Assembly (NCBI GenBank): GCA_015680905.1
Contig: CM027377.1
Location: 31,086,501 to 31,150,500, forward strand
Direction: 5' to 3'
DNA length: 64,000 nt
Source: Coptis chinensis
Taxonomy: Eukaryota > Streptophyta > Magnoliopsida > Ranunculales > Ranunculaceae
Each line of letters begins with the position of its first letter. The stretch's first letter is position 1. The notes below the pieces were generated by a model that ran no database searches, was not told the origin of the DNA, and saw only the letters and a list, made by a program, of their open reading frames with translations. The translations under genes and the position numbers were made by a program. Below are positions 1-64,000 of this stretch, piece after piece.

Positions 1-289
1 AGTGATATCGCTGGCCGCGACTGAACCACACGGGCGAGCTGCCTGTGAAGTAAAATGATAGACTTCTTGAAGAGCCCACCCGACGCCTTTTCTCGGGAAG
101 AGGTCACGAAATCGTCCGGAAGGTAATCACATGAATAGTGCGAGCATTGTCACGATCGGACGAAGTGTTGCCTTCTCTCGACGGCGAACGCGATCACGGG
201 GCGTCCTCGATGAGGAGAGACGAGCCCAGATCCCTTTGGCGGTGACGGGGGGTGGAGATCGACTTGCGCATACCGCATTTGAGCCATCA

Positions 290-1530
290 ACTTGTGGACG
301 CAGTGTCGCCATCGAATGCTAATGTAATGTTTGATATAACCAACTTCCACCGTGTCTTGGAGATAATGCTTGAGCCCCCAAAGATGCATCGGGCTTCATG
401 GCACTTTGCTTTATGAAATGCACAAAAGGCTTGCCAGTCGACCGCGGTGCCCGATGGTTGGCCGGAAAAATGAGGCGCTTTTTTGAATCTTATCCAAGAT
501 GTGGATCGGGAACGTGTCGACGATGAACTCTCTATTATCCGATCGGGCACGCTGCCGGGGCATGCGACCGGCGCTTCTTGCCCCGTGGGGAACGATCCGA
601 GACTTCGGCGACCTCGTGGCTCTCTGCTAAACCATGGAGTTTTAAGGTTTCCGCAACTTGATGTACTTTGTCGACACGAAATTAGAGCTCGGACGGTGTC
701 TCTGGCGTTTCTTCATCAATGACCCTAGCAAGGTCACCGCTTTCGCTCTCGGCAAGCATTAGAAAAGGCCAGTGTGGCGAAAGATTCTTTCAAGCCACTT
801 TCCATGCACAGCAGTTCGGCCTTGAACCGTCCTAGGAATTCTCGAATAGTTTCGCCCTCCTTGAATGATAATTGAAACAGAGAATCAAGATCCGCTTCTT
901 CCGCTTTGTTGTGGATGCGTCTTGGTGGGGCGGCGAACAAATCGATAAAGCTGCTTCGAAGGTGTTGATAGAATCGGACTCGAAAAAAGAACCATCGAGA
1001 GCGCCATCCTTGAAATCGGGCGGAAATAATCTGCAGATGGAGATAATCAAACTTCGGTGGTGAAACGTAAAGTGCCGGACTTTGAATATAGCGAGCCACA
1101 TCTTCGACCGAGGCGGTCTTTAGCGTCGCATATAGGGAAAGCGTGGGCGGATAAAGTCGTGTGGAGAGGATTTCTTTGAGGACCTCTGCGGTGAACGGAG
1201 ATGCGCGATACGTCTTAAGCATCTTGTGTACAATCTGTGTCGAGTCCTTCTTCGCAGAGGTCTGGCCAATCCTTTGGGACAACTCGTTAAGCTGCTGATT
1301 AACGTCATTGATCTGTGTTCAGCTCCGTTTCCGACTTGTTGTTGCTGATAACTATCCACCTGAACGCGTAACGTAGCATTTTCCTCCCTGAGCAAGGAAA
1401 TGCTCTCATTCGTTACTCCTAACTGGTGGGCGAGGTTCTGAACTTGATCTTCTATGCTAACCATGCTTCGTGGGGAGAGAGAATAGATGAGATGATCTCG
1501 AGTGGCTCTCCGAATGTCGAAACCACGCAC
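290..1530 (-). pseudogene. Decayed gag polyprotein of the leftmost Ty3/gypsy element
   Basis: Several minus-strand frames join to make a gag. The N-terminal part (1530 to about 1320) is a likely coiled coil rich in E, Q and L, including LAHQLGVTNESISLLREENA. The central part (1282 to 734) has the retrotransposon gag pattern, with FTAEVLKEI, a YPPTLSLY segment and FKEGETIREFLGRFKAELL near its end. A C-terminal piece split over two frames (about 430 to 290) holds FCAFHKAKCHEA followed by GLKHYLQDTVEVGYIKHYI, the Cys/His and 'LK..L...V..G..K.YI' pattern that ends this type of gag. Frame changes near 1300, 1050, 730 and 390 mean no intact protein. Gag would coat element RNA in cytoplasmic particles. 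Confidence 0.75.
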
Positions 1531-1540
1531 GGCGCGCCAA
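1522..1540 (-). promoter_or_regulatory. Primer-binding site of the leftmost retrotransposon
   Basis: On the minus strand, TTGGCGCGCCGTGCGTGG follows the LTR end directly. It resembles the TGGCGCCGT... primer site used by many plant gypsy elements (tRNA-Asp type), with extra bases that suggest mutation. It supports the LTR boundary at 1541. Confidence 0.6.
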
Positions 1541-2129
1541 TGTAAAGGAGCGTTTTGGTTTTCTCCTAATTACTACCGGGATGAACGGGAAGGGTTTGGA
1601 ATTTGATGATGTGACCGAGGTCGCTGCGAAGCGAATCCTTCTGCGATATCTTCTCGTTTTTCCTTTTTCTCGGGAGAGAAGAATCAGTCCGACGTAGTTC
1701 CAATAGGGTGGTATTTATAGAGTTTTGAGAGAGGAGATCCTTCCGACCGCGTGTATTCTTTTGTACAAATGTAGGGTGGAGATCGCGGATGAGTGTTGAA
1801 TTGGATGCGGTATGATTGGGGGTAGATCACGGTAGTCCCTATTTCCGTGTTGAGATTACCACTAAGATTTTGGCAATCATTACCCAGGTGGGACGTGTTT
1901 TCTATCCGGCGTTCTATATTTTGGCGGTGTTCGTGATGAGATATCTTCGTTCGTACCACCTACTCGAAGCTTGCCGCAGGTCGGTCTTGAGGTCGCTTTG
2001 GATTCATCTATCTTTGCGCACGTGTAATACGCTAGGGCGTTGTTCTCGTGTCCGCCTTGGAGGTCGATATCTTCGGTTAAACATGCTCCTCGCGAGTGCG
2101 ATGCCCTATGAGGATATCGCTCCCCTACA
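1541..2129 (-). repeat. 5' LTR (589 bp) of the leftmost Ty3/gypsy element
   Basis: The ends TGTAGGGGAG and CTCCTTTACA form an 8-of-10 inverted repeat with the canonical TG...CA termini. A TATA-like CTATAAATACC lies on the minus strand at about 1711-1721, where an LTR promoter is expected. A tRNA-complementary primer site follows directly. The partner LTR is not in the window, so the boundaries rest on termini and context only. The five bases next to the 5' end (2130-2134, caaat) would be the target duplication. Confidence 0.75.
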
Positions 2130-3116
2130 CAAATCACGAGATGACATAGAGAAAGATTCGCCTTGTCCCACGAACAACATGCGATCACCTAAACTCTTTA
2201 CTTTAGACCATGGCGATGAGACGTTATTAACATTCAACATGAATACCTTGAATTTAACAGTGTTGTAACTTTTGCTACTTGATTCAAAAAGCCGATCAAC
2301 CATTAGCAATTGGCCTGACGATTCCACCAAATAAAAATAATCGGAAATAAAATCAGGTCGATCCGGATTAGGTGGACTCGCAAAGAGGGTTGCCTTTGGG
2401 CAAGAAGCCCCGACTTCCTCGTCAGGTAAAATGATCACCCTTCCAATGTAGTCTAGAGCATAAAACTTTCCATCAAAATGTATGATATCATCAAAGAAAC
2501 ACCATCCTCCTTCAACAGTTTTCCATCCCTCATCTCCAATTCTACACCAAGCCAATTCGTCACGATCTCCATATATAGCCATGGCTAGGCAATTCTTTCC
2601 TCTAGGACTCGAAGATAACACCAACTTTTTAACACAAAAATGCTTCATCTCAGCCAAACTGAAAAACCTAATCTCTTCTTCTCGCATATTTACGGTCATG
2701 ACTGAATATTCCGCACCAATTCTCTCTGGGATATACTCCAACACATTTGGAAATGTCGTCAAAGGTGGAAGCTGCATACGAGTACTAGTTAGCGGATTTA
2801 TAAGATTAATGGAAGGGCTATTTTCTAGTTGTACTAGCCATCCTTTAGAAGATCCTTTCCACAACCACTGTTCAGTCTTTGCTAGTTTCAATTTGTGAAC
2901 CTCACTGGCTGCAAAGAAAAGATTGAACACTTCAGAATCAGTGTGGTTGCATGGGAGCATAAGACCTGGTAACGTGAGTGGTAGATATTTTGGTATTTTT
3001 GGTAGAGAAGATTTCCAAACCGGGCAGACTGCGCGAAGGCGCACATAGTCACTATAAGAATCGAGACGCACCACGATCTCGTCTAGCAAATAATCAGCTA
3101 TATCAGACCAATCCAT
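2106..3116 (-). pseudogene. F-box/DUF295 (KIB-type) gene, 3' end cut off by the retrotransposon
   Basis: The single open frame of 336 residues starts MDWSDIADYLLDEIVVRLDS, an F-box-like N-terminus, with the F-box helix region RAVCPVWKSSLPK at about residues 28-40. The DUF295 beta-propeller-like part follows: WLVQLENSPSINLINPLT, the SPRGKNCLAMAIYGDRDELA segment, and GEGWKT-like and HFDGKFYALDYIGRV-like blades. F-box proteins recruit targets to SCF ubiquitin ligases. DUF295 members usually run some 40-60 residues further, to the conserved region with C-x-Y-F-T-D-D. Here the frame enters the LTR after ...SMSSRDL at 2129 and stops at 2106, so the last eight or so residues are LTR-encoded. The N-terminal two thirds has no frameshift, suggesting a fairly recent hit. 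It may still be transcribed as a truncated protein. Confidence 0.85.
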
Positions 3117-3958
3117 CTATCTAGAACCGATTCTGCTGTTGTTTACACTAGAGTTCTTCGTGTCCAAATCGTACACACGAAAGGGGCTTATTGTTTCACA
3201 TAGCTATTTCCGCAAACACTCTTTACTATAACTCTATAAGTATTATATTGAGATTCTAAACACAATTAATTTGCTAAAAGATATGACGGGAGATACAATG
3301 TATTTCCGTTGTCTTTTGCACGCTCAATTACAAGATGTCAAGATCGAATCGTTGAAAAACTAGGACACTTTAATTACAATATCGATCAATATTGTAAGAG
3401 CAAGAGTTGGGGTGGGGTGTGATTGGAGCTGATCATCAAATGAGCTGCTCAAGCTTGGCTAGTATATTAAATTAACAAGCTGAGCCAAGCAATAAGAGAT
3501 GGTATATATTCATGCTTATCGTGCTGACTGCTGAGCTTTAACATAACCTCACTGAAGAGATGGTAGATAGTCAGAGTCAGTGAAAGAAATAATTGCTTGT
3601 ATAACTCACTGAAGATGTTGATGTTGTGAAACAACTTCAGTAAAAGCCTTTGTTGCGTGGTTATCAAGCAAATTAAGTAGCATTTTGCCAACAAAATTTC
3701 CATCATAGTTGCTGCAGACCTGTAAGAACCTTCATTACATAAATAAAAAGAATAAGCAATTTTCATTGAATTGACAGGCTTCCTTACATCTCAAGTACAA
3801 TGAACCACCAATAGTTGCAGCAGGATTAAGAACACAAGTAAGAATGACAAGTTGGAGTTCATCAAGCAGCATGTTGGTCCTCCTATCTTCTGGAAACAAT
3901 CTTTGGGACTCAATAACTCCATGAATTCTGATTCATCGGAACAAACCTAAATCATGTG
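3117..3958. other. Interval between the TBL gene and the F-box gene; no certain gene
   Basis: Both neighbours lie on minus, so this is the promoter side of the F-box gene and the 3' flank of the TBL gene. A minus-strand stretch at about 3700-3580 reads DGNFVGKMLLNLLDNH and continues ATKAFTEVVSQHQHLQ before a stop. It looks exon-like but I do not recognise the family, and no matching splice sites or neighbouring exons were found. Confidence 0.4.
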
Positions 3959-6900
3959 TCACAAGTTCAGTACCATCTGCATTACCATGTCATTCCAAGA
4001 GTCAATGGGCCCAGGTAAGCACCAATGCAGGCAGTCGTTCTGAACTGTCGCATTTATATCTTTCGCAAACGGGTGGAAATGCCTGTACGGACCTGGATGT
4101 CCGTCAGGCCTTAACAATGACAGTTGACTAGTGTCCAACAGTTTTATAGTTAGTCCCCTTTGGGATCCGACCTCTGCTGCCTTCTCAAACTCCTCTAGTT
4201 CAATGGTGCGCATCATTGAATCGATGTCAATCAAATCCATTTCACCTTGTTTAAAAGGAACCATTCTCTTGCAGGTACCTCCACTGAACCATTCCCCATT
4301 CTCAAAGTGGTCTGGCGTGGCAGCTCTAAACATAACTGTTGCATCATGATCCGATGAAGTGATGAAGTTGAAAACCATTTGAAGAACTTTGGTAAGCATA
4401 ATCCACTCCAACTTCTGTCAAGTTCTTCCCTGGACAGTAGTGGCAACCCTTGATTGTTTTGTTCTCATAGTAGATTGCTGTTTTGAGAAACCATTTCCCA
4501 CCGGCAATTACCATGTAATCATAGTTCTGATATTGGTCAGTCCACTTCTTATCGACTTCATCGAGATACAACTGAATTTCAGCAGATGAAACTCCATCAC
4601 TGTCTTCAAAAGTTTCAGCGTGAGCAAGAAAAGGAGACCAAACAACTGAGAGGGTGAAGTTGTGTGATGGGAAGTGCCATATCTTTGATCTGTATTCCTT
4701 ATCATGATAGACCTCAACTGCTTCTTCCACCTAGAATGCATGAAAGTTGACTTAATCAATCACCTTGTTTCCATACGAGACTAATTTGGAATCACAAGAT
4801 AACATTGGAATCACAATGTTACGTAAATAAAAAAGTAGACAAATTGCCAGTACTACACCCACCCGAACCCAGCAGACTGGAAAACATAAAATGGCATACA
4901 GTGCATATATCTACACATTCAGGTAGAGATTTTGATTCGTTGATGCAAATTGTTTAGTGGAGGAATCAATATCTCGACTGGAGCTTCTTCCATGAAGGCA
5001 GGAACCAAATTAACTTGAATCAATAGTTGTGACAAATGAGAATTTTTTGGAAGTAAGCTAGTGTTTTTATTCAAGATAAGATCTCACGAACTGACAAAGT
5101 TTTACACAGGCCAAAATCCTCCTCTCGTTGGACCACCATTCTAGTACATCAACGAATGGCAGTGGTGAACTAGGCCATTGCATATTATTAAATTTACTAA
5201 CTTGTAGAAACCTGTTACTAGATGAATGACAGAGATGGGATTTCATTGAATATTCAAATGCATTGTGCGGTCTTAATATGCAGAAGAATCAGTAAGAATC
5301 CCTAGTGATAACTGATTACTAACTAATACAACATATCTGTAGTGGTGTAGGGCAAATAATTAATTAAGCTAACTCCTTGTTATGGGCTCGCAGTCTGTAA
5401 ATGTGTTTACGGTGGTTTTAAACTTTAAAGGTGACGGAACTATCATGCCATTAATATACTAGAAGTAAAGGACTAAGTAAGGAAGGAGAAGTGATTCAGA
5501 TCTAGATCGTCATGGTTGATGTTAAACAGGGAAGAGATAGGGGAAGAAATTGGTGCATACAGTCAACAGATAAACCAAACCCACAAAACATACTTCTCCT
5601 TTTTCTCTTTACCTATTTTGTGTTAGGTAGTGAGAGAGAATACTGGCAAATAAACCATAAAGAAAACTCGAAAGTATAAGAATAAACAGTATATGAAGTG
5701 CCAAGTATTGGAATTTTTAAGGTCCAATCTATGAGCAGATCTTGGAAGCATTTGGCACTATAAGCTACTTCTTTTCAAGAGTTCATAATAAAACAGTTCC
5801 CTCCTTACTTTGAGTATGTGCTAATTGCATATGAACCTGTGTAGACCTCTCCTCTCATTGAGGAGGTTGCGAGTTCAAAACTCACTAGCGTTGGCTGGGG
5901 AGTTGTCCCTCATGTATATGTTTAAGCCCTTAGGGCTGGTGATGGTAGTAGCCTTCAGGCCACGTTTTTCGAGAGTCGGTTACAGCCTTCGGGCCAGATT
6001 AACAGTGACGTAGCTACTTACTAGGACCATAGGCGAGAGCAGGTCTTTGTAGAGCTAAAGGCGATGAGACTACTCAAGTGACGCACAAGGACATGTTCAT
6101 GTTTCATTCGTTAAGACCTAGTTGCTTGGGTTGTAAGCAACAACCTCTCTCTACAAAAGAGGTTTCTGAAAAAAAAATAGAGTATACCCCTAGTAGGTAA
6201 AAGGGCAAGGAGTTCTCCTAATCTTTACTTGTGCTGCAATTAACATATGTTTAGATAGAATGATGGACTTTTTGTTACTAATGCCTAAGCAGTTTCTAAG
6301 AATAAGCAGGTCATAATTTCAGGTTGCCAGACGTATACCCTTGTTAACTGAAAGACGGCTGTAAACAGTATACTAAGTCCATTTTGGTGTAGCAGTGGAA
6401 TGAAAACATATGTAGGAGAAGATAAAACTAGTAACAAGAAGTTGGATGTAGCAATGGGATCAGACAGGTAAACAATCCAGATACAGAATTATTATATAAG
6501 ATAATCACCACTTTTCAAAGGACTAATTGCATATGTAGTAGTAATGCTGTTCGAAGGGGGCATGGGGCATGTTTTGTCATGGAAAGAACTCCCATAAAAA
6601 CATACTGCCTCTCTCATTTTGCAGACTGCAAAATCTTTGCCTTCCCTCTTGCCTATTTACTCCACTTACCAAAACTTTCTTATTTTCAGTATGTAATCAT
6701 TTGCATTGTATGACGCAAAGGCTCTAAGTTCACTCAAAGTTATTGGATAACATATTTCCAAGGTAGAACCGTAGTTACCTTTGACAGAATGCAAAGCAAT
6801 GATTGGACATGGTTACGTGAAATTGAATCGCCAATAAATGCCCAAGACTTATTTCTCATCACAACAAGAAACCTCTCTGCATCAAACTGTGATAGCTCGC

Positions 6901-7861
6901 AATCCCGTGGCTTCCACCTCCAGTAAAGATAACCAGAATCCGGGCGCCCATTCCTCATACAGTTCTGGGGCTCCTGTATAACATGACAGGTCTCATTGGT
7001 GTAAATTGGCCCTGATGGATTTGGGATCCAGTCTCCAGTAAAAATATCACATTTTTCTGCATTATGATTATTATATGGAGTAAGACCTCACAAAGGAAAA
7101 AAGTACGATAATAAGCTCAATAAGCATAAACACTTCAATAACGCATAACTCTATCTTTGGAGACATAAAAAAGTATATGAAGTGCTTTATAATATTTCCA
7201 ACTTTCAAAAAGAAAAAGATTAATTTCACTGTATGAGAATGAATAAAGTGCAATGTAGCACTATCTCTGGGTTTCTCTGAATCATTAGCCCAAAAGGCTT
7301 AACAGAATTAAAGCATTTTCAATCATCAAACAAACTTAATGTGAGCTTATTAAACAAATTGCCCAAAACACCACATTCTTATTAAAAAGTAAAACAGTGA
7401 GTGCAAATCAAGTTTTCTTGAGATCCCATTTTTAAATTAGTTGATCTCCTTCTATCTTCAGTCTTTCACAAAAGCCCAACTCAAATCTAAGAAAATGAAC
7501 ATAGCACTATTTGGACAAATATTACAAATTTAAAGTAATGAATCCATTCTACTTGTCATCATTCACAAAGCCCAAGCTCAAATCTAAGTATGAAGAAAAC
7601 TTTCATACCTTTCTGAGCATTCTGATCTCCAGCTTGTAAGATCTCAGAAGAAACAAGAGTTTGAGCAGGAAGTACTAGTGACTCTACACTTGGTTTTTCT
7701 ACTTGTTCTACACTGATGGGCAAATATCCTATTGAGTGAGAGTAAAGAAGACGAAAAGCAAGACCCATTAAGAAAAACGTAACAGCAAACTTAGCTATAA
7801 CATGATTGTTCTTGTTAACTGAACTGCATGGGTTCCACTCAAATCTCATTTTCTTCACCAT
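3959..7861 (-). CDS. TBL: TRICHOME BIREFRINGENCE-LIKE (TBL) O-acetyltransferase, three exons, one frameshift
   Basis: Exons are 7861-7609, 7056-6779 and 4730-3959, with introns of 552 bp and 2048 bp. All four splice sites are GT...AG and the phases match (exon 1 ends one base into a codon, exon 2 supplies the other two). The start MVKKMRFEWN is chosen because the upstream ATG adds only a short extension not typical of the family. Residues about 24-42 form a signal-anchor helix, so the protein would sit in the Golgi membrane. Exon 2 has CDIFTGDWIPNPSGP and the esterase motif FIGDSISRN. Exon 3 ends with the second motif DCLHWCLPGP (DxxH). TBL proteins O-acetylate cell-wall polymers such as xyloglucan and xylan; the sequence resembles the AXY4/TBL19-27 group, but the substrate is not certain. 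In exon 3, at about 4388, two bases are missing from an A-run (CAAAG), shifting frame between ...DYAYQ and KVLQMVFN. About 434 residues would be expected if in frame. It is either a recent pseudogene or a sequencing error. Confidence 0.85.
5825..6180 (+). repeat. Possible tRNA-derived SINE in intron 2 of the TBL gene
   Basis: The segment carries a sequence like an RNA polymerase III B box (GAGTTCAAAACTC at about 5871) and ends in a run of nine A at about 6169-6177, as retroposed SINEs do. Internally it has GC-rich palindromic pieces (GCCCTTAGGGC, GCCTTCGGGCC) unlike the AT-rich intron around it. The A box is weak and I could not define a flanking duplication, so this is a suggestion only. Confidence 0.35.
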
Positions 7862-10395
7862 TTTGTTACTTAGTGCAAAAATGATGATGGGCAAGAAAAA
7901 AAAAAGTTCTTGAGTGTAGAAGCTTGGTAACAGTGTTAATGATCACGGTAGTGTCAAGAAGTTGAGATTTGAGGAAGGAGAAAGAGATAAACAGGATAGA
8001 GACAAAAGGTTGGAATTTAATATAATGAGTAAAAGATGAGTTGTCTTCTTCTTCTTGGTAGTTGGAATAGAAAGTGTAGTAAGCTTGTTTAGTAGCTGTA
8101 GTTAAAAAGAAGAGGAGTGTGAAATATGAAACGAACATCTACTGGTGTCACTAGTCAGTGCTAACCATTTTTTCTGTTACTATTTTGTGCTTCTGCCCTT
8201 CTAATTTCCGACTTTGTTATTAAAATGTTATTAAATGTACAGTTATTAGTGTCTACTTGTCTAGTGATTATAAGAGAAACATTTGGTGTGGAATCAGACA
8301 ATCAGGTTGTGATTATTTTAGGCGGATTTTAATGAAAGGGAAATTTCTCGAGCAAGGCACAATAATAACAATAATGTCAATTTGTTCTCAATTCGGGAAT
8401 TGTCAACAAGTTATTAGTGCAAAACCTGTTGTTTGCGAAATGGAGATAATTATACTAATCTACCGAATTCAAATTTGTAAATCGACGAATACATGTGGCA
8501 AACGACGAGTCGGCAAATGACCATAGTGACATAGTCTCTGTAGGCCACTTCTATAAATTTACTGTCGGTAAATGCAACTACTCTGATTAAAAAGGAAAAA
8601 GTTGTACACTCGTACCTCATGCCCAACAATTCTAGCTATCTTTTTTCTCATGCTGTAACTTCACTCCCATAATAATGGTTTCTTCATGTGGAAAACAAAC
8701 GAGAACAAGACAGAGATCTCCAAAACAAAACTACATAGATGTGTGTGTGTGTGCGCACTTTTGCGGCATGTTTTCTTTGACAATAATCATTATTGAATTT
8801 TTCACGGACGTTTATGCCACTTCTACGGATTTATGCACTAAAAATCTTTGGAAATGTCAAAAATGTCCATCGAAAATTCAGTTCCCTTACTTAAACTTCG
8901 TGTGCAACTTGGGTTTGTTCTGAGTACACTGGCATACAGCAAAGTGATTCCAAAAACACCACAAATCCTACTATGTCAGACTTGCCTAACAAAACCTCTT
9001 CCTCTACAATCCAATCAACAAAACCAAATATAATCAAGTGAGCAGAGGGAACGTTTTTGGGCCGAGTGGCTCAAAAAGTATTTTGGTTGGTTTCTGTTAG
9101 TCTTCATTCTCGAGCAATTTCTCCTTCACTCTCCCTCTCCCTCTCCCTCCTTCCTTCTCAACCAAACCCAACTCTCTTTCTCCCCAGCACAAACCCATCT
9201 CTCCCTCTCTCTTCTCCACCTCTACTCACGCCCCTAGTGCTTGCAGTTATCTAGTACGTATTTAGATTCTATCAATTAGTTTCTACGTAAAATCATTCCA
9301 GTGGAATGTCAATGTAACATCAGCAAGCTGCAAATGAAAAACTTTAGGACCATCATTGCTTGGAATCTATCGCAGGTAGCCAAAATCATTTGTCTTCTGG
9401 TACTCCTATTGAGTGCCTCCAACGAAGTGAAAGAACAGTTCGAACACGAGTAACACATAGGAAATGAGAAACCATAGGACCAGCCCATTAAATGCTCTCA
9501 AGTCTCAGCTACAGCCTAGATATATGGTCACTCCTAGAGAAGCTAAGTGCATTATTGGCCCCGTGGTGTTCCTACAAAGAGCCTTCAAAATCAATACCTA
9601 CCGTCATAAAAATAACTAAAGAAGAATTTAGGATTTCAGGATAGACCATTCTGATGGAGGCTTGTAGGCAATATTTTGTGTTATAAAATTTCCCATCCCT
9701 ACTATTTTTCACAAGACTAAAACAAGAAAGTTGTGGATCACCGTCATACAAGAACACACGGAAAAAAAACGTGTTAATACATTTTCACAATAATTCATCA
9801 CGGATAACTCTATAAGCATTCAAATCATTGTAAACTGTAAATGATCTAAGGCTTAAGCAATATACAGGATTACAGCGGAACTCTTCAGTCTTAACGTCAT
9901 GGACCACTCTAATTTGATTCTTCAGTCAGACAAAAACTGAACTTAATGTCTGGAGTTCAATAGCAAACAAAGAAACGCAGGAAATTAGCTTACTGCTTAC
10001 TGTGAGCGTGCATTGTCCGAAATGGTTGCAAGAAAGTTAAAAACACATCTTCTTACTTTACTCCGTTAACTCTACACAAAGGCAAATATCTAGTTATCTA
10101 CACTACTTCAAAAGGCAAATACCACAATAGTCCTCCAGTGTCGCCAATATAATTCTGCCAAGCACTAAAAGTTCGATTCCTACTAAATTAGCTGTTCTAC
10201 AATACTAAAACACGAGTAAGTCGCTAAATTCTACATATTTCAAGTGGAATAGATGGTTTGGAAGGGAGGAATCTCCCGTGTGTGTGGTGTGATGGTGGTC
10301 TTTTTCTGTGTAAGATGTTTCGGTGAGTAAAGAAGATGCACAACAACCCATTGACTCAGTTCAGCTGAATGGGTCAGTGAGTTGCAAATTGTGAA
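7862..10395. other. Intergenic DNA upstream of the TBL gene; no supported gene
   Basis: Only short, unconnected open frames occur. The start of the TBL gene is at 7861, so 7862 to about 8200 should hold its promoter and leader. A pyrimidine-rich stretch (CTCCCTCTCCCTCTCC type) lies at about 9122-9220. It is typical of plant leader or promoter DNA, but no adjoining coding region was found. Confidence 0.4.
9122..9220 (+). repeat. CT-rich low-complexity tract
   Basis: Imperfect CTCCCTCTCCCTCTCC repeats followed by CTC-rich sequence. Tracts like this occur in plant 5' leaders, but here no gene starts within the next kilobase. Confidence 0.6.
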
Positions 10396-10400
10396 CCAAG

Positions 10401-10693
10401 GGTTGTTTGTTAAATTTTAACTAATAAAAAAGAAAGGAAAGGAAATAAATGGTTCAATGTAGAAATGAAAACAGTTTTAAAATTGTGTCTGTTTTGTTTT
10501 GTTTTTTTTTTTCCCCTAAAATTTTTAGGTTTGGACCATGGACTCAAAATCATTTCCATTTCCCTAGTTTTGTTTCCGTATGAAAGCAGCCTTTCCTTTC
10601 CATGGGCAAACAAACAATAAAAAAATTATGGAAAATGTGGACCACACCTCTTTTCATTTTCTTTCCTTAGTATTTCCTTTAGAACAAACAGCC
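10401..10693. mobile_element. Small non-autonomous TIR element (MITE-like), 293 bp
   Basis: The ends GGTTGTTTGTT (left) and AACAAACAGCC (right) are inverted repeats with one mismatch in 11, flanked by a direct repeat CCAAG (10396-10400 and 10694-10698). The interior has matching purine-rich (AAGAAAGGAAAGGAAA) and pyrimidine-rich (CCTTTCCTTTCC) stretches that extend the fold-back. There is no coding capacity. The ends resemble the GGG(C)TGTTTGTT ends common among plant MITEs, but a five-base duplication does not settle the superfamily. Confidence 0.5.
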
Positions 10694-10915
10694 CCAAGTG
10701 AAACACGAAGTATATGAAAAGTTGAAATTGGTTTCAGAGAATAAAAATCGTTGAAGAGAGAAATTTCAAGGATGGGTGCTTTTTTTCTACTATTTTGTTT
10801 TCTGTGTATCCGTGTGGGTCAGTTTTGAAAACTAGATAACTGATAACTATGTAGAACGAAGATTGGACACTTGTTTTTTTTTTTCCTTCTTTCTACAACA
10901 ACACGTCCATTGTCA

Positions 10916-10920
10916 GTCTC
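10916..10920. repeat. Target-site duplication GTCTC, left copy
   Basis: GTCTC directly before TGATAAATAC; the identical GTCTC follows the right LTR at 19856-19860. Five bases is the usual length for Ty3/gypsy integration. Confidence 0.9.
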
Positions 10921-11584
10921 TGATAAATACAAATTTAAGCAAATTAACTATCTATGCGTAAACACAAATAATCAATTAACTAAATAAGTGCTTAATCAAT
11001 ATTTCTACTCTCAATTCATTATACAATATATAAAGAGTACGGATTCGTTCCACTCATAAACTATCAAGACATAAATAGAATTCAACTAATCAAACAAAAT
11101 GAACAATGATGAGAATAATATATGATGTGAAAACAATAGATATAATGATGATAAAAAGGTATAGAGAAGATTCAATCCACCACGCAATTTGATTGACCAT
11201 TAGGTTGATTATCGAATTGCCTATTGATCTCTAGTGAACACCAAGTCCTCTCGGATTAAGGCTTCACTAGCATGAGAGTTTAGCTCCACCACAAATCTCT
11301 TTGGTGGTGGCTCTAAACTCTAGTTCAAGTCTTATGATCTTTACCTCTAAACAATCAGAAGAATCAAACTTAAAACGCTAATACAAATCCATAACCATAC
11401 TAATTACCAATTATCCTCACATGGCTCTATAAACCTCCTCTAATGGAGGTTTAACCTTGTGTCATAAGAATAATATTAACTAAAGATTGAATAGAAGACA
11501 TAATTTAAAGATACTTGAATTAAAAGTAAACTAAAGCTTTTATTAATAATTCTAATGGAGGCTACAAACTAAATTTATAAACTA

Positions 11585-11634
<50 letters not shown>

Positions 11635-12252
11635 AATTTATTCTAAACTAAAGAGGGGAGTATCCCATCTTTGCTTTAGCTTTAACCCTTTTTATTAGGA
11701 GAGGGTTAGGTTACAATTTCGTGTATGGGCTTTTAGGCTAGGTTATTGACCCATAAATCAAGTCCATAACCCAATTGGGTAAATATAATCCAAGACTTTC
11801 AATTCTGGTCGTGTTACTATAGCACACGATTTCATTAACTTATACTACTCTGATCGAGTCAAGGTCTAGACCATTGGAAAGAACTTTCTGAGCCGGTCAT
11901 TTTGATATAAAATGGGCCTAATTCCGAGGCCTGACTCAAAATATATGACCTTTTGAAGTTCTATTGACTTTTCTTCAGCTCTCTAATCCGGTTTGACTTT
12001 CACTTAACAGTGTTGACTTGGGCTTTTTAAGGGCTCTTTCTCCATCAAACTTGGGCTTTCTTCATGGAACTTCTTTAGCAATCATTTTAGCTCCTTTTAG
12101 CGCCTAATTAGTAACGAATTGACATTTATTCAACTCCGAAGCCTGAAATACTCAAAATATGTAATTAGTGATAAACCTATATTATTAATAACATAATTGG
12201 TTAAATAGAAATACTATTAAAGGGTTTAAACTACAGTTTTGGGCTCTTATCA
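10921..12252 (-). repeat. 3' LTR of Athila-like element 1 (1332 bp)
   Basis: Nearly colinear with 18533-19855. Differences include a shorter segment near 11130 (the other copy has about 20 extra bases), a (GA)n tract at about 11588-11632, and scattered substitutions. The TATA-like TATATAAAG of the other LTR is changed here to AATAAAAAG. Ends are TGATAA...TTATCA. Confidence 0.92.
11588..11632 (+). repeat. (GA)n microsatellite inside the 3' LTR
   Basis: About 22 uninterrupted GA units. A GA tract sits at the same LTR position in the partner copy (about 19226-19267), so it predates insertion and has changed length and flanks since. Confidence 0.9.
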
Positions 12253-14151
12253 AACCACCACCAAACAACATTTTGCTTTTCCTCAAGCAAATATGTGAAA
12301 TTAAAATAAGTGGCCAAAAATTTATTTTTAACTAGTCTCGTTTCGCTGAGTGCGACTGCATTGACCATATGCAATAAGGCCTTAAACCACTAGGAATTCC
12401 CTAGTGGACGAGTTATAGCCTCGTGAGAGTTTTCTAGAGAAGGTACTCACAAACTTCATTTATACTACAACAACTAAGAAATAAAAGTAATTGCTCCCTA
12501 ATTTTATATCGGAATCTATACATCTCACTAGTATTTAAACAAGGATGATCATTCTAAAACTTAAACTAATACATGCATAATAATCAAATCATCTTAAGAA
12601 AAACAACTATACAATGAACTATGATATGAAATGCAATGGCAGGTCCGTTTCTGAAACTTTTGAGTAGCGTGCTTAAGTAGGTTCTCACAAGGAATGTGTC
12701 AAAACACATAACACTCTGATTTTTCCACTCAAGTTTGCTAACTCCAGTGTGCAGTGGGTACACGTTTTCTCACAATCTCAATGACAATCTAAGGAAGCCG
12801 AGGTCGATCAAACACATCTACCACTTACTATCACACAAATCTATTCCTAATTGAGCTAGATGTCTTTATTAGGTGATACGGGGCGTAGATGTTGGTTAAA
12901 GAAGGAAGGAAATGGATATTAAAAAAAAAACAAGTATGAGAAAATAGGGTCTTCATATTATGTAACTAGAGAAAACCTCGTTCTTATTTTACTTCTACAC
13001 TTTGTTTCCATCCTTAGCCTTTTTATTTTGGCTTTTTGACTCATTTTATTCTATTTTTAGAGTTTTTATTTTATTTTATTTTTCTTTTCTTTTCTTTGGA
13101 TGGAAACTTTTTTTTCTTTTTCTTTTCTGAAGTAACTAACTAATTTTTGTTTACACATGTTTTTATCTTTTCTTTTCTTCACTCATCCTATTTCTCAGAC
13201 TTATCCAGATAGGTAGGTTGATTTTATTTTTTTTTATTTTGTTTTATTGGGTAAATGATTTTTGGTTTGTGAAAAGGCTAATGAAAGGCCCAGTGGGGCG
13301 ACTAGCGGATAATAAATTTCATATATATAGGTGTGAATTTCTGGCTATATCGATCCAAAGAGGGCCTAAATTCTCGCTTAGAATATGGTATGGTGATCAA
13401 TCAAGTGGATGTGTGATTTCTCTACTTGGAATTTACTTCTCCCTTGTGTCATCACTCAGATATTTTACTCTTATGAGGCTTTTAGGCTAGATGCTCACAG
13501 GATATGTATTAAGTACTCTAACCTAGGTCTCGAAAAAAATCTTTAGTGATCTGATCAAAGATGCTCATGCAAAATGTTAGTGAAAAGATCAATGACTATT
13601 ACCTATATATTAATCTAAGTTTCAAAAATTAAATCCTAATTCAAGTACTACATGAGATTTCTAGACTAATATCATCATGGAGAAAGGAACAATACCATTA
13701 TCACTAAGTGCCTAGTATAAACAATATTTATGATTTTTAATATTTTATAAAGAAAAGTGTGTAATTTACATCCTAAAAGTGCCTAATTTTTGCAAATGTT
13801 TCTATCCCACCCCCAAATAATCGAACGCTTTGTCCTCAAAGTATAAAGAGATAAAGAAAGAATTTACCATAGAAATGTGGCAAAAATTGGCGACTGCACA
13901 TAATTGAAATATTATAAAGATGATATGATAACATGAAGCACAATTAAACTGCTATTGCATACTAACTAAATTGGAGTAAACATGATGAGGAACAATGGGT
14001 GGCAAACCATTTTGAAATGAAATACCAAAATACGCCACCCCCAAACAAAATTGGAAAACTCTTTTTAAGTTTGAAATTTTTTTTTGGCCTATACTCTAGA
14101 AAAGTGGTATTGTATAAAAACTTGGGTCTTTTAAAGTCGGATTCCCTAGAC
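12253..14151 (-). other. Non-coding 3' region of Athila-like element 1
   Basis: Next to the 3' LTR, the minus strand reads GTTTGGTGGTGGTT, a plausible purine-rich priming tract. The rest has a long pyrimidine-rich section on the plus strand (about 13000-13260) and no convincing ORF. It aligns by eye with 43911 to about 45500 of element 2, including ACTAGGAATTCCCTAGTGGA and GGCTATATCGATCCAAAGAG, so it is a conserved family feature rather than random filler. Confidence 0.75.
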
Positions 14152-14976
14152 TTAATGTGATATATATGTATTAACATGCAGTTTATCATATATCAATAAT
14201 CTAAATAATTGTGGATCTTTCCATAAATAGTTAACATGGAAAGCACCATCAAACAAAATCAAGCAACAAGATTTCCTATGACGTGGTTTAGTGGAATGGG
14301 AGTGAATTCTGATGGATCTAGAACCTAATCGAGCATACAGTTTCTTCTTTGTCTTCCTACTAAAGGGATGCCAAGTGAATGAACGTGAGAAAATGGATGG
14401 TTGTGGAAGATACATGGGATGTGGATAATTTTGAGAAGGAAAGAATGGAAAAAATGAAAAAGTGTCAGGTGGCTTGTCCTTGGGTGTTCCTTCTTCACCA
14501 GATGGGTTTAGAAAGTTATGAAGCATAGGAGAAACAAGAAGGTCAAGTACAAACTCAATGGTTCTTTGAAAAGGTAGAGGGCGAGGAACATTCATGATGG
14601 AAGGTGAATGAGTGACATGAGGATGTGAGGTGGGTGAATGGTGCTCAACTAGTGTTCTTAGTTCTATATCATCAGAGGCCTTGAGATATACAAGACATTC
14701 CTCAATAGGTGGGTAAGAAGAATCACTGGGATAGAGGGTGAAAAATTCTTCTTCCGTCATGGCGTCAAGAGATGAGTGGATCCCAATAGGAGGGGACTCG
14801 CGAGGTGGCAAAGAAGGGTTGCAAAAGAGTCGAAGGAAATCTTTCTCGATGTTATCTACGTCTAGAGAGTATAAATTGTGATCCTTGTCTTCTTCCATAA
14901 GAGGGGTATCTACTAGTGTGGGGACTAAAACATTGGTCGCACTAATGTGAGATACAAAACTCTCAATGGACTTCAC
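14152..14976 (-). CDS. 274-codon ORF of unknown function in Athila-like element 1
   Basis: An uninterrupted frame that follows the protease region in the place where pol would be. It opens MKSIESFVSHISATNVLVP; an acidic, Pro/Ser-rich middle follows, with MTEEEFFTLYPSDSSYPPIE and several His-rich turns such as HHSPTSHPHVTHSP. The C-terminus is basic, with FSRKTKKKLYARLGSRSIRI and KPRHRKSCCL, and then a hydrophobic tail. I see no RT, integrase or known env-like motif. A first part could be the usual spacer between protease and RT, joined by deletion to a later region. The frame stays open although gag and protease are frameshifted, which is odd. No functional claim is made. Confidence 0.5.
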   Translation of the reverse strand: MKSIESFVSHISATNVLVPTLVDTPLMEEDKDHNLYSLDVDNIEKDFLRLFCNPSLPPRESPPIGIHSSLDAMTEEEFFTLYPSDSSYPPIEECLVYLKASDDIELRTLVEHHSPTSHPHVTHSPSIMNVPRPLPFQRTIEFVLDLLVSPMLHNFLNPSGEEGTPKDKPPDTFSFFPFFPSQNYPHPMYLPQPSIFSRSFTWHPFSRKTKKKLYARLGSRSIRIHSHSTKPRHRKSCCLILFDGAFHVNYLWKDPQLFRLLIYDKLHVNTYISH

Positions 14977-14989
14977 CTTTCCTTATACA

Positions 14990-15370
14990 GGCAAACCTAG
15001 TTGTCCCTGTTTGAGTCTAAACATGTTAACCTCCACAAAAAGATTTCCAAAAGAAAGAGTCATTGAGCCATCCCGACAATTTATTTGGGCATTGACAGTT
15101 GCCAAGAAAGGACGCCCTAAGATGGTGGGAATAGAATCATGAGCATCTTCTGTGTCAAGAATAACGAAGTCGGCTGGGTACTAAAAATCCTGAACTTTAA
15201 CGAGAATGTTTTCAACTACACCCTTGGGATACTTAATAGAACGATCGGCTAACTGCAAAGTCATTTTGGTTGGTTGAAGTTTTGTTAGACCTAGTTGTTT
15301 ATATAAATAAAAAGGGAGTAAGTTAACACTTTCGCTCCCGTGTCTAATAAAGCGATTGTTATGAAGGTAT
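14990..15370 (-). pseudogene. Aspartic protease region of element 1, frameshifted
   Basis: Minus-strand frames show the catalytic motif LLDTGA at about 15345, immediately followed by a one-base insertion (GCGAAAGTG), then in another frame the family pattern QLADRSIKYPKGVVENILVK and ILGRPFLATVNAQINCRDG. This is the retropepsin-like protease of Athila elements, which cuts the polyprotein. The catalytic Asp is kept but the frame is lost just after it, and a stop interrupts at about 15185. Confidence 0.75.
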
Positions 15371-17296
15371 CACCTAAGGTGCATTAATCTGATAGGGCGA
15401 CCGAGGTCCTTGTATTTAACAATTCCGTTATGTTCAGATAAATAGGGATATTGTTCAGTTAAGAAGGCTTCATTGGGTATGTTGGTTTTCCTCTTCTTGG
15501 TGCACAACTCTTTTAGAAACTTAGTGTGTCTAGGTAGACTTTTTATAGCATCTAGAAAAGGTAGGTTTATAGTCAGATTTTTAAACACTTCCCTAATCTC
15601 ATCAAAATTCTCGTCTTTTTTAGACACAACTAGTCTCTGGGGATACGGTGGTTTATCTCTATATTTAGCATAAGGTTCAAAAGTATTATTAGTCTTTGCA
15701 TTATTTTTAGCCGTTTTCCATCTAGGTGTTCATATTGGAACCTCTACAGGTGTAGGATCATCAATTTTTATGGTGGTATTTAGTAAGGTTGTACCTCTTG
15801 GTTGTGGTTGGACTGGAACTTCTACAGTTGTAGGGTATTCAGTTTCTATGACAGTATTCGGTATGATTTCATTTTCAGCTTCCGTTTGCTGGCGATCTAT
15901 AAGCATAGTCACTTTGTTATCAACTACTCTCCCTGAACGAAGGGTAGTGACTGCCTGTAGGTCCCCTTGGTTTATATTACCATTACAGTGAATACTGTCT
16001 ATTTTGAAGGCGGTGTTTGTTAACTTAGGATTAGGCCTTTGTTTGACACGGAAACACTTTGTTTGGTTATTATTTTGGTTAGGAGACATGTCAATAACCT
16101 TTTGGCACAAAGATCGCATCGTTTGTTTCATCATATTAGAGTTTTGATCATCTTTGATCTTTCATCAAGTTGGAGTTTTGTTGCATAATTTGATTTTGTT
16201 TTTCCAACAAAGTCACTACTACTTTGTCTGTAGATGGTTGAATTGGAATTAAGGCTTGTTGAGCGTTCATGTCTTGATGTTGATAGTTTTGGGTCATGGG
16301 CACTAAACCTCTATTCTGGTCACTTAAGTTTCCTTGTCCTTGAGGTTGAGTTAACTGGTTGAAGTTTGATGGTTGTGGTGGTGGTTGTGCATAGACAAAA
16401 GGACAATAGAAGTTGGAATGCTCAAGACTAAAACAAATATTACAACGAGTAGATTTAATGTTTATGACTGGAGTGGGTTGTTGTTGAACAAAGAGAACAT
16501 CTACTTTTTTAGTGAGGGCATCGATAAGAGTTTTAAGCTCGGGATCATGTTTAACCTCGAAAGAAGAAGGAGTGGAGCGGGAAGAGTCGTTATCGCCCCA
16601 ATTGTTGTTCCTCTTAGATTGATCTTCTGAGAAATTATAAGCCTCCAAGGCTCCTTTACTAAGAAAACTACCCCAGTCATGATATCTAGAACCTCCTTAT
16701 GACGATGCAAAATCCCCTTGAAGAAGGCACGAACAAGCGTGTCTTTCGCAAGATTATGATGCGGGCATTCAATGAGAAGATCAGTGAAACGATTCCAGGC
16801 ATCTGAAAAGGATGCATGAGGATTCTAACGGAAGAAATGAATCTTTTGAAGCATTTCATCTGTCTTCAGGGGTGGGTGGGTAAAACTGTTCCATGAACAA
16901 TTGAACAAGTTGAGCCCATGAGTCCACAGAGTTTGGCATTTGGGCAGTTAACCAAGACGCTGCCTTGTTGGCTAGGGTGAAAGGAAACACCCTAAGTTTA
17001 ACTTGATCCGGACTTATGCTAGGATGATGGAATGTAGTGAGAACTTGTTTTATCCTACGCATATGCTGGTAAAGTTTGTCGTGGTCTAAACCATGAAAAT
17101 CCATTAGCAAGTTAAATATATTAGGGGGAATTCGAAAATCCCCCACTAGGTCTACAAGAACGATGCACGACTTAGGGCCATCGTTTAGGGCTTTATAAAA
17201 ATCAGAGAGAGGAGTCTCTTGTTCTTTAACCATTGATGCAGGTATAGTGTGTGAAATTCTAGATAGGCGTGTGGTATTTATGTCTACAAAAAACAA
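15370..17296 (-). pseudogene. Gag of Athila-like element 1, split into several frames
   Basis: The N-terminal core (17296 to 16856) has the Athila gag pattern with IPPNIFNLLMDFHGLDHDK, IKQVLTTFHHPSISPDQVKL, NKAASWLTAQMPNSVDSWAQ and QLFMEQFYPP. Frame is lost near 16856. The frame from 16648 to 16148 carries a CCHC-type knuckle, CNICFSLEHSNFYC (C-x2-C-x4-H-x4-C), amid Gln/Pro-rich sequence. Frames 16134-15730 and 15627-15370 continue with a Thr/Val/Pro-rich linker and IREVFKNLTINLPFLDAIK, a conserved block just before the protease. Gag would package element RNA. Frame breaks make it non-functional as it stands. Confidence 0.8.
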
Positions 17297-18512
17297 GCCT
17301 GTTTATACTAGAATTAAACTCCTTTGACAGAAGAAACGAGGAGTGAAAGAAGTCTGAATGCCTCCTTGCTACGAGTTTGAATAGCGTCTTGTATACACGA
17401 TCTCAGTGTATTCAAGAAGATAAAAACACTGAATAACTTGAGTTTGAACTAACCTGTGAAATCGGGCTTATTCACAAGAGGGTGCGGGCGTGCTTGGAAT
17501 TAGCCTATAAATGGTGCGGGGCGCGCTCTTGCTTGACTCGAAGTCCAGGCGCTTGAGGGCGGGGCGCGCTCAAGAATTGCCTATGGAGGGCGCGGGGTGT
17601 GCTCTTGCTTGACACAATATCCATGTTGTTGAGCGCGGGCCGCGCTTGGAAATAGGATATCTAGGGGGCGGGTGCGCGCTTCAAAAAATTTGAAATTTTA
17701 CAGTAGTTTGCTAAGACGTCTACTAAGTAGCCTGTAAAATTTCAGAACAATCGGAGCTATGAAAGTCTTTCTAATTCCCTTCAAAGTTTGTGAAATAGTT
17801 TTCGGACACAATACAAACACCTGAATGGTTAACCAATCAAAACAGAGCCTAAAATCACCAAAATTTTACTGGAGACTCCTGACAGATCATGCGTATTCCT
17901 GTAAAACTTTTAGAGTAATTGGAGTTCTACAAACTCTCCTTATTGGCTGTTGTTCCAGAAATTAAGTGTTACAAAACTGCAGAAACATACTGGAAACAAT
18001 CCACTAGTTAGGTGGTCAAAACAAATAAAAAACTCGTAAAAGTTTTATTGCAAACTCCTGACTTATGATAGATGCTCTTGTAAAAATGTTAGAATTTTTA
18101 GAACTGCCTAAGTAACCTTACCCGTCAGTTTTTCCCAAAACTTACTGTTTGAAAGTTGAAATGCAGCATTGTAAAGATGGTATTAGTTCACAAGGTAAAA
18201 CAATTAGGAAAATTCTGAAACAATTCCAATAAATTAATAACACCTTAAATATTATACCTTAAAAGTTTCAGAATTTTCGGAAATTTAAAAATACCTTTAC
18301 CGCAGTATTCTTCATTGTGATTCCGCAGACACAAGGGAGGTCGGGCGCGCTTAGAACAAGGCAAAATGGAGGGCGGGCGCTCCCGTGCCTAAAACAGTGA
18401 ACAGTACCAAAAATTGAAGAAATAAAAAAGAAAAATTAAAAGGGTGGGTGGGTTGAGAATAGGGGATTGCCCTTTGGATTCAACCAATTGAATTCTTGTC
18501 CTGAAAGAGTTT
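17297..18512 (-). other. 5' leader of Athila-like element 1 with GC-rich repeats
   Basis: Between primer site and gag, 17470-17690 is strikingly GC-rich in an AT-rich context, with repeated variants of GGGCGCGGGGCGCGCTC and GGGGCGGGTGCGCGC, and a further block at 18340-18390. The remaining leader is AT-rich, with no ORF. Such GC-rich units recur in the leader of element 2 (about 55460-55600). Confidence 0.6.
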
Positions 18513-18530
18513 AAGATGGCAGCGGCGCCA
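18513..18530 (-). promoter_or_regulatory. Primer-binding site of Athila-like element 1
   Basis: Minus strand: TGGCGCCGCTGCCATCTT, two bases inside the 5' LTR end. It matches the start of the tRNA-Asp type primer site TGGCGCCGTTGCC known from Athila elements, and fixes the element's orientation as minus. Confidence 0.85.
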
Positions 18531-18532
18531 TT

Positions 18533-19221
18533 TGATAAATACAAATTTAAGCAAATTAACTATCTATGCGTAAACACAAATAATCAATTAACTAAATAAG
18601 TGCTTAATCAATATTCCTACTTTCAATTCATTATACAATATATAAAGAGTACGGATTCGTTCAACTCATAAACTATCAAGACATAAATATAATTCAACTA
18701 ATAAAACAAAAGGAACAATGATGAGAGTAATATGTGATGTGAAAACACTAAATAAGATGTCAAAATAGTAGATATAATGATGATAAAAGGGTATAGAAAA
18801 GATTCAATCCACCACACAATTCGATTGACCATTAGGTTGATTATCGAATTGCCTATTGATCTCTAGTGAACACCAAGTCCTCTCGGATCAATGCTTCACT
18901 AGCATGAGAGTTTAGCTCTACCACAAGTCTCTTTGGTGGTGGCTCTAAACTCTAGTTCAACTTTTATGATCTTTATCTTTAAACAATCATAAAAATGAAA
19001 CTTAAAACGCTAATACAAATCCATAACCATACTAATTACCAATCATCCTCACATGGCTTCATAAACCTCTTCTAATGGAGGTTTAGCCCTGTGTCATAGG
19101 AATCATATTAACTAAAGATTGAATAGAAGACATAATTTAAGGATACTTGAATTAAAAGTAAACTAAAACTTTTATTAATAATTCTAATGGAGGTTACAAG
19201 CTAAACTTATAAACTAAAACT

Positions 19222-19270
<49 letters not shown>

Positions 19271-19855
19271 CCCATCTTTGTTTTCCTTTAACCCTCTTTA
19301 TATAGGAGAGGGTTAGATTACAATTTCGTGTATGGGCTTTTAGGCTAGGTTATGGACCCATAAATCAAGTCCATAACCCAATTGGGTAAATCCAAGACTT
19401 CCAATTCTGATCGTGTTACTATATCACTCGATTTCATCGATTTATACTATTCTGATCGAGTCAAGGTCTAGACCATTGGAAAGAGCTTTCTGAGACGGTC
19501 ATTTTGATATAAAATGGGCCTAATTCCGAGGCCTGAGTCCAAAGATATGGCCTTTTGAAGTTATGTTGACTTTTCTTCAGCTCTCTAATTCGGTTTGACT
19601 TTCACTTAACAGTGTTGACTTGGGCTTTTTAAGGGCTCTTTCTCCATCAAACTTGGGCTTTCTTCATGGAACTTCTCTAGCAATCATTTTACCTCCTTTT
19701 AGCGCCTAATTAGTAACGAATTGACATTTATTCAACTCCGAAGTCTGAAATACTTAAAAATACGTAATTAGTGATAAACCTATATTATTAATAACATAAT
19801 TGGCTAAATAGAAATACTATTAAAGGGTTTAAACTACAGTTTTGGGCTCTTATCA
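18533..19855 (-). repeat. 5' LTR of Athila-like element 1 (1323 bp)
   Basis: Partner of 10921-12252. It starts TGATAAATAC and ends GGGCTCTTATCA, followed by the target duplication GTCTC. On minus, CTATATAAAGAGG at about 19292-19304 is a good TATA box. A (GA)n tract lies at about 19226-19267. Confidence 0.92.
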
Positions 19856-19904
19856 GTCTCCAATATTGATTGTTAGGGATAACACTGTAACAGTATATGA
19901 GATG

Positions 19905-20672
19905 TGATAATTTGGCTTTCAGGGCCTAAAAAATGCGTATCAAAATCCTCAAAAGTTGGCCCTCACAAATTTGAGGGGCGGGCTGGCCCGGCCCTCATAC
20001 TTGTTAGGGGCAGGCTAGGGTCTAGGTTATGGAGCATGGGCCCGGCCCTCATTTGGCCCTTCCAAGCCCTCACTTGGCCCTCATACGTTTTCTTGTTATT
20101 TTACATTATATTTATGTATTATACTATAATTATCTAAATTATATAAAAAAAATCATTAAATTAGTTTTCAATAGGGGATAAATTAGAACATAACATAATA
20201 TATGCGCTTTTATAATTGATTTAATGATAGGTATATAAGTCATACATAAAAGTAAATCTAACCTAACAACATAGTTAAGTATAAAAAATGTAAATGTTTT
20301 AAGAATATCATCTCTTCCACCATCTCTATCTATTTTTTTTTTATATTTTTTTTTCTAAAGACAAAAGAATTAGTTTTGTATACTTAGTTAAAATTGATAT
20401 TCATAATCAAAGTATGATAAAAATAAATAAAAAATCACAAAAAAAAAGAAGAAGAAGTAAACTAGTAAAGTATAATTAGACCGGGCCCGACCCAACCCTC
20501 ATTTGGCCCTAAAAAATGAGGCGGGCGGGTTAAGGGCTTGAGTTTTCATGCATGACCCTACTCGACCTGGCCTTCAATACAAAATAGGGGCGGGCAGACT
20601 CGGCCTTCAATCATGAGGGCTTTTACGGTTTGAGGGGCGGGCTAGCCCGGCCCGGCCCTTTTATCGCTCCTA
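19905..20672. mobile_element. GC-rich hAT-like non-autonomous element (768 bp)
   Basis: The flanks ATGAGATG (19897-19904) and ATGAGATA (20673-20680) match at seven of eight bases, the duplication length of hAT elements. The right end, read inward, is TAGGAGCGATAAAAGGGCC, and the left is TGATAATTTGGCTTTCAGGGCC, a loose inverted match. Both ends are packed with GGCCCGGCCC and GAGGGGCGGGCTAGCCCGGC motifs that can fold back, while the middle is AT-rich. There is no transposase. The 77-codon open frame at the left end is a by-product of the GC-rich repeats. Confidence 0.5.
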
Positions 20673-20954
20673 ATGAGATATTAGAAAACACATCGATAGA
20701 AGGTGTATAGGAAACAAAAAGTAAGTCGAATGTCCAAAAACTAATCCCTCATAAAATTCAGTAATTCCAATACTAAGTTCAGTAATCAGAATTTATCAGG
20801 AATCTACTTGAAAATTTAGAAAGTTAGAATACTAAAATTAAAAGCTGTTATATGCCAATACATGGCAGTGTTCATTTGTTCTTTTGTTTTTTCACGAACT
20901 TGATGCCAATCGAGTTTGTGGACCAAAGAGATTGTAGCATTTGGGACAATGGGT

Positions 20955-21395
20955 AGCATAGTACAAAATTTTGCGATAATTATTGAGATTTCAGCAAAAG
21001 ATATATAAATATCGCGATAAGTTTAGAGATATATACAAATGTAAATATCGGCAATAAGTTTAGAGATATGTACAACTGTAAATATCGGTGATATTTTGAT
21101 GATATTTATAATATTTTTGGTATTTTAGAACATATTGCGATATTTGGGGATATTTGGCGATATTTTATTTAGATAACAATTTTATTTAATATTTATTATT
21201 ATATTTCAAATAAATATAAATGATATATCAAAAAATATCTACAATATTCATGATATTTGTTAATATTTTAGATATATCCACGATAGTTGCATATCAAACA
21301 ATATAAAATATACCCAAAGAGGGGATATATTCACGATACATATCAAGAAATTGAGTATTAATAAACATTCATATCTTGATATTTTGTACTATGCT
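20955..21395. mobile_element. 441 bp non-autonomous TIR element inside a Cys-rich coding exon
   Basis: Both ends carry AGCATAGTACAAAAT in inverted orientation, flanked by a direct GGGT (20951-20954 and 21396-21399). The interior is AT-rich, full of ATATCG/CGATAT and GATATTT motifs, and includes three copies of a roughly 37 bp unit (AAATATCG...ATAAGTTTAGAGATAT) from about 21007. The insertion point is confirmed independently because the coding frame on both sides joins when the element is removed. The four-base duplication and AGCATAG ends do not point to a superfamily I can name. Confidence 0.7.
21007..21090 (+). repeat. Tandem repeat of a ~37 bp AT-rich unit inside the TIR element
   Basis: Starts at about 21007, 21043 and 21080 (spacing 36 and 37). 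Each copy begins AAATATCG, and the first two continue with ATAAGTTTAGAGATAT. Confidence 0.6.
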
Positions 21396-22431
21396 GGGTG
21401 GTACAACCGTGATGACAAAACTGGGTATTACTTTCTAATTTGTTCCGACTCCTAAACTTCCTCAAGCAGTGAATACATTGATACAAACTCCACTCTTGAA
21501 CATGTTTTATAGTGAATCTGGGATTTGTAATAGAAATTGGAACACAACCAATGTTGCAATAATTTGAAAAGTCTCCCGTTAGGTCAATGTCCTTGAAGAC
21601 CTCGCCTTCAACCTGGAAAAAACAATGAGTAAAAGTTTACGATACCATGTAATCCAATCACAAAGTTGTACTCTATTTGGGAAAGAAAATGCTTAAATAG
21701 TTAAAATCTAATAACGTACTCAATTTAATTCTAATAACGTTTTAAATCTAAACTTCATACCATGTAGCAATTAAAAGTGGAAATATATATACTATCTATA
21801 TAATCTATATAGATAATAGTCTTTGTATTGCAATTTGGTAATATGGAAAGTGGAAATACACCAAATTCCATAAAAGAGAGGTTAGATCAGTTGTATCACC
21901 TATTTCTTAGCAAGTTATTTCAATTTGGTAATAGCAAGTTTTCTCCAAATATATTCTAGGTGTCCAGTACGTCTTTATCACATATTCACATACGTTCTCT
22001 ATTAGTGTTTTAGAATAGCAAATAAAACATCAAAACTAGCAATCTCAGGGTTCTTATTTTAGCAAAACAAACTGATTTTACCAAGTAAAACACCAAAACA
22101 TAGGACTTCCTAAGACTACAATTGTACGATAAAAAGAAAATAAATAAGAAAAAGAGAGAGCTTCATACTGCAAATTGAAGATTTGAAAACAAATGACTTA
22201 AAGAATGCAAACAGTACAAAGATTGTGTGTTATGCTCTTACGAAGAGCAGATGATATTAGAATATACAGACTTACCGATTTTGCCATCCAGGCCAACCAT
22301 GGGCACACTTATACTCAATCGACAGTACGTTGGCACACTTAAAAGCCAGTAAGGTAGCAAACTTCCCATATTCTAATGCCTTTTGCTTTAGGGGTGAACC
22401 ATGCCCTGGAATCATAGTAATTGTTCCCACT

Positions 22432-23733
22432 GCCTTACACTCTTTTCACTTTAAAAGACATAGGAACAACAACAAACATAAGGTGTGTTAAACAATCTCC
22501 CAAATTCTACAACATTCTCAGATGAAAAACAAAACAAAAAAATGAATCGAAGTTCAAATTCATAACTATAGTGAGAATATAATAATAATAAAAAAAATAG
22601 TAATAAAAAAAAACATTCCAATAAACCAACATTTTTTGTACTTCTCTTTTTGCCCATACAAAATTATCATTTATTTTGAGTCCAAAACCATTAGAGAGGT
22701 ACAAGTGTGTCTTTGAATGTTTGATGAGACTAAAACAAATAGCCAAATGCCCAAAGCCCAACCAGTCAGTTTGTATAATTATAATCACCCATTACAAACC
22801 CGTAAGCTCTCCCTCCTTTCTTTCACTCTTAATTCTTAAACAAGCATCAGACCTCAACCTAAACAAAAAATAAAAAACAAAAAACAGAAAACAAAAAACC
22901 AAAAACAAATTCAGAAAAGACTTGCAGCGCAACTTGTTGCATGTTTCTCCTAATTATTTGTAAAACTCGTTATCATTATCAATAAAATTTCCACTTAAAA
23001 AAAAACAAAACAAAACAAGGCAATTTTTTACTTTCAATGTTAATCTTTTATAGTTTTCTTCACATGATAGTAGGGTTATATAGACTTATAAAATTATATA
23101 AAGTTAACAATTTGTTGAATTGTTGTAGACTTGTGGACTAGATTATGTAGATATGTATAGACATAGTAGTATCAATTAATGGCTTAAGTGCTTAAGTAGT
23201 TAACTTCGTCATTCCATATTAAATTATTAGTAGTCAATGCACTCTAGTTTTGTGAATTGAAATAAATGCATAATTTTGTTGACCTTTATTGTTTAGACCT
23301 TCTGACCAAAAAAAATAAAAAAATAAAAAAATCATACTTTTTTTTTGGGTGGGGTGGAGTGTGCACATAATCTCGCACCCCCTGACTTAGAATTATGGCT
23401 CTGTCCCTGACTACAAAATTACTAGATTTGATAACACTACTAGATCTGACAAACAAGAACACTCTAAAATCAACCTTCAAAGGTCATAACAATTTAGAAA
23501 CAACAAATACTAGAAAGTAAACATACTTTTTGGGAAAGATGTACTAACAATTTCCCCTTCCACACGTTCTCATCCAGACTCAAACAAGAGATCTTGGGGT
23601 AGTCGAGCCCACACGTACACTTGAGCTTCAAAAAACATCGACAACCTCAATCGAAGAAAAAAAAACAAAAAAAAAACCAAGCAAATGATACAGAACTCAA
23701 ACCCTAACAAAATAAACCAACAATACTTGTATA
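22432..23733. other. AT-rich interval, no supported gene
   Basis: It contains low-complexity A-rich stretches (AAAACAAAAAAC type at about 22860-22905) and no convincing ORF. If the Cys-rich gene is real, its upstream exons should be here, but none was recognised. Confidence 0.4.
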
Positions 23734-23894
23734 TAAAGAATCAAAGATGGTGTTTTATCAATCAATTGGAACAATGATTAAAAAATAAACCCAATGGGGG
23801 TTGGATCATTCGGACCCCCATTGGGTTGCAGGGCATAAATGTTATCTAAATTCGCATGATATTCCAATTAATAGAGCACCATTTTTGATTCTTT
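23734..23894. mobile_element. Short fold-back element (MITE-like hairpin)
   Basis: The arms TAAAGAATCAAAGATGGTGT and ACCATTTTTGATTCTTTA are inverted copies with few mismatches. At the centre a perfect 14-base stem, AACCCAATGGGGGT (23788-23801) with ACCCCCATTGGGTT (23814-23827), closes on a 12-base loop. The whole 161 bp could fold as one long hairpin. A decayed MITE is the simplest reading; a small-RNA hairpin is possible but unproven. Confidence 0.55.
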
Positions 23895-24809
23895 ATTGCA
23901 TGTCTGCATCTAAAGTGAGAGAGAAGATAATGACAAGAGAGAAGGATTTGTGGGTTGTGGTTTTTAATATATAGGCGAGAGGAATGTGTTATGGTGTAGC
24001 GGTGTGGGGGTGTGCTTCTAGAAATATTTCACCATACAATGGTCACTTGACACGTATACACTCGTAATAAGGTGCAGTATTCATTTTGTCTACAATTTTA
24101 ATATATATCTCAGAATGAAAGGAATCAGTGGTAAAAAATCGACTGCACCAATATATTCAAATTCAGACAAACTTAAAAGCCCAATCCTGAATATACTTTT
24201 GAATTTTGATCAATTTGAGAGCCACGCTCCACTAGCACTATCAAACGTATATGTATATGATCCCATGAGCCATGATGTGAGTTTTAGACATACATGACGG
24301 CGGGCTACCATCTAACACATATCAATTATTGGACTCATATCATATAGGCATAATTTACGTGGATTGGCTCCATTAATATCTTCAAAAGAATTGACAACTC
24401 ATTATGGATTGGTTAATTAGGTGAGTTGAAATTTGTAGAAGAAGAAATAAAAACAAAAGTTGACTGGCGGTAGACTCAGCATGATCAATTTATGGACTAT
24501 AGTGGACTAGCTAGTGGTGCATTGGGTTCATGAGTTCAAGACATACACTTGACCTACATTTTGTAGTGGCTTATGGGCTATGTCCATATCCATTATCCAT
24601 TATCCATCAATCTTGGGGTTGGCCCTTGGAGATATGGGCTTTTAACTTGAGTATTGGAACTGCATATTATTGACTACTGAGTATTAACTTACAATGCCTT
24701 ATACTTGCATCATTCCTTCCAGCCCTCAGAAATCAGAAGCAGGTGCAGCATATCAATGTTGTTGGTTTATTTGTCTGTTGGAGTTTAAAGGCGAAACCTT
24801 TGCAACGAT
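23895..24809. other. Intergenic interval, no supported gene
   Basis: AT-rich, with short chance ORFs only and no repeat structure that I could define. Confidence 0.4.
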
Positions 24810-24818
24810 ACTATAGAG

Positions 24819-25524
24819 TGAGTGATTTTTTGCTCCCAGCGAAGTTGGGTCCAAATGCTCCAAGAGGGCAGGCATAGCAGTAATGTGTTTAGCAAATAAA
24901 GTATGACAAATTGCCAAAGATACCAACGATTGCAACTTCCAGTTTTGCCCCTCTCCACCACTGACCAATTAAAAGGGAAAGCCGATGTTTCTTTCCTGCC
25001 TATATTTTCTTCTCCAACGAGTGTATAAAAATGTAATAACCTAAAGAAAATAACCAGATTGGATTTTTTTTAAAAAGTTGATCTTCTCCTCGGCTTTGAT
25101 CCATTAAAATGTGGTATTGTTTGATCCACTCTTTCTTGTTCCGGTGATATCATATTCAAAACATCACAATATAAGAAATCTGTTTTATTTTTGTTGAAGT
25201 TGAGATTAACATAGAATAACAATTAGAAGTAAGTTCAAACTAAGAACGCTGAACGACAACAAACATACAGAATTACAAATAATTAACTTTTGATTGTTTC
25301 CTTAGTATATTATAGTGAAAATGACTGCTACTTTCAATCAAGTTTTATTGTTTTCCGTTTTTTCGCTCCTCTTTTTCATTTCCATATGACGAGGGGTAAA
25401 ATTGGAACTCGAGAATGTGATTATTTTTAGCAAGTTGTCACCTTGATTTTGTTCACCACGTGGCTGTTATGCAAGCCCCTTGGAGCGCTTGGACCAAACT
25501 GTGCTAGGAGCAAAAAATCACTCC
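24819..25524. mobile_element. MULE-like non-autonomous element (706 bp) with long TIRs
   Basis: About 60 bp at each end are inverted copies at roughly 80% identity by eye. Left: GAGTGATTTTTTGCTCCCAG, then GGGTCCAAATGCTCCAAG. Right, read inward: GAGTGATTTTTTGCTCCTAG, then TTGGTCCAAGCGCTCCAAG. Flanks ACTATAGAG (24810-24818) and TATATAGAG (25525-25533) match at seven of nine, fitting the nine-base duplication of Mutator-like elements. The interior is AT-rich with no transposase. Confidence 0.6.
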
Positions 25525-26182
25525 TATATAGAGTTAATGAATAGTCAAAAAGGTTGGCTGGCCATTGACCTACACTTTATCAAACTTAAAAGCATGGCTA
25601 GTAAGTAGGAGGATTGCTAGCGTCCTGCCCTTTCAAGGGGTAGGACCATGCTAACCTAAAAACAAACAAACGAAATGACTTGTTGACCTCTTACATAAGT
25701 TGCACTTCAGACTATTAAAAAGAACAAAAGACCACTAATGTCACATCCCGAATTTCGACAGAATTCGGAAAAACATTATTTGTTCCCAACTCTTCGATCT
25801 CCGAGGTGTGACGCACTCTCCACTTCCAAAAACCCATAAACAGTTTAAATATGCGGATAATTAAAAACCAATAAAATTTTTAACTTAAACAAAAGTCCTC
25901 TTCATTACAAAAATTTACAAATGAAAATGCAAATAACCTTATCTCAACTGAAAATCTATATCACCTCAAAGGAAAACAAGGCCTATTTTGAAATGCGACG
26001 CTAACGCAAACCACAAGCAGTAACCAATCTTCTTCAACACTAAACCTGTCAAGACTTATCAACTATGTTCATTTAATGAACACACCCGATAAGCAAACAT
26101 ACAAATCGGGTCAGCATTATAAAAATGCTGGTGTGAGTAGCTCTAAAATACAACATATACTTATATATACATACACCATTCA

Positions 26183-26398
26183 TAAGGCAGTTAGTTCCTC
26201 CACCGAGGCGCCTTAACTCCCAACAACTAATACAACATCTTTAAGAACAATAATTAAGGCCGGTAGTTTCTCCACTGAGGCGCCTTAACTTCCCACTAAC
26301 CACATAACAACTATTCTCATAATAAATAAGGCATGTAGTTCCTCCATCGAGGCGCCTTAGGTTCTAACTAAACAAATAACCAACTAAGCATATTATAT
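26183..26398 (+). repeat. Three tandem copies of a 72 bp unit inside the large LTR
   Basis: Copies begin at 26183, 26255 and 26327, each with TAAGGC...TAGTT(C/T)CTCCA followed by GAGGCGCCTTA. Spacing is exactly 72 in both cases. Confidence 0.8.
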
Positions 26399-26811
26399 CC
26401 GTACCTCATTTCATGCTCAATTACAGAGTGGGTCGTCTCTGCCCAAGTAATTAGTTTGACCCACCCCTCTGCAAAACTCTATCCAATCATATATTTCAAG
26501 ATATATTATTAACCAACACATTACCATAATTATATTAATTAAGGCTTTCTTTTTGTGTCCCTAAAATCACGTCGTATCTATGTCTTACCTAGTTTCCCTA
26601 GTTACCACAATCGCTTCCCAACGCCGAACATGTACATCCACATGCCTCCCCTCACATAATGAACCCCGTGCGTAACTACCCTGAGCGGGATGCCGCACAC
26701 CAGGTAACCCTCACACGAAAGCCATTATGCAAGTACTGCCACTATTTGGCATAAAATATCGCGCGTCTCGTTCTATTTTGCGAACGGAATAATCAAGCCA
26801 CTATTCGGCTA

Positions 26812-26925
26812 TGCCAGAAGGGCCATTCAGATTCACTGAAACGCCAGAAGGGCCAATCATATTCCTTACGCTCGAAGGCCATTCAGATTCACTGAAACGC
26901 CAGAAGGGCCAATCAAATTGCGCAA
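26812..26925 (+). repeat. Two tandem copies of a 56 bp unit inside the large LTR
   Basis: GGCCATTCAGATTCACTGAA occurs at 26821 and 26877, each followed by ACGCCAGAAGGGCCAATCA. The 110-codon ORF over this stretch is a by-product of the repeat. Confidence 0.8.
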
Positions 26926-27253
26926 GCCCACACAGGGCAAATCACATGAGTTGTGGTAGTCAGGTTCTAGGATTTTTGTTACGTAATTTATTCAGGTGTC
27001 ATACATTTATGACTCATAATTATTTTACTATATCACGTGCATGTCAAATACATTATTGCACTAAGCCACAATATTTAGAAATATCTCAATTATATCTCAT
27101 AACCAATTTCATTCTTTCACGTGCCAGTATATTATTGCACTAAGCCATAATCCCGTGGGAAAATATCCACACATACTATACTATCTCATAGTAGCATCTC
27201 ACATATAAAATAATAGAGTTTTTATATAAATCTATGTCTCCAAAACTATTGCA

Positions 27254-27257
<4 letters not shown>

Positions 27258-27332
<75 letters not shown>
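27258..27332 (+). repeat. (TA)n microsatellite
   Basis: About 37 uninterrupted TA units inside the large LTR. Confidence 0.95.
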
Positions 27333-27334
<2 letters not shown>

Positions 27335-27714
27335 AACATATTATATAATGTCACAATATCAACGTCAAATCGTAATTAGATAATGACAACCAAATTTATA
27401 CAAGCTTCCACAGCATTTTAGCATTTGATTTGTCCATACAATTTAATATATAAAAACGTAATACAATTAAACAGTCAACAGTACACAATCAAAGTCCATG
27501 AATCTAAGTCCGTATATAATTTAATACTCATAAAAACATATATATCAAATTCTTATTATCAGAATTCCCCTCTAGTTACATGCCAATATTATATTGCACT
27601 ACTCACGTCAAAACTTAATTAGATAATGACAAACAAGGTTATACAATGTTCGACAATATTTTATTATTACAATAGTCCATAAAATCAAATATGTGAAAAA
27701 CTGGAAAAAGTCAA

Positions 27715-27800
27715 CATTCCACAGTCAACGGTCAACGGTCAAAGTCAACGGTCAATGGTCAAAGTCAACACGTCATTGTCAAAGTCAAACTGTCATTCCA
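27715..27800 (+). repeat. GGTCAA-rich short repeats
   Basis: Repeated variants of ACGGTCAAAGTCA, with six or more copies of GGTCAA or AGTCAA in about 85 bases. They contain TTGAC-type W-box cores on the complementary strand, but they lie in LTR DNA and have no linked gene. Confidence 0.6.
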
Positions 27801-28220
27801 TGTTCAACAGGTTCAGGGTCATAGCCATGGTTCGTGGCTAAGGTCAATGTGCATGGCTCATGGGCTCATGACTAAGGTAATGGTTCGGACCTAACTGGCC
27901 AAACCCAAACCTTAGAACTCGAAAGTCTAAATGTTGAAAGACCCAATTAGATCTCTATTAAGTCCTATGGACTGGCCCCGAAAAATATTAGAAACTGGCC
28001 CAAAACTTTAAACTGAACTGGTCCACAAATTAAAACAAAACCGGGCCCAATCAAAACAAAGAGAACTAGCCCAAAACTTAACTTGGTTCGGTCCAAAGAA
28101 AACCAAATAGAAAAGGCCCAAACAAAATAAGGTTTTTGGCTCAACCAATTTAATCCAAAACCGGGCCCAAGGCCCAAGCTGACCTACTGTTCATCTTCTC
28201 CAGGCTTCTTCCTCCACCAT

Positions 28221-28520
28221 CACTACAACAAAAGGGGTCTTTTGCAACGCCCTATTTTGCAACGCCACAAAATTGTTGGTAAAAGACATCAATTGCCATG
28301 CCTCCCAATGTCACTAAATGTTTGTCGTTAACTAGATTTCTTCAGTGGCAAGCACTTGCAGCAAGTGGCAAATGGTCTAATTATTTGTTTTAAAATAAGA
28401 ATAAATATATATATTTTAATTAAATTAACCTTTTTTACAACGCGGTTGTAGTGGTTACACATAGAAGTATTCAGTAGCAACAAGTTTTCTCAGTAGCAAC
28501 AAGTGTCGCATATATGATTT
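28221..28520 (+). repeat. Left subterminal repeat zone of the CACTA element
   Basis: Motifs of the TTTTGCAACGCC and TTTTGCAACGCC(A/C)(C/A)AAA kind near 28239 and 28254, TTTACAACGCGG near 28431, and related GTAGCAACAAGT copies near 28475-28505. Confidence 0.65.
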
Positions 28521-28834
28521 TCATGTGCGGGATATTTGATTTCTCTACCAAATTTATTAGGGGCTAAAAAAGGACAAAATTAGAAAACCGTCTCTCTCCG
28601 TCCGCCCCATTTTCTTTTTTTTCTTCACTCAAAGTTTCAGCATCCCCTTAACCCTCCTTACTCCACCACCACAAACCTATGGTAAGCTCTCTCTCTCTCT
28701 CTCTCTCTCTAAATGTGTGTTAAAAGTTTAAACCTTTAATTTTAATTTTGGTTTTGGTGCGGTTTTGGGTTAATCCTCCACCACCGGAAAATAAATTTAG
28801 GGGTTGAACAATTATTTTCCAAATAGTAAAAAGG

Positions 28835-30917
28835 ATGTATGGATTCGAGGCTATGACGTTTAACATCCACGGAGGTTATTTAGAAGCAATAGTACATGGG
28901 CATAGATCCGGTCTTTTAACAAAGAGGATTATAACAATTTATGTCGATGTGAAACTCTTGATGATATTAAGATGCATCTCTCTCATCTTGAATATGGCCC
29001 TTATCTACAAAACGGTATTCAATTTCTCTTTTTTTTTTTTTTTATATAATTTTACCTTAATTCTTGTTTATTATAACCAATTGTATACAACTTAATGGTT
29101 TACTGAGCCTTCCCCATTGCATACAACTACGATTGTGGAGAAATGTACTCTTAAACCTGGTTGATGAGTATAAGCACATGTAATGTTATGCCAAGCCACG
29201 AGCCCTTTGTCGACATTCCTAGAGTATATCACGTATGTTTATTCTACTCATCGCTATATTTCCGTCGGTATATGTAAAATATAATTAAGGTTTTTCGTTG
29301 ACTCTTATAGGTATGGTCACATGATTGATAATGTTGTCCTCATTGTTCTTGGTACATAATTGCATGAGTGAGATGTGAATGAATTGTTAGAGAAATGTCA
29401 TCCATTGGGTATGTTTGACAGGTAATGTCTATGTTCCACGGTAATATATAGCTTTTGATGCTTCACTCTTTGGATGAATACTCATCTTCTACTTTCTTTC
29501 TTTCAAGATTGCTAGTCTTGCGGTTGCTCAAAATATCGCGTGAGCTTTACCGCTTAGTGCTTGTTGACACAACTTTGGCACCATACTTCTCTGAATGCAT
29601 TACATCTGAGGTATGTTCACTACCCACAATTGTTCTGGCTCGGTAAAATGATAATTACATAGTAGGCTCCAAAGCAAAGAAAACATAGCAGAAAAAACAT
29701 AATTACTAAGGATTCTAAAAAGCACTACCTAGAGTTCTTGCAGACTTTGGGCCATGGATACAAGGATGCCTTAATTGATAAATTAAACTCCTATCGTAGC
29801 GCAGACCCTCAAAATCTTTGAGGTTTGGACCTCGTGATAATAGGACCTTCATTTTGGATAGCATACTTGTATTTTGGTTGACAGTGAATGGGCACTTACA
29901 CCTTACGTTTTGTGATGATTGAACTTGTGTTCTCTGCTATTTTAACAACCCGGATAGGTAGTACAATTGAAATCATATTTAGATGAATGTGATTTTTGGA
30001 TATTGACGATCATCGGCCTATCATCCTATGAAGTCTTTTATTTCAGTTATATAAGGAAAACATTTTCATCTAATTTATTTGGCCACGTTCAGTTAATGGA
30101 TGTTAATTCTTTTCTCTTGATTGCAACAATGGGTCCATCATAATGCTTTTGTTTTAAATCAAAACTTTCCGTTCTCATCTTATGAGAAGACAAAAGTAAA
30201 CCAATGACACGAGAATATATAATATCATTTGGTTCTCGTATAGTTGGGCTATTCTTTAATATCTCTTTAATACACTCTTTGTAGGGCTTGGATGATATGA
30301 ACATTGAAATTATGAGGAACACACTTTACAAGGCATACCTCGAAGACTTTTATAGGTTTTGTCGTAAACGCCAGGTGTCTTTTGATAACACTCTATTTTT
30401 GAATATTTGCAATTGCACTTTTTAATCGGGACTTTGAAATTTCAACCACGAAACTTGGGAAGCTACCGCGAGATTATGTCCGATCTCTTGGCTTTTGAAG
30501 CCGATAGAAGAGCTGTTAATATCACAATAAACAGGTGGGTTTATTCTTGAATAAAAAACTTTTCTCCTTTTTCTGCCATTTCTCAAATAAATCGTACTAA
30601 CCTTTAGTTTTGTCATGTCCGATTGAGGGGACTGAAAAGTCTAATTGACATTTTCTCAATTATTTTGTGATCGTTAATTCATTTACCTAAACCTAGTGTG
30701 CTTTCTGTTTTTCAGCATTGGCACTTCATCCCACTCGAGATGACCGCAGGAAGCTCTATTCTAGTTTTGGCCTCTGTAAAGTGGCTCCTCAAGCATATTT
30801 CTGTTTGTTTGTTTACGTATAAGAGTTCTTGATCAAGATTAGGTGTATCATATTTTTCTTTGCAGCAGTCATCCTTATGGCCACGAGGAACTGGCTGTTT
30901 GTGAAGACATAGATCAA
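28835..30917 (+). pseudogene. VHA-d: Captured V-ATPase subunit d fragment inside the CACTA element
   Basis: Exon-like pieces, in order: 28835-29014 (MYGFEAMTFNIHGGYLEAIV, then YNNLCRCETLDDIKMHLS after a frameshift); about 29105-29230 (PSPLHTTTIVEKCTLK, LVDEYKHM, then PLSTFLEYIT); 29311-29421 (YGHMIDNVVLIVLGT, NELLEKCHPLGMFD); 29508-29610 (ELYRLVLVDTTLAPYFSE, CITSE); 30285-30374 ([20 protein letters not shown]); about 30440-30534 (EIMSDLLAFEADRRAVNITI); 30716-30775 (DDRRKLYSSFGL); 30866-30917 (HPYGHEELAVCEDIDQ). Subunit d sits in the central stalk of the vacuolar H+-ATPase and is normally about 350 residues; about the first two thirds is present. Introns are kept, so capture was at the DNA level, not through mRNA. 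Frameshifts, an altered acceptor before exon 2 and stops make it non-functional. Confidence 0.88.
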
Positions 30918-32249
30918 GTGAGTTCTCTATGAATTTTGACTCAAAAGCCCACTTTTTCACTCAAATTGTAGAGGGTCTATTGATAAGATCAAAGTCTATG
31001 CTTGTATCATTCTTTCCATCTTTGGTTATATTGTGTTCGTTTAGGTTGAGATTGTAGTTGAAATTTGGTTTGGGCAGCTTTATTTGGTAAAAACACTATA
31101 GTTTATGCTATTACTATTTTGTTATCTCACATTCTCACCATTATAAGAATGAAACTTGAGTCCCCTAACTCTCACGGGACCGGAAGAATTAAAATGTGGT
31201 ATGTAGCAAGTAGGAAGACTGGAGTGGGTGCTCTACCGATCTTTGAAAGTGCATTGTTAGGTGTTTGCTGAATGAAAGCTAATTGTTCAGCTGCTTTCTA
31301 AATTTGTGATTTTCTCTCTATGGTATTCCAAGCTCAGTACGAAAATCTGTCAATTTGATTGTGCTTATAGCTAATTGAGTTATGAATTCTTTGTGTTAGT
31401 GCTCATAGGTGATCAGGCTTTACTATGTTAATGGGACAGATATGTGATTGGATGCAAGATATTTAAGGTACTTAGATCTACTAAGAACTAGTTTAGAATA
31501 TCAATTTTATGTGTTCGAAAGCATTATGCGATTATTATCTACTACAGAATTTTGTCTTCTCCTTTATTACGTGAATTTGTTACTTAGATTCTTTGTTTTT
31601 GTTTAGTTAGTCTAAAGTATTTAGTATGTATGGTTTTGCAATGCATGGTTTCATAAGCTCTGAATGGAAGGAGCACTCATTAAATTAGGGGTGATGGTTC
31701 GAATCACTCAATCTGGATCCAATTATTTTCTTAAAAAACAAATAAACAAAAAATTATTTTAGATAATTTGGTAGCAACTAAGTTTAGAGCATTAGCATTT
31801 AGGAATGCTATATGAGTGCATTTTAGCTTTATTGTCTTTATTCAGTTACTTACTTGTGTCTTTTTTTTTAAAATTTTGTACCAGATGGGCGATCAGATGC
31901 CATTATGACTAATGAAGAATACTTGGGTGGATGCTCTTCAAATTAGAAGTTTATGGACTTTTGTTGATTTTGCTAAGTTGGTTTTTAAGAAATTTGCCTA
32001 AATAGGTTGATATTTGTGGAAATTTTGTAAGACGGTGTATTGGCAAAGACCTGTATGGTTGTGTGAAATATTTTTATAGTGTATGATTTGATTGAATGAA
32101 ATTAATATATTTTGTTATGATCATTGCGAATTGATATGGGGTGGTTGTGTTCATCTATGTAAGTTGCATTAGGTACAATCTGCAAATAAAAAAGATTCAA
32201 AATCGTGCAAATAAAAAAGCACTATTTTTCCATGGCAAGCTTAAGTAGC

Positions 32250-32674
32250 TATAAACACCTTTTTTGCAACGCTCTAGATGCAGCAGATGACTTAAACCTT
32301 TTGCAACAAACAAAGTGTGGCTAAAAGGTTTTCATTTGCGATGCTTCAAAGGCATAGGTAAAGGTACACTTTTTGCCATGCTTGATGGTGTTGTTACAAC
32401 TTATCTTTTGCAACACTAGGCGTTGCTAAAAATTTGAAATATTTTCAATATCAATTAAATTTGAAAAATAGAAGTAGCAACGACCGATGGCGTTGCAAAA
32501 GATTGGGAGCTTTTGCAACGCCACACATTCGTCGCAAATTTATCTTTGTGACCCACTTTTTTAGCAACGCCTTTGCGGCGCCCTATTTGGTGTTGCAATT
32601 GGTCAATTGCAACGCTTTTAGGACTTTTAGCGATGGTATATGGCGGCTTGCGAAAACCACTTTTCGTTGTAGTG
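32250..32674 (+). repeat. Right subterminal repeat zone of the CACTA element
   Basis: At least ten degenerate copies of TTTTGCAACG or its complement, for example near 32263, 32300, 32408, 32494, 32512, 32568 and 32608. The density is much higher than elsewhere in the window and matches the left end. Confidence 0.7.
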
Positions 32675-33741
32675 CACCGGTGAAATCGACCACCACAAGC
32701 TTCCACACGACCACCCAATTTAACCAATCGGTTTTAATCCTTGCAAAAACCCCTACAACTTTGTCAAACACAAAAACTCTAATTCTTACATTCCAAATTC
32801 TTCAACCAAACTAGATCTGGAAGTTTCTCGCCGCCATTAATGGCTTCTACCACCTCCGACAGCCCCCACACACTCAAACACACCCCCTTCCATCGACAAC
32901 CAACCCGACTACCTTATACATTTCATTTAACCCTTCCTCCACACTAGATTGACATCTCGTCCGCCATTAACAGAGCTTCGACAGCTCCCATTCGACAGCC
33001 CTCATTCCCACCTCAATCAATCCTCCTAATCCCATTACCAACAACCCATTCAAATACCCAAACAAAAAAACCAAACAACAAAGTTTAATCTAAACTGGGC
33101 GATTTCTGGTCGCCATTATCACAGTTGTTCAAGCTTCCACCACACTCCCCAGTAAACCAACAATCTCAATTCGTATCCCAACCACCGTATTAAACATTGT
33201 AAAGGTTCAGAAAAAAAAAGATAGTATACAAGACGATTCTTGGCTCGCGCCGCCGCCATTGTCGCTCTGTCGAGCTTCAACAGTCCAAAAAATATAACCG
33301 ACTTTACTAATAAAAACAAAACAATCACAGACGAGGAAGAGCAAGAAAAATAATAGGAAACAATGCACTCTTGTAAAACTGTTATACTCCCGTAAAACAT
33401 CTCCGTATAAACTATATAGGCGATAGACGAGAAAAAGGAAAAAAGAAAAACTACTCACCTTAATTAACAGCTCGACGAATCCCTCGTAGTCCGAGTCGTC
33501 GCGCTCCAACGCTCGAGCAAACAAGCCACCTCCATTTTTAATAAATGTTATTCTCTATGAACCTTATTTTCCAGAACAATACAAATATATACTTAGGTTT
33601 GAAACCCAAGCCCAACACAGACTCGGGCCCAGAAACCAGGCCCACATATCCCAAATCCAATTCAGCCGATTTTATAAATAAATAATTTAATTAATTAATA
33701 AATAGAAAATTACGTATTTTAAATGCGGGCGTTACAACTAA

Positions 33742-34239
33742 GTTAACTCAATCTTCTTCTTCCACAGTTCAAAAAAATAACGGTGAATTGCTGGATGGGA
33801 AGTTGAAAAAATGATTGTGCTTAAATAGCCCGTTGAAAGTGGCAGAGATGTTTTAATCTCATTTTGGGTGGACGTGGTCCCCACACAAAAAATAGTTTTG
33901 ACAAAAACACAGTTATGTTTATACCCTTCGTCCTTTCTCTCTTTATTTTCTATCACGAATCCTCTCTCTCTCTCTCTCCCTCTCTGTCTCTCTCCTAGTT
34001 TAACATTTTCCAAAGGCTTGTGTTTTCTTCTTACCCACTAAGAAGGTTCTAAATATGTTGTCATACCATTAAAAAAAAACATGTTGTCATAGGAAAATGT
34101 AGGTATCCTCTTCCAAAAACAAACTATTTATTTCCATTGCTAAGGTGATGATGGTGACCACCATACAATAGTTTGAACTAATAGGAGATTGTAGCCCACT
34201 AAGTATAATGTCCCAAACTATGAACACAATATAAGCCTT
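33742..34239. other. Interval with a CT-rich tract, no supported gene
   Basis: A CTCTCTCTCTCTCTCCC tract lies at about 33963-33993. The 91-codon minus ORF across it is low-complexity. Nothing else is recognised. Confidence 0.4.
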
Positions 34240-34948
34240 GTCATAATGTCGTACATGGGATGTGAGATACAATGTTTTAATATATATGATCATGTTTAGT
34301 TTAGTTAAATGTGTATTTTCAAGTTATCCAAATACGAATTATTCGAGAATGAAATCCAACTTTTGATGGAAAAGTCATGTAGAGATGGGAACATTTGATG
34401 AGTACTTGATTATTGGAAAGAGACCTGAAGCAGTAGTGGCAATAATGATGAAAATCGTATTAAGCGTGTATTTTCAGGTTATCCAAATACGAATTTAACA
34501 GCACCATATAATGTCGTACAAGTGAGATACAATGTCTTACTATGATCATAGTTAGTTCAGTTAAACGTCTCATTTAACAGCACCACATAATGTCGTACAT
34601 ATAAGATACAATGTTTTACTATGATCATATTTAGTTAAGTTAAATGTGTATTTTCAAGTTATCCAAATACGAATTATTCGAGAATGAAAGCCAACTTTTG
34701 GTGGAAAACTCATGTAGAGAGCGATAGGAACATTTGATGAGTACTGGATTATTGGAAAGAGACCTGAAGCAGTAGTGGAAATAGGGATGAAAACCGTATT
34801 AAGCGTTTATTTTTAGGCTATCCAAATACGAATTTGATAGCACCACATAATGTCGTACAAGTGAGATATATACAATGTCTTACTATGATCATATTTAGTT
34901 TAGTTAAACGTGTCATTTAATAGCACCACATAGTGTCGTACATGTGAG
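34240..34948 (+). repeat. Tandem repeat of a ~335 bp unit with ~80 bp sub-repeats
   Basis: The landmark GTGTATTTTCAAGTTATCC occurs at 34311 and 34646 (335 apart) with the following 200 bases conserved, including TTGGAAAGAGACCTGAAGCA. Within each unit, GCACCA(C/T)ATAATGTCGTACA recurs at 34501, 34580, 34840 and 34923, about 79-83 apart within pairs. A third unit is cut short by the hAT element at 34949. Confidence 0.8.
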
Positions 34949-35840
34949 CAGTGGCGGAGCCAGGAAATTCATCCAAGTAGGGCACCATAGAATGTGACTA
35001 CTGACGATAAATTCCTAATACATTTATAAGTACATCATAATAGCTTTTTTAATATGAAAATGAACAAAATATATAATAAATACATCATTAGAAAAAATAA
35101 AAAATAAAAAAACCAATTGGTCATAAAAAAGGAAACATAACTTGGAAGAAAAATTATCAGTTTATAATTTTATATAACTCCAATAACATAATAAATTTCA
35201 CAATTGCCCTCGGCGAGTTGAAGGATGCCCTGAAGCTGAACGACCCATCTTTTGGAAGCGTTGAAGGATTGAACCATGAAGCATTAAATCTCCGTAGTTT
35301 ATTGTATATAGGTGTTAATGGAAACTTGTGCTCACGGGGCTGAAAATGACTCTTTAGTAGATATGATCGACGAACAAAATCTTGCTCATTAGGAGGATAA
35401 TTTGAAATTCGAGGGCATAACCCCATATCAGGAAGATTTGTATGATCATTCTCAACACAGTTTCGCTTTAACGTAGGTTGCACTTGATTAGGGAGAATAT
35501 CTTCTACTACCATAGCTACAAGTGACTGATCAGGAATAGGCTTTCTTATGAGGAATTTGTCCATATCAACACAAAAATCAATTGCATTTTGTTATAAGAA
35601 ACCCCACATTGCAAAAGCCCAAAATTCTCAAAACCAGGGTTACTCACCTCCATCTACCAGTCAATACACCCCACAACTCAGCAACAACATAGGCTGGGGG
35701 GCTGCGCTGGGCATTAAAGTTAGACACTAGCAGTTAGGCCTTTTTCCTTTTTCCTATATATATATATATATATATATTAAAAATTCAAAATTGAGGGGGG
35801 GCCTAGGCCCTACTTAGTCCAATAATAGATCCGCCCCTTG
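34949..35840 (-). mobile_element. hAT-family relic with a TTF-type zinc-finger coding fragment
   Basis: The left end CAGTGGCGGAGCCAGGAAAT and the right end read inward, CAAGGGGCGGATCTATTATTGG, are the GGCGGA...-type termini frequent among plant hAT elements. Both ends are followed inward by AAGTAGGGC. It contains a transposase N-terminal piece on minus. The eight-base target duplication is not clear: the flanks share only TACATG. The right end touches the next LTR (TGATACATGC at 35839), so the two elements abut or overlap by two bases. Confidence 0.6.
35157..35564 (-). pseudogene. hAT transposase N-terminal (TTF-type zinc finger) fragment
   Basis: The 135-residue frame reads MDKFLIRKPIPDQSLVAM, then LPDMGLCPRISNYPPNEQ, DFVRRSYLLKSHFQPREHKF and YNKLRRFNASWF. 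The pattern '(D)PG.R..I..Y.PN..D.VRR.YL.KG.CQP..H.FP......RRF...WF' is that of the TTF-type domain preceding plant hAT transposase cores, a DNA-binding region. The usual Cys of 'CQP' is replaced (HFQP), and there is no catalytic core or hAT dimerisation domain in the element. Probably dead. Confidence 0.65.
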
Positions 35841-37433
35841 ATACATGCTCAAAAAGTGCATTTTAACCCTCGATTATACCTCTTGTTTAGCCATCTTAGT
35901 AGACTAATAGTGTTTGTAAGTTATGTTTTATGATTCTACAGGTGAAAAAGAGAGTTTTGTGGAATATTAGAGAAAAAGGGGTAAAACGGAGCAATTCGGA
36001 GCATTAAGGATCACATGGGAATCCCATGGACAATTATGGAGAAGGCCAAGGAATTGAAGCTATTAAAGATGCGACTTGGACCTATTTTAAAGCCTATTTG
36101 GAAGCCCAAGGCAAAATGATTCGTTGCTTGGACCAAAGCCCGCTAAAGAGGATAGAAGGATAGAGCAAAATAGGGAAAATAGAATTGCGCGTCTGGGACG
36201 CAAGGATTGTGCATCCAGACGCAATGCTCGGGTCCGAGACGCAAGGATCCTGCATCCAAATGCATGAACTGACACTGTAGCTACTTCCTTCTCAGTTTTT
36301 GAGAAGAAGTTGAACTCCGAAAGAAGTTGATTTGTATTAGGAAACAAATGGCGGTTTGGAATGCTTCTAGAACTCATTGTAACCCCTATAAATAGAGGAC
36401 CTAAGTGCCTCATGAAACTGACCAATTCACTTATATTCTTGTCTCCATAACTTGAGGCCGAGAGAGATTAATAATAAAAGATTCGGTTTTAACTAGTCGA
36501 GTCTTAATAAGTTAGTCTTTCTAGTCTTATGTTCTTTGACTCTTCTTCTTCTTATTCTTCGTGTTCTTCCTTATTTATGGACGGCTAATCTTCTCCTTCA
36601 AGGGAGGAGATGAAGCCAATGCTTAAGGTTTAATGATTCTTCTGGTTCATGGTGTTCTTCAATCAGGTTAGTTCTTTATGTGTTTAGTTATTAGTTCCAT
36701 TGCCAACACCAGGGGATGGAAGTATAGAATAGGGTTTATGTTTTGCAATATTAATATCATGCTAGTGTTTTTTTACTTTTCTTCCAGTAGTATAGTTCTT
36801 TAGAGTTAGGGAAGTATTCTTTGTGTTGCCTTAGAAGGGGTAGCTCAGGGAGTGGCTGCCTAAGGGAAGTATTCTTTGTGTTTGCCTTAAGTGATGATTC
36901 ATTGAATGGCCGCTCTATTAGGAAGTACTCCTTGATGTTGCTCTCGGTAATACATTGAATGGCTGCCTGAGCTTACATAAAAGGAAAGAAGATATTAATA
37001 GCATAAACATAGGAACAACCTTAAGTATAATTAATTGTTAATGATGTTTCATCCAAGAGGGCATCGACACTCGCTCGATTGCCTAATTGTAGTCTACTTG
37101 TGAGAACAACCATGAAGCAGAAGGCCATAGATCAAAAGTATTGGTGGATTCTAATCTCTTGAATTCTCTCTCTTATAAATTCTCAATAGTTTAGTTAGTT
37201 AGTTTAGTTTAGCATTAGAATCTAAAATCTCTACAATTATAGTTTTTAATCCCTCAAACCCCCTTTCCAGTCCTGTCCTTCACATAACAAACACTTAAAA
37301 GTGGAACGATACCCTACTCATTCTTTAGTTATTGAGGGATAATTAGGTTTTGATACACTTCTATTTTGTTCAACGACCATCATCTATCTACATTATCCAT
37401 ATACCATTAATAACACAAAAAGGAGTAAGGTCA
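35839..37433 (+). repeat. 5' LTR of the truncated Athila/Tat element (about 1.6 kb)
   Basis: Begins TGATACATGC and ends GGAGTAAGGTCA, two bases before the primer site. TATAAATAGAGG at about 36387 is a good TATA box, preceded by GCGCGTCTGGGACGCAAGGA-type GC-rich repeats (about 36187-36260). Near the end it has the CGATACCCTACTC...ATTGAGGGAT...TTTGATACACTTC stretch that I associate with plant Athila/Tat LTRs. No partner copy exists in the window. Confidence 0.65.
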
Positions 37434-37435
37434 AA

Positions 37436-37452
37436 TGGCGCCGCTGCGGGTT
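37436..37452 (+). promoter_or_regulatory. Primer-binding site of the truncated Athila/Tat element
   Basis: TGGCGCCGCTGCGGG, the same tRNA-Asp type primer site as in elements 1 and 2. Confidence 0.75.
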
Positions 37453-38069
37453 TAAGTTGTTTATGTTTAACGTTTTCTTTCAAGATTAGAAATTTAGATC
37501 TTGAGGTAATTTTAGCCGCATCATCCATCCTTTTGAGAAAGAGAGAAACTTAAAGGACATCTCGAAGATAAGATCTACCATAAAGGTTAGTCGAATCTTC
37601 ATTCTTTTTATTTCATTCTTAGTATAGTTACATCGTAGTTTAGTTTTATTGCTTTATAGTATAATTGCATTTAGGATCTTTTCAACAATTGAAGTTGTAA
37701 GCCAACATAGTGAAACATCAAACTCTAGTGTTTATTGTCTGAATCTTGACAAACGGACTATTGTCTGTGGGCCATGATACTTAAGCAATCCAAGTGATTC
37801 ACCATAACCCTAGAAGAGATAGCTTTAGATAATAGGCGAGATACTAGCTGCAAAGCCTAACCCAGTTGAAGGAAAGTAGTTTTACATTTTAGTATAATTT
37901 AGAATAGTTGCATATTAGTTTAATTGCATTCAAGCATAGTAGGATAGTTTTTTGTCATTTTTGCATAGCATTTTCTAGCGTATGCCCCGTCGTCCATATC
38001 ATCGTTAGGTAAGAACACAACAGTGGACAAGGTTTAACAACCGACTCACTACTAGACGAGATTGATACA

Positions 38070-39780
38070 ATGGCCGCACGCAATGATGGAGGTGTTATGG
38101 ACCCAAATAATCCTGAAGCTATCCCACCCATGCAAGCACAATAGAGGAAGAAGCTAAGTGATTTCTATTCGCCAATCATTGGAGACCCACCCAACAGTAT
38201 TGTTTTTCCAGAGACGTAGCTAACCGGTTTGAACTTAGAGCATCGGTAATCTCTATGCTTCCAAAGTTCAATGGTTCGATTAATGTTCACCTTATGTTCA
38301 CATGAACAAATTTCTATCGATCCTCGAACTTTCAAGAACGGAGAACATCGGGGATGAGAGTATCAAGTTAATTCTTTGTCCACTCTCACTTTTGTAAAGC
38401 ATCCGAATGGTTTCTTTGCCGCGGTGATCAATTCAATCAACAACTGGGAGAAGTTGAGAACAAAGTTTATGAACAAGTTCTACCCACCCCAGAAGGCAGA
38501 TGCCATGCAGCAAGCCATCGACAATTTCAAAGGGAAGGTAATTGAAGATATCATCAAAGCTGGGAGAAATTCAATAATCTGCTAGTCTTATGTCCACATC
38601 ATGGTTATGATAAGAGCACACTGGCTCATTTTTTCTTTCGAGGACTTTCTATTTTGAACAAGCAGATGATACAGTCAATGCATCAAGGTAAGTTTACATC
38701 ATTAGATGGAGAGGAAGCCTACAACTTTCTTGAGAATTCAGCTGAAGACACTCAATAATGGAGTACTAGCAACGAGGACGTAGCTAGAGTGGAGGGGGTG
38801 CCGAATCAATTTGGCAACCAAATGCAAGAAGACCCAAATCAAGTGATGCTATCAATTATGGCAAGCCTATCACCAGGACTTGAAACTCTGAACAAAAAAT
38901 TTGATCAGTTCTCCATGAATCCTCCAAAAGCAAACAATTTCCAAGCTAAACCTCAGCCATCCAAGCCATGTTATGCCATTTGTGAGCTATGTTCTGATGA
39001 AGGCCACACCACTGAAGAGTGTTCGTACTATCTAAATACTAATGTAGAGGCATGTAGTGTCAACTCTTTAGGAAGAAATAACCAGTTCAATCAGAGACAG
39101 AATTATTGGAAGCCACAAAATACAAATCAGAGGAATTTTCCTCCAGGATTCCAAAATCAGTCAAATCAGTTTCAGAATAACCAGTATTAGTTCTAAGACT
39201 GCCAGCAACCATATAGAAATCAACAGTTATACCAGAACCAACAATACCAAGCCAACACAAACAGAGAGTTAGTACCAGATCTTATGAGTGGATACATTAC
39301 TCCTACTCCCCAGTCGAGCAAAGTAGTTATCCTACATCTGGAAGAAGCTATCACCACCATTGTAAATGAGCTCAAAATCGGACAAATCAAAGAACCCGTA
39401 AGTTTGGAGAATAACTTTAGTGTCATTCAAGGCCGGATAGGGCAAATTCTGTCACCTTTGACAGAGAGATAAAAATAGCATTACCAAGCCGGCCGGAGCC
39501 AAATCCGAAAGGAAGAGGTGTCCCCGCAGTGGATAACCCGAGATTACTCGATGGAATGACCAAGTTAATCTTTGTCACCACTCCACTCGAGTCGCAAGAA
39601 AGTTGATAACAAGATTGTCTATGAACCAGGAAAAGATTCTGTGGAGCCTAAGGTAACTTATGTCCTCACCATCCCACCCAGTTCTAACATTCTAGATATA
39701 TCTAGTGTTGTGCCACCCGTTGAAGTTATTGTTGAAAGAGAAGCCGAAGAACTACTGTGGAAGTAAGTAAGAAGAAGCCA
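38070..39780 (+). pseudogene. Gag of the truncated Athila/Tat element
   Basis: Starts ATGGCCGCACGCAATG at 38070 and soon meets stops. Gag-like blocks in shifting frames: KLSDFYSPIIGDPPNSIVFP; NNWEKLRTKFMNKFYPPQK (38376-38585); a Cys/His knuckle CELCSDEGHTTEEC-like (IC ELC, 38990 region: C-x2-C-x4-H-x4-C); and an Asn/Gln-rich stretch with QNYWKPQNTNQRNFPPGFQ (38789-39190). At least four stops or frame changes make it non-coding as a whole. Confidence 0.75.
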
Positions 39781-39904
39781 TCACGAGTGACTCCACCTAT
39801 CACTCCACTATCTGTTACCAAGCCAACCGGGGTTCTAAAGAAGAGAACCGATATTGAAGAATCCGCCAAAGACCGCTTCTTCAAACTAGTGAATATCATA
39901 AAGG

Positions 39905-40546
39905 ATGACCAAAGATAAGGAGATTTGCGATGTATTTCAGAATTTGCATATTAATATCCCATTTCTGACCGCCATCAAGCAAGTTCCCTCGTATGCCAAA
40001 TTCGTGAAAGATCTAGTGAAGAAGAAGAACAACATTCCGAAAGAAGCTTTTATCGCTCCAAGATGTTCATCGTATCTACAGAATCTAGCGGTTGTGAAAC
40101 TGAAAGATCCTGGAAGTCCAACTGTTACATGCAGAATTGGAGATTCTTTGGAGGAGCAAGCTTTATTAGATTTGGGTGCCAGTGTGAATCTTTTCCCATA
40201 TTTCGTCTACGAGAAGTTATGCTTCAAGGATCTTAAACCTGCTGATGTTACTTTACAACTGGCAGATAGATTAGGGAAGATATCTAGAGGAATCATTGAA
40301 GACGTTATAGTCAAGATCGAAGATTTCTATTATCCGGTTGATTTCAAAGTACTCGACACAGAACCTACATCTGGTAGGCAGATACCAATCATTCTAGGCA
40401 AACCATTCTTGGCCACTGCAAATGCACTCATCAACTGTCGAAACGGTAATATGATGTTATTCTTTGGTAATATGAGAGTCGAGACCAATGTTTTCCATAT
40501 GTTACAGCAACCACAGGAGGTGTGTGCTGTGAACGAGTATGCATGA
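39905..40546 (+). pseudogene. Gag end and aspartic protease of the truncated Athila/Tat element
   Basis: An open frame of 213 residues. It opens with the pre-protease block VFQNLHINIPFLTAIKQVP and YAKFVKDLVKKKNNIPKEAF. The protease follows, with ALLDLGASVNLFPYFVYEKL at about residues 87-106, where the usual D-T-G is D-L-G, and IPIILGKPFLATANALINC at about 160-178. This enzyme would cleave the element polyprotein. The Thr-to-Leu change in the catalytic loop probably disables it. The ORF itself is the longest intact retroelement reading frame of this copy, but its ATG is internal to the polyprotein. Confidence 0.8.
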
Positions 40547-40725
40547 TTGAAGCGTTAGCACAGGATTATCTAACTCATTCATATCCTGCCGACGAGTTAT
40601 TAAAAGCTCTGATAGACTCCGACTGTGAGGAACTTAGTGTCTAGGAAATCAATGTGATTAACGAATGCTCTCTCTCTCCCCACTCTTCCATTCAAAGGTG
40701 ATCGGATCTGCTTTCTAACCGATGG

Positions 40726-42381
40726 TTGAACATTGTCAAAGAGAATGAGATCACTCATTTAGTTTTAATTTTGTAGTGGGTTTTTCTGTCCAATCCTATT
40801 TGTGTTTTGTATCGTACTTTAGTCGATTTTTTTTTGGCAATTTGTTTTAGCAGATGGATTTGTTTAATTTTTTTTGCAATTTGTGTTGTTTCTAATTGAA
40901 TGTTATTACTATTGATGAAGCTTTTCAGAGAAGGTGAATTGAGTTGAGTTAAAGAACTAAAAAATTGCTCTTAAAGGCATTGAGAGGAAAGCTATTTATG
41001 TGAAATTAGCTAGGCTTTGGCAGAGATTGGTTTTTGGAAGCTTTCAATGAAGGCGTGAAACTATAAGGAGTAATCAATGGGAATCTGCTCTTAAGGTATA
41101 CAACCATTGGCTAATTTAAGAGTTTGTTTTTAATCATTTATTTATAACTGTTTAATCATTTTTATAAGCTGTTAGATTTTTAATCAGTATCAGAAGTGAG
41201 TGCTTGATAAGATACAAAATAGACAACAACTGAAACTGTTCAGTTAGTAGCACTAATTGTTAGTTGGGTCTACTTTCTTTCACTATTCTATCTTACAGTT
41301 CCCGTTCATCACTTATATTTATGAGTTTAAGCCCATTCTTTTGTAAATATACTTGGGTGCTAATTTTGATTTTTTTTTATGAAAATTTGCAAATCGTAGG
41401 TTCATGATGCAACAATCTTTTCTCTAAAATCTTCTAGGTTATTAATTTTTTCCCTTAAAATCTTTGCATCAGTAAAATTATTTCATATTGCCTTTATCAT
41501 TGGCATTTTCTTAATTGTGCTTTATTTAGAGAAGCCTTTCCTGTGCGCATCAAGTCTTAGACAACATTCAGCTTAGAGTATGATTGTAGAAGCCTTTAGC
41601 TTTGTTAAAGGTACTATTTCACTAAGTATAGACACAAATTTAGAGTGTCACTGTCCACAATTAGGCTATCCATGTGAGCTATTTAAGCTTCTTTTGGCGT
41701 GAAGTAGTTGTTGCTTTGGAATTGGATGTGGGAATTCTATTAGTTAGTATTAGTTAGCTGGTGAATCTTATAGTATTGCTTCTTTTTCGTACTTTTAAGT
41801 AGTAATACTTAAAAGTCTATTGTCCCTAATCACGTGTAGGTCTCAAATCTAAAAGTTTTCCTATGGTTGAGATTTTGGATTTTGCCACAATTGGGATTGA
41901 GTGTAGTACTACAGTTAGTGTGCTTAGACTAGATATAATAGCTGAAGTCGGATTGCCAACGGGGACATAGCCATAGCTCTTGAAGGGACAATGAAAATAG
42001 TTTGAAATCCATTGATAATCAAGTAAGATTCTAAAATTGAATAAATGATTTTAAGCATTTTCCTAATCTTTCAGTAACATTTGCTGGGTTTTTATGATGA
42101 ACCATGTGATTGGACTATTCAACGAAGAATTTCATTATGGTTTCCATCCAATCTGAAATTATATATGTATTTCATGTGATATGAATTGGTTATTGCTTAA
42201 TATTGTGATTCATTTATGGTTAGAAACCATTTTTTAGAGCTACCAATTTCAGTTTTTCTGAATAACAAATTAGTGGTACTTTGGAGGCCCTGCTTTGAGA
42301 AAATCATTCTTGACCATTTGTGTTTTACATTTTTTGATGTGCCTATTTGTTTGATGTGTAGTTCATTTTTCTTTTGCTCAG
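40726..42381 (+). other. Intron-like or intergenic DNA upstream of the V-PPase exon
   Basis: AT-rich, with no ORF of note. It ends with TTTTTCTTTTGCTCAG, a strong splice acceptor for the V-PPase exon at 42382, so at least its right part is an old intron. Upstream V-PPase exons are not found. Confidence 0.5.
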
Positions 42382-42434
42382 GTGATTGCTGACAATGTTG
42401 GTGATAATGTTGGTGATATTACTAGGATGGGTTC

Positions 42435-43910
42435 TGATAAAACATAAAATGAAATAATCTACCTACGATATGAACGATGAACTCAAAACGTAAGTAAACT
42501 AAAACTATTCGACGTGTCTATGTTTATCAAAGTTTCTACTCTCAATTCTATCGAAATAGAGTGGAGTAACAAATTCGTTCCACTCCTAGTTCTCTAGCAT
42601 GGAATGTTTTCTAATCTAATTAGTCGGTCTTAAGTCTAATGAGAGCTTTACGAAGGGTGTTATACTACGATACCTATATGAAATTGATTATGTTGAATTT
42701 AACTACGAATGCTATGGAAATATGATTGTTTTTGAATCTAGATAAAGGATTAGAGGGAAATTGAATCCACCTCGAATCCAACTTAATAACCTAGTATAGA
42801 TTCTTGTATCTCGATTCTTACGTTCTTACGGCAAGAATTCGAGTTCTAATCCCTAGTGTTCATGGCATTTCTACCGAATACTAACTAGCATGTGAGGTCG
42901 TCCACCCATTCTCATGGCGAATCACGACCTTCTAGATTGGAATAGATTCTACAATGCTTCTACACTATACCACTAAGTTTTAAATCAAAGGCTTCATCAA
43001 CCCCTAATGGAGGTTTTAGCCTTGAGTCATCAAACCATCATTTCCCATTGAATTATAACTACACATCATATTAAAATTCTAACTTAACTAAATTAATTAA
43101 CAATGTTTCAATCTACTTAAACTACGAAATGATAATTAACAAGAATTAAAACTAGATCTATAAATTGAGATGACAAAAATCGAAATTGACAAAATAACTA
43201 TTTTATTTATCTAATCAATCAAGAACAATGATTCAAAGACTTAATCTAAAACAAGAATTGAAAATGGAACTACAACTTAATTAAAATACTGGAAACTAGA
43301 TCTAGAATTATCTATATTGTTTTAGGTCTAACTAGCTACCATTAACAAAGAGCTAAGCTTTGGTTTTTATATTTTCAGATCCAAAAATCGTGCATGGGCT
43401 TGGAGCCATGTTTTGGGCCAGAGAAACAGGCCCAAAACCCAATATTTTCAGTCCAAAAAGGCCTATTCAGCTGCAGTTGGCTTCAATAGACTTTTCGTCC
43501 ACTTATGCTCCTCTGATTGGGTCAAGGCTTGAACCATTGAAAAGCTCTTTCCTAGCCGGTCGTTTTGACGTAAGGTAGGTCCCATTCCGAGGTCTGAGTC
43601 CAAAGATACGGCCTTCAGAAGTTCTCACGACTTGTGTCTTTGTTTTCGCCACGCCCGACTTTTCAGCTTTTGACCGGGCTTTAGAAAGGCTTTGTCTTCT
43701 TGAATCTTGGCCTTTAATCACGAAACTCCTTAGTAACCAACCCTTGCTCCTTTATCTCGCTAAAGTGGCACATTTCTGCACATAATGGACTTTGAAACCT
43801 GAAATGCATAAAAACACGTAATCAGTGTTAACTCTTAATTATTACTCACATAATTGGTCTAAAAGTATGACTGTTATTCTGGTTAAAACTACAGTTTTGG
43901 GCTCTTATCA
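42435..43910 (-). repeat. 3' LTR of Athila-like element 2 (1476 bp)
   Basis: Starts TGATAAAACATAAAATG and ends TTTTGGGCTCTTATCA. Its last 20 bases are nearly the same as those of the element 1 LTRs, showing that the two families are related. Confidence 0.95.
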
Positions 43911-46900
43911 AACAACCCCCAAACAGCATTTTGCTTGTCCTCAAGCAAAGATGAGAAATTAGAATAAGTGACCAAAAATGGAGTTTTATCTACTTTCGTT
44001 TTCAAAAGTGCGATTGCATTGACCATATATGCAACAAGGCCTTAAACCACTAGGAATTCCCTAGTGGACGAGTTATAGCCTCATGAGAGTTTTCCAGTGA
44101 AGGTACTCACAAACTTCATCTATACTATAACGACTAAGAAATAAAACTATTGTTTCCTCATTCATGTCCCAACTATCTATACATCTCACTAGCAAAATGA
44201 ATAAGAATAACCAAGTCAAAAACCTAAGCTAATATATGCATAATAATCAATCATCTATGATACAAATATAAATACTATGAGTAATACTATGAAATGCCTA
44301 GCAGGCTCGTTTCTGAAACTCGGAATAACGTCCTTAAGTAGGTCCTCACATAAAATGTTAAGGCGAAAACCACTCGATTTTTCCTCAAGTTTTCATACTC
44401 TAGTGTGCGATGGGCACACTTTACCTTACAATCTCAATGACAACAAGGAAGCCGGAGTCGATCAAACACATCTGCCATTTACTATCACACTAACCTATTC
44501 CTAATTGAGCTAGAGGTCTTTATTAGGTGTTGCGGGGATTAGGAGATGGTTTAAGAAAGAAGGAAATGGATATTCAAAAGGACAAGTCTGAGATAGTAGA
44601 GTCTTCATATTATGTAACTTAAAGAAAACCTTATTATTTACTTTTGCTTCTACACTTTGTTTCCATCCTTAGCCATATATTTTCTTTTTCTTTTTCTTTG
44701 GCTTTTGACTCCTTTTATTCTATTTTTTTTGGAGTTTTTATTTTATTTCTATTTTTATTTTTCTTTTCTTTGGATGGGAACTTCTTATCTTTATTTTCTG
44801 AAGCAATTAACTAACTTTTGTTTACACCGTTTTTTTTTTTTTTTTTATTTTATTTTTTTTTATTTTTTTATTTTTTTTTATTTTGTTTTGTTTTTGTAAC
44901 AGGGTAAAGGATTTGTGGGTTATGAAAGGCTAAAGAAAGGCTCAGAGGGGCGACTAGCGGAAAATAATTAATAGGTTTGAATTTCTGGCTATATCGATCC
45001 AAAGAGGGCCTAAATTCTCGCTTAGGATATGACATAGTGATCAAGCAAGTGGACGTGTGATTTCTCTATCCGATTTTACTTCTCCCTTTGTGTCATTTCT
45101 CAAATGTTTATTTCATATAAGGCTTTAGGCTATATTCTCACAGATTTGTAGAATAAGTACTCTAGCCTAGATTTCAGTAAACTTATCTTGCTAACAATCA
45201 TAGATACTCATGTAATATATTTATAGATAGATGCAAAGATTATTACCTACATATTAACCTAAGTTTCTAACAATTATTCTCGATGCAAAAGCTCATTGAG
45301 ACTTCTAGATTGTTAAGAGCATAGAGAAAGAAAGCAATACCAATATTCCTAAGTGTATAGCATAAACTTATTTATTTATATTTTGAAATTTTTGAAACTT
45401 TAACTAGAAAACAATGCATATTATACATATCTATATCCTAATCAGATGCCTTAATTACACGTGTTTCTATGCCCCCAAACAAGAAGCATGCTTTGTCCTC
45501 AAAGTATTGTAAATAAAGAGGGTAGGAAAAATACCATTGAAACGCGTGTGAAATTCAGAACATCATCGCAAAACAAAGTTAGAGCGTTACTAATATAGGA
45601 AATAAAACTCGGCGCAACTCTATAAGAGTTCCACCCATTATGGGGTTAAGAATTAAATATGCTTGGGACATAAGCGGACAATAACAAAACTAAAAACTTA
45701 CCTTATCTCCCGCTTAAATGTCCTCCTCCTCAGTAAAGAGATGAGGTTCCTTCGCATCCTGCCAGTCCATTATAACTTGCCAAGCTTGCCGCCATTTATC
45801 ATCTACTAATGCTAACCTGTTAAGTGTTATTATGTCGATGGGATGTACGCAGGCGACCAATTAAAGGCACCGCCATCCCGCCAAGTCATTATTCGCAATG
45901 AGCGAACCACCCCAATTGGTGGGTCTCATGACTTCAACCCTTTTCCAATCGTGAATTGTGCACGTATCACAGTAAACAACTATGCATGATGCGGCTTACC
46001 AACACGGGCATAAGAAGATACTTACGCCTCATGGTTTGGGCTCTCTTAAGACTAGCGACTAAAACTTCGGGGAATGTCATATCGGCGACATCCCTCGCCT
46101 AAAGCGAGGAAAATGTCACCAAAGAATACCGTTTTGCGAAATGAACCGCCATTCCCCAAAATATTCATCGGGATGAATAACATGGTGGTGCCTATGTTTA
46201 GGGGGAAAGGCTACCAAGGGCAATGCTATATAAGCCCTCGGTCCATTACTCGAAATACCCCCTCCCCCATAATACTCATGGAAATATGTATAATAATAAA
46301 GATATGCATTATCGGTCATATATGCCCATGTGTGAACGAGGATCGGTATTGGTAATCCACGAAACTAAAGCAACCACATTTTTTATCGAATTGATGTGTC
46401 GTGTCTTCGACTACGACGGAGAATTCTTGTTCTCCATCCCGATTACAATAGAATTTAACATGGTCGTAGAAATAAGCGAGTTTGTGGTGAATATGAATCG
46501 CCATCACTTACCGTAGATGACGCCATCCTAATCGCAGGATCCCGTGGCCGGAACCAATGTCCATAGGTCTCGGTGCCCAACACATCTTCGAAGACTGTTC
46601 GGTATGACTATAGGAGATGTCATCTTAACTCTCTTTGAACAACGGTTCAAAAATCCCGGGATGACCCTCAAAAATTGGAATTTTCCGTTAACAGTATAGG
46701 TAGCGGGTTCGCTCACATAGAGGCGGTGGTCGCTTCGTGGGTTTTAAATTACAGTGTTTTGGGCTTACATCAAGGAGGGCGCTGGTCGCTTAACTAAAAT
46801 TTGGGAAAGTGTACAAAGCGCAGCGCCTCGACGCGTCTTTGAAACGAAATTTGGAAGAAAAAGAAGGAAAAGCTTGGAGTGAAAGGTGCGGGATGATGGT

Positions 46901-47240
46901 GGGGTGTTGTGTGGTTTGTTAGTGTAGAATGAAGGGAGTTTAAATAGGTTTTGAGCTTCCAAAACGAATTGGCAAGTTCCCAAATTGTGTTAAGGCAATT
47001 CCCGGAAATAGAAAAATTCCAAACCCGAAAACGGAAACAACCCATTTTCGTGATTTTCTAAAAATCCTGGTATCTTTCATAATGGATTTAGAATAGTAAC
47101 TTCTAAACTCTTCTACATTTCATGCTACCACCACACAAATCATAGATATGCCGATATCGGCCAAATTATCAACCTTTCCTTCAAGACTACTTTACCGCGG
47201 ATGATCATATAACGAATTATGCTCGTTATAAATATTACCA
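43911..47240 (-). other. Non-coding 3' region of Athila-like element 2
   Basis: 43911 to about 45500 matches the 3' region of element 1 (for example ACTAGGAATTCCCTAGTGGA near 44060). It includes a T-rich tract at about 44830-44890. The part 45540-47240 has several minus frames of 60-80 codons with no recognised motif; they may be decayed remains of the env-position ORF. Confidence 0.6.
44830..44895 (+). repeat. T-rich low-complexity tract
   Basis: Runs of T broken by single A and G; on the element's own (minus) strand this is an A-rich tract in the 3' region. Confidence 0.85.
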
Positions 47241-47699
47241 CCCCCAAACAAGTCGGGAAGGTGGGATTAATGATAAAAACAAGCAGTACTCGAAATTAAC
47301 TACTTAATTAAAACAACACATTAATATTTAAATTTAACTACTTAATTAAAATTCAACTAATAAAACAATCAAAACCATGAAATAACAGCGAACACAACTG
47401 ATGGTGAACACCTAGTTGTGTGATGAAGATGGACCCTGAGATGGAGATTGGCCCTGGGATGGAGAATGGCTTGAACCATCCGTCGCCTTCGCAACGACTC
47501 ATGCACAATGGGACGGCTGAAACCGAGTCCTCCACGGGTGGCATGCGTCGTAGCATCTCTATTCGAACAAGCGCCGCCGTGCTTCCATCTCAACCGAGTA
47601 TCGCATCTTGGGCTTGTTGATGCCGTGGATAGTCTCCATGTTAGACAGGGATATCGCCCTGAACCCGCCCGAGCATTTCAAGTCTCGTCGAAGGTTCGT

Positions 47700-48568
47700 T
47701 TGCTTCTTTGAATTACAATCTGTCTATCTCGAATATCTTCACAAATACCATAAACACAACGCAAGGCGGTTTGCAATACTTGCATCGTTCTAAATTAGAA
47801 CTACATTTATCTAATGCATCGTCATCCAGACATGTCATATCCTCCCTTTCATCCTCCGACTCATCCATTTTTTCTTCAGACAACGGCCAAGTCTCTTGGA
47901 TGCAATCCGTATAGATACTTGCATTAGAATGCAATTTGATCTTAATAGGAGCAGATCTTGCGACAGCTCTAAAGGAGAGCATGATCTTAGTGATCAATAC
48001 GGGAAGAGGCGCCAAGCTCTTCCCCACTCCTCGAATCACATTAAACATTAAATCAAGGATGCAGAAATTATACTTATTTGTTTGCAAAATCTAGAGAATG
48101 TGCAGACATTGCAGGCCGATATCACTGACTTTGTCTTTCCGAGGGCGTTCCTACCAATCCACCGAGCTCTGACCCGGTTGATTAGTTCTCGGAGTTGGTC
48201 AGCGGACGAATGAGATGTCGGATTGCATTCACCCTCCACGACATTATCCTTCATCAAAGCGGGAACTCGAGAATCACCGGATTCCTGAATTGTCGTTACG
48301 AGTTGCTTTCAAAAGCGTAATTCCTAACAGTTCATTCGACAACCGCCTCTGCTTATTTCCTCCTCGTTCCTGCTACCTTTATGAAAATCCTATCCCCCTC
48401 CAATTCTCGCTTCTTATAAAACTGTTCTACCAAATCATGGTGATAGAACGCCTCAGTCGAGTACCACAGTCCGTTCCAATGCCTCCTAATCATTTCCGCG
48501 TCGTAAAATGGCGCGAAGCTGTCGGACTCAAACGCGTGCTCCGGCAAAATTCTTCGTCGTAGCGCCAT
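47700..48568 (-). pseudogene. Decayed ORF in the env position of element 2 (Athila ORF2 / putative plant transposon protein type)
   Basis: Minus frames downstream of integrase: 48568-48353 (MALRRRILPEHAFESDSFAP, then IRRHWNGLWYSTEAFYHHDL), about 48230-48090 (LRELINRVRARWIGRNALGK) and 48087-47713 (FNVIRGVGKSLAPLPVLITK, then an acidic Glu/Asp-rich end). The position and the 'L..I.......LP.LIT' pattern resemble the extra ORF found between pol and the 3' LTR of Athila elements, whose function is unknown. It is broken by several frame changes. Moderate confidence, because similarity is weak at each piece. Confidence 0.5.
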
Positions 48569-48768
48569 TGAAATTTCTGAGACAACTAATGGGTTTGTAG
48601 ACTGTGGGGGAGGCGAGTTTGAAGAAAAACAACTAAAACAACGGTGGCGGCGGTGGTTATTTGAATTGGTGGTTGTTTTTCGGAGTTGGGGTGGTGGTAT
48701 TAATGGTTTAAGTAAGATTTTAGTTGGATTTGATTATCTTGGTGTGGGTGTAGTTAGGTTTCCTTCTC

Positions 48769-48769
<1 letters not shown>

Positions 48770-48801
<32 letters not shown>
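48770..48801 (+). repeat. Poly-T tract
   Basis: About 27 consecutive T at 48773-48799, followed by AATTTTATTT. Confidence 0.9.
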
Positions 48802-48803
<2 letters not shown>

Positions 48804-49788
48804 TATTTCTGGTGTTTAAGGTTTGTTTTACCTTGATAACCGGCTGTATTGACTAAAAATAAAGAAACCGTCGCGTTTTTTTTTTTTGGGAAGGAAAGAG
48901 CGCACGTGATGCGTCGCGGTTTGGGCCCAAGCCCAGTTTGAATTCCTAAATTTTCCGATTTTTCGCGCAATTTCAAACTCAATTTGCCGCTTCGTTACTG
49001 GCCCGATTTTGGCGAATGAGTTATGGAAATGATTAGTAGAGAATTTCCAATCTAATGATCCATAAAACACTCAATTCCAACCATGGGTAACGTATAAAAG
49101 GGTGGAAAAACGCCTCGAAGTGCGTGTGTGACCTAAGTTATGCGAACGAAGGAATTCTAAGTTTAGATTACGCCAACCCAATTGAACTACAAGTAATGGG
49201 CCTAAGCAACACCAATGGAAAGTTCGAACAATCCAAATGGAGAGACCGATTGCCCACCCACAAACAAATTTTTAAACACAAAATTTGTTCTAACGCGGGT
49301 CGTTTAAAGTCAGATTCCCAAAACTTGTTGGATTGCTATTTCTATGATTAAGAATTTTCTATTATTATTTATTTTATTTTTATTTTATTTTTATTAGTTT
49401 ATTATAAGAAAAACGAAAAACAATAAATACATAATTCACCCCTTAGAGGAGCATGACTAAAAAACCGAGAAAACATGCAAAAGTGGAAAACGTGAATTAT
49501 GTTAACCGTGGACTTAGGATCCGGTACTTACAGCCACACACTCCATAGGGAGGGCCCGTTACCTGAATGGTGCACTTACCACTATATGGAAGTGAAAGGA
49601 AGTACACCAATGACAAAGGTCAATCCTCATAGACAGGGTCCTGCAAAAGGACTTCCTCTACATCAGGGGACAGAAGTTCGTGAAAATGTTTTAACCGTTG
49701 ACTATTAACTTCAAAGGTACTGTTGTCATTTGGATTTACCAAGGTGATTTCCGTAGTAAGTGACTTCAAGAACTGTAAAAGGGCCGCA

Positions 49789-50710
49789 CTAACGGGTTTT
49801 TAGTTTTCCGGGAAAATATGTAGATGCGGGGAGTTGTAAAGCAAGACCTTTTGACCGACTACAAACTCTTTGCGCCAAGATTTCCTTATCATGAACACGC
49901 TTCATGTTAGCTTTATCATCCTTCGCGCGAGATCGTAAAGAATCGCTACGGATTTCTTCAAGCTCATTCAATTGCAACTTGCGTTTGACACCTGCCTCAT
50001 TAATATTGAAGTTAAGGCTTTTATAGCCCACGAGCACGGTGCTCTAATTCAACAGCAATGACATGGTTTCCCAAATACAAGTCTAAAGGGAGACATACCT
50101 ATAGAGTTTTGAAAGCAGTTCTATATCCCCATAAGGCATCCGATAGACGCTTCGGCCGGTTTTCCTATCGGGGTTTACGCTTGTTTCTAAAATCTTTTGA
50201 TTTCCCTATTAGAAACTTCTACTTGTCCGCTAGTTTGTGGATGATACGGAGTTGCTACTTTGTGTGTAACTCCATACATTTTTTTCTAGGGATGCAACAA
50301 CTCCGTTGCAAAATGTGTTCCACCATCACTAATGATGGCTTTAGGAATGCCAAACCGACAGAAAATATATTCTTTAATAAAAAATACAACGGTCTTATGA
50401 TCATTGCTACGGCAAGCTAGGGCCTCTATCCATTTAGACACGTAGTCCACGACAACTAAAATATAAATGAAACTGTGGGAAACAGGGAAAGGACCCATGA
50501 AATCAATGCCCCAAACGTCAAAAATTTCTACTATTAAGATTGGATTTAATGGCATCATATTACGTTTCGTGATTCGCCCAAGTTGTTGGCAAGGAATACA
50601 CGTCTTGCAATGCACTTGGGCATCCTTAAAAAGGGTAGGCCAATAAAATCCACATTGAAGCACTTTTAGCGGCTGTTTTCATCCCACTAAAATGGCCACC
50701 ACACTTTTGT
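49789..50710 (-). pseudogene. Integrase of Athila-like element 2
   Basis: The minus frame 50663-50286 shows VHCKTCIPCQQLGRITK (zinc-binding Cys pair; the His part lies in another frame at about 50700-50664), VWGIDFMGPFPVS with the first catalytic Asp, VVVDYVSKWIEA, and FGIPKAIISDGGTHF with the second Asp. A later frame (50037-49789) has LQLNELEEIRSDSLRSRAK and ALQLPASTYFPGKLKTR, the conserved end of gypsy integrases. The catalytic Glu region ([13 protein letters not shown], about 50200) is in a third frame. Integrase inserts the cDNA into the genome. Frameshifts make it inactive. Confidence 0.85.
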
Positions 50711-50999
50711 CATGGCAGAACGATAGAACTTCATTGTATTCCCACCGGGAATACAACGATCTAATAATCTCATCCGCACAATACTTAAAAGGTATGGCTC
50801 ATCCCAAGAGTATAACTTAACTCGCCAAGAACTTCTTACGCTTCATTTCTTGACCAATTATAAGGCATAACATCAGCCGCTAAATAATTTACAATGTCGA
50901 AAGATACCATGGTGTTGAAAAAATCGCGATACGATGCTCATTAGGAAAAGAGTCCGGTATGGACTCGAATCGCCCGATCGCCGTCGTTTGTGAGTCTAG

Positions 51000-52330
51000 A
51001 TAAGTGGTCGGCAACTACGTTTTGACCCCTTTTTGTCCTTTTTATTTCTAATGTGAACTCTTTGCAGAGAAGGATCCATCGGATTAATCTCGCTTAGCAT
51101 CCTTCTTTGCAAGAAGGTACTTAAGAAATCGCATGGTCCGTGTAAACTAAAGTTTTAGAACCAACCAAATAAGGACCTAAACTTATCTAAAGCATAAATG
51201 ACAGCCTAAGAATTCTTTTCGTCAGTTTGAATAATTCCGTTGAGCATCGTTTTTACTTACTAGCATAATAAATAACAATGGGACTTATTATCTAGTTTTT
51301 GTCCCAAGACTGCACTAACCGCATAATCACTAGCATCACACATGAGTTCGAAAGGTTTAGACCAATCGAGGTCAGTATAATTGGTGCAGAGGTTAGGGCG
51401 CTTTTAAAGTTTCAAAAGCCCGCTACGCTTAAAATTAAAATCAAAGATTGCATCCTTCAAAAGCATTAGTTAACGCCTAGCTATTTTTTCGAAAGTCTTT
51501 AATAAACCGCTCTAATAGTAGAGTCCGTGGTTTAGGTAGAGAGTCGCTATCTTATCTAGTTTGGCCTTATCTACTTCGATGCCATCACTAGATACAATGT
51601 GACCTAGTACTATGCCCTTTTTTCACCATGAAATGACACTTTTCCCGCTTTAAAACGAGGCTCTTTTCTTCACACCGTGTCAAAACCTTAGACAAAGTTA
51701 GACAAACAGTCCAGGAAGGAGTCTCCATAGATAGAAATATCATCCATGAAAACTTCCATAAAGCTTCTACCATGTCACTACAATCACATTTGGAAGGTTC
51801 CAGAGCATTACAAAGGCCAAAAGGCATTCATTTATAGGCATACGCTCCAAAGGGACATGTGAAGGTAGTCTTTTCTTGGTCATCAATATCAATAATAATC
51901 TGAAAATAGCCCGAGTAGCCATCCGTAAAACAATAAAAGCATGACCAGCTAGGCGCTCAAGCATTTGATCTATAAAAGGTAAGGAAAGTGATCCTTTTCG
52001 TGGTCATAGCATTTAAACGCGTCTGAATCAATATAGATCCTCCATTTCATAGGGCCTTGGTGACAACATAGTCACCCTTCCCGCTACGCACCATGGTAAC
52101 TCCCCGATTTCTTAGGAACTACATGAATGGGGCTTACCCATTCGCTATCGAGATTGGGTATATGATACCCGCGATCGAAGTAATCGTAAGACTTCTTCCC
52201 TAACCACCTCTTTATATGGCTGGGTTCAAGCGACGCTGAGGTTCGCGAAAGTCTTCGCTTATCCTCCAAATGGATATGATGAGTGCAAATATTAGGGTCA
52301 ATTCCCTTAAATGTCGGCTAGGGACCAACC
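51000..52330 (-). pseudogene. Reverse transcriptase and RNase H of Athila-like element 2
   Basis: RT blocks in alternating minus frames: SEWVSPIHVVPKKSG (about 52130), AGHAF near 51950, TTFTCPFG-like sequence near 51860, MPFGLCNA at about 51827, and FMDDISIYGDS at about 51740, the (F/Y)xDD catalytic motif. RNase H follows with KPFELMCDASDYAVSAVLGQ at about 51355-51300, which contains its first catalytic Asp. Together they copy element RNA into DNA. At least six frame changes are visible, so no active enzyme can be made. Confidence 0.85.
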
Positions 52331-52382
52331 AATCGCCGACCGATGTTCCCTAATCACCCGGATTAAAGGTGTCTCTTCATTC

Positions 52383-53130
52383 TTAGATAACAGAGAAGAT
52401 ATATTTACCGATGACTACCATCCGATCCAGTTGAATATATTTTAACTCCGGGGGAAGAGGTTTAAGCACTGGGGTGGAAGGAAAATCAATAGATGTTTCG
52501 TCGGGGTCCTCATTTTGCATAATGAATACTTGCTTAGGTAGCAAGTCTTCATACTCAATATGTGGAACAACCGAAGGGTCTACAATTGGTGTGGACTCAA
52601 GGATGGTGTTGACTTCCTCTAAGTAGGAGTCATTTACAAAATCTGAAGTTCCAAAAGAAAGGAATTTGTGCATATTGTTTTCAGGAAACGTGTTGTTAAA
52701 ATAATCTTGAGCTAAGCTCTCGATCATGCTAACCTCCCCATCTATAGACGAATCTGGTAATTGTTTTATCATTTTAAAAACATTTACCTCAACTGTAAGA
52801 TGGCCAAAAGATAAGGACATCTTACCATCGCGGCAATTTATAAGTGCGTTGGCGGCCATAAGAAGGGGCCCTAAGATGATCGGTAACGAGTTATTAGCGA
52901 CTTTCCAGACGAGGATAACAAAATCAGTAGGGATAGTAAAAAATCCCCGAACCTTAACAAGCACGTTTTCCACTACACCCTTAGGATACTTAATTGACTG
53001 GTCCGCTAATTGCAACGTTATTTTTGTAGGTTGCATTTCACATAGACCTATTTGTTTATACAAATGTCACGGGAGTAAGTTAACACTAAGCCCCCGTCTA
53101 ATAAAGCGGTCGTCCGTGGGAATCTCCTAA
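52383..53130 (-). pseudogene. Aspartic protease and spacer of Athila-like element 2
   Basis: The frame 53063-52383 has QPTKITLQLADQSIKYPKG, VVENVLVKVRGFF, LPIILGPLLMAANALINCR and SMIESLAQDYFNNTF, then an acidic spacer ending KPLPPELKYIQL just before RT. The catalytic site lies just upstream, at about 53105-53080. There the expected LLDTGAS is reduced to LLDGGL by a small deletion, so the protease is inactivated at its active site. Confidence 0.8.
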
Positions 53131-53586
53131 GGTGCATTTGATGATAGGGATCTAATTGGGTCCTTGTACTTAACAATTCCATTATTTTCGGATAAAGTTG
53201 GGAATTGTTCAGTAGAAAGGCGCCTTTAGGTATATGTTGGTCTTCGCCTAGTAGTGCACAACTCTTTAAGAAACTTAAGCGCGATTAGGTAGCTTTTAAT
53301 AGCTTCTAAAAAAGGAAGGTTTATCGTTAGATTTTTGAAAACGTTCCTAATCTCCTCAAAGTTTGTATCCCCGGTTAGCATGGCTAATTTTTGAGGGAAT
53401 GGTGGTTTCGCTTCTATATTTAGCGTATGGCTCGACTTGATGTGTTACCTTGGCTTTCTACGTTTCTTAGTTTGTTGTTTAACCGGGTACCTCTACAAAG
53501 GGTAGGCTCTTCGTTTCTACTTCGTATCTAGTTCGATATCCGGTGTGAGTATCTTGGGGGTAACTATAGGCATAGTTACTTTGTTA

Positions 53587-55101
53587 TCAACCACTCTTCC
53601 GTAACGGAGAGTGGTGATGGCATTCAGGTCGCCCTACTATTGTCGTTTCCGCACTAGTATTACCGCTTACCTCAAAGGCCGTGTTTGTTATTTTAGGGTT
53701 GGGTATCGCATCCCGAAACACGCCTTTTGGTTGGGCTTTCTCTTGGGCTAACTGTTGTATGCCCCGATTTATGGATTGTAAGATCCGTTGGTTTGATTGA
53801 GTCATTGATTGGAAAAGTTGTTGGGTAACCCGTATAAAGGCGCCTATAATGATCCGAATGTGATTGTGTAGTAGTCACAGTGTGGTGCGACCGAACTATC
53901 TCACGTTGATTATTTATGGGTGGGTTGTGATAGTTACTATTGTTAATCTGAACGATACCTCTATTGGTATTATAACTATTATAATTACCACGACCCCTTG
54001 TGCTAAACCTTGTCGTGGTTGCACTTGGTTGTTATAATTATTATAACTTCCCCGACTTAGTCCCCGGCCTTGCCTAGGTGGAGCTTGATTATAGTTGTTA
54101 AACACTTTAACATTTTGGTTATTGCACCACGGAGGTGAAACTTGTTGATTGTTTCGCCAACTAAAGTCGGATGTTGTCTCCATGGGGCATTAGGAATAGG
54201 ATAGTTATTAATGGAGTAAACATTATCTTGCTCTAATTGTTGTTGTTCATAGGCTTGAGAGGACAATAGATTCAGGGTGCTTCGTGGACTCAAACAGGGC
54301 ATTACATGGGTTGGAGTTAACATTCATGATGGGGATAGGCTTTTGTTGCACGTAAATAGCCTCAACCTTTTAGTTAGAGATTCGATTAAATTTTTAGTTC
54401 TAGATCGGGTTTCATCTCAAACATACCGGGCGGCCTTAACTGTTGAAGAAGAACTAACAAAGACGGGGATATCATCACTACTACCCAATTGTTATTACGT
54501 TTAGTTTGATCTTCTAAAATTTGTAAGCCTCCGGGCTCCCTTTACTTAGGAAACTACCCGCATTCATTATGTCAAGGACTTCTTTATGGTGATGTTGAAG
54601 TTCTTTGAAAAAGGCACCTAACTAACGTGTCTTTTGCTAGGTTATGGTGTGGACACTCAATAAGCGGATCGGTGAAACGATTCCCAGCCTCTAAAAACGA
54701 TTCATGAGGATTTTGTCGGAAAAATGAATCTTGAAAAGCATCTCATCCGTCTTTTAGGGGTGGGTAAAATGTTCCATAAACAGGTGAACAAGTTTAGCCC
54801 ACGAGTCCACGAGAGTTAGGCTTTGGGCGCTTAACCAAGACGCCTTATCGGGCTAAGGAAGGGAAATACCCCGGTTTAATTTGTTCGCACCAACCGTAGG
54901 ATGATGGAATGTTGTAAGGACTTGTTCAATCCTACGATGTTGATAAGGTTTTTCATGGTCTAAACCATGGAAAACGGATAACAAATTAAATATGTTTGGG
55001 GAATTCAAAATCCCCCCAATCGGTCCGCTAAACGATGCAAGATTTAGGGCTATCGCCGAAGGCTTTGTAAAAGTCTGAGAGAGGAGTCTTTTCTTCACCA
55101 T
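53587..55101 (-). pseudogene. Gag of Athila-like element 2
   Basis: The core frame 55101-54853 has NIFNLLSVFHGLDHEKPYQ and IEQVLTTFHHPTV, homologous to element 1 gag. Frames 54323-54057 and 54183-53914 are Asn/Gln/Arg-rich (NNQNVKVFNNYNQAPPRQG), as in the region after the Athila knuckle. Frame 53805-53587 has NPKITNTAFEVSG, shared with element 1 (NPKLTNTAFKIDS). Frame changes at about 54850, 54700, 54330 and 53900. Confidence 0.75.
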
Positions 55102-55724
55102 TATGTCGATGTGGTTGGTGGGATAGTAGTTAGAGGTGTAGTGATTGGTATACTCGATAGATTTGTTTGTTGACGTTGACGGTTAATTACGCTCGTGTTT
55201 TTCTCCCACTGCATCCTTAATCTCATGCAAGTCTAAGTCTAAACACGACAACAATCCAAACAATCTTGATATATTAGTAGTATGAACCTCTAACCGGAGA
55301 TGCGAAGTTATGGAAGAAAGGAATACCTGATAGCGCCCTTGCTTCGCTTTTATGAATAGCGCCTTGTTTACGTGTTCGATGTAAATAACAAGTTAGAACA
55401 CTGAAAAACTTAAAAATCGAAGTTCGAAACAAACCTGTAGAAATCCGCAAAATTTTGCTTAGGAAGCGCAGGTGCGCTCTCATAGAATGCTGCCACCCGT
55501 GTTCCAGTAAGTTAGCGCGGGTCGCTATCGTATGAGGGCGGTCGGTCGTGTTTCCAGCTATAGCGCAGCCTTAGCGCTTTATAAGCGGTCGGCCGATGTA
55601 ATTTTGTCGCGGAATTTTCAACGCTGAAACGAATAACCACAGTATGAATCAAACAAGGGTGGGTGGGTTTAATGGGACTTAAAAATGACTAATTCTACTA
55701 TGAAAACAATGCTAAAGTGCAACT
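55102..55724 (-). other. 5' leader of Athila-like element 2
   Basis: Contains GC-rich units (AGCGCAGGTGCGCTCTC, TTAGCGCGGGTCGC, GAGGGCGGTCGGTCG at about 55455-55600) comparable to those of element 1. No ORF is supported. Confidence 0.55.
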
Positions 55725-55742
55725 AAGATGGCAGCGGCTCCA
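55725..55742 (-). promoter_or_regulatory. Primer-binding site of Athila-like element 2
   Basis: Minus strand: TGGAGCCGCTGCCATCTT, the element 1 primer site with one change (C to A at the fourth base). It lies two bases inside the LTR end. Confidence 0.8.
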
Positions 55743-55744
55743 TT

Positions 55745-57220
55745 TGATAAAACATAAAATTGAATAGTCTACCTACGAAATGAACGATAAAACTCAAAAC
55801 GTAAGTAAACTAAAACTATCTTACGTGTCTATGTTTATCAAAGATTCTACTCTCAATTCTATCGAAATAGAGTGGAGTAACAAATTCGTTCCACTCCTAG
55901 TTCTCTAGCATGGAGTGTTTTCTAATCTAATTATTCGGTCTTAAGTCCAATGAAAGCTTTACGAAGGGTGTTATACTACGATACCTATATGAAATTGATT
56001 ATGTTGAATTTAACTACGAATGCTATGGAAATATGATTGTTTTTGAATCTAGATAAATGATTAGAGGGGAATTGAATCCACCTCGAATCCAACTTAATAA
56101 CCTAGTATAGATTCTTGTATCTCGATTCTTACGTTCTTACGGCAAGAATTCGAGTTCTAATCCCTAGTGTTCATGGCATTTCTACCTAATACTAACTAGC
56201 ATATGAGGTCATCCACCCATTCTCATGGCTTAATCACGACCGCCTAGATTGGAATAGATTCTACAATGCTTCTACACTATACCACTATTTTCGTCAAGGC
56301 TTCATCAACCCTCTAATGGAGGTTTTAGCCTTTGAGTCATCAAACCATAATTTCCCATTGAATTATAACTACACATCATATTAAAATTCTAACTTAACTA
56401 AATTAACTAACAATGTTTCAATCTACTTAAACTACTTAAATGATAATCAACAAGAATTAAAACTAGATCTATAAATTGAGATGACAAAAATCGAAATTGA
56501 CAAAATAACTATTTTATTTATCTAATCAATCAAGAACAATGATTCAAAGACTTAATCTAAAACAAGAATTGAAAATGGAACTACAACTTAATTAAAATAC
56601 TGGAAACTAGATCTAGAATTATCTATATTGTTTTAGGTCTAACTAGCTACCATTAACAAAGAGCTAAGCTTTGGTTTTTATACTTTCAGATCTAAAAATC
56701 GTGCATGGGCTTGGAGCCATGTTTTGGGCCAGAGAAACAGGCCCAAAACCCAATATTTTCAGTCCAAAAAGGCCTCTTCATCTGCAGTTGGCTTCAACAG
56801 ACTTTTCGTCCACTTCTTCTCCTCTGATTGGGTCAAGGCTTGGACCATTGGAAAGCTCTTTTCGAGCCAGTCGGTTTGACGTAAGGTAGGCCCCATTCCG
56901 AGGTCTGAGTCCAAAGATACGACCTTGGAAAGTTCTCACGACTTATTGTCTTTATTTTACGCCCGGCGACTTTTCAGCTTTTGACCGAGCTTTAGAAAGG
57001 CTTTGTCTTCTTGAATCTTGGCCTTTAATCACGGAACTCCTTAGTAATCGACCCTTGCTCCTTTATCTCGCTAAAGTGGTACATTTCTGCACATAATGGA
57101 CTTTGAAACCTGAAATGCATAAAAACACGTAATCAGTATTAACTCTTAATTATTACTCACATAATTGTTCTAAAAGTATGACTGTTACAGGGTTAAAACT
57201 ACAGTTTTGGGCTCTTATCA
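55745..57220 (-). repeat. 5' LTR of Athila-like element 2 (1476 bp)
   Basis: Partner of 42435-43910 with identical length and ends. Differences are scattered substitutions and small indels that cancel in length. Confidence 0.95.
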
Positions 57221-57990
57221 GGTTCCGACCTTTTTGGCTCATATGTTGAGGCCTCCTATGCTACTTTGGTTGTTGCCTCCATCTTCTCCTATGGATTCAA
57301 CCATCAGTTCACTGTCATTATGTATCCATTACTCATCAACTCCATGGGTATTATTGTCAGTCTGATCACCACCCTTTTTTGCAGCCGATATATTTGAAAT
57401 CAATGTTGTCAAGGAAATTGAGCCTGCATTGAAGAAGCAATTCATTACATCATCCTTTACAATTTTTGATTTTGGGGAGCAGATATTTGTGAAAAATTGG
57501 TAAGTTACTTTACATGTCACATGGTATGTCAAAAATTAGGCATGGTGCATTAAATTGATCTTCTTTGCAGGGAACTATTTTTTTGTGTTGCCATTGGTCT
57601 ATGGGTAATCTCGGTCATTGACTTCGTGATTGAGTACTCTACTAGCAATGCATACAGGTTTTCTATTCTAATAAACTTTTCTATATTCTCTATTATTTCT
57701 TGATCCGTCTTATATCAACTCTTATTTTTCGTTATTCTGTTGCAGCCCCGTGCTAGATGTTGCTGATTCCTGCAGAACTGGAGCTGCTACTAACGTTATT
57801 TTAGGCCTTGCATTGGGGTACAAAGCTGTCATTATTCTGATTTTCACCATTGTTGATGTGGTTGGTAATAGCCACCTGATCCGAGAGAGAACTGATACTC
57901 TTGACGCTACTAGAATCACTACTGATCTATTGCTCTGGTTTCTTTGGCGCTCCTTGGTGCCTTTGTAAGCCGTGCAAAATCTAAGTACAT

Positions 57991-59259
57991 CTAAGTGCTA
58001 TTCAAGCAATACTTTGAGCACGGTATTCATTTGAAATCACAGCTTCATGCCAACTACTTCTGATAAGCAGTGCATGCTCTAATCGAACCTTTGTCCGTGA
58101 AGTATGCATCTTTTAATTTGTTGCCCCCTACCTCAGTGAATACAATAAGTGCTACTAATTGAACTATTTGAGAACTATTTTTCTTCCCCTTCTTTTCTGC
58201 AATAAATGTGTAGCTTTATACTAAAACATTGTTTAAATGGAATGACGACAATGTGCTATTTAGTCAATCCGTGCATGGTGCATGATCAGCTGTGTGATTG
58301 TTCTCAATTAGTACTTTTACTCTATTGCGGTACCACAAGAAGCTTCCCAGGTTCATCTCTACATTCTCTCCAAACCATGCGGTTCTCAAGTCTAAAACCT
58401 TTCCATTCAAAATACAATAATCGAAACATGTACAGGTTAAGCTTTGGTAACGAATGTTAGAATCTATCTGTCTAATACAACGTGCGCGAGCACGTGTATG
58501 ATGCTAGTATCATATATGATCCAAAAACAATACCCAGGCCCATAAACATATTAACTTACAAGGTAAAATCCTAAAAAATAGCTACATGATCTCAAAAGTT
58601 AAAAACACATTCCAAAACACCAAAACTTAGAGGCGGCTCTCAAAAACCTTATAACTCAAACACCACCAACACCGACTCAAAGCTAATCATTAATCATTGA
58701 ACTTCAATTCCATCATTCTCATAGTTGTTTTCATCGGGTAAATTTCATTTCTTTTTAATTTCTTTTCATATTCTTTTTGTAATTAAACTTTACAACTTCA
58801 TTATGGTTTTTGTTATATGTTAGGGTTTCTTAGATTGTGATTCGAAACAGAAATTATGAATTGTAAGTTTAATATTTGATATTTAGTTTAGTTACTATAA
58901 ATATTATGGGATTAATAAGATTCTAAAGATATGCAATATTCAATTAAAAAGGGCACTTCAGTAATTATGACTCTCACACAAAAGGGGCTAGAATAAGATA
59001 TAGCCAAATAATTCTAGGCGAGAACTTAATAATTATTTGGACTGATATAGCCAAATAAAATAATAATAACCAAAAAAAAAATATTCTCTCTATTTTTCTC
59101 CGTTGAGCCTTTATATTAGCCATTTCATTGTTCACCCTTATTTCTTATCCCACCTATCTTATGAGTTTGAGAAATAGGATGAGAAATATGATGAAGAGCA
59201 TAAAAGAGAAGAGAAAGACCTATACAAATACAAAAATTTATTCTGTCACTTGGCGCACG
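57991..59259. other. Intergenic interval after the V-PPase pseudogene
   Basis: AT-rich, with no supported gene. CGTGCGCGAGCACG at about 58481 is a short palindrome. The start of the interval may be old 3' flank of the V-PPase copy. Confidence 0.4.
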
Positions 59260-60430
59260 ATTGATGAATCTAGTTAGCTGTCTCAAAACCAAGAAAAAGT
59301 AAATTCCATAAAAAAAAAATGTTATAAACTCCTAAAATGAAATCAAATGGAATAGAAAAGCCAAAATGGGCAAAGTATGGAATAGTTTTGAAACATAAGA
59401 AGACTAGGTTTTCTCTAGTAAAATTTATTTGAAGACCCTATTTTCTAATACTCATTATTTTGTTATCCCTTCCATTCCTTCTAAACCACTTCATAAACCC
59501 CGCAATATCTAATAAAAGCCCTCTAGCTCAATTAGGAATAAGTTAGTGTGATAATTGTGTGTACCTTACATCATATTTCCGGTCCAAAGTGTACTCGAAT
59601 CATGGACCGGGTGTGGGATGAGCGGCGGACCAGTCTGATAGCGGTCAAAAACGCTTTGGATCATCTGGTTCTCTAGTCCGTCAAAATTCACAACAGGTCC
59701 AGGGCCCATCTGGGTTGCCCAAGTTCATGGACCCAATCAATCCGGATCACTCCAATCCAGTAACCTGATTCGCAGAGGCGAGAAACTCTAATGCAATCCG
59801 ATGAGATTTTGCGCAAGGATAGAATGAAATCTTGGGGAATGATCCTATTTTAGAAGTAGAATCATGCTAGGATTCGTCAATGAAGGCAATCTCCAAGAAT
59901 CACTTTTTTGGCCGCCAAGGCAGGAGATTGCTATATATATGGAGGCTTCTGTAGCCTCTAGAACTACGCTTTTAAGAGACTTGCTTCCGGATTCCTCACT
60001 AGGTACGTAGGCAACCAGAACGTTGGTGCAATCTCTTTTCTTCAAAAAACCTACTCCCCATCTTCTTCGAGCTTTCGAAAGCGCCACCACTTTGCGAGTG
60101 TCGGGTTAACTTTTTGCCCTGACAATAGTAAGTGGTAGATGTAATTGATCGACCTCGACTTCCTTAGATGTCATTGAGAATGTGAGGAAACATGTGCCCA
60201 CTACACACTGGAGTTAACGAAACTTGAGTGGAAAAATTATGAGAGAATTTATGTTTCAACACACACCTGTGAGAACCTACTTAAGGACGCTCTCCAAAAG
60301 ATCTAGAAATGGCCCTGCTTATACATTTCATTGTAAAGTTCACTGCATGCATGTTCATATGTAGATGTTTTGATTATTGTACATTTAATTATTAACGTAG
60401 GTTTCAAAGGAATTACTCTAGAAAAACAAT
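59260..60430 (+). mobile_element. Relic of an Athila-like 3' region in the opposite orientation
   Basis: This is the reverse complement of the conserved 3' region of elements 1 and 2. Examples are CTCTAGCTCAATTAGGAATA at 59521 and GAGAACCTACTTAAGG at about 60273, whose complements occur near 12840/44500 and 12675/44335. A solo LTR (59556-60124) interrupts it. No LTR of its own is evident, so it is a fragment. Confidence 0.75.
59556..60124 (+). mobile_element. Solo LTR (569 bp) inside the Athila relic
   Basis: Starts TGTGTGTACC and ends TGCCCTGACA, flanked by ATAAT (59551-59555) and ATAGT (60125-60129). The uninterrupted homologues near 12830 and 44485 show that the original target read ATAGT, so one copy has mutated by a single base. 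TATATATATGG at about 59931 is a likely TATA box and TACGTAGGCAACC follows it, supporting plus orientation. No coding sequence is present; the 81-codon minus frame inside is incidental. Confidence 0.75.
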
Positions 60431-61433
60431 AAACTAACCTAACCTATGATTGAATGCTAACCATTCAATGAGAAAAACTAAAACTAGACACCCTTCTATT
60501 TATAGTTGAATGGACAGTTGTGATAGAATCTCATAAATCTGATCCAACGGCTGAGATTTGGTCACTATTCAACTTTTTGACTTTAAGGAATAGTAATCAC
60601 TATTTGACAATATTGATCACTATTCATCTTTTGACTTTTATAAAAAGTTGAATAATAAAAAATCTAAAATATCTAAGTCATATTTGATGAATAGTGATGT
60701 GTTTGGGATGTTTCTCTGATTCCAATCCGTACATCCGTTTTGCAGAAGCAATATACTATTGCGTAGAGTTTTCTGTGTTGATCATTTTGACTGGTTATAT
60801 GCTTTAATCAGAGTTAGGAGACGGAAGATGTCGCCATTAGAACTTTCTCCTGATTTTCGAGCTAATAGAATTATGTCAGTTTGAGCAATTCTTGACCCGA
60901 AAATGACTCATTTGGCTTGCTAAAGGGCTTAGGTTTGTTCCCTCGCCTTGCTTCATGTGCTCAACTTGTGGTGAGTCTTAATACCATGGTGGGCCCGAGG
61001 CTCTTATCAGTGGGGCTCAGAAGTCAACTTTTTACAAAGTCTAGCATTGGATAGAGCATGTCGCACTGATCATCTGGGCAGGTCACTTGCTGAATTTAGA
61101 GTTCAGATTAAGAAGATATGAGCTTCAGAAGTTAGTTGACTTTTTGGCACTATTGACCCTTTCTGACCCGTTGAGTCCATGAGCTTTAGTTTGACATTTG
61201 TGAGCTTTAAACAGCTGAGACGAAAGATTTCAAGACCAAACTTTATTTGATTGTATTTCATACTTAAATACAGGTTTTGTTTGTATTTTGTCGTTTGAAT
61301 GTCGAAACATGTGAAAATACAAAAACATAATTAATTTACATTTATTACACATGTTATTAACCAAAATGCAATGTCTTTACGGGGTTTTATATTACAATTT
61401 GGGGGTTTTATATTACATCTTATATGGTTTACA
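60431..61433. other. Interval with a possible decayed LTR piece, no gene
   Basis: 60880-61230 faintly resembles Athila LTRs in the minus-element orientation (GAGGCTCTTATCA at about 61001, then GTCTAGCATTGGA, and GATATGAGCTTCAGAAGTTAG), but the match is short and degenerate. At 60560-60660, GTCACTATTCAACTTTTTGAC and its near-inverted copies repeat. Confidence 0.35.
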
Positions 61434-62499
61434 TCACGATTGACATATATAGCATGGATTATAGACAACAACCTCTAGAATATTAGTCAAAATGACTTGG
61501 TATGGAAGGTTCTTGAATTCTTGGGCAATAGGATCCCACAAGCACAACATTGGTTCTCCATTAACACTGTCCCTCTTCCACCATACTATCTTTCCATCCA
61601 CAAAAACCCCACAAGGAAAGAAGTGGTACTCTAACACTATCGTATACAGTTTTGTCCACGACTTTTTTACACCATATTCATTCAATACCCATACTTTAAA
61701 GTGCCAAGGAACCTTTCCCAATGAAAAACCCAGAGAAACCATGCAAGCAATTTTTTCGTTTAATGGCTAACATCATCGATAAGAATCATTATCAATATGA
61801 AAAACATCCGGCACTCGACATAGTTCCAAAAGCCTCAGTGGTAAAATCAAATGAAAGGATTGAGTTATTAGACGATCCATTTTCTCTCCCCATCCAACAA
61901 TAAATTCCATTCTAGAAGGGTTCTCTAGGATGCTTGTCCACAACAACAAAAGGCAATACACAGTCAATCGGTCTCCAAGAATCCGTATATAAGCTGTACA
62001 ACTCAACCCAATTCCTTTGTGAATTATAGTAATCTTCTACAATAACTCTTACCACTTTGTAATCATCAGTTTTAACATCATAACCAAATCCAAAAAATAC
62101 ATCCACGCCGCCATTCATAAGCTCCGGAAGTGGGATAGGCGATTTTGGAAGAAGTCTGAATTGTTTTGTTGTAGGGTTCCATAGATAAATATCTTGGTTG
62201 TCATGATCTAGACAAACTATTCCTTTACAAGAAGCTATTATTGTTGAAAATTGAAGTGACTCATTAAAATGGTATGGTAACTCTAAATATTTGAACAGTT
62301 GGTAGTTGTTACCAGAGAGTAAACAAAAGTTAAGTGAGTAACATGGAACGTTAATGTCCATTAAATTATTAGCATCCAAAATGATGAGATGATTATCAAT
62401 ATTATCTTGATTTGAACACTTATGAAGAAAATGACAGTCTTCGTTCGATGAAAGAGTACCATGATTTGCACACTGACTTGAATCGTAAGAGAGACGCAT
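61434..62499 (-). pseudogene. F-box-associated (FBA) domain pseudogene
   Basis: The minus frame 62499-61912 begins MRLSYDSSQCANHGTL and includes LPYHFNESLQFSTIIASCKG, IVCLDHDNQDIYLWNPTTKQ, FRLLPKSPIPLPE, FGFGYDVKTDDYKVVRV and WVELYSLYTDSWRPID. The 'SCNGL..L......I.LWNP.T...R.LP...FG.GYD....DYKVVR' pattern is that of FBA/F-box-interaction proteins. It then breaks at 61912. The rest (NGIYCWMGRENGSSNNSILS in one frame, then 61742-61434 with VSLGFSLGKVPWHFKVWVLN and MLCLWDPIAQEFKNLPYQV) is in other frames. The N-terminal F-box of about 45 residues is missing. Two breaks and the lost F-box indicate a dead copy, unrelated in family to the DUF295 gene at 2106-3116. Confidence 0.85.
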
Positions 62500-62693
62500 T
62501 GGTAGCCATAGTAGTATCTAAAACAACACAGCAGCACACAACAACTACTTGCTATAACTATGCCTTTCTGAAACCAAGAGAGACTGCATATAATCCCTAG
62601 TCTATTTTTCAGGTGCTACAAAGATTTGTTGAAGACTTGAAGGCAAATGAAAAAAATTCGATGGGGGGTAGAATTCACGCTTAACAACAAAAT

Positions 62694-63319
62694 TGTAACA
62701 TTTGCGGGAAGTTTATAAGAAAACGATGTATTGGGCCAAAAAGCCCAAATCTTATCCATCCATTTTGGACGTTGCAAATTCGACCCGAACCCAAAGTACT
62801 GCAGGCTGAATCCATGTTTATTGCATTGATTTATGAAATCTGAGTGTACTTTGTGTGTCATAATTATTTTTGCACTCGAGTAAGTGATGCAGTATAGATT
62901 CTTGCTAAAGAATACCTTGACGAATATGATAGGGTCGTGAAAGTATGAGAAGTTGCTAAAAGCAGTACGAGGGCGCACACACTCAATATTAACCTTGATG
63001 CAGGCGCACACGTGCTCAAGGCTAGAGAATGTTACAGTATAGCAAGGGCGGCACACGCTCAGTATTGCCTTCTCACAAGCGCGCACGCGCTCTGGGCTTT
63101 TCTGTGGTCTTAATGCAAACAGTCGCTTGTTTTGTTTATTTTTGGTAGGATTGGTTCGGTGAATTCACCGCTTGTTTAGTTTAGGGTTAGGACGCCCATT
63201 TAAAGGCTTAGGAAAATTGTGATAGGGATTATTCATTGATATTATAAAGTTATTTCATTATTTCTTGGTTAAAGAGCGATTCTTTTGATTGTTTGTGACC
63301 TAACGCACTTAATATTACA
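62694..63319 (+). repeat. 5' LTR of the chromovirus-like element (about 626 bp)
   Basis: Starts TGTAACATTT and ends TAATATTACA, with inverted TGTAA/TTACA ends. GC-rich units (GGCGCACACGTGCTCAAGG, GCGCGCACGCGCTCTGGGC) lie at about 62970-63100. Boundaries rely on ends and primer site because the partner LTR is outside. Confidence 0.65.
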
Positions 63320-63324
63320 TTAGT

Positions 63325-63336
63325 TGGTATCAGATT
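63325..63336 (+). promoter_or_regulatory. Primer-binding site (initiator-Met tRNA type)
   Basis: TGGTATCAGATT follows the LTR by five bases and matches the common plant site TGGTATCAGAGC at its first ten bases. Confidence 0.8.
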
Positions 63337-63352
63337 TAGCTACAATCTTAAT

Positions 63353-64000
63353 ATGCCTTGTCAAGCAGGATGAGGTCATGGTAGACCTCAGAGACAAGCA
63401 AATCTGGATGATGTGTATGCTCATGATCATATGGCTGAACTTTCAAGGTAGGTAGCCGTGCTACCCCACCAGGTCGAGGCCCTTAATCAGCAACACAACC
63501 AACCACAAGACCGTGACCCACAACATGTGGACGACGATCTGGAGGCAGAGGATAACAACCCCTTTGTCGTTTTGGAGGAGAATAAAAATTTCTCGCGTGT
63601 TTCGCAAAACAGAGAAAACAGACGTTGGGAATCGGGTTTGAAAATTGATATGCCTGAGTTTCATGGCAGCTTACAACCGGATGATCTGAATGATTGGCTC
63701 GGGACTGTGGTGGAGGTTATGGAGTTCAATGAGGTGCCAGACGACAAACAGGTGGCGCTGGTGGCAACTTGTTTTCGTGGTCGTGCTATGGCTTGGTGGC
63801 AACAGTTGAAGGCGACTCATCACAGAAGACGTAAATCTAAAATAATAGATTGGGGGAAACTTAAAAAATATCTCCGTGCTGATTTTTTACCATTCAACTA
63901 TACGCGTGAACTATATTAACGCTTTCAGAACTTGCGTTAAAGTGCAAAATCTGTGGATGACTATACCAAATATTTTTATCAATTATTGTCTCATGTAGAC
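63353..64000 (+). pseudogene. Gag of the chromovirus-like element
   Basis: A start ATG at 63353 is followed by in-frame stops at about 63371 and 63451. The open part 63458-63919 has an acidic Gln/Asp-rich lead, then the gag core: LKIDMPEFHGSLQPDDLNDW, VMEFNEVPDDKQVALVATC, FRGRAMAWWQQLK and LKKYLRADFLPFNYTRELY, where it stops. The next frame piece, RFQNLR...SAKSVDDYTKYF, continues after that stop. This is the retrotransposon gag domain of plant chromoviruses. At least three stops show it is inactive. Confidence 0.85.

Follow-up and report, generated by a model that had tools for sequence, protein, structure and literature searches.

The original paper on Pack-CACTA elements is said to have dealt with Arabidopsis. 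According to excerpts of two accounts of the Pack-CACTA model, mobilisation uses the outer ends of two adjacent insertions, and the intervening DNA is carried along (PMC8903248, PMC13317346). Elements of this Pack-TYPE group, as excerpted from the first of these sources, have CACTA ends and host-gene DNA inside but no transposase (PMC8903248). Host-gene exons and introns are likewise carried by the soybean CACTA element Tgm-Express1 (PMC1947982, in excerpt), and the grapevine CACTA element Cactavine-5 contains host gene sequence by transduplication (PMC2528002, in excerpt). Here we describe a locus of Coptis chinensis that resembles all three. Within a window of 64,000 nucleotides, by which we mean the whole stretch of DNA analysed, a CACTA-ended element of 4,454 bp occupies positions 28221-32674. 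Between its ends lie a fragment of a host gene, that for V-ATPase subunit d (VHA-d), and no detected transposase, two of the features by which Pack-CACTA elements are recognised. An earlier note had read this stretch as a transduplicating (Pack-) CACTA element, and this is still the best explanation of its ends, its lack of a detected transposase and its ordered, intron-containing exons. We put at roughly 85% the probability that a non-autonomous CACTA element of the Pack-CACTA type acquired a piece of genomic DNA that began at the start of a VHA-d copy and reached its eighth intron.

CACTA-type ends and their repeats

The features that delimit the element are as follows.

28221-28233, + strand: left terminal inverted repeat, CACTACAACAAAA
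28234-28444, + strand: left subterminal repeats, three of the TTTTGCAACGCC type in a single orientation
32257-32661, + strand: right subterminal repeats, in both orientations
32662-32674, - strand: right terminal inverted repeat, CACTACAACGAAA on the - strand

The element begins with CACTACAACAAAAGGGG and ends with TTTTCGTTGTAGTG, so written that CACTA stands at both ends in inverted orientation, as is characteristic of the superfamily. A search of the whole window for the 13-mer, allowing up to two mismatches, gave eight matches when 3.69 were expected, and at least eight were found in 3 of 100 shuffles; taken alone, these matches are weak evidence for paired ends. The two termini of the element are the sole exact copy and one of three one-mismatch copies, and both point outward. 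Alignment of the 100-bp ends, one of them reversed, scored 75.5, whereas 300 pairs drawn at random from the window scored 55.5 at most.

Subterminal repeats were counted as TTTTGCAACG-like sites with one mismatch allowed. Three were found in the left 300 bp, all in one orientation, and seven in the right 470 bp, in both orientations, and neither count was reached in any of 500 dinucleotide-preserving shuffles. Two outer flanks of 470 bp contained none and one, respectively, and a stretch from the middle contained none. In a looser control, the left-end count of exact GCAACG was reached by 2 of 500 shuffles and that of GCAAC by 8 of 500. The right end has the highest GCAAC density among 470-bp windows stepped every 50 bases. 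Direct and inverted subterminal repeats, a further mark of the superfamily, are thus present, although those on the left have a single orientation. The claim that the termini are of CACTA type is therefore borne out by outermost 13-bp segments that are inverted repeats with one mismatch and by GCAACG-type repeats concentrated at both ends.

Target-site duplications of CACTA elements are given as three bases in the excerpt of one source (PMC8978399) and printed as five in that of another (PMC8903248). The element is bordered by CAT on the left and CAC on the right, with two of three bases equal; comparing five bases on each side (ACCAT with CACCG) gives a single identity. An exact duplication is absent, and the CAT/CAC borders would fit a decayed one. 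Three observations count against the Pack-CACTA reading, namely this inexact duplication, the lack of a second copy in the window, where self-comparison beside the element itself gave only three matches of 32-44 bases, and the occurrence of single end-type repeats elsewhere: of 20 TTTTGCAACG-like sites in the whole window, ten are in the two end stretches, one is elsewhere in the element and nine are outside it. The first two would also suit an old truncated VHA-d duplicate lying in place with separate CACTA remnants on either side, in which case there was neither capture nor movement as a unit, and a truncated VHA-d copy annotated elsewhere in Coptis indicates that such duplicates exist in the lineage. 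We consider this history improbable: both ends consist of just one terminus, directed outward and accompanied by repeats of the same type; no inner terminus came to light, all other 13-mer matches lying outside the element; and the remainder of the VHA-d gene is not seen nearby.

The window contains several other features. An LTR retrotransposon at 42435-57220 has LTRs at 42435-43910 and 55745-57220 that are 95% identical, a five-base duplication, GGTTC, on both sides and an integrase core domain at 50289-50678 on the - strand. A related LTR retrotransposon at 10921-19855 has both LTRs (91% identical), the five-base duplication GTCTC and a gag domain at 16859-17302 on the - strand. The - strand at 2106-3116 encodes a KIB1-4 beta-propeller protein whose relatives are named F-box proteins; Coptis chinensis supplies its closest match (80% over 67%) and the six that follow are likewise from Ranunculales, which places the host in that order and most likely in Coptis. 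Exon-like frames at 3959-7942, also on the - strand, include PMR5N at 6743-7087 and PC-Esterase at 3962-4417, and presumably belong to one trichome-birefringence-like gene. A pure AT microsatellite of 37 units is found at 27258-27331.

VHA-d exons, introns and the rest of the interior

The interior of the element was resolved into the following parts.

28445-28834, no strand: leader with a CT-rich stretch and a CT microsatellite; transposon DNA or VHA-d 5' flank
28835-29014, + strand: VHA-d exon 1; frameshift at 28922
29015-29105, + strand: intron 1; GT donor, acceptor AG lost (reads CTG)
29106-29232, + strand: VHA-d exon 2; frameshifts at 29153-29156 and 29172-29176, inserted codon at 29180
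29311-29421, + strand: VHA-d exon 3; inserted TAA at 29357, TGA at 29369 (R120)
29507-29610, + strand: VHA-d exon 4; frameshift at 29535-29538, acceptor AG about one base off the aligned place
29611-30284, + strand: intron 4; 674 bp, GT-AG
30285-30374, + strand: VHA-d exon 5, from the spliced alignment
30451-30534, + strand: VHA-d exon 6; start at 30458 by alignment and 30451 by eye, acceptor AG not found there
30716-30775, + strand: VHA-d exon 7; frameshift at 30729-30732
30868-30917, + strand: VHA-d exon 8, followed by a GTGAGT donor; AG two bases before the aligned start
30918-32256, no strand: beginning of intron 8, then other sequence; the right edge of the captured piece would lie here

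The cargo, at 28835-30917, is made up of eight VHA-d exons that keep their order and share a strand. A read-through of these exons matched residues 1-264 of PDB chain 7uw9_d with an E value of 3.3e-151. Spliced alignment of the Artemisia annua VHA-d protein (P0002) to 28780-31100, in which GT and AG were favoured, placed residue 1 at 28835 and residue 264 at 30920, spanning eight exons with identity at 236 of the 259 aligned codons. The most likely end of the final exon is 30917, where the GTGAGT donor follows. The fragment covers residues 1-263 of 351, which is 75% of VHA-d, where the earlier note had given roughly two thirds. Residues 265-351 had no credible match elsewhere in the 64 kb (best E values 0.34 for the Artemisia C terminus and 0.23 for a Coptis piece), as would be expected of a captured fragment and not of an entire gene in situ.

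The exon borders of the fragment fall at residues 60, 101, 136, 171, 199, 226, 247 and 263; the choice of 199 was guided by the relatives, the spliced alignment alone having given 201. We compared 72 chosen proteins with P0002 and counted the 44 irregular gene models among them, leaving out the Coptis protein P0155 discussed below. Of the 103 breaks in these models below residue 300, 62 lie within one residue of the fragment's eight borders and the other 41 lie elsewhere; eight borders drawn at random 5,000 times matched 9.0 breaks on average and 42 at most. Because introns are kept at conserved positions, and a processed transcript could not carry introns, the captured material is, on this evidence, genomic DNA and not processed mRNA. 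Capture at the DNA level had been proposed before, and the coincidence of the introns with breaks in the relatives' VHA-d gene models agrees with it.

No open frame of at least 110 codons lies entirely within the element, and no transposase was detected when short frames were compared with Pfam (10 of 19 of one set, 10 of 19 of another and three further pieces), a screen that a badly decayed transposase could escape; within that scope, the interior is without a transposase, as had been claimed. Two Pfam matches under the cut-off, to CsoSCA_N (E = 0.017) and LIAS_N (E = 0.083), were dismissed as chance. Rfam gave no matches at the gathering score. Intron 4 contains, at 29666-29821, a 51-residue open frame that includes an acceptor-like TTGCAG and has no Pfam match, and which is either chance or a second captured scrap. 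By their appearance, 28560-28700 may be a leader belonging to the transposon itself and 31885-32160 may be its final exon.

Decay and probable ancestry of the cargo

The exons carry five frameshifts, at the positions listed above, together with a TGA nonsense codon at residue 120 and the inserted TAA. Exon 6 reads GSYREI where P0002 has GATAEI, which by eye fits two more one-base losses. The donor is GT in all seven aligned introns; AG is found at the aligned place in introns 2, 4 and 6, is absent in introns 1 and 5, and is one or two bases off in introns 3 and 7. The exon order and the introns given in the earlier note stand; of the splice signals that it mentions, several acceptors are damaged. 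Judged by these lesions, the cargo cannot encode intact VHA-d and is a fossil in its present state. A protein role is very unlikely, because both exons and acceptors have decayed, and any effect of the element would have to act through RNA. The earlier note had raised chimeric or antisense transcripts that might affect the true VHA-d gene. In a related proposal, compatible with the Pack-CACTA reading, the element is a putative working source of RNA, and transcripts of either strand or small RNAs made from it would repress the genuine VHA-d genes. The captured fragments of Tgm-Express1 are spliced into chimeric transcripts, according to the excerpted report (PMC1947982), and at the present locus every one of the seven donors is GT and three of the seven acceptors have AG where it is expected, in an alignment that favours both. 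Set against this, the reading frame of the exons is broken and AG is missing from its aligned position at four of the seven acceptors, in two of which (introns 3 and 7) it stands one or two bases away, and we regard such a function as highly improbable.

A query of 134 read-through residues led to Coptis chinensis IFM89_018322 (P0155, 227 aa). We surveyed individual sites in 271 proteins, 239 from VHA-d searches and 32 from the F-box search. Leucine at site 114 was found in the fragment and P0155 alone among 110 readable sequences. An insertion after residue 116 is common to the fragment (one codon, TAA) and P0155 (two residues) and was found in none of 64 others, and both have histidine at site 250, which occurs in one of 64 others. 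Asparagine at 124 is also common to the two but is present in 13 others. A Papaver VHA-d (P0024) is without L114, the insertion after 116 and H250. Two candidates were set aside during this work: P0001 (Rhodiola), at the top of the first protein search, ranked there through a repeated segment in its own letters, and P0033, flagged by pattern as a carrier of the insertion, has ordinary sequence when its letters are read.

The derived residues that the fragment has in common with IFM89_018322 are new here, and because of them the fragment probably descends from a Coptis-lineage VHA-d copy. Part of this sharing could be common to Coptis VHA-d genes in general, as the compared set is without a standard Coptis VHA-d. 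At conserved sites 64, 67, 84, 91 and 239, P0155 carries changes that are private to it; it jumps from about residue 137 to about 226, its model being without exons 4-6, and departs from VHA-d at residue 309, beside breaks in relatives' gene models (307, 308). It is thus a truncated relative, without being plainly the source. P0155 is on a contig of 85,171,767 bases and the F-box protein of the window on one of 89,969,453, which suggests that P0155 lies on another chromosome, if both contigs come from one assembly. A tentative idea, which we think somewhat unlikely, is that IFM89_018322, in view of the derived residues it has in common with the fragment and of its departure from VHA-d at 309, represents a longer sibling of the insert and no gene, and that a family of CACTA elements spread VHA-d pieces through the Coptis genome, at least one of which received a V-ATPase subunit annotation. 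Some of the VHA-d genes counted in Coptis may be truncated copies or copies carried by transposons.

Capture model and comparison with known systems

Under the Pack-CACTA reading, two insertions lying close together would have been mobilised jointly through their outer ends, the route proposed for such elements, and would so have captured DNA from a VHA-d copy of the Coptis lineage that was related to IFM89_018322. The whole 28221-32674 stretch would once have moved as a unit, with transposase presumably supplied by another CACTA element. The anatomy of the element appears as predicted by the Pack-CACTA capture model.

We found no report of VHA-d capture in the open-licence literature, among the matches listed, and no paper there that treats Coptis together with Pack-TYPE elements. 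A search of the same literature for CACTA, capture, V-ATPase and transposon gave one paper, on Tillandsia, seen in excerpt. The locus offers a clear instance, from an early-branching eudicot, of a gene captured by a CACTA element at the DNA level, and the positions of its introns provide the proof from within. It seems to illustrate a known phenomenon well rather than to represent a new one, and leaves knowledge of gene capture unchanged.

As far as the excerpted descriptions go, each known system differs from it in arrangement. In Cactavine-5, the captured piece is downstream of a transposase frame (PMC2528002), whereas no transposase was detected in the present element. Tgm-Express1 contains pieces of five genes, sits in an intron and has been shown to yield chimeric transcripts (PMC1947982), whereas the Coptis element contains one recognised gene. 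Compared with the Pack-CACTA and Pack-TYPE elements (PMC8903248), it is distinguished by holding eight exons of a single gene, together with their introns, in 4.4 kb.
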